A stretch of 45,047 nt of DNA from Alphaproteobacteria bacterium (lineage in GTDB: Bacteria; Pseudomonadota; Alphaproteobacteria; Reyranellales; Reyranellaceae), in contig VGCZ01000043.1 in NCBI GenBank assembly GCA_016869975.1, positions 1-45,047 of the forward strand. Direction: 5' to 3'. Shown here piece after piece: positions 1-45,047 of this stretch (position 1 is the first letter of the stretch; each line of letters opens with the position of its first letter). Made by a program: the position numbers and the translations under genes. Under the pieces are notes generated by a model. The model was not told where the DNA came from. It saw only the letters and a program-made list of their open reading frames with translations, and searched no databases.

Positions 1-2
1 TC

Positions 3-401
3 TTCAACTGGAAGCACAGCATCGCCAAGGTCGCCGCCCGACTGAGCGACGCGGAGCTGGCGGAGAAGCTCCGCAGCATTCCCAGCAAGGAGCGCCAGGA
101 GGCGTGGCTGCGCGCGGCGCGCAAGCCCTACACCGAGGCGGAGGAAGATGAGGCGCGGCGCAAGCTGGTGGCGCTGCTCGATCGCATGGAGGCGATGCTG
201 GGCGAGGGCGGCGGCTGGCTGGTCGGCGGCCGCTACTCGATCGCCGACATCGCCGTGGTGCCGTTCGTCAAACGCATCGAGGAGGAGATCGCGCCCGACG
301 AGATGAGTGCGGCGAAGCACCCGCGCGTGCACGACTGGTGGCGCCGCGTCCAGGCGCGGCCGGCGTTCAAGACGGCGAGGATCGAAAGCTTTTACGATTA
401 A
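3..401 (+). CDS. Glutathione S-transferase, C-terminal part (5' truncated)
   Basis: The reading frame is open from the window edge to a TAA, giving 132 residues; the start and the N-terminal thioredoxin-like domain lie outside the window. What remains matches the all-helical C-terminal GST domain: an Arg/Lys/Glu-rich helical stretch ending in KPYTEAEEDEARRKL, then LLDRMEAML, then GGGWLVGGRYSIADIAVVPF. The S-I-A-D segment is the conserved N-capping box and hydrophobic staple of the GST fold. The family conjugates glutathione to electrophiles or acts as a glutathione-dependent isomerase or lyase in the cytoplasm; the substrate cannot be read from this half. It is followed after 2 bases by a palindrome shared with the convergent gene at 452. 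The fold is fairly certain, the subfamily is not. Confidence 0.85.
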   Translation, partial: FNWKHSIAKVAARLSDAELAEKLRSIPSKERQEAWLRAARKPYTEAEEDEARRKLVALLDRMEAMLGEGGGWLVGGRYSIADIAVVPFVKRIEEEIAPDEMSAAKHPRVHDWWRRVQARPAFKTARIESFYD

Positions 402-403
402 CG

Positions 404-429
404 CCCTCTCCCCGCTTGCGGGGAGAGGG
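404..429. repeat. Palindromic repeat / likely bidirectional terminator
   Basis: Arms of 12 bases (CCCTCTCCCCGC at 404-415 and its reverse complement at 418-429) flank a TT loop. It lies between the convergent GST gene and the solute-binding protein gene at 452. There is no following T-run, so a terminator role is inferred from position and stem stability. It is one of many copies of this sequence in the window. Confidence 0.8.
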
Positions 430-451
430 GACATGAGAAGGCAAGAGGCGA

Positions 452-2242
452 TCACGCCTCCTTGTACCAGTTGGCCAGGTCCCAGGTGTTGTTGTCCCAG
501 CCGCCGGTTTCGCAGACCAGGCGGTGCGTCACGGCCGTCGCGCCGAGTCGGGCGACGATGGGGATCTCGACCTGGTTTTTGACGATCAGCTCGTTGAGCT
601 TGATCAGCAGGGCGGCGCGCTTGATCGGGTCGAGCTCGAGCGCGGCGGCCTTGTGGGTGTCGTCGTATTCCTTGTTCTGCCAGCGCGTGACGTTGCGGCC
701 CTGCCACTTGTTCTCGCGCGTCGCCACCTCCGTCGACAGGCCGCAGCGCAGGAAGCGCTCGGGGTCGATGCCGGTGCCAGTGTTGTACATCTGCAGATCG
801 GCGTAGAACTTGGTGTAGGTGTCGGGGTTGGCGATGTCGGAGCCGAAGAACACCGAAGCCGTCACCGCCTTGACCTCGATGTCAATGCCGGCGCGCTGGC
901 AGGCCTGCTTGACGATCGCCTGGGTCTTCTGGCGTGGCTGGTTGATCGAGGTCTGGTAGACGAATTTCAGCCTCTTGCCGTCCTTCTCGCGGATGCCGTC
1001 GGCGCCGCGCTTCCAGCCGGCCTTCTCGAGCAGGTCGTTGGCTTTGTCGACGTTGAACTCGAAGCGTGTCGTCGTCGAGCGGAAGCGCTTGGGGTTGTTG
1101 ACCATGTTGGGCGTGGCCGCGCCGGTGCGGCCGTAGATGTGCTTCTCGACCGAGTCGCGATCGACCAGCAGGGCGAGCGCCTGACGCACGGCGGGGTCGG
1201 AGAGCGTCGGGTGCTTGGTCTTCATGCTCGAGCGCTCGCCATCGACCTCGGTCCACGGATCGGTGCTGTTGAGCTGGATGCGCTCGATGCCGCCGCCTTC
1301 CGACAGCACGACCTTGCCCTTGCCGCCCCTCTCGAGGCGCTGCAGCACGTCGTCCTCGACCTGGAGGTTCCAGGCGAAGTCGAACTCGCCGGTCTGCAGC
1401 ACGGCGCGCGCCGCCGACACCGCGTCGCCGCCGCCCTTCATCTCGATGGCGTCGAAATGCGGCCGGTTGGGCTGGTGATAGTTGGGGTTGATCACGCCGG
1501 CCACGAAATCGCCGGGCTTGAAGTCCTTGAACATGTAGGGGCCGGTGCCGACCGGCTTGAGATTGGTCGGCGCCTCGCGCGACTTCGAGCCGGTGAAGTC
1601 CTGGAACAGGTGCTTGGGGATGATCATGCCGAAGGTGCCGACATAGGCGTCGGCCCAGAACGGCGTCGGCTCGGCGAACTTGATCACGACCGTATGCGTG
1701 TCGATCTTCTCGACGACGATGTCCTTGTAGCTGCCGCTGGTCACCGCCGAGGTCGCGGGGTCGCGCGCGTACTGCCAGTTGAACACCACGTCGTCGGCGG
1801 TGAACGGCTTGCCGTCGTGCCAGGTCACGCCCTGTTTGAGCTTCCAGGTCACCGACCGTCCGTCGGCCGCGAGCGTGCCGTCCTCGCGGCTGGGAATCGA
1901 GGCGGCCAGGATCGGCCGCAGATTGCCATCGGAGTCGACGCCGGCCAGCGGCTCGTAGAACAGGCGCGAGCCGTCCTGGTCTTTTGTGCCCACGGCAAAA
2001 TGCGGGTTGAGCAGGGTGGGGCCTTGCCACCACAGCACCTTCAAGGTGCCGCCGCCGCCGCGCTTGGTCGGCTTGTAGATCGCGGTGCGCGTCTGGGCCA
2101 TGGCGACGCCGCCATGCGCCAGAAGCTGCGTCGCCAGCGGCGCGGCCAGCCCGACCGCCGCCATGCGGCGGATGAAGCCGCGGCGCGACATGCGACCGCG
2201 TCTTACTCGCTCGATCATGTCCCGCAAATGCTTGTCGTTCAT
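452..2242 (-). CDS. ABC transporter substrate-binding protein, family 5 (peptide/nickel type), Tat-exported
   Basis: A 596-residue periplasmic binding protein of the SBP_bac_5 class, which binds peptides, opines or other small solutes for an ABC importer. I chose the ATG at 2242 because it puts a short n-region before a twin-arginine signal: S19-R20-R21-G-F-I-R, then a hydrophobic stretch and a likely cleavage after VAMA (about residue 49). Family landmarks are LYEPLAGVDSDGNLRPILA near the N-terminus, VTWHDGKPFTADDVVFNW, and GTGPYMFKDFKPGDFV. Starting at the in-frame ATG at 2281 would add 13 residues with no family character. It lies 45 bases downstream of the LLM monooxygenase on the same strand, so co-transcription is likely. 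No permease or ATPase gene for this class is nearby, so it must pair with a transporter encoded elsewhere or serve another role. Confidence 0.9.
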   Translation of the reverse strand: MNDKHLRDMIERVRRGRMSRRGFIRRMAAVGLAAPLATQLLAHGGVAMAQTRTAIYKPTKRGGGGTLKVLWWQGPTLLNPHFAVGTKDQDGSRLFYEPLAGVDSDGNLRPILAASIPSREDGTLAADGRSVTWKLKQGVTWHDGKPFTADDVVFNWQYARDPATSAVTSGSYKDIVVEKIDTHTVVIKFAEPTPFWADAYVGTFGMIIPKHLFQDFTGSKSREAPTNLKPVGTGPYMFKDFKPGDFVAGVINPNYHQPNRPHFDAIEMKGGGDAVSAARAVLQTGEFDFAWNLQVEDDVLQRLERGGKGKVVLSEGGGIERIQLNSTDPWTEVDGERSSMKTKHPTLSDPAVRQALALLVDRDSVEKHIYGRTGAATPNMVNNPKRFRSTTTRFEFNVDKANDLLEKAGWKRGADGIREKDGKRLKFVYQTSINQPRQKTQAIVKQACQRAGIDIEVKAVTASVFFGSDIANPDTYTKFYADLQMYNTGTGIDPERFLRCGLSTEVATRENKWQGRNVTRWQNKEYDDTHKAAALELDPIKRAALLIKLNELIVKNQVEIPIVARLGATAVTHRLVCETGGWDNNTWDLANWYKEA

Positions 2243-2287
2243 CGGATGCCCCCGTCCGAAAGTGAAGCCCTGTCCGTCCACAACGCC

Positions 2288-3592
2288 TCAGAACTCCATC
2301 AGGTTATCGCGGAAGTGCTTGTGCGCATACCCCTTCCGCACCAGCCCGCGACGCTGCAGCTCCGGCACCAGCCCTTCGCACACCTCCATGACGTAGCGGC
2401 GGTCGAAGTAGCCGTGGAAGATCAGGAAGCCGTCGCCGCCGACCTCCTGCATGATGTCCTGCATCATGCCCGCCACGTGATCGGCGGTGCCGGTGTAGTC
2501 GATGCCCGACTTGGTCGCCCAGGTGGTGACGATCGAGCGCGGCGTCTTGCCGATCCATTTGGCCAGCGCCGATTGATGGCCGTTGGTGGTCAGGGTGTCG
2601 GGCAGCGGCTCGTCGAAGGGCAGCTTGGAGAAGTCGATGCCGGTGAGGCGCGACATGCTGGAGAGCTGCATGTCCATGTGCTCGAGCGCGGCGGCCTGCT
2701 CGAGCCGCTGGCGTTCGCGCGCGGCGTCCATCGTCACATCGATGATCGGATGGGCGAGGAACAGCACCTTGATGCTGTCGGGATCGCGGCCCAGCGCGGC
2801 CGCCGTGGCGCGCACCTTGTCGCGATAGGCCTTCATCGAGGCGGCGCTGCCGCCGCCCTCGGTGATGATGGTGTCGGCCCATTGCGCGGCGAAGCGCTGG
2901 CCGCGCGGCGAGCCGCCGGCCTGGCAGATCGGCACGCGGCCCTGCGGCGAGCGCGGTGCGTTGATCGGCCCGCGCACCTTGAAGTATTTCCCCTCGTGGT
3001 GGATGGCGTGCACCTTGTTGCCGTCGGCGAACATCGGACGCTCGCGATCGAGCACGACCGCGTCGGGCTCCCACGCCTCCCACAGCCGGGTGACCACGTC
3101 GCAGAACTCGTCGGCGACGTCGTAGCGCTCGTCGTGCGGCCGGTGCTTGTCGTGGCCGTAATTCTGCGCCGCGCCGTCGTTGCTGCCGGTGACGCAGTTC
3201 CAGCCGATGCGGCCCTCGGTGACGTGGTCGAGCGAGTTCACCAGGCGGGCCAGCAGATAGGGCGGGTACTCGCTGACCGACAAGGTCGGCACCAGGCCGA
3301 GATGCTTCGTCTGCTGCGCCAGATAAGGCACCAGCACCGCCGGGTCGAGCTTGGGCGTCGAGGCGGCGTATTGCAGATAGGTGTCGTGCGAGCCCTTGTA
3401 GGTGTAGGGCACGTTCGAGGAGTCCTCGATGATCAGATAGTCGAAGCAGGCCCGCTCCATGCCCTTGGCCAGATCGATGAACAGGTCGGGCATCATCCAG
3501 CGATCGACATCGGCGCCGGGCCACGCCGTGCGCCAGGTCTTCGGGCCATAGCCCTGCGAGAGGAACCAGGCGAGGTGGAAGGGTTTGGTCAT
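2288..3592 (-). CDS. LLM-class flavin-dependent monooxygenase (NtaA/SnaA/DszA family)
   Basis: A 434-residue protein of the nitrilotriacetate-monooxygenase-like branch of the bacterial luciferase superfamily; these enzymes use FMNH2 supplied by a separate reductase and O2. Supporting segments are the N-terminal FHLAWFLSQGYGPKTWR, AACFDYL-type strand ACFDYLIIEDSS, LDHVTEGRIGWNCVTGSN, which is characteristic of the family, and the downstream PQGRVPICQAGGSPRGQRFAA. Its length is normal for the family. The ATG at 3592 is preceded by GAGGAG about 5 bases upstream. It probably heads a two-gene unit with the solute-binding protein at 452, suggesting oxidative attack on an imported compound. No flavin reductase gene is nearby. 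The substrate is unknown; known relatives act on aminopolycarboxylates, sulfur compounds or pristinamycin precursors. Confidence 0.9.
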   Translation of the reverse strand: MTKPFHLAWFLSQGYGPKTWRTAWPGADVDRWMMPDLFIDLAKGMERACFDYLIIEDSSNVPYTYKGSHDTYLQYAASTPKLDPAVLVPYLAQQTKHLGLVPTLSVSEYPPYLLARLVNSLDHVTEGRIGWNCVTGSNDGAAQNYGHDKHRPHDERYDVADEFCDVVTRLWEAWEPDAVVLDRERPMFADGNKVHAIHHEGKYFKVRGPINAPRSPQGRVPICQAGGSPRGQRFAAQWADTIITEGGGSAASMKAYRDKVRATAAALGRDPDSIKVLFLAHPIIDVTMDAARERQRLEQAAALEHMDMQLSSMSRLTGIDFSKLPFDEPLPDTLTTNGHQSALAKWIGKTPRSIVTTWATKSGIDYTGTADHVAGMMQDIMQEVGGDGFLIFHGYFDRRYVMEVCEGLVPELQRRGLVRKGYAHKHFRDNLMEF

Positions 3593-3604
3593 GACGCTCC
3601 TCGT

Positions 3605-3667
3605 GTCATCCCGAGCGTAGCGAGGGATCCAGTGTTGGCCTAGATCCCTCGCGGTGCTCGGGGCGAC
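3605..3667. repeat. Long imperfect inverted repeat, GTCATCCCGAGC family
   Basis: A left arm at 3605-3629 (GTCATCCCGAGCG...GCGAGGGATC) is the near reverse complement of the right arm at 3643-3667, with a 13-base loop. A related element lies at 30420-30496. It occupies the gap between the lpd stop and the start of the LLM gene, so it may attenuate or end the bkd transcript. Confidence 0.75.
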
Positions 3668-3672
3668 AGGCG

Positions 3673-5064
3673 CTAGATATGCAACGCCTCACCCAGCGCG
3701 CGCAGGCTCGCCTCGTGGAAGGCTTCGCCCAGGGTGGGATGTGCATGGATCGTGCCGCCGATGTCCTCCAGCCGCGCGCCCATCTCCAGCGCCAGCGCGA
3801 AGCTGCCGGCGAGTTCGGAGACGTGCGCACCAACGGCGGCGATGCCGAGGATCACGTGGTTGTCGGCGCGCGCGACGACGCGCACGAAGCCATCCTCGGC
3901 CGCCATGGAAAGCGCGCGGCCATTGGCCTGGAGGGGGAAGCTCGCCGTCAGCACTTCGCGGCCGCTCTTGCGCGCCTCGTCGGGCGACAGCCCGACGGTG
4001 ACAATCTCCGGATCGGTGAAGCACACCGCCGGGATCGCCTGGGCGTCGAAGACGCGGCGGTGGCCGGCGATCTGCTCGGCCACCACCACACCCTGCGCCA
4101 TGGCGCGATGCGCCAGCATCGGCTCGCCGGTGACGTCGCCGATCGCCCAGACATTGCGCATCGAGGTCATGCAATGCTCATCGATGCGCACGACCTGGCC
4201 ATTCATCGTCAGGTCGAGCCGCTCCAGCCCGAAGCCCTCGATGCGCGCGCGCCGCCCCGTGGCGACGAGGATGCGGTCGGCGGCGATGGCGCGTTCGCCG
4301 ACCATGACGGCGCCGCCGGACTCGCTCAGCCCCGAAGCCCGCGTGGCGGTCAGCACCTCGACGCCCAGCGCCTTCAGCCGTCGCGCCACCGGGCGCACCA
4401 GCTCGGCGTCGTAGGCCGGCAGGATGCGATCCTCGGCTTCGAGGATCGTCACTGTCGAGCCGAGCTTGGCGAAGGCGGTGCCGAGTTCGAGCCCGATATA
4501 GCCGGCGCCGACGACCACGAGGCGTTCGGGCACCGCGGTCAAGGCCAGCGCCTCGGTCGAGGAGATCACGCGGCCGCCGAAGGGCAGGGACGGGATCGCC
4601 GCCGGCTGTGAGCCGGTGGCGAGCACCACATGCTCGGCGCGGATGCGGTCGGTGCCGGTATCGGTCTCGACCTGGCAGGTCTTGCCGTCGATCATCGTGG
4701 CGTGGCCCTGCACGATGCGCACGCGGTGTCGCTTCAGCAGCGCCGCGACGCCCGACGTCAAGCGGCCGACGATGCCATCCTTCCACTCGATGGTGCGCGC
4801 GAAGTCGATGCTGGGGCGTTCGACCCGGATGCCGAACGGTGCGGTGGTCGACTGCTCGACCGCGTGCGCATACGCCTCGGCGGCGTGGATGATCGCTTTC
4901 GAGGGGATGCAGCCGACATTCAGGCATGTGCCACCCAGCCCGCCATCGGTGCCGCCCCGCTCGACCAGCACGACGTCGAGGCCGAGCTGGCCGGCGCGGA
5001 TGGCGCAGACATAGCCGCCCGGCCCGCCGCCGATGACCAGCACCTTGGTGGTGAGCTCGGCCAT
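3673..5064 (-). CDS. lpd: Dihydrolipoyl dehydrogenase (E3 of the 2-oxoacid dehydrogenase complex)
   Basis: A 463-residue FAD/NAD-dependent disulfide oxidoreductase that reoxidises the dihydrolipoyl group of E2. Visible elements: N-terminal FAD motif [19 protein letters not shown] (residues 10-28); redox-active pair C47-x4-C52 in [17 protein letters not shown]-binding [20 protein letters not shown] mid-protein; [17 protein letters not shown]; and the C-terminal catalytic dyad H442 and E447 in HAHPTLGE. The ATG at 5064 is taken because it begins [14 protein letters not shown] and lies 1 base after the E2 stop; an extension to 5139 would run into E2. It is the last gene of the E1 alpha-E1 beta-E2-E3 operon. 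No residue essential to the family appears to be missing. Confidence 0.96.
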
Positions 5065-5065
5065 C

Positions 5066-6331
5066 TCAGGACTCCATGAAGATCGTCGCCGGCGTCTCCA
5101 GCAGCGCCTTGATGCGCTGGACGAACTGCGCGGCGACATAGCCGTCGATGACGCGGTGATCGAAGGACGACGACAGGTTCATCATCGTGCGCGGCACGAA
5201 CTGGCTGTCGCGCCACACCGGGCGCACGACCTGCTTGTTGACGCCGATGATCGCCACCTCCGGCCGGTTGACCACCGGCGTGGTGACGATGCCGCCTAGC
5301 GCGCCCAGGCTGGTGATGGTGATGGTCGAGCCAGTAAGCTCGGCGCGGCTGGCGCGGTTCTCGCGCGCCGCTTCGGCCAGCCGCCGCACCTCGGCGGCGC
5401 AGTCCCACAGGTCGCGCGCCTCGCAATGACGCACCACGGGCACCATCAGGCCGGCGGACGTCTGCGTGGCGATGCCGATATGCACGCCGCCATGACGCTC
5501 GATGGTCTCGCCCTCGTCGTCGTACAGCGCGTTCATGTCGGGGAACGCGGCCACCGCCTTGACCAGCGCCAGCATCAGGAACGGCATCAGGGTGAGGCGC
5601 GTCGTGTCCTGGCGGGCGTTGAGCGAGGCGCGCAGCTCCTCCAGCGCGGTGACGTCGACCTCCTCGACGTAGGAGAAGTGCGCCACCCGTCGCTTGGCGT
5701 CGGCCATCTTCTGCGCGATGCGCCGGCGGAGGCCGATCACCTTCACCGTCTCGACATCGGTGTTGGCGCCACGCGTCGCGGCCTTCGCGGGGCCACTGGC
5801 GCCGCGCAGGAAGGCGTCGAGATCCTCGTGACCGATACGGCCCGCCGGGCCCGATCCACGCACCTGCCGCAGATCGACGCCCACCTCGCGCGCGCGACGC
5901 CGTACGGCGGGCGAGGCGAGCGGCTTCTCGCCGGCGGCGCGCGGCGGCCCCGCCGGCGTGCGCGTGGTCGCGACGGGCATCGACGGTGCTGCGCGCTCCG
6001 GCTCTGGCGTCGGCATGGCGACAGGCCGTGTCGGCGCGGCGGGCGGCACGGCCTCGCGCGGCGCAGCGGCGACTTCGCTGTCGCCCTCGCCGGCGACCTC
6101 CAGACGCACCAGCTCGGCGCCGACGGCCAGCACGCCGCCGATCTCGGCGCCCAGCGCCAGCACCTTGCCGGCGACGGGTGAGGGGATCTCGACCGTGGCC
6201 TTGTCGGTCATCACGGCGGCCAGCACCTGATCCTCCAGCACCGACTGGCCGACCTGCACGTGCCACTCCACAACCTCGGCCTCGGCGACGCCTTCGCCGA
6301 CATCCGGCAGCTTGATGATGCGGATGCCCAT
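5066..6331 (-). CDS. bkdB: Lipoamide acyltransferase E2 of branched-chain 2-oxoacid dehydrogenase
   Basis: A 421-residue E2 core protein that carries the acyl group on lipoate and transfers it to CoA. Domains in order: a single lipoyl domain (about 1-80) with the lipoylated lysine K44 in [10 protein letters not shown]; an Ala/Pro-rich linker (about 84-136); a peripheral-subunit-binding domain (about 139-175, [15 protein letters not shown]...GSGPAGRI); and the catalytic acyltransferase domain, ending with H392 and D396 in [15 protein letters not shown]. One lipoyl domain plus the flanking E1 alpha/E1 beta genes point to the branched-chain type rather than pyruvate or 2-oxoglutarate complexes. 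The start at 6331 is 1 base from the E1 beta stop at 6333, and its stop is 1 base from the E3 start, so translation is probably coupled throughout. Confidence 0.95.
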
Positions 6332-6332
6332 C

Positions 6333-7346
6333 TCAGGCCTCCATCACGGCCTTGAGCGTGCGACCCACGCGATCCGGTCCCGGGAAGTAGTCCCACTCCT
6401 GGGCGTGCGGATAGGGCGTGTCCCAGCCGGTGACGCGCATGACGGGCGCTTCGAGGTGATAGAAGCAGGTCTCCTGCACCAGCGCGCTGAGCTCCGCGCC
6501 GAAGCCCGAGGTCAAGGTCGCCTCGTGCACGACGACGCAGCGGCCGGTCTTGCGCACCGAGGCGACGATGGTGTCGAGGTCGTAGGGTACCAGGGTGCGC
6601 AGGTCGATGATCTCGGCGTCGATGCCGGTCTCCGCCGCCGCCGCCTCGCTGACATAGACCATGGTGCCGTAGGCCAGCACGGTGACTGCGGTCCCCGGTC
6701 GACGCACGACGGCCTTGCCCAGCGGCACCGTGTAGTGCCCTTCAGGCACCTCGCCCAGCGCATGGCGCGCCCAGGGCGTCACCGGCTTGTCGTGATGGCC
6801 GTCGAACGGGCCGTTATAGAGTCGCTTGGGCTCGAGGAATATCACCGGGTCGTTGTCCTCGATCGCGGCGATCAGCAGGCCCTTGGCGTCGTAGGGATTG
6901 GATGGCACCACGGTCTTCAGGCCGGAGACATGCGTGAACAGCGCCTCCGGACTCTGGCTGTGCGTCTGGCCGCCGAAGATGCCGCCGCCGGTGGGCATGC
7001 GCACCACCATCGGCACGGTGAACTGACCGGCGGAGCGATAGCGCAACCGCGCCGCTTCCGAGACGATCTGGTCGTAGGCCGGGTACATGTAGTCAGCGAA
7101 CTGGATCTCGACGCAGGGCCGCAGGCCGTAGGCCGCCATGCCGACGGCGGTGCCGACGATGCCCAGCTCGCTGATCGGCGCGTCAAAGCAGCGGCTCGAT
7201 CCGAACTTGCGCTGCAGGCCCTGCGTGCAGCGGAACACGCCGCCGAAGTAACCCACGTCCTCACCGAACACGACGACGTTGTCGTCGCGTTGCATCGAGA
7301 CATCCATGGCGTCGCGAATCGCCTCGACCATCGTCCTGCGTGGCAT
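6333..7346 (-). CDS. bkdA2: Branched-chain 2-oxoacid dehydrogenase E1 beta subunit
   Basis: A 337-residue transketolase-like beta subunit that forms the alpha2beta2 thiamine-diphosphate decarboxylase with the product of 7417-8649. Key segments are VVVFGEDVGYFGGVF (residues 25-39), DAPISELGIVGTAVGMA, where E60 should activate the thiamine cofactor, and FGGQTHSQSPEALFTHVSGL with H129. The C-terminal DVITP-like domain ends GRTLKAVMEA. The length matches BkdA2 proteins. The start ATG at 7346 has GGAG 10 bases upstream. Unusually for this operon, the junction with E1 alpha is 70 bases long and holds a palindromic repeat, while the downstream junctions are 1 base. Confidence 0.95.
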   Translation of the reverse strand: MPRRTMVEAIRDAMDVSMQRDDNVVVFGEDVGYFGGVFRCTQGLQRKFGSSRCFDAPISELGIVGTAVGMAAYGLRPCVEIQFADYMYPAYDQIVSEAARLRYRSAGQFTVPMVVRMPTGGGIFGGQTHSQSPEALFTHVSGLKTVVPSNPYDAKGLLIAAIEDNDPVIFLEPKRLYNGPFDGHHDKPVTPWARHALGEVPEGHYTVPLGKAVVRRPGTAVTVLAYGTMVYVSEAAAAETGIDAEIIDLRTLVPYDLDTIVASVRKTGRCVVVHEATLTSGFGAELSALVQETCFYHLEAPVMRVTGWDTPYPHAQEWDYFPGPDRVGRTLKAVMEA

Positions 7347-7366
7347 GGTCAGGCTCCGCCATTGCC

Positions 7367-7392
7367 CCCTCTCCCCGCGAGCGGGGAGAGGG
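7367..7392. repeat. Palindromic repeat inside the bkd operon
   Basis: Perfect 12-base arms (CCCTCTCCCCGC at 7367-7378; complement at 7381-7392) flank a GA loop, between the E1 alpha stop and the E1 beta start. Because both neighbours read on the minus strand it cannot simply be an end-of-operon terminator. It may set differential expression, stabilise mRNA, or be a neutral insertion. Confidence 0.85.
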
Positions 7393-7416
7393 AAGAAGAG
7401 GAAGCGATGGCCACCA

Positions 7417-8819
<1,403 letters not shown>

Positions 8820-10922
8820 TCAGGTGCTTCGAGAGCGGGCCGGCTTCTTCAGCGCGCGCTTTGGAGATGTCGCCGCCGGGGCGCCGACGGCGCGGCTCGG
8901 GTGCGTGAAGGAGAGATTGAGCGCGAATGAAACGAGGGTACCGAAGTCCGCCGCCGCCGCGTCCTGGATCTGTAACGTCCAGTCGCCCGCACAGCTCTTG
9001 CCGGCAACGCCCGAGAGGCCCGGCGTGGTGGCCGCGTCGTAGGTCTTGTTCAGGTTCCTGGTTGAGCCGCCTGCCCGTTTGTGAAGGATCACCGGGTTGA
9101 TCCCGGAACCGGCCGGTGGCCGCAGCGTCACGACCAGGTCACCGATGTAGGTGTGTTTGAGATCGACGGCGACAGACAGCGCCTCGACCGGCGTACTGTC
9201 GGGAACGGTCAACGTGAACGACACGGTTTGCAGGTCCGGGATCGCGGCGTCGAAGGTCCGGCTGACGGTCACCGCGCTGCGCGGCTGCGGTTTCGCCAAG
9301 GTGACGGCCGTAAGCGCATTCAGCCGTCCGAAGCCGTATTTCGGACTCTTCCCGGTGGCGGAATCGTAGTTGCCACCCTGCGGATCGATCTTGTCGCAGG
9401 CCCGCTTGAGCAGGTCCTTTACTTCTTGCCACTTCAAGCCCGGGTTGACCGCCAGCACCAAGGCGGCGACTCCGGCGGCCCCGGGGCACGCGCTCGACGT
9501 GCCACCGAAGCTGTTCGTGAAGTGCCCGACGGCGTCCCCGTCGGCGCTCCTGCCGACATTGTAGCCATCGCGGCCGACCCGGTCGGTGGTCCAGATGCCT
9601 GGTGTCAGTGGCTCCGGGTGGTTGAATGGCGGGTGCCCCCTGTCGTTACTCGGGAAAGCGCACCACACCGCCGCGCCGAAATCGCTATACACACTCCGCG
9701 TGCCGCGGTCGTTGCACGCCGCCACGGCGATCACCTTCGCGTAGCTGGCGTACCCATCGTTTTCCACCGCTTCGTTGCCGTTCCCGGCGGCGAACAGGAC
9801 CACGCATCCTTTGCCCCCACGCCCGTTCGCCACCACATGATCGATGGCGAGCCGCGTGCTGGGCGGCAGCGGGACGACTTGATGGTGTCGCGGGTCGTTC
9901 GGGTTCCACCACCGGCCGTCCGGTGGCCCCCAGCTGCACGAGATGATGTCCGCTCCGTTGTCGGCCGCCCATTTGAAGGCCTCTGCCTCCCGCTGCGAGC
10001 CGAGCCCGGACGACAGGCGGATGGGAAGCAGCCGCGCCTTCGGGGCGACGCCAGATGCGCCGAACGCGCCGTTGCCGCACGCCACCCCGGCGCACGCCGT
10101 GCCGTGGTTCTCGCCATCGTCGGGGCCGGTTCCGAACGGGTCCTTCGGCCGCGGATCGGCCGTCTGCAGGGTGGCGTCCCTCGGGGCGACCACCTTGCCC
10201 GGACCGGCGAATTCCTGATGATCGATGTCCACGCCGTCGTCGATGATCGCGATGGTCACGCCCTCGCCGCGCGTGACCTCGTGCGCCGCCTCGATGTTCG
10301 CGTGCGCGTCGACGAGCACGCCGTTGAGGGTCGTCTTCTTCAGGTGCCATTGCTGCGGGAAAACGGTCTTCCTCGCCCGAGGGCGGATCAGCTCGGGGTG
10401 GCAGTACTCCACGTCATCCCTCTTGAGCAGGGCGGTGGCGATGTCGAACACCGACTGCCCGGAGCCTTCCTGGGCGGAGACGAAGTAGGCGTTGGTCGCG
10501 TACGACACTTCGTCCTTGATCGTCAGCCCGAAGTCGCGGAGAGCGACAGCGCAGTCCTCCGGGTCGGCGGTGTCGACGAACTTGACGAACAGGTTTTCTG
10601 TGTAGAGGACCGGCTCTTGCGTCGCCGGGTCGACCAGCACGCCACCGGCGAACCGCACGTCCGCGGATGCGCGCAGGGCGGACTTGCGGTCCGTAAGCGA
10701 CCGGACACCGCGGCCAACGGGCACGCGGTACACTTCGACGCCGGCTTCGGGGTAGGCGGCGACCAGCACGCCGTCGTCCAGCTCGGACGACAGAGGAGAC
10801 GGCACGGATCCGGCGGATCGTGTGATGGATCGCCCGCTGCGGGTGCGGACGGCGACGAGGTCGTTGCTCTGTTCAAGCTTGAACCCCGGTTCCCCTTTCT
10901 TTCCGAAGTAGACGGTCGGCAT
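8820..10922 (-). CDS. S8 (subtilisin/kexin-like) serine peptidase with C-terminal P domain
   Basis: A 700-residue protein. Residues about 1-185 look like a propeptide/N-terminal region (LFVKFVDTADPEDCAVALRD; CHPELI just before the catalytic domain). The catalytic domain (about 190-545) has the triad D228 (AIIDDGVDIDH), H273 (ENHGTACAGVACG) and S476 (GGTSSACPGAAG), with oxyanion N381 (FAAGNGNE). A P/proprotein-convertase domain follows (about 552-673: LTVPDSTPVEALSVAVDLKHTYIGDL, CAGDWTLQIQD), then a basic Ser/Pro-rich tail. The ATG at 10922 follows GGGAGAG at good spacing. No signal peptide or Tat motif is visible at this start, which is odd for a P-domain protease. There are about a dozen cysteines. 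It has no functional partner nearby and may be an acquired gene. Family assignment is sure; target and location are unknown. Confidence 0.93.
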   Translation of the reverse strand: MPTVYFGKKGEPGFKLEQSNDLVAVRTRSGRSITRSAGSVPSPLSSELDDGVLVAAYPEAGVEVYRVPVGRGVRSLTDRKSALRASADVRFAGGVLVDPATQEPVLYTENLFVKFVDTADPEDCAVALRDFGLTIKDEVSYATNAYFVSAQEGSGQSVFDIATALLKRDDVEYCHPELIRPRARKTVFPQQWHLKKTTLNGVLVDAHANIEAAHEVTRGEGVTIAIIDDGVDIDHQEFAGPGKVVAPRDATLQTADPRPKDPFGTGPDDGENHGTACAGVACGNGAFGASGVAPKARLLPIRLSSGLGSQREAEAFKWAADNGADIISCSWGPPDGRWWNPNDPRHHQVVPLPPSTRLAIDHVVANGRGGKGCVVLFAAGNGNEAVENDGYASYAKVIAVAACNDRGTRSVYSDFGAAVWCAFPSNDRGHPPFNHPEPLTPGIWTTDRVGRDGYNVGRSADGDAVGHFTNSFGGTSSACPGAAGVAALVLAVNPGLKWQEVKDLLKRACDKIDPQGGNYDSATGKSPKYGFGRLNALTAVTLAKPQPRSAVTVSRTFDAAIPDLQTVSFTLTVPDSTPVEALSVAVDLKHTYIGDLVVTLRPPAGSGINPVILHKRAGGSTRNLNKTYDAATTPGLSGVAGKSCAGDWTLQIQDAAAADFGTLVSFALNLSFTHPSRAVGAPAATSPKRALKKPARSRST

Positions 10923-11280
10923 GGCAGTCTCTCCCTACTTCCGGTTGTCGACTGGAGATCGATCCATACAACTGCGGCTAGCACCTTGTCCGTCTCGTCC
11001 GATATTCCTCGATGAATTCCTGGAACGGCACGAAAGCTAGCACCGAGCCGGGGTTCGGGGAAGCAATCGGCGGCCTGTTGGGCTTTGCCGACGCTTCGAC
11101 AGTGTTCACCACTCGTGCGGATTTCGACTCGTCGATCGGGTCGTGTCGCTCGCCGTCGCGACGCACGCTTGCCGTGCGGTGGCGCGTTCGCTCCGATCTT
11201 CGAAGCGGCGCCAGTCAGCCAAATGGTTCACGTGGACGATGCGCGTTAAGATGGCTGCGGAGCGTGGAAGGGGTTGGGGT
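10923..11280. promoter_or_regulatory. Intergenic region between divergent genes
   Basis: This 358-base gap separates the protease (minus) from the reductase (plus), so it should carry both promoters. I see no convincing coding sequence, hairpin or member of the window's palindrome families. A GGAAGGGG run at about 11262-11269 could be the ribosome-binding site of the plus-strand gene. An in-frame extension of that gene back to 11143 exists but has no family character. I see nothing else I can support. Confidence 0.4.
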
Positions 11281-12267
11281 ATGCGGATCTGCGTGTTCGG
11301 GGCGGGCTCGATCGGGGGCAATTTCGCCACGCGCCTGGCGTTGGCCGGCAACGAGGTATCGGTCGTGGTGCGCGGCGCGCATCTCGAGGCGATCAAGGCG
11401 CGTGGGCTCACCATGCTGAGCGGCGACAAGACCTTCAACGTGACGGTCAAGGCGAGCGACCGGCCCGAGGATCTCGGGCCGCAGGACGTGGTGATCTCGA
11501 CCATGAAGGCGTGCAGCCTGTCGGGGCTGGCCGAGACGGTGGCGCCGCTGCTGGGCAAGGAGACGCCGGTGGTCTTCGTGCAGAACGGCATTCCCTGGTG
11601 GTACGCGACCGGGCTCGGCGCGGCGCGGCCGCCGGCGCCTGATCTGTCGCGGCTCGATCCCGGCGGTGCGCTGGCGAAAGCGGTGGGCCACGCGCGCACG
11701 ATCGGCGCCGTGGTCACCTCGTCGAACCACGTGATCGAGCCCGGCGTGGTGCGCAACATCTCGCCCGACCGCAACACGCTGTGGGTCGGCGAGACCGACG
11801 ACACGCAGAGCCCGCGCATCGAGCGACTGCGCGCTACCCTGATCGCCGCCGGCATTGCCTCGCCGGCGACGCGCGATATCCGCTACGACGTCTGGCACAA
11901 ACTGATGGCCAATCTCACCGGCTCGACGCTCTGCCTGCTGCTTGCGCAGCCCACCACCATCCAGGCGACGCCGATGATCAACCGCCTGGCGCGCCGCGCC
12001 CATGCCGAGGCGCTGGCCGTGGCCGCCGCGCATGGCGTGGCGCTCGACGATTCCCCCGATGTGCGCTACGGCCCCAAGCGCGTCTATCCCGACCACCGCC
12101 CGTCGCTTCTGCAGGACTACGAGTACGGACGGCCGATGGAGATCGAGTCGATCGTGCGCGCGCCGGTCGCCTTCGCGCGCACGGCCGGGATCGACACGCC
12201 CACCCTCGACGCGATCGAGGCGCTCAGTGTCAGCAAGGCGACGTCGAAGGGGTTGTACGCGGCGTGA
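11281..12267 (+). CDS. Ketopantoate reductase family protein (2-dehydropantoate 2-reductase-like)
   Basis: A 328-residue NADPH-dependent reductase of the ApbA/PanE fold. The start at 11281 gives MRICVFGAGSIGGNFATRLAL, placing the dinucleotide motif GAGSIGG at residues 7-13, normal for the family. Other landmarks are VVISTMKACSL (substrate-domain hinge region), FVQNGIPWWY (conserved NG), and K207 in DVWHKLMANLTGS, the expected catalytic lysine. Classical PanE reduces ketopantoate for pantothenate/CoA synthesis, but paralogues in catabolic clusters reduce other 2-oxo acids. As no panB or panC lies nearby, I do not assign panE. It is convergent with the hyuB-like gene, with a 14-base-arm palindrome between them. 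Confidence 0.88.
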   Translation: MRICVFGAGSIGGNFATRLALAGNEVSVVVRGAHLEAIKARGLTMLSGDKTFNVTVKASDRPEDLGPQDVVISTMKACSLSGLAETVAPLLGKETPVVFVQNGIPWWYATGLGAARPPAPDLSRLDPGGALAKAVGHARTIGAVVTSSNHVIEPGVVRNISPDRNTLWVGETDDTQSPRIERLRATLIAAGIASPATRDIRYDVWHKLMANLTGSTLCLLLAQPTTIQATPMINRLARRAHAEALAVAAAHGVALDDSPDVRYGPKRVYPDHRPSLLQDYEYGRPMEIESIVRAPVAFARTAGIDTPTLDAIEALSVSKATSKGLYAA

Positions 12268-12275
12268 CTGTTTTC

Positions 12276-12305
12276 CTCCCTCTCCCCGCAAGCGGGGAGA
12301 GGGAG
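12276..12305. repeat. Palindromic repeat / likely bidirectional terminator
   Basis: Perfect 14-base arms (12276-12289 and 12292-12305) with an AA loop lie 8 bases after the ketopantoate-reductase-like stop and 9 bases before the convergent hyuB-like stop. Position and stem strength suggest shared termination. Confidence 0.85.
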
Positions 12306-12314
12306 TGATTGAAG

Positions 12315-13973
12315 TCACTTCGACCCGTAAACCTCGCGCGCGGCCTGCTCGCTGATCAGGCCGTATTCGACGTCGCGCGCGACCAGGCTCGCGTCGCGCG
12401 CTTTGGGATCGCCGTAGCCGCCGCCGCCGGGCATCTCGATGATGATGCGATCGCCGGGTGGGATGATGTGCAGGCCCTTCTCGGGGAATTGCTTGCCCGA
12501 TTTCAGGCTCAGCCGGCCGGTCGCGCCGTCCTTGCCACCGGCGCGGCCGCGCGCGGGATACTTCACGCGCTCGAAGCGATGGAAGATGCCCATCGGCGAG
12601 TCCTCGCGATTGCTCACCTCCATGATCTGGCCCAGCCCGCCGCGCTGCCGCCCGGCGCCGCCGGAATCGGCGCGCAGCTCCTTGCGCCAGACCACGATGG
12701 GCGTGATCGACTCGGTGACCTCGACCGGCACATTGCGCACGCCGCTGGGGAAGGGCGTCGCCGACAGCCCGTCGAGTCGTGGCCGCGCGCCGACGCCGCC
12801 GGAGTGGAAGGTCGTGACGTTGAACGGCGTCTTGATCTCCGATGCGTGCCCGGTCTGGCCGTGCGCGGCGACCAGCGAGAGGTTCCACAGCGAGGACGTG
12901 CCCTCGGCCGGGAAGGTATCGGGGATCGCCTGGTCGAGGCAGCCGAAGACGATGTCCGGCAGCATGTGGCCGAGCACCGAGCGCGCGTAGACGGCGGCGG
13001 GATGCGGCGCGTTGAGGATGCAGCCCTCCGGCGCGCTGACGATGATCGAGTCGAGCGTGCCGGCGTTGTTGGGGATCCACGGCGCGATGGCGCATTTGAC
13101 GCCGAACGCGGTGTAGGCGTCGGTGTAGCAGAACGGGCAATTGATGGCGTAGCTCGAGATGCCCGATGTGCCGGTGTAGTCGACCTTGATGACGTCGGCC
13201 TCGATGGTGAGCGTGCCTTTCAGCTCGACCGGCGCCTCGAAGCCATCGACGGTCATGCTGGCGCTCCAGCTGCCACGCGGCAGCTTCGATATCGCCTCGA
13301 CCATCGCCTGCCTGCTGCGGCTGATGATGGTGTCGGCGAGCTCGTCGATGTCGTTCAGCCCGAACTCGTCCATCATCTCGATCAACCGCGCGCTGCCGGT
13401 GTCGTTGCAGGCGGCGAGACCGTAGATGTCACCCACCACCTGCACCGGCTCGCGCACATTGGCGCGCACGATGCCCAGCAGGTCCTCGTTCATCCTGCCT
13501 TCGCGCGCCAGGTACATCAGCGGGATCTGCAAGCCCTCGTGGTAGACCTGCCTTCCCGACGGGCTGGCGCCGATGCCGCCGATATCGACGACATGCGTGG
13601 TGCTGGCGAACAGCGCCACCGCCTTGCCGTCCTTGAAGGTCGGGCTGACCACGGTGAGATCGAACAGGTGGCCGGTGCCCTTCCACGGATCGTTGGTGAT
13701 CAGCACGTCGCCTTGCTTGAGCGTCTCGATCGGAAACGCGTCGAGGAAATGCCGTACCGCGCGCGCCATCGTATTGACGTGGCCCGGCGTGCCGGTGACC
13801 GCCTGCGCCACCATGCGGCCCTGGCGGTCGAAGACGCCGGCCGAGATGTCGCCGGCCTCGCGCGCCGCCGTGCTGAAGGCCGTGCGCACCAGGGTCAGCG
13901 CCTGCTCCTCGACAACGGAGATCAGGCGGTTCCACAACACCTGACTCTCGATCTCGCCCAGACGGTTGTTCAT
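12315..13973 (-). CDS. hyuB: Hydantoinase B/oxoprolinase family protein
   Basis: A 552-residue HyuB-type subunit, normally paired with HyuA for ATP-dependent opening of a cyclic imide or lactam (5-oxoproline, hydantoin, N-methylhydantoin) or a carboxylase relative. Segments include the N-terminal NNRLGEIESQVLWNRLIS, AAREAGDISAGVFDRQGRM, TGTPGHVNTMARA, LITNDPWKGTGHLFDLTVVSP, and C-terminal HIIPPGDRIIIEMPGGGGYGDP, all typical of the family. The ATG at 13973 has AGGAG upstream; the open frame further upstream only reads through a palindromic repeat. HyuA lies 61 bases upstream on the same strand. The substrate cannot be told from sequence alone; the neighbouring molybdenum hydroxylase suggests a hydroxylated N-heterocycle. 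Confidence 0.93.
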   Translation of the reverse strand: MNNRLGEIESQVLWNRLISVVEEQALTLVRTAFSTAAREAGDISAGVFDRQGRMVAQAVTGTPGHVNTMARAVRHFLDAFPIETLKQGDVLITNDPWKGTGHLFDLTVVSPTFKDGKAVALFASTTHVVDIGGIGASPSGRQVYHEGLQIPLMYLAREGRMNEDLLGIVRANVREPVQVVGDIYGLAACNDTGSARLIEMMDEFGLNDIDELADTIISRSRQAMVEAISKLPRGSWSASMTVDGFEAPVELKGTLTIEADVIKVDYTGTSGISSYAINCPFCYTDAYTAFGVKCAIAPWIPNNAGTLDSIIVSAPEGCILNAPHPAAVYARSVLGHMLPDIVFGCLDQAIPDTFPAEGTSSLWNLSLVAAHGQTGHASEIKTPFNVTTFHSGGVGARPRLDGLSATPFPSGVRNVPVEVTESITPIVVWRKELRADSGGAGRQRGGLGQIMEVSNREDSPMGIFHRFERVKYPARGRAGGKDGATGRLSLKSGKQFPEKGLHIIPPGDRIIIEMPGGGGYGDPKARDASLVARDVEYGLISEQAAREVYGSK

Positions 13974-13994
13974 GGGGTCAGCTCCTGCGCGTCC

Positions 13995-14022
13995 TCCCTC
14001 TCCCCGCTTGCGGGGAGAGGGA
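13995..14022. repeat. Palindromic repeat between hyuA and hyuB
   Basis: Perfect 13-base arms (13995-14007; 14010-14022) around a TT loop lie in the 61-base gap between two same-strand genes that encode partner subunits. Like the bkd copy it is intra-operonic, so it should not be a complete terminator. Confidence 0.85.
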
Positions 14023-14034
14023 ATGATGGCGGCC

Positions 14035-16101
14035 TCATCCGGCATCCCTCTCGATGATCACGTGGCCGGCGCCGTTGAGGATGGCGGTGAAGCCGCCGGG
14101 GATGAGGGTCGAGGTTTCGGCCTCGGCGATAATCGCCGGGCCTTGCACCGGTGCGCCGGGTCGCAGTGTGTCGCGGGCGTAGACGCCGGCGTCGACAGTC
14201 TTGCCGCTCACCGGATCGACCAGGTCGCGTGTGCCGTTGCGTGCGGGGGCGGGACTTGCCGCGACGGACGCGGCGCGTGCCGGCAGGCCGCGCGCTTCGC
14301 TCAGCGAAAGGGTCCAGCTCACCACCTCGATCTCCAGCTTCGGGATGATGCGGCCGTAGAGCGCGCGATAGACCGCCTCGAAGGCCAGCCGCATCGTCTC
14401 GGACGACGTGTCGGCGATCGGCACGCGCACCTCGTGGCCCTGGCCGCGATAGCGCATATAGGCGGTGCGCTCTTCACGCAGGTCGGCCTTGGGCGCGCCC
14501 AGGCGCACGACGCCTTCGGCCTCCGCGCGCATCGAGGCGAAGAGGTCGGTGACGAAGGCCGCGTCGTAGGCGGCGAGTGAGACGAGTCGCGAGCGCACGA
14601 CTTCGTAGGAGATCGGCGCTTGCAGAAAGCCGTGCGCCGAGCCGACGCCGGCGCCGACCGGGATCACCACCCGGGTAATGCCGAGCTTCTGCGCCAGCCG
14701 CGCGGCGTGCAGCGGGGCGGCGCCACCGAAGGCGATCAAGGTGCGGCCGACCATGTCCTTGCCGTTCTCGACCGCGTGCACGCGTGCCGCGCTCGCCATC
14801 GTCTCGGTCACCAGCTCGGCGATGCCGTAGGCGGCGCGCGTGCGCTCCAGGCCGATCCTGCCGCCGACAAAGCTCTCGATCGCGCTCTCGGCGGCCTGCG
14901 GTGCGAGGTCGATATGGCCACCAGCGAAGCGCTTCGGATCGAGCCAGCCCAGCAGCAGGTCGGCATCGGTGACCGTGGGCAAGGTGCCGCCGCGGCCGTA
15001 GGAGGCGGGGCCGGGCACCGATCCGGCGCTGTCCGGGCCGACGGTGATGCGGCCCAGCGCGTCGGTGCGCGCGATCGACCCGCCGCCGGCGCCGATCTCG
15101 ACCATGTCGATCACCGGGATGCGCACGGGAATGCCGCTGCCCTTGACGAAGCGCGCGGCGCGGGCGACCTCGAAGTGCCTGCTGTATTGCGGGCGCAGAT
15201 CGTCGATCAACGTGATCTTGGCCGTCGTGCCGCCCATGTCGAAGCTGAGCGCCTTGGCGATGCCGTTCTGTGCCGCGACGCCCAGCGCCATCACCACGCC
15301 GCCGGCCGGGCCCGATTCGGCCAGCCGCACCGGGAAGCGGCGCGCGGTCTCGACCGTGGTGATGCCGCCCGAGGACATGATCATGAGTAGCGGTGCCTGC
15401 GTGCCGAGATCGCGGAATCCCGCGTCGAGCCGGCGCAGGTAGCGCTCGACCACCGGCAGCACATAGGCGTTGGCCACCGTCGTCGAGGTGCGCTCGTACT
15501 CGCGGATCTCCGGGCAGACCTCGCTGGAGATCGCAATCACCGCCTCGGGGATTCGCCTGGCGATGATCTCCCGCGCGCGCCGCTCGTGCGCGTCGTTCTG
15601 GTAGGCGTGCAGGAAGCAGATCGCCACCGCCTCGACCTTGTCGGCGACGAGTCGCTCGGCGAGGCGCTCGACCGCCGCCTCGTCCAGCGGCAGCAGCACC
15701 GAGCCGTCGGCGGCGACGCGCTCCGGCACCTCGTAGCGCAGCGGCCTGGGCGCGAGCGGCTCGGGCCGTTCCATGTAGATGTCGTACTGCTCGAAGCGGT
15801 GCTCGTAGGCGATCTCCAGCGAGTCGCGGAAGCCCTCGGTCGTCACCAGCGCCGTGCGCGCGCCCTTGCGCTCGATCAGGGCGTTGGTGATCAGGGTGGT
15901 GCCGTGGATGATCAGGTCGAGATCGGCGGGTTTCAGCCCCGCCTGCTTGAGCACGATGTCGGTACCCTCCAGCACCCCACGCTCCGGCGCGTCGTGCGTG
16001 GTCAGCACCTTGGCCGACAACGAGCGCTCGCCGAGATCGAGCACGAGATCCGTGAAGGTGCCGCCGATGTCGACGGCGAGGCGGGTGGTCGAGTGGGTCA
16101 T
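14035..16101 (-). CDS. hyuA: Hydantoinase A/oxoprolinase family protein
   Basis: A 688-residue HyuA-type subunit with an actin-like ATPase fold. The N-terminus RLAVDIGGTFTDLVLDLGE carries the phosphate-1 motif; LIIHGTTLITNALIERKGARTALVTTEGF, FLHAYQNDAHE and SSEVCPEIREYERTSTTVANAY are hydantoinase A N-terminal hallmarks; LSFDMGGTTAKI is the second ATP-binding element; ENGKDMVGRTLIAFGGAAPLHAA marks the C-terminal part. The length matches bacterial HyuA/OXP-A. The ATG at 16101 has GGAGGGAG about 8 bases upstream, and that sequence belongs to the arm of a degenerate palindromic repeat. It sits between the orphan molybdenum-hydroxylase subunit and hyuB, and the three probably form one transcript. 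Confidence 0.94.
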   Translation of the reverse strand: MTHSTTRLAVDIGGTFTDLVLDLGERSLSAKVLTTHDAPERGVLEGTDIVLKQAGLKPADLDLIIHGTTLITNALIERKGARTALVTTEGFRDSLEIAYEHRFEQYDIYMERPEPLAPRPLRYEVPERVAADGSVLLPLDEAAVERLAERLVADKVEAVAICFLHAYQNDAHERRAREIIARRIPEAVIAISSEVCPEIREYERTSTTVANAYVLPVVERYLRRLDAGFRDLGTQAPLLMIMSSGGITTVETARRFPVRLAESGPAGGVVMALGVAAQNGIAKALSFDMGGTTAKITLIDDLRPQYSRHFEVARAARFVKGSGIPVRIPVIDMVEIGAGGGSIARTDALGRITVGPDSAGSVPGPASYGRGGTLPTVTDADLLLGWLDPKRFAGGHIDLAPQAAESAIESFVGGRIGLERTRAAYGIAELVTETMASAARVHAVENGKDMVGRTLIAFGGAAPLHAARLAQKLGITRVVIPVGAGVGSAHGFLQAPISYEVVRSRLVSLAAYDAAFVTDLFASMRAEAEGVVRLGAPKADLREERTAYMRYRGQGHEVRVPIADTSSETMRLAFEAVYRALYGRIIPKLEIEVVSWTLSLSEARGLPARAASVAASPAPARNGTRDLVDPVSGKTVDAGVYARDTLRPGAPVQGPAIIAEAETSTLIPGGFTAILNGAGHVIIERDAG

Positions 16102-16108
16102 GCTTCTA

Positions 16109-16130
16109 TCTCCCTCCGCTTGCAGGGAGA
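16109..16130. repeat. Degenerate palindromic repeat overlapping the hyuA ribosome-binding site
   Basis: Arms TCTCCCT (16109-16115) and AGGGAGA (16124-16130) with a short loop form a shortened relative of the window's main palindrome. Read on the minus strand, its proximal arm gives the purine run GGAGGGAG just upstream of the hyuA ATG, so folding could hide that site. Confidence 0.6.
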
Positions 16131-16149
16131 GGGAGTGAAGAGGGGAAGC

Positions 16150-18471
16150 TCATGATTTGCGTGCCGCCTGGATCGCTTGCCAGACCGCTTGCGGCGTCGC
16201 TGGCATGTCGAGGTGCGTCACGCCCAGCGGCTTCAGCGCATCGAGGATCGCGCTCATGATTGTCTGGGGCGCGGACATGCAGCCGGCCTGGCCGACGCCT
16301 TTCACGCCCAGGCGATTCGAGGCGGTGGGCGCCGACGCGTCGAGATGGCCGGCGAAGCTCGGCAGGTCGTCGGCGCGCGGCAGGGCGTAGTCTATGAACG
16401 AGGCGCTCAGCATCTGACCGGAGCCGGGATCGAAGACGGTGTGCTCGATCATCGCCTGGCCGATGCCCTGCGCGAGACCGCCATGCACCTGGCCCAGGGT
16501 CAGCATGGGATTGAGCAGGCGGCCGTAATCGTCGACCAGCGTGTAGCGGTCGAGCCGCACCGCGCCGGTCTCGGGATCGATCTCGACCTCGGCGACGTGG
16601 CAGCCATTGGGGAAGCCGAACTTGTCGCTGGGGTTGTTGGCCAGGCTATCGAGCCCCGGCGCCATGCCTTCCGGCAGGTTGGCGGCATCGCGCGCCGCGG
16701 CGGCGACGTCGAGCAGGGCGATGGCGCGATCCGTGCCATCGACGACGAAGCGGCCGTCGACGAAGCGCACGCCCTCGACCGGCGCCTGCAGCAGGTGCGC
16801 GGCGATGCGCCGTGCCTTCTCCAGCGCCGCCTCGATCGCCATGACCAGCGCTGTGCCGCCCATCTGCATCGAGCGCGCGCCGCCATGCCCGTTGCCGCTG
16901 GGCAGCAGCTCGGTGTCGCCCTGGCGGTAGCGGAAGGTCTCGATCGGCAGGCCCAGCATGTCGGCCGCGACTTGCGGATAGGTCGTCTCGTGGCCCTGGC
17001 CGTTCGACATGGTGCCCACGGCCAAGGTCACGCCGCCATCGGCGTCGAAGGCGATGCGCGCGACCTCGCCCGGCGCGCCGCGCGCCGTCTCGAGGAAGCA
17101 CGACAGGCCCCAGCCGCGCAGCAACCCGGCTTCGGCCGAGCGCTTGCGGCGGGCCTCGAATCCCTTCTGGTCGGCGACGCGCAATGCGTCGTCGAGATTG
17201 GCGACGAAGCGACCGCCGTCGATCTGCAGGCCGGTCGGCGTGCGATGCGGGAAGCTCGACATCAGGTTACGTCGCCGCAGCTCGACCGCGTCGATGCCGG
17301 TTTCCCGCGCCGCCTGATCGACGAGGCGTTCGATCAGGTAGTTGGCCTCCGGTTTTCCCGCGCCACGATACGCGTCGATCGGCGGCGTGTTGGTGAAGAC
17401 GCCGCGCGTCTCGAGGAACGCCGCCGGGATGGCGTAGACGCCGCCCATGGCGTTGCCCGCCGACACGGTCGAGGTTCCCGGGCCGGCGCCCGACAGATAC
17501 GCGCCCATGTTGGCGATCGCCCGCACATCGAGCGCGAGGAAGCGGCCGTTTTCGTCGAGCCCCAGCCGTGCCCGCGCGCGGAAGTCGCGGCCCTGCGCCG
17601 AGGTCAGAAAATCCTCGACGCGCTCCGACACCCAGCGCACCGGACGGCGCAGTTTGCGCGCGGCGTAGAGCAGGTGCACCCATTCCGGATAGACGAAGTT
17701 CTTCATGCCGAAGCCGCCGCCGACATCGGGCACGCTCAGGCGCAGGCGATCCGGCTTGATGCGGAAGATCGACTCGGCAAGCTGTCGGCGGATGCCGTGC
17801 ACGGCCTGACCCGTGAGTGTCAGGTGCAGCAGGTCCTGCGCCGCGTCGTAGGTGGCAATGGCCGCACGCGTCTCGATCGGCGCGACGACGACGCGGTTGT
17901 TGAGCAGATCGGCGGTGACGATGTGTTTGGCCGAGGCCATCGCCGCGTCCACCGCCGCCTTGTCGCCGCGGTGATAGAGAAAGGCGGAGTTACCCGGCAC
18001 CTGCGGCCAGAGCTGCGGCGCGCCTGACTCGAGGGCGGCGGCGCCGTCGACAACAGCGGGCAGGGGCGTGTAGTCGACCTCGATGGCGTCGGCCGCCTCG
18101 AGCGCCGCCTCGATCGACTCGGCAATGACACAGGCCACCGGATCGCCGACATGGCGCACGACATCCTTCGCCAGCGCCGGGCGCGGCGGCACGATCAGCT
18201 TCTCGACGAAATCGATGGCGACGGCGCAGGGCAGGGGACCGATGCCGTCGGCGGCGAGGTCGGCCTCGGTGTAGATCGCGACCACGCCGGGCAGCTTGCG
18301 CGCGGCGCCGACGTCCAGCCGGTCGATCCGCGCGTGACCGTGCGGCGAGCGCAGCACGTAGGCGTGCAGGCAGCCGGCGGGGATCGCGTTGGCGACGTAG
18401 GTGCCCTTGCCGGTGAGGAAGCGTGCGTCCTCGAGGCGGCTGAGCGAGCGGCCGAGATAGGTGTCTGGCAT
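16150..18471 (-). CDS. Molybdenum hydroxylase large subunit without local M/S partners
   Basis: A 773-residue xanthine dehydrogenase/CoxL-family molybdopterin-binding subunit, which hydroxylates a substrate carbon using water. The N-terminal a/b-hammerhead part starts YLGRSLSRLEDARFLTGKGTYV; molybdopterin-binding GGGFGMK is at 251-257; the family motif AYRGAGKPE is at 367-375; TMSNGQGHETTYPQVAADMLG follows. At the C-terminus the usual G-x-G-E motif reads GVGQAG: the position of the catalytic glutamate is Q728 (codon CAG on the minus strand at 16290-16288). No FAD or 2Fe-2S subunit is encoded on this strand nearby; the CoxM/CoxS-like genes at 19878-21223 are the nearest possible partners. Its upstream start region overlaps a palindrome. 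Downstream are hyuA and hyuB. Confidence 0.93.
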   Translation of the reverse strand: MPDTYLGRSLSRLEDARFLTGKGTYVANAIPAGCLHAYVLRSPHGHARIDRLDVGAARKLPGVVAIYTEADLAADGIGPLPCAVAIDFVEKLIVPPRPALAKDVVRHVGDPVACVIAESIEAALEAADAIEVDYTPLPAVVDGAAALESGAPQLWPQVPGNSAFLYHRGDKAAVDAAMASAKHIVTADLLNNRVVVAPIETRAAIATYDAAQDLLHLTLTGQAVHGIRRQLAESIFRIKPDRLRLSVPDVGGGFGMKNFVYPEWVHLLYAARKLRRPVRWVSERVEDFLTSAQGRDFRARARLGLDENGRFLALDVRAIANMGAYLSGAGPGTSTVSAGNAMGGVYAIPAAFLETRGVFTNTPPIDAYRGAGKPEANYLIERLVDQAARETGIDAVELRRRNLMSSFPHRTPTGLQIDGGRFVANLDDALRVADQKGFEARRKRSAEAGLLRGWGLSCFLETARGAPGEVARIAFDADGGVTLAVGTMSNGQGHETTYPQVAADMLGLPIETFRYRQGDTELLPSGNGHGGARSMQMGGTALVMAIEAALEKARRIAAHLLQAPVEGVRFVDGRFVVDGTDRAIALLDVAAAARDAANLPEGMAPGLDSLANNPSDKFGFPNGCHVAEVEIDPETGAVRLDRYTLVDDYGRLLNPMLTLGQVHGGLAQGIGQAMIEHTVFDPGSGQMLSASFIDYALPRADDLPSFAGHLDASAPTASNRLGVKGVGQAGCMSAPQTIMSAILDALKPLGVTHLDMPATPQAVWQAIQAARKS

Positions 18472-18480
18472 TCGCGCATC

Positions 18481-18510
18481 CTACCTTCCCCCGCCAGCGG
18501 GGAAAGGTAG
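18481..18510. repeat. Palindrome in the divergent promoter gap
   Basis: Arms at 18481-18494 and 18497-18510 (CTACCTTCCCCCGC and its complement with one mismatch) flank a CA loop, 9 bases from the start of the minus-strand large subunit. The 115-base gap 18472-18586 must contain promoters for both divergent transcripts, so this element could be an operator-like or RNA-level control site. It belongs to the ACCTTCCCC variant of the palindrome family. Confidence 0.75.
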
Positions 18511-18586
18511 GAGTTCGCTGTTGTCGAAACGCCGTGCGCCCGCCATGCTCGCGACCGATAAGAAGAATGTCTGGAGGAGACGCACC

Positions 18587-19843
18587 ATGAACTCGGGCCG
18601 TATTCGTCGTCGTACCGCCGTGGCCGGCGCGCTGGCCGCCGGTCTGCCCTTGCCGGCGCTGGCGCAGGGCGCCGGGCCGATCAAGATCGGCATGAGCATG
18701 CCGCAGACCGGCGGGCTGGCCGCCGGCGGCAAGTCCTCGCTGATCGGCATCGAGGTCTGGCGCGACGATGTAAACGAGAAGGGCGGGTTGCTCGGCCGCA
18801 AGGTCGAAATGATCGTCTACGACGACAAGTCGAGCGCCTCGGAGACGCCGGCGATCTATTCCAAGCTGCTAGACGTCGACAAGGTCGACCTGATCTTCGC
18901 GCCCTACGCCACGGTGCCGACGGCGCCGATCATGCCTCTGGTCAAGCAGCGCGACCTGCTGCTGATCGGCAATTTCTCCTTCCAGGTGAACCGCACGGTC
19001 AAGCACGACAAGTGGTTCAACAACGCGCCGTGGGGCCCGGCCGATTCCTGGGCGCGCGCCTTCATCGATCTGGGCATGAAGGCTGGCGCCGATTCGATCG
19101 CGCTGATCGGCGCCGACCAGGAGTTCGCGCAGAGCCTGATCAGGATCGCCAAGGGGCTCGCCGAGGAGAAGAAGCTAAAGGTCGTCTACGAGCAGAGCTA
19201 TCCGCCGGCTACCGTCGAGTTCTCGGCCATGGTACGGGCGCTGCGCGCGGCGCGGCCGGGCATGGTGTTCGTCTGTTCCTATCCGCCGGATTCGGTCGGC
19301 CTGCTGCGCGCCGTCAACGAGATCGGTGTCGGCGAGAGCGTCAAGGTGTTCGGCGGCGGCATGGTCGGCCTGCAGTTCAGCGCCGTGGCCGAGTCGATGG
19401 GCTCGCTGCTCAACGGCGTGGTCAACTACAATTCCTACCTGCCCGAAAAGTCGATGGAGTTCGCGGGCTCCAAGGAGTTCTTCGTCAAGTACCAGAAGCG
19501 CGCGGTCGAGGCGAAGGTCGATCCGCTGGGCTACTACCTGGCGCCGTTCGGCTACGCCATGGGCCAGATGGTCGAGCAGGCGGTGGCGGCGACCAAGTCG
19601 ATCGAGCACAAGAAGCTGGCCGACTTCCTGCGCACGGCGGAGATGCCGACCATCGTTGGCCCGATCGCCTTCGCGGCCGACGGCGAGCGCAAGGAATCGG
19701 CGACCCTGATCGCGCAGTATCGCGGTGTCGTCGACAAGAACATCGAGCAGTTCCGCAGCCCCGGAAAGCAGGTGATCCTGTCGCCCGAGAAGTGGAAGAC
19801 TGGGGAGCTGATCCAGCCCTTCGAGAAGGCGCGCAAGGGCTAG
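18587..19843 (+). CDS. Branched-chain-amino-acid-type ABC transporter substrate-binding protein
   Basis: A 418-residue periplasmic binding protein of the Leu/Ile/Val-binding (Peripla_BP_6) class. The ATG at 18587 is chosen for the GGAGGA 8 bases upstream and because it starts an export signal: R-R-R at 7-9, hydrophobic AVAGALAAGLPLPALA, cleavage likely after A26. The mature part begins with IKIGMSMPQTGGLAAGGKSS, a classical strand 1, and continues with GLLGRKVEMIVYDDKSSASETPAIYSKLL. Proteins of this class often bind aromatic or heterocyclic carboxylates rather than amino acids. The gene starts an apparent eight-gene plus-strand transcript, followed by molybdenum hydroxylase M, S and L genes and then livHMGF, which supplies its permease and ATPase. 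Confidence 0.93.
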   Translation: MNSGRIRRRTAVAGALAAGLPLPALAQGAGPIKIGMSMPQTGGLAAGGKSSLIGIEVWRDDVNEKGGLLGRKVEMIVYDDKSSASETPAIYSKLLDVDKVDLIFAPYATVPTAPIMPLVKQRDLLLIGNFSFQVNRTVKHDKWFNNAPWGPADSWARAFIDLGMKAGADSIALIGADQEFAQSLIRIAKGLAEEKKLKVVYEQSYPPATVEFSAMVRALRAARPGMVFVCSYPPDSVGLLRAVNEIGVGESVKVFGGGMVGLQFSAVAESMGSLLNGVVNYNSYLPEKSMEFAGSKEFFVKYQKRAVEAKVDPLGYYLAPFGYAMGQMVEQAVAATKSIEHKKLADFLRTAEMPTIVGPIAFAADGERKESATLIAQYRGVVDKNIEQFRSPGKQVILSPEKWKTGELIQPFEKARKG

Positions 19844-19877
19844 ACGCCTAGCGGGTCCAGCTTCACAGGAGGGCGGC

Positions 19878-20729
19878 GTGAAAGCCCCCGACTTCGCCTA
19901 CGCGCGGCCCACCGTTCTGTCGGAGGTCTTCGACCTTCTCGACGGCGACGGCGACGTACGGCTGCTGGCCGGGGGCCAGAGCCTGGTGCCGTCGCTCAAC
20001 ATGCGGCTGTCGGCGCCAAGCCTGCTGGTCGACATCAATCGCCTGCCGGGGCTGTCGGGCATCGAGGCGCGCGATGGCGTCGTTCGCATCGGCGCCTTGA
20101 CGCGGCACGGCGAGATCGCCCGCTCGGCGCTGATCGCCGAGCGGTTGCCGCTGCTCGCCATGGCGGCGCCGCACATCGCGCACGCCGCGATCCGCAACCG
20201 CGGCACGTTCGGCGGGTCGATCGCGCTGGCCGACCCGGCGGCCGAGTGGCCGGCCTGCTGCCTCGCGCTCGGCGCGACGATGGTGGTGGCGAGCCGCGCC
20301 GGCGAACGGCGCGTCGCCGCCGGCGACTTCTTCACCGGGCTGTTCGCGACGGCGCTGCGGCGCGGCGAAGTCCTGGTGGCGATCGAGATCGCCTCGCCGC
20401 CGGCCGGCTCGGTCGCGCATTTCAGCGAGCTCGCCCGGCGCCGCGGCGACTATGCCATCGTCGGCCTGGCCGCGCAGGTCGCCCGCGCCGAGGACGGCGC
20501 GATGGATCCGCGCCTGGCGTTCTTCGGCGTCGGCGACCGGCCGGTGCTCGCCGAGGCCACCCGACGCGTCATCGCCGGTGGCGGCGGTATCGCCGACGCC
20601 CAGGCGACGCTCGGCAGGGACCTGGCGCCGACTGGCGACGCCGAGTGCGCCGGTGCGACCAAGCTGCACCTGGCGCGCGTCCTGCTCGGCCGCGCCATGG
20701 CCGCGTTGCGGACGCGAGGCGACGCGTGA
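19878..20729 (+). CDS. FAD-binding medium subunit of a molybdenum hydroxylase (CoxM type)
   Basis: A 283-residue FAD-binding PCMH-type subunit that passes electrons from the 2Fe-2S subunit to the acceptor. FAD contacts are seen as LLAGGQSLVPSLNMRL (AGGQS at 31-35) and AIRNRGTFGGSIALADP (T110-FGGS), plus the C-terminal CO-dehydrogenase flavoprotein domain with ELARRRGDYAIVGLAAQV. The start is GTG at 19878 with AGGAGGG 4 bases upstream. Its TGA overlaps the GTG of the next gene by three bases (GTGA). The pair of subunits downstream completes a standard L-M-S enzyme in the order M-S-L. Confidence 0.95.
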   Translation: MKAPDFAYARPTVLSEVFDLLDGDGDVRLLAGGQSLVPSLNMRLSAPSLLVDINRLPGLSGIEARDGVVRIGALTRHGEIARSALIAERLPLLAMAAPHIAHAAIRNRGTFGGSIALADPAAEWPACCLALGATMVVASRAGERRVAAGDFFTGLFATALRRGEVLVAIEIASPPAGSVAHFSELARRRGDYAIVGLAAQVARAEDGAMDPRLAFFGVGDRPVLAEATRRVIAGGGGIADAQATLGRDLAPTGDAECAGATKLHLARVLLGRAMAALRTRGDA

Positions 20730-21223
20730 GCGCCGGGCCGGACAACGCACGCGTCGTCACGCTCACCGTCAACGGCGAGCGGGTGAGCCGCCGCGTCGCC
20801 GCGCGCGCGCATCTCGTCGACTTCTTGCGCGACACCCTCGATCTCACCGGCACCCATGTCGGGTGCGAGCACGGTGTGTGCGGCGCCTGCACGGTGCGCG
20901 TCGACGGCATGGCCGTGCGCGGCTGCCTGATGCTCGCGGTGCAGGCCGACGGGGCGGTGGTCGAGACCGTCGAGGGCCTCACCGACCGCGGCGCCATCGC
21001 CGATCTTCAGGAGGCCTTCCTGGCGCGCAACGCCCTTCAATGCGGCTTCTGTACGCCGGGCATGCTGATCACCATCGCCGAGCTTCTCGAACGCGAGGCG
21101 GCGCCCTCGCGCGCGGCGATCCGCGAGGCGATCTCCGGCAACTACTGCCGGTGTACCGGCTATCAGGCGATCGTCGACGCCGTCGAGCGGACGCTGGCGG
21201 CGCGCGCCGGGCGGGCGACATGA
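20726..21223 (+). CDS. [2Fe-2S] small subunit of a molybdenum hydroxylase (CoxS type)
   Basis: A 165-residue iron-sulfur subunit with both expected clusters. The plant-ferredoxin-type cluster uses C47, C52, C55 and C67 (HVGCEHGVCGACTVRVDG ... RGC). The helical-domain cluster uses C106, C109, C141 and C143 (LQCGFCTPGM ... NYCRCTGYQ). The start is a GTG overlapping the M-subunit stop; the frame further upstream is only an alternative reading of the M gene. The stop overlaps the ATG of the large subunit (ATGA), so M, S and L are translationally coupled. All eight cluster cysteines are present, so the subunit looks functional. Confidence 0.96.
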   Translation: MSAGPDNARVVTLTVNGERVSRRVAARAHLVDFLRDTLDLTGTHVGCEHGVCGACTVRVDGMAVRGCLMLAVQADGAVVETVEGLTDRGAIADLQEAFLARNALQCGFCTPGMLITIAELLEREAAPSRAAIREAISGNYCRCTGYQAIVDAVERTLAARAGRAT

Positions 21224-23598
21224 GCGAACCGGCGCTGAGCTTCCTCGATCGACCAAACAGCTATATCGGCCGGTCGGTGCCGCGGCCGAACGCGCGTCGA
21301 CTGGTGCAAGGCCGCGGCGCTTACGTCGATGATCTGCGCCTGCCGCGCATGGCGCACGTCGCGTTCCTGCGCAGCCCGCGCGCCCATGCGCGCATCGTGC
21401 GGATCGACACCGCCGCCGCCAAGGCCGCGCCCGGCGTGGTCGCCGTGGTGACCGGCGAGGATCTCGCCGGGATCTGCAAGCCCTGGGTCGCCGTTCTCAG
21501 CCATTTCAAGGGTCTGCGCTCGCCGCCGCAACACCCCCTGGCGATCGGCTGGTTGCGCTGGGCCGGCGAGCCGTTTTGCGCGGTCGTCGCGGCGAGCCGG
21601 GCCGAGGCCGAGGACGCCGTGGCGCTGATCGACGCGGAGCTCGAACCGCTGCCGGTGGCGGTCGACATGGAGGCGGCGCTCGCGCCGGGCGCGACCGTCA
21701 TCCATCCCGAGCTGGGCGACAATCTGGCCTTCGAACGCACGCTGGACGTGGGCGACGTCGACGCCGCCTTCCGCACCGCCGCCGCGGTCGTCGAACAGAC
21801 GTTTCACGTCGGGCGGCACACCGGCGTCACGCTGGAGCCGCGCGCGCTGGTGGCCGAGTGGAACCCGGGCGAGGAGAAGCTCACCATCCACCACTCGTTC
21901 CAGGCGCCGCACATGATGCAGGACATCGTGTGCAAGCATCTCGGCTTGCCCGAGGCCAGCGTGCGCGTGGTGTGCGGGGATGTCGGCGGCTCCTTCGGCA
22001 TCAAGGTCCATATCTACCCGGACGAGATGGCGACGGTGGCCCTGGCGAAGCTGCTGGCTCGGCCGGTCAAGTTCGTCGCCGACCGGTTGGAATCCTTCGT
22101 GTCCGACATCCACGCCCGCGACCATCGCGTGAAGGGGCGCATGGCGGTCGACGCGGCTGGCGCGATCCTGGGAATCGAGATCGACGATCTCACCGGCATC
22201 GGTCCCTACTCGGTCTACCCGAGGACCAGCGCCGTCGAGGCCAACCAGGTCGTCAACCTGGTGGGCGGGCCGTATCGTCACGCGAACTATCGCGCCCGTG
22301 CGCGCGTGGTCTTTCAGAACAAGACGCCGATGTGCCAGTACCGCGCCGTCGGTCACCCGATCGCGGTGATGGTGACCGAGGGACTGGTCGACCTCGCGGC
22401 GGCGGCGATCGGGATGGATCCGGCGGAGCTGCGGCGGCGCAATGTCATCGCCGACGACGCGCATCCCTCGACGGCCGCCTCGGGAATCAGGTTCGAGAAG
22501 CTCTCGCACCAGCGCTCGCTCGAGAAGCTGCTGGCGATGATGGACTACGACGCGCTGCGCCGCGAACAAGCCGCGCTGCGCGCCCGCGGCATCCATCGCG
22601 GCATCGGACTCGCGGCCTTCATCGAGATCACCAATCCGTCCGCGGCGTTCTACGGCGTAGGCGGCGCCCGCATCTCCTCGCAGGACGGCTGTACCTTGCG
22701 CCTCAACCCGCAGGGCGGTGTGGTCGCGGCGATCGGCGTGACCGAGCAGGGCCAGGGCACCGAGGCGGTGATCGCCCAAGTGGTGGCGACTGCGGTCGGT
22801 GTTCCGTTGTCGGATGTGCGGGTCGTCACCGGCGACACCGACGCCACGCCCTATGGCGGCGGCACCTGGGCTTGCCGCGCCGCCGGCATCGGCGGCGAGG
22901 CGGCCTGGCAGTCAGGCAAGGCGCTGCGCCGCAACATCCTCGAGGCCGCGGCCGTTATGCTGCAGACCAACGCCGCTTCGCTCGATGTCCGCGATGGCAG
23001 TATCGTCGACGCCGACAGCGGCGCGGAGCGCATGAAGCTGTCCGAGTTCGGCCGCGTCGCCTATTTCCGGCCCGACACGCTGCCGGCCGGTCTGGCGCCG
23101 GAGCTCGTGGTCACGCGCCACTACGTGCCGAAGGACTATCCATTCGCCTTCACCAACGGCGTGCAGGCGTCCTATGTCGAGGTCGACACCGACACCGGCT
23201 TCGTCACGCTGATCAAGCATTGGTGCGTGGAGGATTGCGGCACGGTGATCAATCCGCAACTCGTCGACGAGCAGATTCGCGGCGGTATCGTGCAGGGCAT
23301 CGGCGCGGCGCTGTTCGAGGAGTGCCGCTACGACGGTCAGGGCCAGATGCTGAATGGCAACATGGCCGACTATCTCGTGCCGATGGCCGCGGAGATGCCC
23401 GACATCGATGTCGCGCACGTCGTGACGCCCACGGCGTCCTCGGAGATCGGCGCCAAGGGCGCGGGAGAGGCCGGTACGGCGGGCGCGCCGGCGGCGGTGA
23501 TCAACGCCATCAACGACGCGCTGCGCCCGCTGGGCGCGCGCGTCGATAGCCAGCCGGCCGGGCCCCAGGCTATCCTGCGCGCCCTTGGAAAGGTGTGA
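21220..23598 (+). CDS. Molybdenum hydroxylase large subunit (CoxL/xanthine dehydrogenase family)
   Basis: A 792-residue molybdopterin-binding catalytic subunit. The ATG at 21220 overlaps the S-subunit stop; the longer open frame upstream is a shadow of M and S. Segments include YIGRSVPRPNARRLVQGRGAYVDD (N-terminal), VVCGDVGGSFGIKVHIYPDE (cofactor binding), GVTEQGQGTEAVIAQVVATAVG, and C-terminal IGAKGAGEAGTAGAPAAV with the catalytic glutamate at E750. Where most relatives have AYRGAGRPE, this protein has CQYRAVGHP (C372-P380), and the AYRCSFR loop of true CO dehydrogenase is also absent, so CO is not the likely substrate. Aromatic or N-heterocyclic hydroxylation is an inference from family and neighbours. 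The last 140 bases before livH hold a hairpin. Confidence 0.94.
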   Translation: MSEPALSFLDRPNSYIGRSVPRPNARRLVQGRGAYVDDLRLPRMAHVAFLRSPRAHARIVRIDTAAAKAAPGVVAVVTGEDLAGICKPWVAVLSHFKGLRSPPQHPLAIGWLRWAGEPFCAVVAASRAEAEDAVALIDAELEPLPVAVDMEAALAPGATVIHPELGDNLAFERTLDVGDVDAAFRTAAAVVEQTFHVGRHTGVTLEPRALVAEWNPGEEKLTIHHSFQAPHMMQDIVCKHLGLPEASVRVVCGDVGGSFGIKVHIYPDEMATVALAKLLARPVKFVADRLESFVSDIHARDHRVKGRMAVDAAGAILGIEIDDLTGIGPYSVYPRTSAVEANQVVNLVGGPYRHANYRARARVVFQNKTPMCQYRAVGHPIAVMVTEGLVDLAAAAIGMDPAELRRRNVIADDAHPSTAASGIRFEKLSHQRSLEKLLAMMDYDALRREQAALRARGIHRGIGLAAFIEITNPSAAFYGVGGARISSQDGCTLRLNPQGGVVAAIGVTEQGQGTEAVIAQVVATAVGVPLSDVRVVTGDTDATPYGGGTWACRAAGIGGEAAWQSGKALRRNILEAAAVMLQTNAASLDVRDGSIVDADSGAERMKLSEFGRVAYFRPDTLPAGLAPELVVTRHYVPKDYPFAFTNGVQASYVEVDTDTGFVTLIKHWCVEDCGTVINPQLVDEQIRGGIVQGIGAALFEECRYDGQGQMLNGNMADYLVPMAAEMPDIDVAHVVTPTASSEIGAKGAGEAGTAGAPAAVINAINDALRPLGARVDSQPAGPQAILRALGKV

Positions 23599-23638
23599 AG
23601 CGTGTCACCGGCGGTCGAATCGAGAATGTCATTCGAGG

Positions 23639-23660
23639 CGCGGCGAGCGATCTCGCCGCG
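23639..23660. repeat. Hairpin between the large subunit and livH
   Basis: Perfect 9-base arms CGCGGCGAG (23639-23647) and CTCGCCGCG (23652-23660) with a CGAT loop lie in a 142-base gap. The surrounding GTCATTCGAGG...GGGACGACA sequence resembles a decayed member of the long intergenic repeats at 3605 and 30420. It could reduce read-through from hydroxylase to permease genes. Confidence 0.55.
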
Positions 23661-23740
23661 GCCTGGATCCTGCGCCGCGCCCGGGACGACAGCCTCGGCT
23701 GGGTCCGTGCGAACGATGACCTAGCGGCGGGGCGAGGGCG

Positions 23741-24613
23741 ATGTTCTCCTGGGAGCTCCTGCTCGACGCCGTTGTGCTGGGCACGATGGTCGGCTGCTTC
23801 TATGCCGCGGTCAGCATCGGGCTGGCGATCTCCTTCGGCATGCTCGACGTGCCCAACGTCACGCATCCGGCGCTGCTGGTGCTGGCGTCGTACGGCGCCT
23901 GGCTGCTGGGCGGCTTCGAGATCGACCCGATCCTCGCCGGGCTGATCCTGATGCCGCTGTTCTTCGTGCTGGGCATCGCGCTCTACCGCGTCTACCACGA
24001 GACCTTCGAGAAGCGCGGCAGCCAGGCGGCGGTGCGCGGCCTGGCCTTCTTCTTCGGCATCACCTTCATCATCGAGGTCGGCATCATCATGGCCTTCGGT
24101 GTCGACCAGCGCACCGTGCAGGCCTTCTACATCGGCAAGAGCATCGAGATCCTCGAGATCCGCATCCCGATGCGCATGATCGCCGCCTTCGTCATGGCGC
24201 TGCTGCTGTCGGGCGTGCTGGCGCTCTATTTCAACCGGACCTTCCTGGGCCGCGCCATCCGCGCTGTGGCCCAGGACGAGGAGGCGCTGCGCCTGATGGG
24301 CGCCGATCCCGTGCGCATCAAGCAATGGGCCTTCGGCATCGCCACGGCGGTCGCGGCGCTGGCCGGCGCGCTCCTGATCATCGTGCAGCCGGTCGAGCCG
24401 ACCTTGGATCGCGCCTATATCGGCCGCACCTTCTGCGTCGTGGTGATGGCCGGGCTGGGCAGCATGTCCGGCACCTTGGTCGCCGGTATCATCCTGGGCG
24501 TGGCCGAGACCATCGTGTTGACGATGTTCGGCGCGTCGTGGGCGCCGGCGATCTCGTTCACCTTGCTGCTGATCATCCTCGGCGTGCGCCCACAGGGGCT
24601 GTTCGGACGATGA
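23741..24613 (+). CDS. livH: Branched-chain-amino-acid-type ABC transporter permease, LivH family
   Basis: A 290-residue inner-membrane permease with about eight hydrophobic segments. Family features are the N-terminal VLGTMVGCFYAAVSIGLAISFGMLDVPNVTHPALLVLASY and the cytoplasmic EAA-like loop AIRAVAQDEEALRLMGADPVRIKQWAFG, which contacts the ATPases; the C-terminus ends IILGVRPQGLFGR, as LivH proteins do. The ATG at 23741 has GCGAGGG just upstream. It follows the molybdenum hydroxylase genes and precedes livM, separated from the latter by a 160-base composite repeat. The matching binding protein is most likely the one at 18587. Confidence 0.95.
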   Translation: MFSWELLLDAVVLGTMVGCFYAAVSIGLAISFGMLDVPNVTHPALLVLASYGAWLLGGFEIDPILAGLILMPLFFVLGIALYRVYHETFEKRGSQAAVRGLAFFFGITFIIEVGIIMAFGVDQRTVQAFYIGKSIEILEIRIPMRMIAAFVMALLLSGVLALYFNRTFLGRAIRAVAQDEEALRLMGADPVRIKQWAFGIATAVAALAGALLIIVQPVEPTLDRAYIGRTFCVVVMAGLGSMSGTLVAGIILGVAETIVLTMFGASWAPAISFTLLLIILGVRPQGLFGR

Positions 24614-24630
24614 GGGTTCACCTCGCTCAT

Positions 24631-24768
24631 ACCTTCCCCCGCTGGCGGGGGAAGGTGCCCGAAGGGCGGATGGGGGTGGCCGGCATAGCGGCCACACTCG
24701 ATCGTTGGGGTTGTCGCGCGAACCACCCCCATCCGGCGCTTCGCGCCACCTTCCCCCGCCAGCGGGGG
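24631..24768. repeat. Composite inverted repeat between livH and livM
   Basis: Nearly the whole 160-base gap is repeat. A hairpin with 12-base arms lies at 24631-24642/24645-24656 and a second with 7-base arms at 24753-24759/24762-24768. Together they form a larger inverted repeat: 24644-24679 is nearly the reverse complement of 24723-24760 (GGCGGGGGAAGGTG ... GGATGGGGGTGG). The last hairpin ends 5 bases before the livM ATG, and its GGGGGCAGG may serve as ribosome-binding site. This resembles mobile intergenic elements bounded by inverted ends. Confidence 0.85.
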
Positions 24769-24773
24769 CAGGC

Positions 24774-25727
24774 ATGAGCATGCGTTCCGTTCCCTTCCTG
24801 ATCGGCGCCGCCGTCTTCCTCACGGCGGCAGTGACAGCCGCGTTCGTGGTGCGCAACGAGTACGTCTTCTTCGCCGGCTTCGTGATCCTGCAGTTCATCG
24901 TGCTGGCGACGGCGTGGAACATCCTCGGCGGCTACGCCGGCTACGTGAATTTCGGCACCTCGGCCTTCGTCGGCGTCGGCATCTACACCGCCGTGGCCGT
25001 CTTCAAGTACGCCGGCGCGCCACTCTATCTGCAGATGCTCGCCGCCGCGGCGGTCGGCGCCGCGCTCGGACTGGGCGTCGGCCTGCTGACCCTGCGCCTG
25101 CGCGGCATCTTCTTCTCCATCGCCACCGTCGCCGTCACCATCATCGCCGAGACCTTGATCACCAACTGGAAGTTCGTCGGCGGCGCCACCGGGGTACAGC
25201 TGCTGCGCCCGCCACCGACCGCGCCGTTCGAGTCCTACATCAAGATGCTGTTCGTCGTCGTCGCGGTCCTGGTGGTGATAGCGGTCGCGCTGGCGCGCTA
25301 CATCCAGCTCTCCGGCGTCGGCCGCGGGTTGCGCGCGGTACGCGACGACGAGGTCGCCGCCGAATGCTCCGGCGTGCCGACGCTCAAGCTGAAGCTGCTG
25401 GCCTGCGCCATTTCCGGCGCGCTGATGTCGGCCGCCGGCGCGCCAGCGGCGATGTACCTGCAGTTCGCCGATCCGGTGAGCGCCTTCAACCTCAACTACT
25501 CGGTCTCGGCGCTGGCGATGTCGCTGATCGGCGGCACGGCGCACTGGATCGGCCCGGTGCTGGGCGCCATCCTGCTCGCCACGACCCAGCAGTTCCTCAC
25601 CGTGACCATCTCGTCCGAAGTGAACGTGCTGGTGCTGGGCGTGATGCTGGTGCTGTTCGTCGTCGGCGCGCCCGATGGCATCATCGGCCTGGCCAAGCGG
25701 GCCTGGCAGCGCTGGGGGCGGCGATGA
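24774..25727 (+). CDS. livM: Branched-chain-amino-acid-type ABC transporter permease, LivM family
   Basis: A 317-residue inner-membrane permease. Features: hydrophobic N-terminal segment FLIGAAVFLTAAVTAAFVV, the LivM hallmark LATAWNILGGYAGYVNFGTSAFVGVG, LRLRGIFFSIATVAV, and the ATPase-contact loop GRGLRAVRDDEVAAECSGVPTLKLKLLA. I place the start at the ATG at 24774; a second ATG two codons on (24780) is possible. The open frame upstream of 24774 is the repeat read through. Its TGA overlaps the livG ATG (ATGA). The product should form a heterodimer with LivH. Confidence 0.94.
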   Translation: MSMRSVPFLIGAAVFLTAAVTAAFVVRNEYVFFAGFVILQFIVLATAWNILGGYAGYVNFGTSAFVGVGIYTAVAVFKYAGAPLYLQMLAAAAVGAALGLGVGLLTLRLRGIFFSIATVAVTIIAETLITNWKFVGGATGVQLLRPPPTAPFESYIKMLFVVVAVLVVIAVALARYIQLSGVGRGLRAVRDDEVAAECSGVPTLKLKLLACAISGALMSAAGAPAAMYLQFADPVSAFNLNYSVSALAMSLIGGTAHWIGPVLGAILLATTQQFLTVTISSEVNVLVLGVMLVLFVVGAPDGIIGLAKRAWQRWGRR

Positions 25728-26452
25728 GCGATCCGTTGCTCAGCGTCAGCGGCGTGTCCAAGCGCTTCGGCGGCTTCACCGCGCTGCAGGACATCTCGCT
25801 GGAGATCCGCGCCGGCGAGCGCTTCGGCCTGATCGGCCCAAACGGCTCGGGCAAGACCACGCTCATCAACTGTATCTCCGGCGTGCTGCGCAACGACGGT
25901 GGCTCGATCCGCTTCGCCGGCCGTGAACTCGGCGGCCTGTCGGCGCATCAGCGCACGCGGCGCGGTATCGCCCGCAGCTTCCAGGTGCCCCGGCCGTTCC
26001 GCAGCATGACGGTGCTGGAGAATCTGCTGGTGGCGCTCGACTACGCGGTGATCGGCCATGGGCTGTCGGCGCGGGAGGCCGACGCCGAGGCGATGGCGAT
26101 CCTCGGCAAGATCGGCCTGGCCGAGAAGGCCGAAGCGCTCTCGGCCCAGCTCTCGCAGGTCGAACTGCGCAAGATGGAGCTGGCGCGCGCCATGGCGGCG
26201 CGGCCGAAGCTGCTGATCTCCGACGAGGCGATGGCCGGGCTGGCCGGCGCGGAGATCGACGAGGTGCTCGACACGCTGTTCAAGCTCAACGCCGAGGGCA
26301 TCACGGTGATCATGATCGAGCACATCATGCAGGCGGTGATGCGCTTCTCGCAGCGCGTGATGTGCCTCGATGCCGGGCGCGTCATCTGCGAGGGCGCGCC
26401 GCAGGCGGTTATGGACGACAAGCGCGTGCAAGAGGCCTACCTTGGCGCTTAG
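25724..26452 (+). CDS. livG: ABC transporter ATP-binding protein, LivG family
   Basis: A 242-residue cytoplasmic ATPase. Walker A GPNGSGKT is at 38-45, Q-loop Q87 in RSFQVPRPF, Walker B LLISDE at 163-168 and switch H200 in MIEHIM. The signature motif is LSQVE (143-147), unlike the LSGGQ or LSYGQ of most ABC ATPases, and the D-loop reads AGLAGAE. Some LivG subfamilies tolerate such variation, so function is still expected, with the canonical signature supplied by LivF in the heterodimer. The start overlaps the livM stop. Length is close to the LivG norm of about 250. Confidence 0.94.
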   Translation: MSDPLLSVSGVSKRFGGFTALQDISLEIRAGERFGLIGPNGSGKTTLINCISGVLRNDGGSIRFAGRELGGLSAHQRTRRGIARSFQVPRPFRSMTVLENLLVALDYAVIGHGLSAREADAEAMAILGKIGLAEKAEALSAQLSQVELRKMELARAMAARPKLLISDEAMAGLAGAEIDEVLDTLFKLNAEGITVIMIEHIMQAVMRFSQRVMCLDAGRVICEGAPQAVMDDKRVQEAYLGA

Positions 26453-27176
26453 GCTCACCGCATCGGCAATCGACGCGCGCTACGGCGCGGTGCGCGCACT
26501 CAATGGCGCGTCGATTTTCGTGGAGAGCGGCGAGACCGTGGTGCTCCTGGGCACCAACGGCAACGGCAAGAGCACCCTGATGAAATGCCTGATGGGCCTG
26601 GTGCGGCCCGTATCAGGGTCGATCACGCTGGAGGTCGACGGCGTCACGCACGATCTGACACGCCTGCCGACCGAAGAGATCGTCGGGCTGGGCGTGGCGC
26701 TGGTGCCGGAGGGCAGGCGGCTCTTCCCCAAGCTCACGGTCGAGGAAAACCTGATGCTGGGCGCCTACCGCAGGAGCGCGCGCGAGCGGACCGCGGCGAA
26801 TCTGAGCTTCGCCTACGACGCCTTCCCGGTGCTGGCCGAGCGCCGCAAGCAGCTCGCCGGCACCATGTCGGGCGGCCAGCAGCAGATGCTGGCGATCGCC
26901 CGCGCGCTGATGTCCTCGCCGCGCCTGCTGCTGGTCGACGAGCCGTCAGTGGGGTTGTCGCCGCTGCTGGTGAGCCAGACCATCACCAAGATCGAGGAGC
27001 TGAAGACACGCTTCGGGCTCACCGTGCTGATGGCCGAGCAGAACTTCCACCAGGCCGTCCGTATCGCCGATCGCGGCTACGTCATCGTCCACGGCGAGAT
27101 CGCCTTCGAAGGCAAGACCGTCGACGAGCTGCGCTCCAACGAGATCGTCAAGCAGCTGTACCTCGGCGGCGCGTAG
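26442..27176 (+). CDS. livF: ABC transporter ATP-binding protein, LivF family
   Basis: A 244-residue ATPase with a fully canonical set of motifs: Walker A GTNGNGKS (37-44), signature MSGGQQQ (142-148), Walker B LLLVDE (162-167), and the LivF hallmark VPEGRRLFPKLTVEENLMLGAY. I take TTG at 26442 as the start: it overlaps the 3' end of livG by 11 bases and yields the expected short N-terminus (M/L-ALRLTASAIDARYG); no ATG or GTG gives a better one, and the longer open frame reads livG out of frame. The stop is followed directly by a strong palindrome shared with the convergent TauD-like gene. Confidence 0.94.
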   Translation: MALRLTASAIDARYGAVRALNGASIFVESGETVVLLGTNGNGKSTLMKCLMGLVRPVSGSITLEVDGVTHDLTRLPTEEIVGLGVALVPEGRRLFPKLTVEENLMLGAYRRSARERTAANLSFAYDAFPVLAERRKQLAGTMSGGQQQMLAIARALMSSPRLLLVDEPSVGLSPLLVSQTITKIEELKTRFGLTVLMAEQNFHQAVRIADRGYVIVHGEIAFEGKTVDELRSNEIVKQLYLGGA

Positions 27177-27177
27177 T

Positions 27178-27205
27178 TCCCTCTCCCCGCAAGCGGGGAG
27201 AGGGA
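27178..27205. terminator. Palindrome filling the livF/TauD convergent gap
   Basis: Perfect 13-base arms (27178-27190; 27193-27205) with an AA loop occupy almost the entire 30-base gap between the livF TAG and the convergent TauD-like TGA. This is the clearest case in the window for a palindrome acting as a bidirectional terminator, although no U-tract follows. Confidence 0.75.
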
Positions 27206-27206
27206 G

Positions 27207-28091
27207 TCAGAAGGGACGGTCGCCGCGCACCAGCATGCGGTAGAGGCGGCGGTGCTGGCTGGGGTCGTAGTCGAAGCCGGCTTTGTGCAACGAGGCGCGG
27301 TCGTCGATGATCAGCAGATCGCCCGTCCTGTATTCATGCGTGTAGCAGAATCGAGGCTGGGTGATCCTGTCGGTCAGATCCTGCAGGAAGTCCTGCGTGT
27401 CTTCCGGCGACATGCCGGTGACCGTCTCGGTCTTGGCCTTGTGGAACCACACGGCCTTGGTGCCGGTCTCCGGGTGGGTGCGGACCAGGGGATGCACCGT
27501 CGGTGGTTTGGTCGACTCGCGCTGGGCCCTCACGATGTCGGGATTGGCGGTCGCCATCCGCGCGCTGCTGATCAGCGTGTTCTCGGTCTTCGCGCCATCG
27601 ATCCTGCGCTTCACATCGTCGGGCAGCGCCTCGTAGGCCGCGCGCGCATTGCATACCGACGTCCCGCCACCCTTGTCCGGCACCGCCACCGCGTAGAGCA
27701 TGGTGAACTTGGGCGGCAGTTCCTGGTTGGTGTGGTCGGTATGCCAGGTGGCGTTGGCGCCGACTTTCGCCGGCTGGCCCTTGCTGTCGAGGTGCCGGTT
27801 GTCGAGCACGCTGATCAGCGGAAAGCCGTCGACCAGATAGCGCCGGTTCTGGTCCTCCATGAGCTCGCCGAACATTTCGGCGGCCGCCTGCAGCTGCGCC
27901 GGCCTGAGATGCTCTTGCCCGCGAATCACCAGGACCACGTTGTCGACGACAGCGTCGTAGAGCGCCTTGCGCGTCGCGCCGTCGATCGGCCGCGCCAGAT
28001 CGATGCCCGTGACGATGGCGCCGATGTGCTGCTTGACCTTGTCGATCTTCATCGCCTGGGTCGGCATCCTGACGGCGGCGGCGGTGCTCAT
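27207..28091 (-). CDS. TauD/TfdA family Fe(II)/2-oxoglutarate dioxygenase
   Basis: A 294-residue non-haem iron oxygenase that hydroxylates its substrate while decarboxylating 2-oxoglutarate. Iron ligands appear as H117 and D119 in ATWHTDHTNQ and H269 in DDRASLHKAGFDYD, with 2-oxoglutarate-contacting arginines in HRRLYRMLVRGDRP. The N-terminal IGAIVTGIDLARPID and LVIRGQEHLRPAQL are typical of the family. The ATG at 28091 has AGGAG 8 bases upstream; an extension to 28160 has no family character. An SDR gene lies 70 bases upstream on the same strand. Family members act on taurine, 2,4-D, alkylsulfates or carnitine-type compounds; the substrate here is not readable. Confidence 0.93.
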   Translation of the reverse strand: MSTAAAVRMPTQAMKIDKVKQHIGAIVTGIDLARPIDGATRKALYDAVVDNVVLVIRGQEHLRPAQLQAAAEMFGELMEDQNRRYLVDGFPLISVLDNRHLDSKGQPAKVGANATWHTDHTNQELPPKFTMLYAVAVPDKGGGTSVCNARAAYEALPDDVKRRIDGAKTENTLISSARMATANPDIVRAQRESTKPPTVHPLVRTHPETGTKAVWFHKAKTETVTGMSPEDTQDFLQDLTDRITQPRFCYTHEYRTGDLLIIDDRASLHKAGFDYDPSQHRRLYRMLVRGDRPF

Positions 28092-28161
28092 GATCCGGCT
28101 CCTGATTCCTTGATCCACGGATCCCGCCAACAGCATCCGCCGAATGGTCGTGTCAATCAAG

Positions 28162-28926
28162 TCAGACCGGCAGCCCGGCGCGCTTGCGGAAGGCCTCGTC
28201 GCGGGTGGAGGCGTCCTGGCCGATCAAATCGTCTGCGGCGGGATCGCAGAGGTAGAGCAGCCCGCGCACCGCGTGCTCGACTGGCGCGAGGTTGCCGCGC
28301 GGAATCTGGCTGATCATGTTCATGCCCGAGGCGCGGATCTTCACCTGCATTTCGGTGTCGATCGTGCCGGGCGAGAAGCCGAAGATGCGGATGCCCTTGC
28401 CCTGGGTCTCCAGCGCGATGGCGCGCGTCATCATCGCCAGCCCCGCCTTGCCCGAGCAGTAGGCGCTCCAGCCCTCGAGCGGGCGGTAGGCGGCGCCCGA
28501 GGAGACGTTGACGATGGTGCCGCCGCCGGCCTTCAGCATGCCCTCGATCACCGCGCGCACGACGTAATACGCGCCGATCAGGTTGATCTCGATGTTGCGC
28601 GCCCACGCCTTCGGGTCCGAGCTCGCCAGCTCGGCGATCGGCTCGATCACGCCGGCGTTGTTCACGAGGATATCGAGGCCACCGAGCTTCTGCCGCGTCG
28701 CCGCCACTGCTCGCTCGACGGCGGCGAGGTCCGACACGTCGCAGGCCATCGCTTCGGCCTTGCCGCCAGACGCCACGATCTCGCGCGCCACCGCCTGTAC
28801 CGCTGCGTCATCGCGCGCGATCAGCATCACACCAGCGCCCTGCGCCGCCATGCTGCGCGCGACGCCTTCACCCAGGCCGCGGCCGGCGCCGGTGATCAGG
28901 GCGGTCTTGCCATCGAGTCGACTCAT
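28162..28926 (-). CDS. SDR family oxidoreductase
   Basis: A 254-residue classical short-chain dehydrogenase/reductase. NAD(P) motif TGAGRGLG is at 12-19, structural NNAG at 89-92, and the active site has S142/S143 (NVSSGA), Y156 and K160 (YCSGK). The residue after strand beta-2 region (LIARDD) hints at NADP preference, but this is weak. The C-terminus SFG-like region ends FRKRAGLPV. It is divergent from the maleate-isomerase-like gene at 29000 across a 73-base gap, and is followed by the TauD-like gene on the same strand. Function is probably oxidation of an alcohol or reduction of a keto intermediate in the local pathway; the substrate is unknown. Confidence 0.92.
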   Translation of the reverse strand: MSRLDGKTALITGAGRGLGEGVARSMAAQGAGVMLIARDDAAVQAVAREIVASGGKAEAMACDVSDLAAVERAVAATRQKLGGLDILVNNAGVIEPIAELASSDPKAWARNIEINLIGAYYVVRAVIEGMLKAGGGTIVNVSSGAAYRPLEGWSAYCSGKAGLAMMTRAIALETQGKGIRIFGFSPGTIDTEMQVKIRASGMNMISQIPRGNLAPVEHAVRGLLYLCDPAADDLIGQDASTRDEAFRKRAGLPV

Positions 28927-28999
28927 CGCATTGTCCTCTGTCTCATGCGCACCATCTCCTTATACTCGACCTGGGTTCGAGTGAGGGGTCTGGTCAATC

Positions 29000-29791
29000 A
29001 TGCGAAACGACAATTGGGGCGTGCGCGCCCGCATCGGCCTGTTCATCGTCGGCAACGAGGCGGTGCCCGAGGCGGAATGGTGGGCGATGGCGCCCAAAGG
29101 CGTGTCGATCCATGCCGCGCGCGTCATCGCGACCTCGCCCTGGACACGCTGGCGTGCGGACCGCAGCGGGGTCGAGCTGCCCGAAGACATGGTGCGCGGC
29201 TGCCGGCAGTTCGGCGCCATGCGCCTGAACGCGGTCGTGTTGGCGCACACCACGAGCAGCGTGGTCGGCGGCGCGGGTTGGCACGAGGCCACGGTCGCGG
29301 CGATCGGCGCGGCGCTGGGCACCGACGCTTTGGTCACCACCAACGGCCACGACACGGTCGCGGCGCTGCGCGCCAGTGGCATCCGGCGACCGTTCCTGGT
29401 TGTGCCGGCTTGGTACAGTGAGGGCACCGCCGTCACCGCGGTCGGCTACTACCGGGAGCGCGGCTTCGATCCAGCCGGCCATCTGCGCATGGACCCGGGA
29501 CCGGGCTGGCGCGCAGTGCCGCCGGAAGAACTCTATCCGCGCGGCTTTGGTTTCGAGCAGGACGTCGAGGCGCTTCATGCGCAGATCAAGGCGGCGTGCC
29601 CGTCGACTGCCGACGGCGTGCTGATCGGCGGCACGGGCTTTCGCTGCGTGGCGCTGATCGAGGCGCTGGAGACGGAACTCGGTCTGCCGGTCGTCACGGC
29701 GAACCAGGCCAGCCTGTGGCGCTGCCTGCAACACGCCGGTGTTTCGGATCCGATCGAGGGCTACGGCGCGTTGCTCAGATCTTCGCGATGA
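29000..29791 (+). CDS. Maleate isomerase/arylmalonate decarboxylase/Asp-Glu racemase family protein, atypical active site
   Basis: A 263-residue protein of the two-domain racemase superfamily, recognised by the N-terminal RARIGLFIVGNE strand, central LNAVVLAHTTSSVVGG, and C-terminal GVLIGGTGFRCVALIEALE followed by LGLPVVTANQASLWRCL. Maleate isomerases use two cysteines, one in each pseudo-symmetric half (ACTS-like and SCT-like motifs). Here the first motif is AHTTSS (82-87) with no cysteine, and the second is GGTGFRC (210-216), where the cysteine is displaced by several residues. It may therefore be a non-canonical lyase, decarboxylase or isomerase rather than a maleate isomerase. GAGGGG precedes the ATG by 9 bases. 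It is convergent with the cupin gene at 29844. Confidence 0.82.
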   Translation: MRNDNWGVRARIGLFIVGNEAVPEAEWWAMAPKGVSIHAARVIATSPWTRWRADRSGVELPEDMVRGCRQFGAMRLNAVVLAHTTSSVVGGAGWHEATVAAIGAALGTDALVTTNGHDTVAALRASGIRRPFLVVPAWYSEGTAVTAVGYYRERGFDPAGHLRMDPGPGWRAVPPEELYPRGFGFEQDVEALHAQIKAACPSTADGVLIGGTGFRCVALIEALETELGLPVVTANQASLWRCLQHAGVSDPIEGYGALLRSSR

Positions 29792-29815
29792 TCTCGCATG
29801 GGATGACTCCAAATC

Positions 29816-29840
29816 TACCTTCCCCCTCCAGGGGAAGGTA
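29816..29840. terminator. Palindrome between convergent genes
   Basis: Perfect 10-base arms TACCTTCCCC (29816-29825) and GGGGAAGGTA (29831-29840) with a 5-base loop lie in the 52-base gap between the isomerase-like gene and the convergent cupin gene, ending 3 bases from the cupin stop. It is probably a shared terminator of the ACCTTCCCC variant. Confidence 0.75.
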
Positions 29841-29843
29841 AAC

Positions 29844-30347
29844 TCAGGCCGCCTTGATATTGGAGCGCTTGATGTGGTCGAGGTTGGTGCCTTCGATGCG
29901 CACCAGCCGGGTAAGCCCGTCGCGCTTGGGCGAGTGCACCACGCCGACGTCGTAGAAGTGCGCGTCGCCGGGCTTCATCACGTAGCTCACGGTCGGCTCG
30001 ACCAGCGACGGCGCGGTCTCGTTGCCTTGCTTGACGATGCGCCAGTCGGTCATCTCGGTGTCGCCCTCGGCGAGGCCATAGATCGCCCAGCTCGGGCCGT
30101 GGTCGTGCGGCGCGCCATGCGCCGGCTTCTCGTAGACATGGCCGCAGATGCAGAAGCCCAGTTCGGGATCCTCGTAGAGCACCTTGCGCGGCTTGCACTG
30201 GTCGGCCGTCAGGTGCGTGGCGATGAAGTCCTGGTCGCGCAGTACCTTCGACACGATCTTGCACACCGCCTCCTTGCCTGATGGCCCGGCATCGGCCTTC
30301 AGGGCGGTGCGGATCTCGGTGGCGAGTTGTTCGAGCGTCTGGGGCAT
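29844..30347 (-). CDS. Cupin-fold protein resembling cysteine/thiol dioxygenases
   Basis: A 167-residue small beta-barrel protein. A 3-His iron site typical of thiol dioxygenases can be proposed: H81 and H83 in HGAPHDHGPSW and H138 in GVVHSPK; the 55-residue spacing is close to that of mammalian cysteine dioxygenase (86, 88, 140). The stretch FCICGHVYEKPAHGAPHDHG followed by WAIYGLAEGDTEMTDW is like the first cupin motif of that family. The N-terminal 60 residues are helical and also resemble cysteine dioxygenases. It may oxidise a small thiol, or may be an uncharacterised cupin binding another metal or substrate. It starts at 30347 with AGGAGAAACCC upstream. The nearby genes do not reveal a sulfur pathway beyond the TauD-like dioxygenase. 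Confidence 0.7.
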   Translation of the reverse strand: MPQTLEQLATEIRTALKADAGPSGKEAVCKIVSKVLRDQDFIATHLTADQCKPRKVLYEDPELGFCICGHVYEKPAHGAPHDHGPSWAIYGLAEGDTEMTDWRIVKQGNETAPSLVEPTVSYVMKPGDAHFYDVGVVHSPKRDGLTRLVRIEGTNLDHIKRSNIKAA

Positions 30348-30419
30348 GGGTTTCTCCTATCCTCAGGTAACGTTAGTTCAGCGTCTGGGATCGCGCTAGC
30401 ATCGATCGCGAGAACCGCC

Positions 30420-30496
30420 GTTATCCCGAGCGCAGCGAGGGATCTCCTCGGCAGGAGTCCCGGTCGCAGGAGAGTCCTCGCCGCGCTCGGAATGAC
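30420..30496. repeat. Long imperfect inverted repeat upstream of ppc
   Basis: The left arm at 30420-30444 (GTTATCCCGAGCGCAGCGAGGGATC) resembles the left arm of the element at 3605-3629, differing at only a few bases; the right arm at 30474-30496 (GTCCTCGCCGCGCTCGGAATGAC) is its near reverse complement. The element ends 23 bases before the ppc ATG, so it lies in the 5' leader or promoter region of ppc. Confidence 0.75.
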
Positions 30497-30519
30497 TGAG
30501 GTGTGTGGAGGCAGAGCCG

Positions 30520-33273
30520 ATGGACACCATCGAGACGCCCGAGAAGGACATCCCGCTGCGCTACGACATCCGGCTGCTGGGCCGCATCCTGGGCGACACG
30601 GTGCGCGCGCAGGAAGGCGATCCGGTGTTCGAGCTGGTCGAGCGCATAAGGCGCACCGGCGTGCAGTTCCACCGCGCCGCCGACGAGGCGGCGCGCCAGG
30701 AGCTGCGGGCGATCATGAGCGGCCTGCCGACGGCTGAGGCCATCCGCATCATCCGCGCCTTCGGCTATTTCTCGCACCTCGCCAACATCGCCGAGGACCA
30801 GCACCACATCCGGCGCACGCGGACCTACGCGCTGGCCAAGGCGGCGCCGCGGCCGGGCTCGATCGCCTATGCGCTCGACAGCGCGCGCGCATCGGGCGTG
30901 TCGCGCGAGCGCCTGCTGATGTTCTTTGCCCGCGCGTTGGTAAGCCCGGTGCTGACGGCGCATCCCACCGAGATCCGCCGCAAGAGTTCGATCGACCGCG
31001 AGATGGAGATCGCGCGGCTTCTTGATGAACGCGACCGCATCCAGTTCACGCCCGACGAGCTCACCGCCAACCGCCGCGCACTGCGCCGCGCCGTGCTCAC
31101 CCTGTGGCAGACCAGCATCCTGCGCGGCACGCGGCTGCGGGTGATCGACGAGGTCAACAATGGGCTGGCCTATTACGACCACACCTTCTTCCACGCCCTG
31201 CCGGCGTTCTACGCCGATCTGGAGGATCGGCTCGCCGCCGTGCCGGAGTGGCAGGACGTCAAGGTGCCGTCCTTCCTGCGCATGGGCAGCTGGATGGGCG
31301 GTGATCGCGACGGCAATCCCTACGTCACCGCCGAGGTCACGCGCCAGGCGCTGTCGATGCAGAGCCGCCGTGTGCTGCGCCACTACCTGGAGGAGCTGCA
31401 CAGCCTGGGCGGCGAGCTGTCGCTCGATGGCCGCGTCGTGCGGGTCAGCGAGGCGCTGCAAGCGCTGGCCGAGCGTTCGACCGATCGCGCGCCGGAACGG
31501 CAGCACGAGCCTTATCGCCGCGCCATCGTCGGCGTCTACGCGCGGCTGGCGGCGACGGCGAAGGCGTTCGACGGCATGGAGGCGCCGTATCCGCCCGTCG
31601 GCGAGGCGGCGGCCTACGAATCGGCGGCAGCGCTGCGGGCCGATCTCGACACGATCGGCGAGTCGTTGAGCCAGAACGGCTCGCTCGGCCTGGCGCGCGG
31701 GCGGCTGCGCGGGTTGCGGCGCGCGGTCGACGTCTTCGGCTTCCATCTCGCCGCGCTCGACATCCGCCAGAACTCCGACGTGCACGAGCGCGTCATGGCC
31801 GAGCTGGTCGAGACCGCGGGTGTCTGCGGCGACTACAAGGCGCTCGCCGAACCGGCCCGCACGGCGCTGCTGGTGGGCGAGCTCGCGACCATGCGGCCGT
31901 TGGCGTCGGCCTATCAATCCTATGGCGAGGACACCACCACCGAACTCGACATGCTACGGGTCTGCGCCGACGCGCATCGGCGCTATGGTCCGGCATCGAT
32001 GCCGCATTACGTGATCTCCAAGGCCGACAGCGTGTCAGATATCCTGGAGGTCGCCGTGCTGCTCAAGGAGGTCGGCCTGCTGCGGCCGCGCGAGGGCCGG
32101 CTCGACGTCGACATCGTGCCGCTGTTCGAGACCATCGGCGATCTGCAACGCTGCGGGCCGATCATGGATGAGCTGCTGGGCCTGCCCGCCTATCGCCGCC
32201 TGCTGGCGTCGCGCGGCGATGCTCAAGAGGTGATGCTGGGCTACTCCGATAGCAACAAGGATGGCGGCTACCTGACCTCGACCTGGGAGCTGTACAAGGC
32301 CGAGCTGGTGCTGATCGACGTCTTCAAGCGCCACGGCATCGGCCTGCGCCTGTTCCATGGCCGCGGCGGCTCGGTGGGAAGGGGCGGCGGGCCGAGCTAC
32401 GAGGCGATCCTGGCGCAGCCGCCCGGCGCGGTGCGGGGCGCGATCCGCATCACCGAGCAGGGCGAGGTGATCGCCGGCAAATACTCCAACGCCGAGGTCG
32501 GTCGTCGCAATCTCGAGACCCTGGCCGCCGCGACGCTCGAAGCCAGCCTGCTCGATGCCGATCATGCGCCGCCGCCGGCGGAGTATCTCGACGTGATGGA
32601 GGAATTGTCGGCGCATGCGTTTCGCGCCTATCGCGCGCTGGTCTATGAGACCGAGGGCTTCGATCGTTACTTCCGCGAGTCGACGGTGCTGGGCGAGATC
32701 GCCAACCTCAACATCGGCAGCCGCCCGGCCTCGCGCTCGACCCGCCAGCGCATCGAGGATCTGCGCGCTATCCCCTGGGTGTTCAGCTGGGCGCAGTGCC
32801 GGCTGATGCTGCCGGGCTGGTTCGGCTTCGGCGCTGCGGTCCAAGCGTTCGTCGCGGCGCACGCCGACGGCATGGCGCGGTTGCGCGCGATGCACGCGGC
32901 CTGGCCGTTCTTCCGTACCGTGCTGTCGAACATGGACATGGTGCTGGCCAAGAGCGACATCGCCATCGCCTCGCGCTACGCCGAGCTGGTCACCGACGAG
33001 GCGCTGCGGACGTCGATCTTCAGCCGCGTCCGCGAGGAATGGCGGCGCACCATCGACACGGTCTGCGCCATCACCGGCCAGACGACGCTCCTGGAACGCA
33101 ACCCGCTCCTGGCCCGCTCGATCCGCAACCGCTTCCCCTACATCGATCCGCTCAACCACGTGCAGATCGAGCTGCTCAAACGCCACCGTGCCGGCGACAC
33201 CGACCCCGCCACGGTGCAAGGCATCCACCTCAGCATCAACGGCATCGCCGCGGGGTTGAGGAATAGCGGGTAG
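30520..33273 (+). CDS. ppc: Phosphoenolpyruvate carboxylase
   Basis: A 917-residue PEPC, which makes oxaloacetate from PEP and bicarbonate to refill the TCA cycle. Catalytic regions are present: VLTAHPTE with H148; [30 protein letters not shown] with K580; and [14 protein letters not shown] (H613-G617 region). The C-terminus, usually QNTG or RNTG, is RNSG here. I take the ATG at 30520, with GGAGG 8 bases upstream, over the in-frame GTG at 30505. The length matches bacterial enzymes (about 880-930). It stands alone as a housekeeping gene; the convergent Gfo/Idh gene follows a palindrome at 33285. The upstream region carries a long inverted repeat. Confidence 0.97.
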
Positions 33274-33284
33274 GTTCTCTTGTT

Positions 33285-33309
33285 CCCCTCTCCCGCAAGG
33301 GGAGAGGGG
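33285..33309. terminator. Palindrome between convergent ppc and Gfo/Idh genes
   Basis: Perfect 10-base arms CCCCTCTCCC (33285-33294) and GGGAGAGGGG (33300-33309) with a GCAAG loop lie 11 bases after the ppc stop and 7 bases before the convergent stop. This is a shortened copy of the main palindrome and a likely shared terminator. Confidence 0.75.
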
Positions 33310-33316
33310 AGGAAGA

Positions 33317-34336
33317 CTATGACCAATCCAGTGTGATCGCGCGTCGCTCGCGGATGGCGCGTTCGATTTCCAGGCAGATCACCTGGCTGGGCAGGGCGGC
33401 TCGGGCGCTCACCAGTGGTGCGCGGCGCGGGACGTCGGTGATCAGACGGCGGAGCTGTTCTTCGAGTTCGTAGACTTCGCCGGACTTTTCGATCGATACG
33501 ATCTCGGCGTCGGTGCTGCCGGCGCGGCGCAACTTGAGCTCGAAGTTGGCGGTCGGTGTACGGTCGCTGGCACCGGTCCATGTGGTGCGGATCGCGCCCT
33601 CGGTGCCGGCGATCTCCGTCACCAGCGAATGCTCGAAGCCGCCCAGGCATTGCGAGAACGAGGCGTAGGCGCCATCGGCGAAGCGCATCGTGCAGATGAA
33701 CGAGTCGTGCATGCCCTGGCCGAGCGGTGAGAGATGGCCGTCGGCCGACAGCTCGACGGGCAGGCCGCTGCCCTGGAAGTAGAGCAGCAGCAGGTCGATG
33801 TAGTGCACCGCCTCCTCGAGGATCCACGAGCCGACCTGGCCGCCGGTGACGCGCCAGTTCGCGGCGCCGCCGCGGAAGGGGCGGCGGAACAGCAGGCTGT
33901 TGGCGGAACGCGGTCTGCCGATCGCGCCTTCGGCGATCAGATCGCGGATGCGGCCCCACTGGCGCGAGGTGTGCAATTGCAGGCCGACGCCGACATAGCG
34001 GTCCGAGCGCTCGGCGGCCTCGACCACGCGCCGGGCGTCGGCCAAGGTCGTGGCCATCGGCTTCTCCAGCAGCACGTGCTTGCCGGCTGCGAGTGCGGCG
34101 ATGGTCATGTCGGCGTGCAGGTGGTTGGGCGTGACAATGTCGATGAGATCGATGCTCGGATCGCGCAGGATCGCATCGTAGTCGCGATGGGCGCGCACGC
34201 CGGGCAGCGCGACGGCGGCCGCGGCCAACTCCTCGTCGCCGCAGACGATGGCGGCGAGCGTCAGCTCGGGAATGCCGGCGATCACCTGCGCATGCACGCG
34301 GCCCCAGGCGCCATATCCGATCAACGCAATGCGCAT
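33317..34336 (-). CDS. Gfo/Idh/MocA family NAD(P)-dependent oxidoreductase
   Basis: A 339-residue two-domain dehydrogenase. The Rossmann motif GYGAWGR starts at residue 7; the family signature EKP is at 91-93 in HVLLEKPMATT; the C-terminal beta-sheet domain includes GGQVGSWILEEAVHYIDLLLLYF, with the H-x-x-D of the catalytic region. Family enzymes oxidise sugars, inositols or related hydroxy compounds, or reduce imines. The ATG at 34336 is 8 bases from the stop of the Rieske gene. An upstream in-frame extension runs into that gene in another frame and is rejected. It is the last gene of the 38430-33317 operon. Confidence 0.92.
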   Translation of the reverse strand: MRIALIGYGAWGRVHAQVIAGIPELTLAAIVCGDEELAAAAVALPGVRAHRDYDAILRDPSIDLIDIVTPNHLHADMTIAALAAGKHVLLEKPMATTLADARRVVEAAERSDRYVGVGLQLHTSRQWGRIRDLIAEGAIGRPRSANSLLFRRPFRGGAANWRVTGGQVGSWILEEAVHYIDLLLLYFQGSGLPVELSADGHLSPLGQGMHDSFICTMRFADGAYASFSQCLGGFEHSLVTEIAGTEGAIRTTWTGASDRTPTANFELKLRRAGSTDAEIVSIEKSGEVYELEEQLRRLITDVPRRAPLVSARAALPSQVICLEIERAIRERRAITLDWS

Positions 34337-34344
34337 GGGGTTCT

Positions 34345-35430
34345 TCAGCCGAGAGCTTGTTGAACGAGCCGATGGAAGTGGTGCACCGCCGCTTCGCCGT
34401 GATGCGGGTTGGCGGGATCGTGGACGATGCGGCCGCGGTCGAAACCCAGCGAGTTCAGCCCACGCTGCACGCTCTCGCAGATCGCCACGTCCTCGGGGCC
34501 GAGCACCTCGCGCTCGTAGGCTTCGCGCGCGGCGTCGGGCGCGGCGCCCGGTGGCGCGAAGCGCTGGAAGCGGCGCAGGGTGTGGCCGACGCCGTCGGGC
34601 AGGATGGTACCGACGACAACCTCGGGCGCGCCGGGCATCACGTTGATCACCGTCGAGGGGAATAGCCACCAGAACAGCGCGCGTTTCTCGCCGGCGTCGT
34701 CGGCGACGGTGTAAGCGGCGTTGTCGGCGCGGCGCAGGGCGCCCTTCTGCGACGACCACAGGCCTTGCACCGTCATGCGGTAGCTCGCCATGTCGACCAG
34801 ATCGCAGAAGGCGGGATGCGCCGGCGCGCAGTGGTAGCATTCGAGGAAGTTATCGACGACGACCTTCCAGTTGGCGGCGATGCGCTTGGGCTCGCCGAAG
34901 GGCCGGGCAGGATAGCCTGACAGCGTCGGCAGCGCGGCGCGCAGATCGGCGTCGAGATCGCCCGCCAGCTCGGCGAGCGGCCTCGCTTCAGGATCGAGAT
35001 TGAAGAAGACGAAGGCGTCGGCCAGCACGTCGATGCGCACCGGCTCGAGGCAGTGGCGGGCGGCGTCGAATTCGGGTTGCCGCTCCAGGCCGCGCGCGCT
35101 CAGCAGGCGGCCGTCGTCGGCATAGGACCAGGCGTGATAGGGGCAGACGATGGTGCGCGTGTTGCCGCGTCCCGCCAGCAGCTCATGCGCACGGTGCCGG
35201 CAGACATTGTGGAAGCCGCGCAGCGCGCCGTCGCGTCCCCGCATGACGACGACGTTCTGATCGAGCAACCGGGCGGTGACGTAGTCGCCGGCGCGGGCGA
35301 CCTCGCTCACGGCGCCGGCGTAGTGCCACGTGCGGAAGAACAGCGCGGTGCGCTCGCGCGCCAGCGCGTCCGGCTCGACATAGAAGCGTCCGGGCAGAGT
35401 GGTGGAGCGGGCCGGATCGTCGGGCAGCAT
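34345..35430 (-). CDS. Rieske-type oxygenase alpha subunit (glycine-betaine/carnitine oxygenase-like)
   Basis: A 361-residue terminal oxygenase. The Rieske 2Fe-2S ligands are C77-x-H79 and C96-x2-H99 (NVCRHRAHE...IVCPYHAW). The mononuclear iron site is H200 and H205 in FLECYHCAPAHPAF plus D314 in PEDVAICESVQRGL. The bridging residue is E197 rather than the aspartate of ring-hydroxylating dioxygenases; with the ICESVQRGL motif this resembles the GbcA/choline/carnitine monooxygenase branch, which act on quaternary or N-methyl amines. That substrate class is an inference. No ferredoxin or flavodoxin-reductase gene lies in the operon, so electrons must come from a reductase encoded elsewhere. The start is 1 base after the preceding stop. 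Confidence 0.93.
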   Translation of the reverse strand: MLPDDPARSTTLPGRFYVEPDALARERTALFFRTWHYAGAVSEVARAGDYVTARLLDQNVVVMRGRDGALRGFHNVCRHRAHELLAGRGNTRTIVCPYHAWSYADDGRLLSARGLERQPEFDAARHCLEPVRIDVLADAFVFFNLDPEARPLAELAGDLDADLRAALPTLSGYPARPFGEPKRIAANWKVVVDNFLECYHCAPAHPAFCDLVDMASYRMTVQGLWSSQKGALRRADNAAYTVADDAGEKRALFWWLFPSTVINVMPGAPEVVVGTILPDGVGHTLRRFQRFAPPGAAPDAAREAYEREVLGPEDVAICESVQRGLNSLGFDRGRIVHDPANPHHGEAAVHHFHRLVQQALG

Positions 35431-35431
35431 C

Positions 35432-36325
35432 TCAGCCGTCTTTCACCGTCACGCCGGCGAGGTGCTCGAAGATCTTCACCACCGCCGCGCCGTCCCGCTT
35501 GTTCAAGCCCTGGGCGCGCGCCATCTGGTAGACCTGCTGCGTGACATTGGCCAGCAGCAGCGGCACGCCCAGGCGCTTGGCGAAGGCGGTCTCCAGCTCC
35601 TGGTCCTTGTAGGAGATGTCGACCGTGCCACCCGGCTCGTAGTCGCCGGCGAGGATGCGCGGCACGCGCAGCTCCCACGCCGCGCTGGCGCCGGTCGAGA
35701 CGCGCACGACCTCGTAGATCGTCTTGGGATCGAGCCCGGCCTTGACGCCCAGCACCAGCGCTTCGGCGACCGCGACGGTATTGACCTGCACCAGCATGTT
35801 GTTGACCAGCTTCATCGCCAGCCCGCTGCCCAGCGGGCCGACATGGAAGGTGCGGTTGCCCATCGCGTTGAACAGGTCCTGGCATCTGGCGACGATCTCC
35901 GCCGCGCCGCCGACGATCACCGACAGCTCGCCTGACTGTGCGCGGCCGGTACCGCCGCTGACCGGCGCGTCGAGCATGGCGACGTCGTGCGCCACCAGCC
36001 GATCGGCGATGCTTTGCGCGGCGAATGGATCGATGGTCGACATGCAGACCACGATGTGGCCGGCCTTGGCGCCACGGATGACGCCATGCGCGCCGATGAT
36101 CACCTGCTCGGCCTGATCGGTGGTCTCAACGATGACGATGGTGCGCTCGACCGCCGCGGCGACGGCTTCAGCCGAGTTCACCACCGCGGCGCCCTTGGCC
36201 TTCAGCGGCGCCGTCTTGCTCGCATCGATGTCGTGCACGACCAGCGCGAAGCCGGCCTTCACCAGGTTCAACGCCATCGGCCCGCCCATGGCGCCCAGTC
36301 CGATGAATCCGACTTTGCCGGCCAT
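35432..36325 (-). CDS. 3-hydroxyisobutyrate dehydrogenase/tartronate semialdehyde reductase family protein
   Basis: A 297-residue beta-hydroxyacid dehydrogenase. NAD(P)-binding GFIGLGAMGGPMALNL (glycines at 9-15) is followed by substrate-binding DAPVSGGTGRAQSGELSVIVGG (119-140) and the catalytic lysine K172 in GSGLAMKLVNN, with the conserved NN following. Family members oxidise 3-hydroxyisobutyrate (valine breakdown), 6-phosphogluconate-like acids or reduce tartronate semialdehyde; I cannot choose. The bkd operon far upstream would produce 3-hydroxyisobutyrate pathway intermediates, but the two are not linked in one operon. It sits between the TIM-barrel isomerase and the Rieske oxygenase genes on the same strand. 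Confidence 0.93.
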   Translation of the reverse strand: MAGKVGFIGLGAMGGPMALNLVKAGFALVVHDIDASKTAPLKAKGAAVVNSAEAVAAAVERTIVIVETTDQAEQVIIGAHGVIRGAKAGHIVVCMSTIDPFAAQSIADRLVAHDVAMLDAPVSGGTGRAQSGELSVIVGGAAEIVARCQDLFNAMGNRTFHVGPLGSGLAMKLVNNMLVQVNTVAVAEALVLGVKAGLDPKTIYEVVRVSTGASAAWELRVPRILAGDYEPGGTVDISYKDQELETAFAKRLGVPLLLANVTQQVYQMARAQGLNKRDGAAVVKIFEHLAGVTVKDG

Positions 36326-36379
36326 GTGTTTGCCTCCCGCTCGTCCCGTCGCGTCTTTCAGGGGACGATGGGCAGCATG

Positions 36380-37252
36380 CTACTGCGCGCCTGCCCGCAC
36401 AACGGAGCGTGTGTCCTCGGCCTCGATGCGCCGCCACAATCCTTCGATCATCGACTTCAGGATCAGCGCGTCCTGCCAGCGGTCCGAGAGCTCGGCGCCG
36501 TCAGGACCGGTGATGGCGTAAGGCGGCGGCCCGAGCTCGCACAGGAACGTCAGCGTGGCGTCCGGCCCGGCACGCTGGCGCCAGGAGCGGATGGCGTATT
36601 CCCACCAGCCCATGAACAGCTCGACCCAGCCCTGATGCTGCGGGAATCCCAACGAGATCTGCACCTGCTCGCGGCTGGCGATGCGGCCGTGGATGCCCCA
36701 GGCGTTGCGCAGCACGCGCCGCATCATGTCGTGGTTCTCCTCGTCGACCGGCCAGGCGAATTCGCGCCCCACCAGGTAGTGCGAGATGTCCGCCGTCAGC
36801 CGCAGGTCGGGAAAGCAGTCGAGGAGTTGCAGCATGAAATGCAGATCAGTCGTCATGCGGTCGCGATGAGTTTCGACGTGCACCGCGATGCCCGACCGCT
36901 CGCTCAGCCGCCGCCAGCCTTCGAGCAGCGGGATGCAGTCCTCGAGCCGTCGTGGCCGCACGTTGGGCTGCAGGTTGACGTGGTCGGCGCCCAGCCGCGC
37001 CACCAGCTCGAGCACCGGCTTCAGATCGTCGACACTGGTCGGATAGCATTGCGCCTGCCAGATCAGGCCGTGCGCGCGCAGGAAATCGGTGACTTCGGTG
37101 GCGAAGGCGGGATCGATGAAGCGCACGCCGGCACCGTCGAAGCCGGCGTCGCGGATCATCTCGAGCTGCGTGCGCAACGGCCATTCGGGCGCGTCGGCGC
37201 GGCGCCGCTCCATCGCCCAAAGCGATTGCAGGACACGAAGTCGCTGTGGCAT
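36380..37252 (-). CDS. Sugar phosphate isomerase/epimerase-like TIM-barrel protein
   Basis: A 290-residue xylose-isomerase-like TIM barrel (AP endonuclease family 2 fold). Likely metal ligands are E127 and H129 (VHVETHRD), D155 and H158 (LTADISHYLVG), H188 region (GIHGRI) and E239 (CELGPPPYAI). Start region: LQLEMIRDAGFDGAGVRF is a typical barrel strand/helix. I choose the ATG at 37252, 5 bases downstream of the stop of a 20-codon ORF; no clear Shine-Dalgarno is present, so translation is probably coupled to that ORF. The upstream extension to 37369 would overlap the LLM gene and is Arg/Gly-rich out-of-frame sequence. The substrate is unknown. Confidence 0.86.
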   Translation of the reverse strand: MPQRLRVLQSLWAMERRRADAPEWPLRTQLEMIRDAGFDGAGVRFIDPAFATEVTDFLRAHGLIWQAQCYPTSVDDLKPVLELVARLGADHVNLQPNVRPRRLEDCIPLLEGWRRLSERSGIAVHVETHRDRMTTDLHFMLQLLDCFPDLRLTADISHYLVGREFAWPVDEENHDMMRRVLRNAWGIHGRIASREQVQISLGFPQHQGWVELFMGWWEYAIRSWRQRAGPDATLTFLCELGPPPYAITGPDGAELSDRWQDALILKSMIEGLWRRIEAEDTRSVVRAGAQ

Positions 37253-37257
37253 TGGCG

Positions 37258-37320
37258 TTACGCCGCCGCCATGATCACGCCGTCGCGCTTGGGGGCGCGC
37301 GTATCCCGCTCGCCGATCAT
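37258..37320 (-). CDS. 20-residue ORF between LLM and isomerase genes (possible translational coupler)
   Basis: An ATG at 37320 opens a frame reading MIGERDTRAPKRDGVIMAAA and stopping at TAA (37260-37258). The LLM gene stop TAA is followed directly by GGAG, which sits about 8 bases before this ATG, and the stop lies 5 bases before the isomerase ATG. This spacing looks like deliberate coupling in an otherwise tight operon. It may be a functional small protein, a leader/coupler with an unimportant product, or chance. I do not recognise the peptide. Confidence 0.4.
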   Translation of the reverse strand: MIGERDTRAPKRDGVIMAAA

Positions 37321-37332
37321 CGCACCGTCTCC

Positions 37333-38430
37333 TTACTCCGCCGCCTGCGCCACCGTCGCCGTCTTCCACGACTTCACCACCGGCAGCACTTCCTTGGCGA
37401 AGAGCTTGAGGCCACGCTCGGAGACCTCCATCGGCGTGCCGCCAAAGCGGAAGGCAACGTTCATCTCGAAATCGCCGACGACCTTCCGCCGCGCCTCCAG
37501 CCCGCGCAGGATCTTGTCGGGCGTGCCCCAGCTCGCGGCCTGCATGAAGCCGTTGACTGCGCCCTCGAGGCCGCCAGCCTTGCGCGCGAGATCGGCCTTC
37601 TGCTGGTAGGAATCGTAGCCCTTCACCGTCTTGAAGTGCTCGCCGAGGAATTCGTAGTGGTGGAAATTGCTCTCGACGAACTTGCCCTGGTACTTGCGCG
37701 CCTCCTCCTCGGTTTCGGCGAGGTTGGTGCCGCAGACGACGAACTCGGTGAGCATCACGGTGGGCGGCGTGGTGCCATGGTACTTGCGATGCAACTCGCG
37801 GCCGCGCTCGATCATTGGCACGCGCATCTCCCAGGGCCGGTCGGCGAACATCACGATATGCGCACCGAGCTTGGCGGCGGAATCGATCGAGTCCTCGCTG
37901 GAGGCCACGGCGTAGATGCGGCCGTCGAAGGAGTGCTGCGGGCGCGGGCGGATTTCGATGCGAGGCTGCTTGTAGAACGGGCCATCGCCTTCGATGAAGC
38001 CGGTCTTCAGCGCCTTGATGATCATCGGCGCGGCCTCATCGAAACGCCCGCGTGACTCGTCCATGCTCAGGCGGAAGGCGGCGAATTCGCGCCGCGCCAG
38101 GCCGCGACCCATGCCGAAGCGCAGCCGGCCCTTGCTCAGCATGTCGAGCACGGCGGCGTTCTCGGCCACGCGCAGCGGGTCGTGCCAGGGCAGGATCACG
38201 GCGGCGGTGCCGACATCGATGTTCGGGCAGAGCGCCGTCAGGTAGGTCATCAGCGCCAGGTTGTCGGGCACGAAGGAATAGTCGTTGAAGTGATGCTCGG
38301 CCGACCACAGGCAGTCGAAGCCCAGGTCGTGCGCCAGCCGCGCCAGCCTGATCTCCTCGTCCCAGACGCGCTTGTCGGAGCAGTTCTCCCAGCCATAGCT
38401 GGCGAACACCATCATCATGCCGACGTCCAT
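37333..38430 (-). CDS. LLM-class flavin-dependent oxidoreductase
   Basis: A 365-residue bacterial-luciferase-superfamily enzyme, distinct from the NtaA-like protein at 2288. Family features: ARLAHDLGFDCLWSAEHHFNDY (including the conserved HH), IDVGTAAVILPWHDPLRVAENAAVLDMLSKGRLRFGMGRGL, and KLGAHIVMF near mid-protein. The ATG at 38430 has GGAGG about 6 bases upstream and is preferred over the in-frame extension to 38484. It is the first gene of the minus-strand operon that continues with an isomerase, a beta-hydroxyacid dehydrogenase, a Rieske oxygenase and a Gfo/Idh enzyme. It would need reduced flavin from an external reductase. Its substrate is unknown. Confidence 0.93.
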   Translation of the reverse strand: MDVGMMMVFASYGWENCSDKRVWDEEIRLARLAHDLGFDCLWSAEHHFNDYSFVPDNLALMTYLTALCPNIDVGTAAVILPWHDPLRVAENAAVLDMLSKGRLRFGMGRGLARREFAAFRLSMDESRGRFDEAAPMIIKALKTGFIEGDGPFYKQPRIEIRPRPQHSFDGRIYAVASSEDSIDSAAKLGAHIVMFADRPWEMRVPMIERGRELHRKYHGTTPPTVMLTEFVVCGTNLAETEEEARKYQGKFVESNFHHYEFLGEHFKTVKGYDSYQQKADLARKAGGLEGAVNGFMQAASWGTPDKILRGLEARRKVVGDFEMNVAFRFGGTPMEVSERGLKLFAKEVLPVVKSWKTATVAQAAE

Positions 38431-38534
38431 GATTTCCTCCCTGACGTTCCTCGTATTGGAGCGATAGTGCCAGCGCCGGCGCAAGAGTCGAGGCCGGTGG
38501 CGACATGGCTGGGGTTTACGCTAGACAGGGCCGT

Positions 38535-38560
38535 TACCTTCGCCCTCCGGAGGGAAGGTA
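38535..38560. repeat. Palindrome upstream of the capA-like gene
   Basis: Arms TACCTT (38535-38540) with CCCTCC (38543-38548) pair with GGAGGG (38549-38554) and AAGGTA (38555-38560), with a two-base CG bulge. It lies in the 152-base divergent gap, 22 bases before the capA-like ATG, and so within its likely leader. Confidence 0.65.
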
Positions 38561-38582
38561 GAGCAAGGGAGAGAGCAAACGC

Positions 38583-39905
38583 ATGAAAACAGAGTCCTCT
38601 CCCGCCGCGCTGCGGCTGCTGCTCACCGGCGACAGCATCCTGCAACGCCGGCTGCGGAGCCGCGACGACGGCGTCATCAGTCCGCTGTTCGATCGCGTGC
38701 GCGCCGCCGACGTGGCCTTCACCAACCTGGAGGTGCTGGCCAACGACTATCGCGGCGATCCGGTGCTGGAGAGCGGCGGCTCGCATTTCGGCGCGCCGGC
38801 CTGGGTGCTCGACGAGCTCAGCGACGCGGGCATCGACCTGTTCGCCACCGCCACCAACCACAGTCTCGACTACGGCGTATCGGGCCTGCTGCATACCTTG
38901 GCGGCGATGGAGACACGCGGGCTTTCCTTCGCCGGCACCGGCCGGAACCTCGAGGATGCGCGGCGGCCAGTCTATCACACCCATCCGCATGGCACCGTGG
39001 CGATGATCTCCTGCGCCTCGTCCTTCGCCAAAGGCCAGGAGGCGTCGGCCCAGCGGCCGGATCTGCCGGGCCGGCCCGGCCTCAATCCGCTGCGCTTCGA
39101 GACGGTACACGAGGTCACGCCACCGCAGCTCGATGCGTTGCGCGAGATCGCCGAGCAGCTCGGGCTGGAGGCCGAGCGCCAGCAGAAGATCAAGATGGGC
39201 TTCGCCTTCGCGCCGTCCGATCCGACGCTGTTTCCGTTGGGTGCGATGAACTTCCGCGCCGCCAATCGCGCGGCGGTGCGCATGACGGCGAACCGCAAGG
39301 ACATCGACGGCATGACGCGCTGGATCCTGGAGGCGCGCGGCCTGTCCGACGTGGTGCTGGTCAGCCTGCACGCGCACGAGCAGGCCGAGAGCAAGGAGAT
39401 CCCGGCCGAGTTCATCCCGGTCTTCGCGCGCGAGATGATCGACGCCGGCGCCGATCTCGTCGTCGGGCACGGACCGCATCTGCTGCGCGGCCTGGAACTG
39501 TATAAGGGCAAGCCGATCTTCTATTCCCTGGGCAATTTCATCGGCCAGAACGAGCTGGTGCCGAAGATACCGGCCGACGGCTACGAACGCTTCCGTGCCG
39601 ATCCCGATCTCACGCCGGGGCAGGTCTATCAGAAGCGGGTCAAGAACGATGAGGTCGGCTTCCCCTCGGACCAACGCTACTGGGAGTCGGTGGTGCCCGT
39701 ACTCACCTACGAGGGCGGCGCACTGACAGGCATCGAGCTGATCCCGATCAGCCTCGGCTGGAAGGAAGCCCGCCACAAACGCGGCCGGCCGCGTCTGGCC
39801 GAGGGCGAGGACGGACGCACGATCCTCGAACGCTTCGCCGCGCTGTCGAAGCCCTTCGGCACGACGCTCGAGATCGGCTCACAATCGGCGACCGTCACGC
39901 TTTGA
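38583..39905 (+). CDS. CapA family protein (metallophosphatase-like, poly-gamma-glutamate CapA type)
   Basis: A 440-residue protein with the CapA/calcineurin-like fold. Landmarks: LRLLLTGDSILQRRL (metal-binding D17), VAFTNLEVLAND (N48-L-E), LFATATNHSLDYGVSGL (N92-H93), HAHEQAES and LVVGHGPHLLRGLELYKGKPIFYSLGNFIGQ near the C-terminus. No signal peptide or membrane anchor is seen, unlike cell-envelope CapA proteins, so it is probably cytoplasmic. The related CapB, CapC or PgsE genes are absent, so a role in capsule synthesis is doubtful; relatives in catabolic clusters are uncharacterised. AGGGAGAG lies 8 bases before the ATG. It is convergent with the deacylase gene through a 15-base-arm palindrome. 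Confidence 0.87.
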   Translation: MKTESSPAALRLLLTGDSILQRRLRSRDDGVISPLFDRVRAADVAFTNLEVLANDYRGDPVLESGGSHFGAPAWVLDELSDAGIDLFATATNHSLDYGVSGLLHTLAAMETRGLSFAGTGRNLEDARRPVYHTHPHGTVAMISCASSFAKGQEASAQRPDLPGRPGLNPLRFETVHEVTPPQLDALREIAEQLGLEAERQQKIKMGFAFAPSDPTLFPLGAMNFRAANRAAVRMTANRKDIDGMTRWILEARGLSDVVLVSLHAHEQAESKEIPAEFIPVFAREMIDAGADLVVGHGPHLLRGLELYKGKPIFYSLGNFIGQNELVPKIPADGYERFRADPDLTPGQVYQKRVKNDEVGFPSDQRYWESVVPVLTYEGGALTGIELIPISLGWKEARHKRGRPRLAEGEDGRTILERFAALSKPFGTTLEIGSQSATVTL

Positions 39906-39937
39906 TCTCCCTCTCCCCGCAAGCGGGGAGAGGGAGA
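39906..39937. terminator. Palindrome between convergent capA-like and deacylase genes
   Basis: Perfect 15-base arms (39906-39920; 39923-39937) around an AA loop start immediately after the capA-like TGA and end 4 bases before the deacylase stop. It is one of the longest perfect stems of this family in the window and fills the gap, supporting a bidirectional terminator role. Confidence 0.8.
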
Positions 39938-39941
39938 CTCG

Positions 39942-41657
39942 TTATGTGGCGCGTTGCGGTCCGCGCACGAGGCGGCCGGGCAGCGCGCCGGTGGGCTCGC
40001 CGTCGCGGTGGACGACGGCGCCGGAAACGATCGTCGCGACATAGCCGTCGGCGCGTTGCACCAGGCGCTTGCCGCCGGCCGGCAGGTCGTACCAGAGCTC
40101 GGGCGAGCGCACGCCCAGCCGGTCGTAGTCGATGACGTTGATGTCGGCCTTGTGGCCGGCGGCGATCAGGCCGCGATCGGCGAGACCCAGCGCCAGGGCG
40201 TTGTCGCGCGACAGTCGCTTGACCGCGAACTGAAGCGGCAGGCGTGGGCCCCTCTTGCGATCGCGCGTCCAGTGCGTGATCATGTGCGTGGTCGAGCTGG
40301 CGTCGCAGATCAGCCCGACATGCGCGCCGCCGTCGCCCAGCCCCATCAACGTGTCGGGATGCTCGACCATCGTCTTGACCGCGTCGAGATTGCCTTCGGC
40401 GTAGTTGATCACCGGGTAGTTGATGATGCCACGGCCGTCGCGCGCCAGCATCGTGTCGTATGCGACGTCCTGCGGATCGCGCCCTTGCCGCTTGGCGATC
40501 GCCGCGATGCTGCTTTCCGGCGGCGGCTCGTATTGCGGCGGATCGCCGAGCGGGAACAGGTTCTCCCAGGTGTTCAGCCGCCGCGCCATCGCGGGATCGG
40601 CTGTGGGCTCCGACAGCAGGCGGGCGCGGAACTCCGGCTGGCGCAGGATCGCCAGCTTCTCGGCGAAGGGCAGATCGGCGATGGCGCGCCAGCTCGGCCG
40701 GGTGAAGAACGGATGCTGGCTGAGCTCGAAGCCCAGCATCAGCCCGATCGGCCGGCCCATCACCTGACCGACGATGCGCGTGCCGTCGCGGTTGGCGTCC
40801 TCGATCTTGCCGAGGATCTGGCGCCACAGTTCGGGGCGGTTGGCGCGCTGCAAGAGCTGCGTCGACATCACCTGGCCCGACGCCGCCGCCACGCGGCGTA
40901 GCATGGCGAACTCCTGCTCCGGATCGTCGAAGTCCGAGATCACCTGCATCCAGCCGGCGCCGACACCGCGCAGCGCCTCGGCGATGGCGCGCAACTCGCC
41001 CTCGGCCGCGCCCAGGGTTGGCGTGTGCTCGCCCTTGCGCGTCTTGTGCGCGATGGTGCGCGAGGTCGAGAAGCCCAGCGCGCCGGCGCGGATGCCTTCG
41101 GCGACGATGCGCGCCATCTGCTGGCGTTCGGCCTCGGTCGCGGCCTCGCGATCCGCGCCGCGCTGGCCCATGACATGCACGCGCACCGCGGCGTGCGGCA
41201 CCTGGGTGGCGACATCCGTGTCGTAGCGACGCGCATCAAGCGCATCGAGGAACTCGGGGAAGCTCTGCCAGTTCCACGGCAGGCCCTCGGTCAGCACGAC
41301 TTCGGGCAGGTCTTCGACGCCCTCCATCAGCTTGACCAGCATGTCGCGCCGCTCGGGCAGGCAGGGCGCGAAGCCGACACCGCAATTGCCGATCAGCGCC
41401 GTGGTCACGCCGTGCCAGCACGACGAGGACAGGCTGTTACTCCACGTCACCTGCGCGTCGTAGTGGGTGTGGATGTCGACAAAGCCCGGCGTTACCAGCA
41501 GGCCGCGCGCGTCGATCTCCTCGCGGCCGCGCGCCGCGACCTTGCCGACGGCGGCGATCCGGCCATCGGCGATCGCCACATCGGCGACCACGGGCTCGCC
41601 GCCGCTGCCGTCGACGACGGTGCCGCGGCGGATCACCATGTCGGGCGTCGTGCTCAT
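39942..41657 (-). CDS. N-acyl-D-amino-acid deacylase (D-aminoacylase) family amidohydrolase
   Basis: A 571-residue metal-dependent amidohydrolase. N-terminal [23 protein letters not shown] is the small beta-domain; metal ligands are H63 and H65 in [16 protein letters not shown]92 in [10 protein letters not shown] (the cysteine ligand specific to the D-aminoacylase branch), with the late [22 protein letters not shown] segment carrying the catalytic aspartate. The length exceeds classical D-aminoacylases (about 480) but fits the N-acyl-D-amino-acid deacylase group. No signal peptide is visible, so it is probably cytoplasmic. It stands alone between palindromes and is divergent from the aldo/keto reductase. 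Confidence 0.92.
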
Positions 41658-41749
41658 GGCGTTTCCCTTACCTGTTCATCGTGCCGAGCGTACCCGGCGC
41701 GGTTCCAAGTCTACCACGCGGCGACGCGCAGGTCAGATATGAGCGTCAG

Positions 41750-41797
41750 GGCTTTCTTCCCTTCTCCCCGCGAAGGCAGGCAGAAGGGAAGAAAGCC
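41750..41797. repeat. 16-base perfect inverted repeat in a divergent promoter gap
   Basis: The arm at 41750-41765 (GGCTTTCTTCCCTTCT) is the exact reverse complement of 41782-41797, with a 16-base loop containing CCCCGCGAAGGCAGGC. It lies in the 218-base gap (41658-41875) between the divergent deacylase and aldo/keto reductase genes, 79 bases before the latter's ATG. The arms differ from the main palindrome in being A/T-richer. Confidence 0.8.
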
Positions 41798-41875
41798 ATA
41801 CACGATCGCCCTGGCTGTAGCGGCGACAGCGCGCTTTGGGCTAGAGAAGACGCCTGTTGTCGTCGGGGGAAACGC

Positions 41876-42847
41876 ATGAAGACCAAGCCTTTGGGCCGCA
41901 CCGGACTCATGGTCTCGGAATTGTGCTTCGGCACCATGTCGTTTGGCGGCGACGCCGACGAGGCGATGGCCGGCCAGATGTACAAGGCGGTGCGCAACGC
42001 CGGCGTCAACTTCTTCGACACCGCCAACGAGTACAACAAAGGCCGATCGGAGGAGATCCTCGGCCGGCTGATCAAGGGCGAGCGCGACGACCTCGTCATC
42101 GCCACCAAGTGCTTCAACCCCACCGGCCCCGACATCAACGCCCGCGGCGCCAATCGCCGTCACGTCGTGCAGGCGGTGGAAGCCAGTCTCCGGCGCCTCG
42201 GCACCGATCGCATCGACGTGCTGTTCCTGCATCGCTTCGACACCCGCACGCCGATCGATGAGATGATGCGCGCGCTGGAGGACGTGGTGCGCTCGGGCAA
42301 GGTGATCTACCCGGCGGTCAGCAACTGGTCGGCGTGGCAGACGCAGCATGCCGTCGATATCCAGGAGCGCAACACCTGGGCGCGCCTGCAGGTCGTGCAG
42401 CCCATGTACAACCTGGTGAAGCGCCAGGCCGAGGTCGAGATCCTGCCGATGGCCGAAGCCAACGGCATCGGCGTCATTCCCTACAGCCCCGGCGCCGCCG
42501 GCCTGCTGTCGGGCAAGTACGCCAAGCAGGGCAGCGGCCGGCTCAAGACCAACAAGATGTACGAGGCGCGCTACGGCGATGCCTGGATGTTCGAGGTCGC
42601 CGAGGAATACACCGCCTTCTGCCAGGAGAACGGTCTGCATCCGGTCAGCACGGCGGTCGCCTGGGTCGGCGCGCATCCCGCCGTCACCGCGCCGATCATC
42701 GGTGCGCGCAACACCGACCAGCTCAAGGATTCGCTGGCGTCAGTCGATGTCGCGATGACGCCGGAACTACGGACGAAGATCGCCGACCTGTCACGCACGC
42801 CCGCGCCAGCCACCGACCGCTCCGAGGAGCTGAAGGTGGCGCGATAG
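41876..42847 (+). CDS. Aldo/keto reductase
   Basis: A 323-residue NADPH-dependent (beta/alpha)8-barrel oxidoreductase. The catalytic tetrad is visible as D48 (FFDTANEY), Y53, K78 (VIATKCF) and H119 (DVLFLHRFD). N-terminal KPLGRTGLMVSELCFGTMSFGG is characteristic of the YakC/Tas-like branch, and C-terminal PIIGARNTDQLKDSLASVDV is the cofactor-binding loop. The ATG at 41876 is preceded by CGGGGGAAACGC; an in-frame extension to 41681 would cross the inverted repeat and is rejected. A palindrome separates it from the lyase gene 64 bases downstream. The substrate is unknown. Confidence 0.93.
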   Translation: MKTKPLGRTGLMVSELCFGTMSFGGDADEAMAGQMYKAVRNAGVNFFDTANEYNKGRSEEILGRLIKGERDDLVIATKCFNPTGPDINARGANRRHVVQAVEASLRRLGTDRIDVLFLHRFDTRTPIDEMMRALEDVVRSGKVIYPAVSNWSAWQTQHAVDIQERNTWARLQVVQPMYNLVKRQAEVEILPMAEANGIGVIPYSPGAAGLLSGKYAKQGSGRLKTNKMYEARYGDAWMFEVAEEYTAFCQENGLHPVSTAVAWVGAHPAVTAPIIGARNTDQLKDSLASVDVAMTPELRTKIADLSRTPAPATDRSEELKVAR

Positions 42848-42852
42848 TTCCT

Positions 42853-42878
42853 CCCTCTCCCCGCGAGCGGGGAGAGGG
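42853..42878. repeat. Palindromic repeat between the reductase and lyase genes
   Basis: Perfect 12-base arms (42853-42864; 42867-42878) with a GA loop start 5 bases after the aldo/keto reductase stop. The trailing TCGGGGTGAGGGGGAG is the extended form of this repeat. Its purine-rich tail runs into the AGAAGGAG ribosome-binding site of the lyase gene. Confidence 0.8.
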
Positions 42879-42911
42879 TCGGGGTGAGGGGGAGAAGAAG
42901 GAGTCACGACC

Positions 42912-44276
42912 ATGTCCGCTCAGACCGATTCCCTGCCGACCGCGACGCGCGTCGCCGATCCCGGCATCCGCGCGCTGTACCGGCAGGAGAATCGTTGGCA
43001 GGCCTGGCTCGATGTCGAGGTGGCGCTGGCGCGCGCGCAGGCCGAGCTCGGCATCGTTCCCAAGGAGGCGGCCGAGGCGATCGCGGCCAAGGCTAAGCTC
43101 GAGCTGATGGAGCGCGCGCGTATCGACGAGGGCTTCAGGCGTACGGGCCACACGCTGGTGCCGTTGGTGTGGGAGTTGGGCCGCGTGGTGGGTGAGCCGC
43201 ACGGCGGCTGGGTGCATTGGGGCGCCACGACGCAGAACATCACCCAGACCGGCGATCTGCTGGTGCTGCGCCAGGCGCACGCGGTCTTCCTGCGGCAGAT
43301 CGGCGAGGTGCTGGCGGCCATGGCCGATCTCGCGGAGCGCACCGCCGATATGCCGATGGCCGGCCGTACGCATGGCCAGCACGCGGTGCCGGCGACCTTC
43401 GGCTACAAGGTCGCGGTGTGGATCGACGAGCTGTTGCGCCATGTCGAGCGCCTGAAGCAGGCCGCGCCGCGCCTGTTCGTCGCCATGCTGGGCGGCGGCG
43501 CCGGCACCTTCGCCTCGCTGGGCAAGATGGGCCCGCCGGTGCAGCGGGGCATCGGCAAACAGCTGGGCTTCGGCTCGATGACGGTGCCCTCGCGCGCGCT
43601 GGGCGATCACCTCGCCGAGAACATCTGCATCCTCGGCCTGCTGGCGGCGACATCGGGCAAGATCGGCCGCGAGATCTATACCCTGATGAAGACCGAGTTC
43701 GGCGAGGTCGAGGAGCCGGTGCCGCCGGGCACGGTGGGCAGCTCGACCATGCCGCAGAAGCGCAACCCCAAGCTCTGCCAGGACGTGATCGCCGCGGCCG
43801 CCGAGATCCGCGCCATGGTGCCGCTGGCGCTCGAGGCGATGACCACCGAGCACGAGGCCGATCGCACCACCAGCCTGATGATGGACAGCGCCGAGGCGCG
43901 GGCCTGCATCGCGACGGGAGACATGCTGAGTCGCCTGAACGAAATCATGCGCGGCCTGCGCGTCGATCCCAAACGCATGCGCGCCAACCTCGACCTCGGC
44001 GGGGGGCTGATCATGGCGGAGGCCGTGATGCTCGATCTGGGCGCCGCGATCGGGCGCCAGCACGCGCATGACGTGGTCTACGACGCGGCGCAGGAATCCT
44101 TCGTCGAAGGTAAAGCGTTCTCCGATCTGCTCGCGGCCGACAAGCGACTCACCGCGCACATGGACCGCGCGGCGATCGACAAGCTGCTCGACCCCACCGC
44201 CTATACCGGCCTGTGCGCCGACATGGCGCGCGAGGGTGCCACGCGGGCGCGGCAGGCGGCGGCGTTGCTGGCGTAG
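42912..44276 (+). CDS. Fumarase/aspartase-superfamily lyase (adenylosuccinate lyase/carboxymuconate cycloisomerase-like)
   Basis: A 454-residue homotetrameric-type lyase or cycloisomerase. The superfamily signature GSSTMPQKRNP lies at 276-286, with the other conserved active-site regions WGATTQNI (103-110) and GRTHGQHAVP (151-160). AGGAG precedes the ATG at 42912. The protein is of the PcaB/PurB subgroup in length and overall motif order. Unlinked purine or protocatechuate genes argue against purB or pcaB; a secondary lyase acting on an imported polycarboxylate is more likely. The SDR gene 31 bases downstream may act in the same pathway. Confidence 0.9.
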   Translation: MSAQTDSLPTATRVADPGIRALYRQENRWQAWLDVEVALARAQAELGIVPKEAAEAIAAKAKLELMERARIDEGFRRTGHTLVPLVWELGRVVGEPHGGWVHWGATTQNITQTGDLLVLRQAHAVFLRQIGEVLAAMADLAERTADMPMAGRTHGQHAVPATFGYKVAVWIDELLRHVERLKQAAPRLFVAMLGGGAGTFASLGKMGPPVQRGIGKQLGFGSMTVPSRALGDHLAENICILGLLAATSGKIGREIYTLMKTEFGEVEEPVPPGTVGSSTMPQKRNPKLCQDVIAAAAEIRAMVPLALEAMTTEHEADRTTSLMMDSAEARACIATGDMLSRLNEIMRGLRVDPKRMRANLDLGGGLIMAEAVMLDLGAAIGRQHAHDVVYDAAQESFVEGKAFSDLLAADKRLTAHMDRAAIDKLLDPTAYTGLCADMAREGATRARQAAALLA

Positions 44277-44307
44277 GCGCAGCCCGAAGACAAAGAGGGA
44301 GGGGCAC

Positions 44308-45047
44308 ATGGAGCTGAAAGGCACGGTCGCCGTCGTCACCGGCGGCAATGGCGGGCTGGGGCAGCGCATCTGCCACGCGCTCGCCGCGCAGGGCTGTCAC
44401 ATCGCGGTGGTCTATGCGCAGAGCAGGGACCAGGCCGAGGGCGTGGCGCGCGATCTGGAACGCCATCAGGTCAGCACCGCGACGTTCCAGTGCGATGTGA
44501 CGCAGCGCGATCAGGTGCAGAAGCTGGTCGACGATGTGGTCAAGCGTTTCGGCCGGCTCGACATCCTGATCAACGACGCCGCCTACAATAAGTCGATCCG
44601 CTTCCAGGACCTCGACGGCCTGACCTACGAGGAATGGAACAAGATTCTCGACATCAACCTCACCGGCCCGATGCTGCTGACCAAGGCGGTGGCGCCCGTG
44701 ATGAAGAAGCAAGGCCAGGGCCGCATCGTCAACATCTCCTCGGTCGCCGGGCTGGGGCCGACCGGCTCGTCGATCGCCTACGCGGTGTCGAAGGCCGGCC
44801 TGATCCATCTCACCAAGTGCATGGCGGTGGCGCTGGCGCCGGAGGTGCTGGTGAACTGCGTCGCGCCCGGCCTGCTCGAAGGCACGCGGGCGACTGCGAA
44901 CCTGCGGCCCGAGGTAATCGAGACCGGCCGAAAGGCCTCGCTGCTGGGCAAGGCGGCCGACAAGGACGACTGCGCCGACCAGGTCGTCACCATGTGCCGC
45001 ACCAACACGATGACGGGTCAGACCCTGGTGATCGATTCGGGGCGCAC
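44308..45047 (+). CDS. SDR family oxidoreductase (3' truncated by window end)
   Basis: The frame runs from ATG 44308, preceded by GAGGGAGGGG 5 bases upstream, to the window edge, giving 246 complete codons plus two bases. NAD(P)-binding TGGNGGLG is at 11-18; N117 (DINLTGP), S144/S145 (NISSVAG), Y158 and K162 (YAVSK) form a complete catalytic set. Where classical SDRs have NNAG, this one reads NDAA (89-92). The last residues TGQTLVIDSGR correspond to the usual C-terminal part, so only a few residues are missing. It probably reduces a carbonyl intermediate; it may be co-transcribed with the lyase gene. Confidence 0.92.
   Translation, partial: MELKGTVAVVTGGNGGLGQRICHALAAQGCHIAVVYAQSRDQAEGVARDLERHQVSTATFQCDVTQRDQVQKLVDDVVKRFGRLDILINDAAYNKSIRFQDLDGLTYEEWNKILDINLTGPMLLTKAVAPVMKKQGQGRIVNISSVAGLGPTGSSIAYAVSKAGLIHLTKCMAVALAPEVLVNCVAPGLLEGTRATANLRPEVIETGRKASLLGKAADKDDCADQVVTMCRTNTMTGQTLVIDSGR

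Follow-up and report, generated by a model that had tools for sequence, protein, structure and literature searches.

What chemistry remains to a large subunit of the xanthine oxidase family when the glutamate beside its molybdenum has become a glutamine? Descriptions of this enzyme family assign the start of catalysis to that Glu. The question is raised by a CoxL-like gene in a stretch of 45,047 nucleotides from a Reyranellaceae contig, here called the window, see Table 1.

The original prediction placed Gln at the position of the catalytic Glu, and this is confirmed: the minus-strand codon 16290-16288 is CAG and encodes residue 728. In phmmer alignments, Gln728 lies opposite the catalytic Glu, gap-free nearby, in the CO dehydrogenases (CODH) of M. 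smegmatis (8uem) and H. pseudoflava (1ffu), in quinoline 2-oxidoreductase (1t3q, QorL) and in KdhL (7dqx), where the equivalence to E748 comes from counting along the printed alignment. Gapless alignment to four solved enzymes rules out a misalignment. Within the window's genome, every paralogue long enough for the length filter (11/11) has Glu.

The fold and cofactor-binding domains of a xanthine oxidase family large subunit are present, as seen from Pfam, an AF2 model and structural matches. The AF2 model (input of 52 sequences from the window and related loci) has a mean pLDDT of 93.4 and its best structural match is CODH 1n63_B (Z 45.9, rmsd 2.0, 756 residues), with further matches to QorL 1t3q (Z 44.7) and R. 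capsulatus XDH 1jro (Z 40.8); the 50 entries listed have Z 34-46 and are all of this family by title. The rest of the protein had been described as intact. GGGFGMK (at residue 251) and AYRGAGKPE (at 367) are indeed present, but in the latter Arg has been replaced by Lys, as is typical of the Q-type group, i.e., the proteins with Gln at 728, and further positions are altered.

Table 1. Features of the Q-type locus and of an independent Gln protein. Positions refer to the window unless a locus is given; the codon coordinates of Lys373, Arg464 and His529 were computed from residue numbers.
Feature	Positions	Strand	Remarks
HyuB-like hydantoinase/oxoprolinase subunit B	12315..14045	-	Pfam Hydantoinase_B; start codon uncertain
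HyuA-like hydantoinase/oxoprolinase subunit A	14035..16101	-	Pfam Hydantoinase_A; 48 bases downstream of Q-type gene
Q-type CoxL-like molybdopterin-binding large subunit, 773 aa	16150..18471	-	Pfam MoCoBD_1, MoCoBD_2, Ald_Xan_dh_C
Codon CAG, Gln728, catalytic-Glu position	16288..16290	-	ORF translation and alignment
His529 codon	16885..16887	-	His in 45/45 Gln rows and both Glu sisters; Thr in 65/75 Glu rows
Arg464 codon	17080..17082	-	Arg in 45/45 Gln rows, 0/75 Glu rows
Lys373 codon (AYRGAGKPE)	17353..17355	-	Lys in 45/45 Gln rows; Arg in 66/75 Glu rows
LivK-like branched-chain-type ABC substrate-binding protein, divergent	18587..19843	+	Start inferred
CoxM-like FAD subunit of neighbouring Glu-type enzyme	19878..20729	+	Pfam FAD_binding_5, CO_deh_flav_C
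CoxS-like 2x[2Fe-2S] subunit of neighbouring Glu-type enzyme	20741..21223	+	Pfam Fer2, Fer2_2; start approximate
CoxL-like large subunit with usual Glu (GAGEAG)	21220..23598	+	33% identical to Q-type protein; start inferred
LivH, LivM, LivG, LivF-like transporter genes	23741..27176	+	
Independent Gln protein (genome G267)	L169:7196-9472		42% identical; keeps AYRGAGR

Homologues were collected from two sets, one genome per species for 84,980 species (74 loci) and the genome of the window together with 60 relatives. Gln is found in every full-length homologue of at least 54% identity and also in L035 and L037 at 50%. Among proteins with Glu, L033 and L036 (52-53% identity) and the partial L091 (55%) come closest, and the remoter rows that reach column 728 have Glu. 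In 120 full-length rows this column contains Gln 45 times, Glu 75 times and no other residue. These rows are matches that span at least 650 query residues and reach residue 745, after removal of identical rows (124 to 120) and of copies sharing 99.5% identity or more with the window; the region loci L126-L145 were left out, and partial loci were added for the tree and the codon count. The rows were sorted by Gln or Glu, so that "Gln in 45/45" is circular; the tree, with its 31 rows, serves as the independent check.

The tree, a quick search with no bootstrap, was built with columns 728 and 373 removed. Of the Gln rows, 31 form one clade (SH-aLRT 100), whose sister consists of two Glu rows, L033/L036 (support 96). 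On this tree the Gln/Glu labels require 2 changes, whereas shuffled labels need 21.7 on average. The clade is nested among form II (AYRGAGR) CoxL-like large subunits, and its members also come from families f68, f76, f81 and f172, which belong to the window's class and lie outside its order. The original prediction held that a conserved Gln would be a subfamily trait, and the homologue column indeed shows Gln throughout a monophyletic clade, including the Q-type protein itself (31/31 rows). Neither of the alternatives it raised, a different residue in this column or a Gln confined to one strain, was found. Judged from the sequences, the Glu-to-Gln change is natural and maintained, a trait of one lineage nested in the form II CoxL-like group.

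The pattern surveys demand an exact VKGxGQAG and miss variants such as L025 (AKGAGQAG). At the DNA level, 17 of 385 genomes of the class contain this pattern, with 18 matches in total: 13 with clade motifs, one independent Gln and four unrelated sequences. A draw of 249 genomes from the phylum gave eight exact matches, four unrelated and four with clade motifs (two already known), and none of these four lies outside the class. Searching 142 genomes of the class for VKGxG[QE]AG gave 93 matches, 88 with Glu (pattern matches, individually unchecked) and five with Gln, four of which have clade motifs. The matches L146, L149, L162, L163, L164, L165 and L168 were rejected, as they are not large-subunit genes. 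A plasmid collection contains no close copy; the best place is below 60% identity in each of 1045 records, and 47% is the highest identity among the best 25 of the 1045. Our literature search, with most subscription papers outside its scope, found no described Gln variant or account of the subfamily.

The Q-type gene has a dN/dS of 0.11-0.29 against five relatives, similar to the adjacent hyuA (0.09-0.25) and hyuB (0.10-0.29); these are simple Nei-Gojobori counts, and dS has reached 0.7-1.0 in the three remoter relatives. By these counts the gene is under purifying selection. Where matches in the window's genome and its relatives contain one in-frame stop, this is mostly the terminal stop, judged from the match ends (query 769-773). 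The 53 non-redundant Gln copies use CAG 48 times and CAA five times, one of the latter being the independent Gln. Both Gln codons are thus in use, i.e., the residue itself is kept and not merely one codon.

Gln728 does not stand alone. Several positions separate the 45 Gln rows from the 75 Glu rows (counts in this order): R464 (45; 0), K373 (45; 1), Q736 (44; 0), W264 (44; 0), A532 (45; 2), H529 (45; 2), Q562 (45; 3), N377 (45; 3), F459 (45; 4) and L460 (45; 4). The Glu sisters L033/L036 have H529 and lack R464, K373, A532, Q562, Q736 and W264. As His529 is already found in the Glu sisters, it is not clearly a compensation for Gln. E200, Q222, F254, R369, E461, Q492, H494, Q661, Q668, D694, Y695 and K724 are kept in all 45 Gln rows.

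Outside the main clade on the tree, L153 (complete in L169) also has Gln at 728. By this placement it is a second, independent origin of Gln, which has thus arisen independently at least once; its exact place in the tree is unsure, since L010 and L153 are both flagged as long branches. The independent Gln protein has Arg at 373 and Ala at 532, and lacks Lys373, Arg464 and His529. Therefore, those three residues are not required for Gln retention. The next gene after it in L169 is, in our reading of the locus, MsrB-like.

Among the closest characterised enzymes is the Mo-Cu CO dehydrogenase, whose CoxL is both the best structural match (1n63) and the best sequence match (8uem, 450 bits). However, the Q-type protein lacks the AYxCSFR motif of CoxL and has Gln at the Glu position. 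In the accessible part of PMC13203968, form I and form II CoxL are told apart by AYXCSFR and AYRGAGR, and the role of form II is described as unclear. By these motif definitions the Q-type protein, which reads AYRGAGK, lacks the form I motif, and it departs from the form II motif as well, with K373 in 45/45 Gln rows. It shares family and motif region with form II CoxL, and the sisters L033/L036 have AYRGAGR and the usual Glu. It differs in Gln for Glu, Lys as the last residue of the motif, a signature of its own and an operon without coxS/coxM. The coxSLM gene order is not seen either: in the window no coxS or coxM adjoins the Q-type gene.

KdhL (6-hydroxypseudooxynicotine dehydrogenase) and QorL are full-length homologues as well (phmmer 393 and 398 bits). 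For KdhL, the available portion of PMC8305194 reports a cofactor-stabilising role for F269 and R383 and substrate contacts for E748, W551 and E345; Ala at any of the latter three abolishes activity, and E748A has none detectable. In the alignment, F269 and R383 correspond to F254 and R369, both present in 45/45 Gln rows, and E748, W551 and E345 correspond to Q728, G530 and G330. The cofactor-stabilising Phe and Arg are thus common to both proteins, while the substrate-contacting residues are replaced in the Q-type protein. Glu rows, too, most often have Gly at 530 and 330 (43/75 and 46/75), so that neither glycine is tied to Gln.

Mutagenesis of two other enzymes points in the same direction, as far as the accessible parts of the papers go. 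Mouse AOX1 E1265Q, which likewise has Gln in place of the corresponding Glu, has 60% cofactor content and is inactive on all aldehydes and purines tested (PMC2671166), and changes of Glu730 in R. capsulatus XDH slow the enzyme by a factor of at least 10^7 (PMC9966888). From the precedent of these three mutated enzymes, known to us from partial texts, Gln should stop the usual reaction here. E1265Q, as described there, is a single engineered mutation with activity lost, whereas the Q-type protein is a natural state with further changes. The original prediction of a different chemistry or substrate binding is in this way supported indirectly, by the other altered positions and by analogy with mutagenesis of other enzymes.

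Two routes could still allow hydroxylation. According to the QM/MM calculations on Kdh, as given in the accessible text of PMC8305194, the Mo-OH proton goes onto the ring N of the substrate, which is a precedent for a substrate-assisted base. His529, which adjoins the W551 position of KdhL in the alignment, might be a second candidate route to hydroxylation with Gln.

The Q-type gene had also been said to lack M and S subunits of its own. None is present in its operon, although some 1.4 kb away, in divergent orientation, there is a complete CoxM-CoxS-CoxL set. This set (19878-23598) sits inside the LivK...LivH transporter cluster of the window. The 93% identical L022 has the Q-type gene, hyuA, hyuB and the Liv genes (the LivF match is of little meaning, as the LivF query was read in the wrong frame), but it lacks the CoxMSL set, and its LivK adjoins LivH. 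The set is therefore a separate element, either inserted in the window or lost from L022. The idea that the adjacent CoxM and CoxS are dedicated partners is weakened by the lack of the set in L022 and of any M/S match in L126, from the same genus.

Profiles built from the window's own genes found no M/S match in the stretch around the locus for 35 of 39 Q-type loci; these 39 count one place twice, as L023 and L129, and include loci with short flanks. The four loci with matches are the window, L027, L035 and L037. In our reading of L027, an S gene is followed by a different, IorB-like large subunit. In L170:7821-14000 (G612), the Q-type gene stands tail-to-tail with the L-M-S set of another Mo hydroxylase; this set has its own L with the usual Glu, and the Q-type gene adjoins it without being part of it. 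Among Glu-type genes with enough flank, 35 of 45 have no M/S within 4.5 kb. The orphan state as a mark of Gln is thus rejected, and the missing subunits fail as an argument for odd chemistry. In the window's genome (G000), large subunits outnumber electron-transfer subunits among the matches listed: 21 MoCoBD_2 (some genes count for two) versus nine Fer2_2 and five FAD_binding_5.

In the window, hyuB adjoins or overlaps hyuA on the strand of the Q-type gene. The nearest NCBIfam models are caprolactamase alpha for the HyuA-like and caprolactamase beta for the HyuB-like protein, both below their cut-offs. Amide or ureide hydrolases, counted as HyuA, HyuB, M20 (HyuC-like, Pfam Peptidase_M20), amidase and M81 metallopeptidase, are found within 6 kb in 30/43 Q-type loci and in 0/35 Glu-type genes, a comparison that is biased because the families were chosen after viewing the Q-type loci and that is inflated by shared inherited blocks. 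Without duplicate loci (L129=L023, L173=L028) the count is 28/41, and 13 of the 43 have no such hydrolase within 6 kb. The Q-type loci were taken regardless of flank length, while the 35 Glu-type genes have at least 4 kb on each side, which excludes the sister L033; L058 and L063 are counted twice, and minus-strand genes in this set would be centred about 2.3 kb off. Neighbour genes were called by a home-made GC3 rule, with genes missed or fused in, e.g., L025, L032, L035 and L037.

The M20 representative passes TIGR01879, "hydantoinase/carbamoylase family amidase" (306 bits, cut-off 204). The arrangement varies: hyuAB can lie directly downstream, as in the window, or upstream on the other strand (L030), M20 adjoins the Q-type gene in L034/L038/L136/L139, and M81 is directly upstream in L028/L029/L068 and in a different orientation in L032. 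In L068 and L173 (=L028), roughly 50 bases separate the end of the M81/MlrC-type gene from the Q-type gene that follows it on the same strand, and the two likely form one operon. We take the hydrolase neighbours as a hint that the metabolism of amides, lactams or ureides is involved.

We tentatively suggest that the Q-type protein is a Mo-enzyme of N-heterocycle or cyclic-amide breakdown, in which the proton acceptor has been relocated to the substrate or to His529. It would still bind the Mo-pyranopterin cofactor, its substrate would be a nitrogen heterocycle or a cyclic amide or imine, and the product would pass to the hydantoinase-, carbamoylase- or amidase-type hydrolases encoded alongside. 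With less certainty, (i) hydroxylation could be retained, with the Mo-OH proton going to the ring nitrogen of the substrate or to His529 and not to Glu, (ii) the role of Gln728 might be reduced to hydrogen-bonding the substrate, and (iii) Arg464 may help to hold a negatively charged group. M/S subunits encoded at other loci of the genome would take up the electrons. The clade with its signature, the use of both Gln codons, the dN/dS, F254/R369, the Kdh calculations and the hydrolase neighbours speak for the relocated acceptor; against it stands the loss of activity when Glu is lost in three characterised enzymes, as reported in the accessible texts. This reading, favoured at somewhat below even chances, is followed by that of a Mo enzyme that does not hydroxylate.

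In the latter, which the original prediction had also raised and which we consider unlikely, the protein has kept its cofactor and lost hydroxylation, and would carry out a non-redox step on a heterocycle, for example a hydration, isomerisation or tautomerisation, or a redox step without an activated Mo-OH. The retained cofactor-contact residues, the 35/39 Q-type loci without an M/S match around them and the lethality of base loss to hydroxylation in the tested enzymes (from the same partial sources) would fit. However, the Glu-type relatives are orphan too (35/45), so that missing M/S is no mark of non-redox chemistry, and Gln can still hydrogen-bond while other bases are possible. A slightly weaker candidate is an ordinary hydroxylase acting on an easy substrate, for which Glu is dispensable, Gln tunes binding and the other changes reflect specificity. 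Purifying selection and the confident fold agree with this, as do the Kdh calculations (in the part accessible), which let the proton go to the substrate itself; yet with 31/31 rows Gln there is no drift back to Glu within the clade. It is improbable that the protein is a non-catalytic or regulatory paralogue retained for complex formation or sensing: the catalytic residue is lost and the gene is orphan, but the tested cofactor-side residues are retained and many neighbours look catabolic. Decay, sequencing error or misalignment has no finding in its favour and practically no chance, given the gapless alignment, the Gln throughout the clade in many genomes and the low dN/dS, which rule out a strain-specific decay or sequencing error.

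If the relocated acceptor or a related solution holds, which we put forward with reserve, this would be a natural branch of the xanthine oxidase family without the general-base Glu and without dedicated electron-transfer subunits, performing either hydroxylation with a relocated acceptor or a non-hydroxylating step on a cyclic amide. Since the clade lost Glu long ago and the gene was kept under selection, it is a natural experiment on the need for a Glu base. It makes testable whether this base is required or can be replaced by the substrate or another residue: Q-type proteins either carry out something else or show that the textbook mechanism does not hold universally. Cyclic amides and ureides are suggested as candidate substrates. 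It also follows that annotations such as "CoxL/xanthine dehydrogenase family" include proteins whose chemistry cannot be assumed.

The other neighbours of Q-type genes vary widely and include, in our reading, transporters and GST-like, Rieske-type, carboxylase and acyl-CoA genes; no single pathway is evident from them. By the same reading, Liv-type ABC transporter genes lie near the Q-type gene in L127 and L172, as in the window. An arylmalonate-decarboxylase/EutA-like protein (window 29000-29791, below NCBIfam cut-offs), with a relative also in L022, is perhaps part of the same pathway. A TauD-type dioxygenase (27207-28160) and a ketopantoate-reductase-like gene (ApbA; 11143-12267) flank the cluster in the window and recur in L022.
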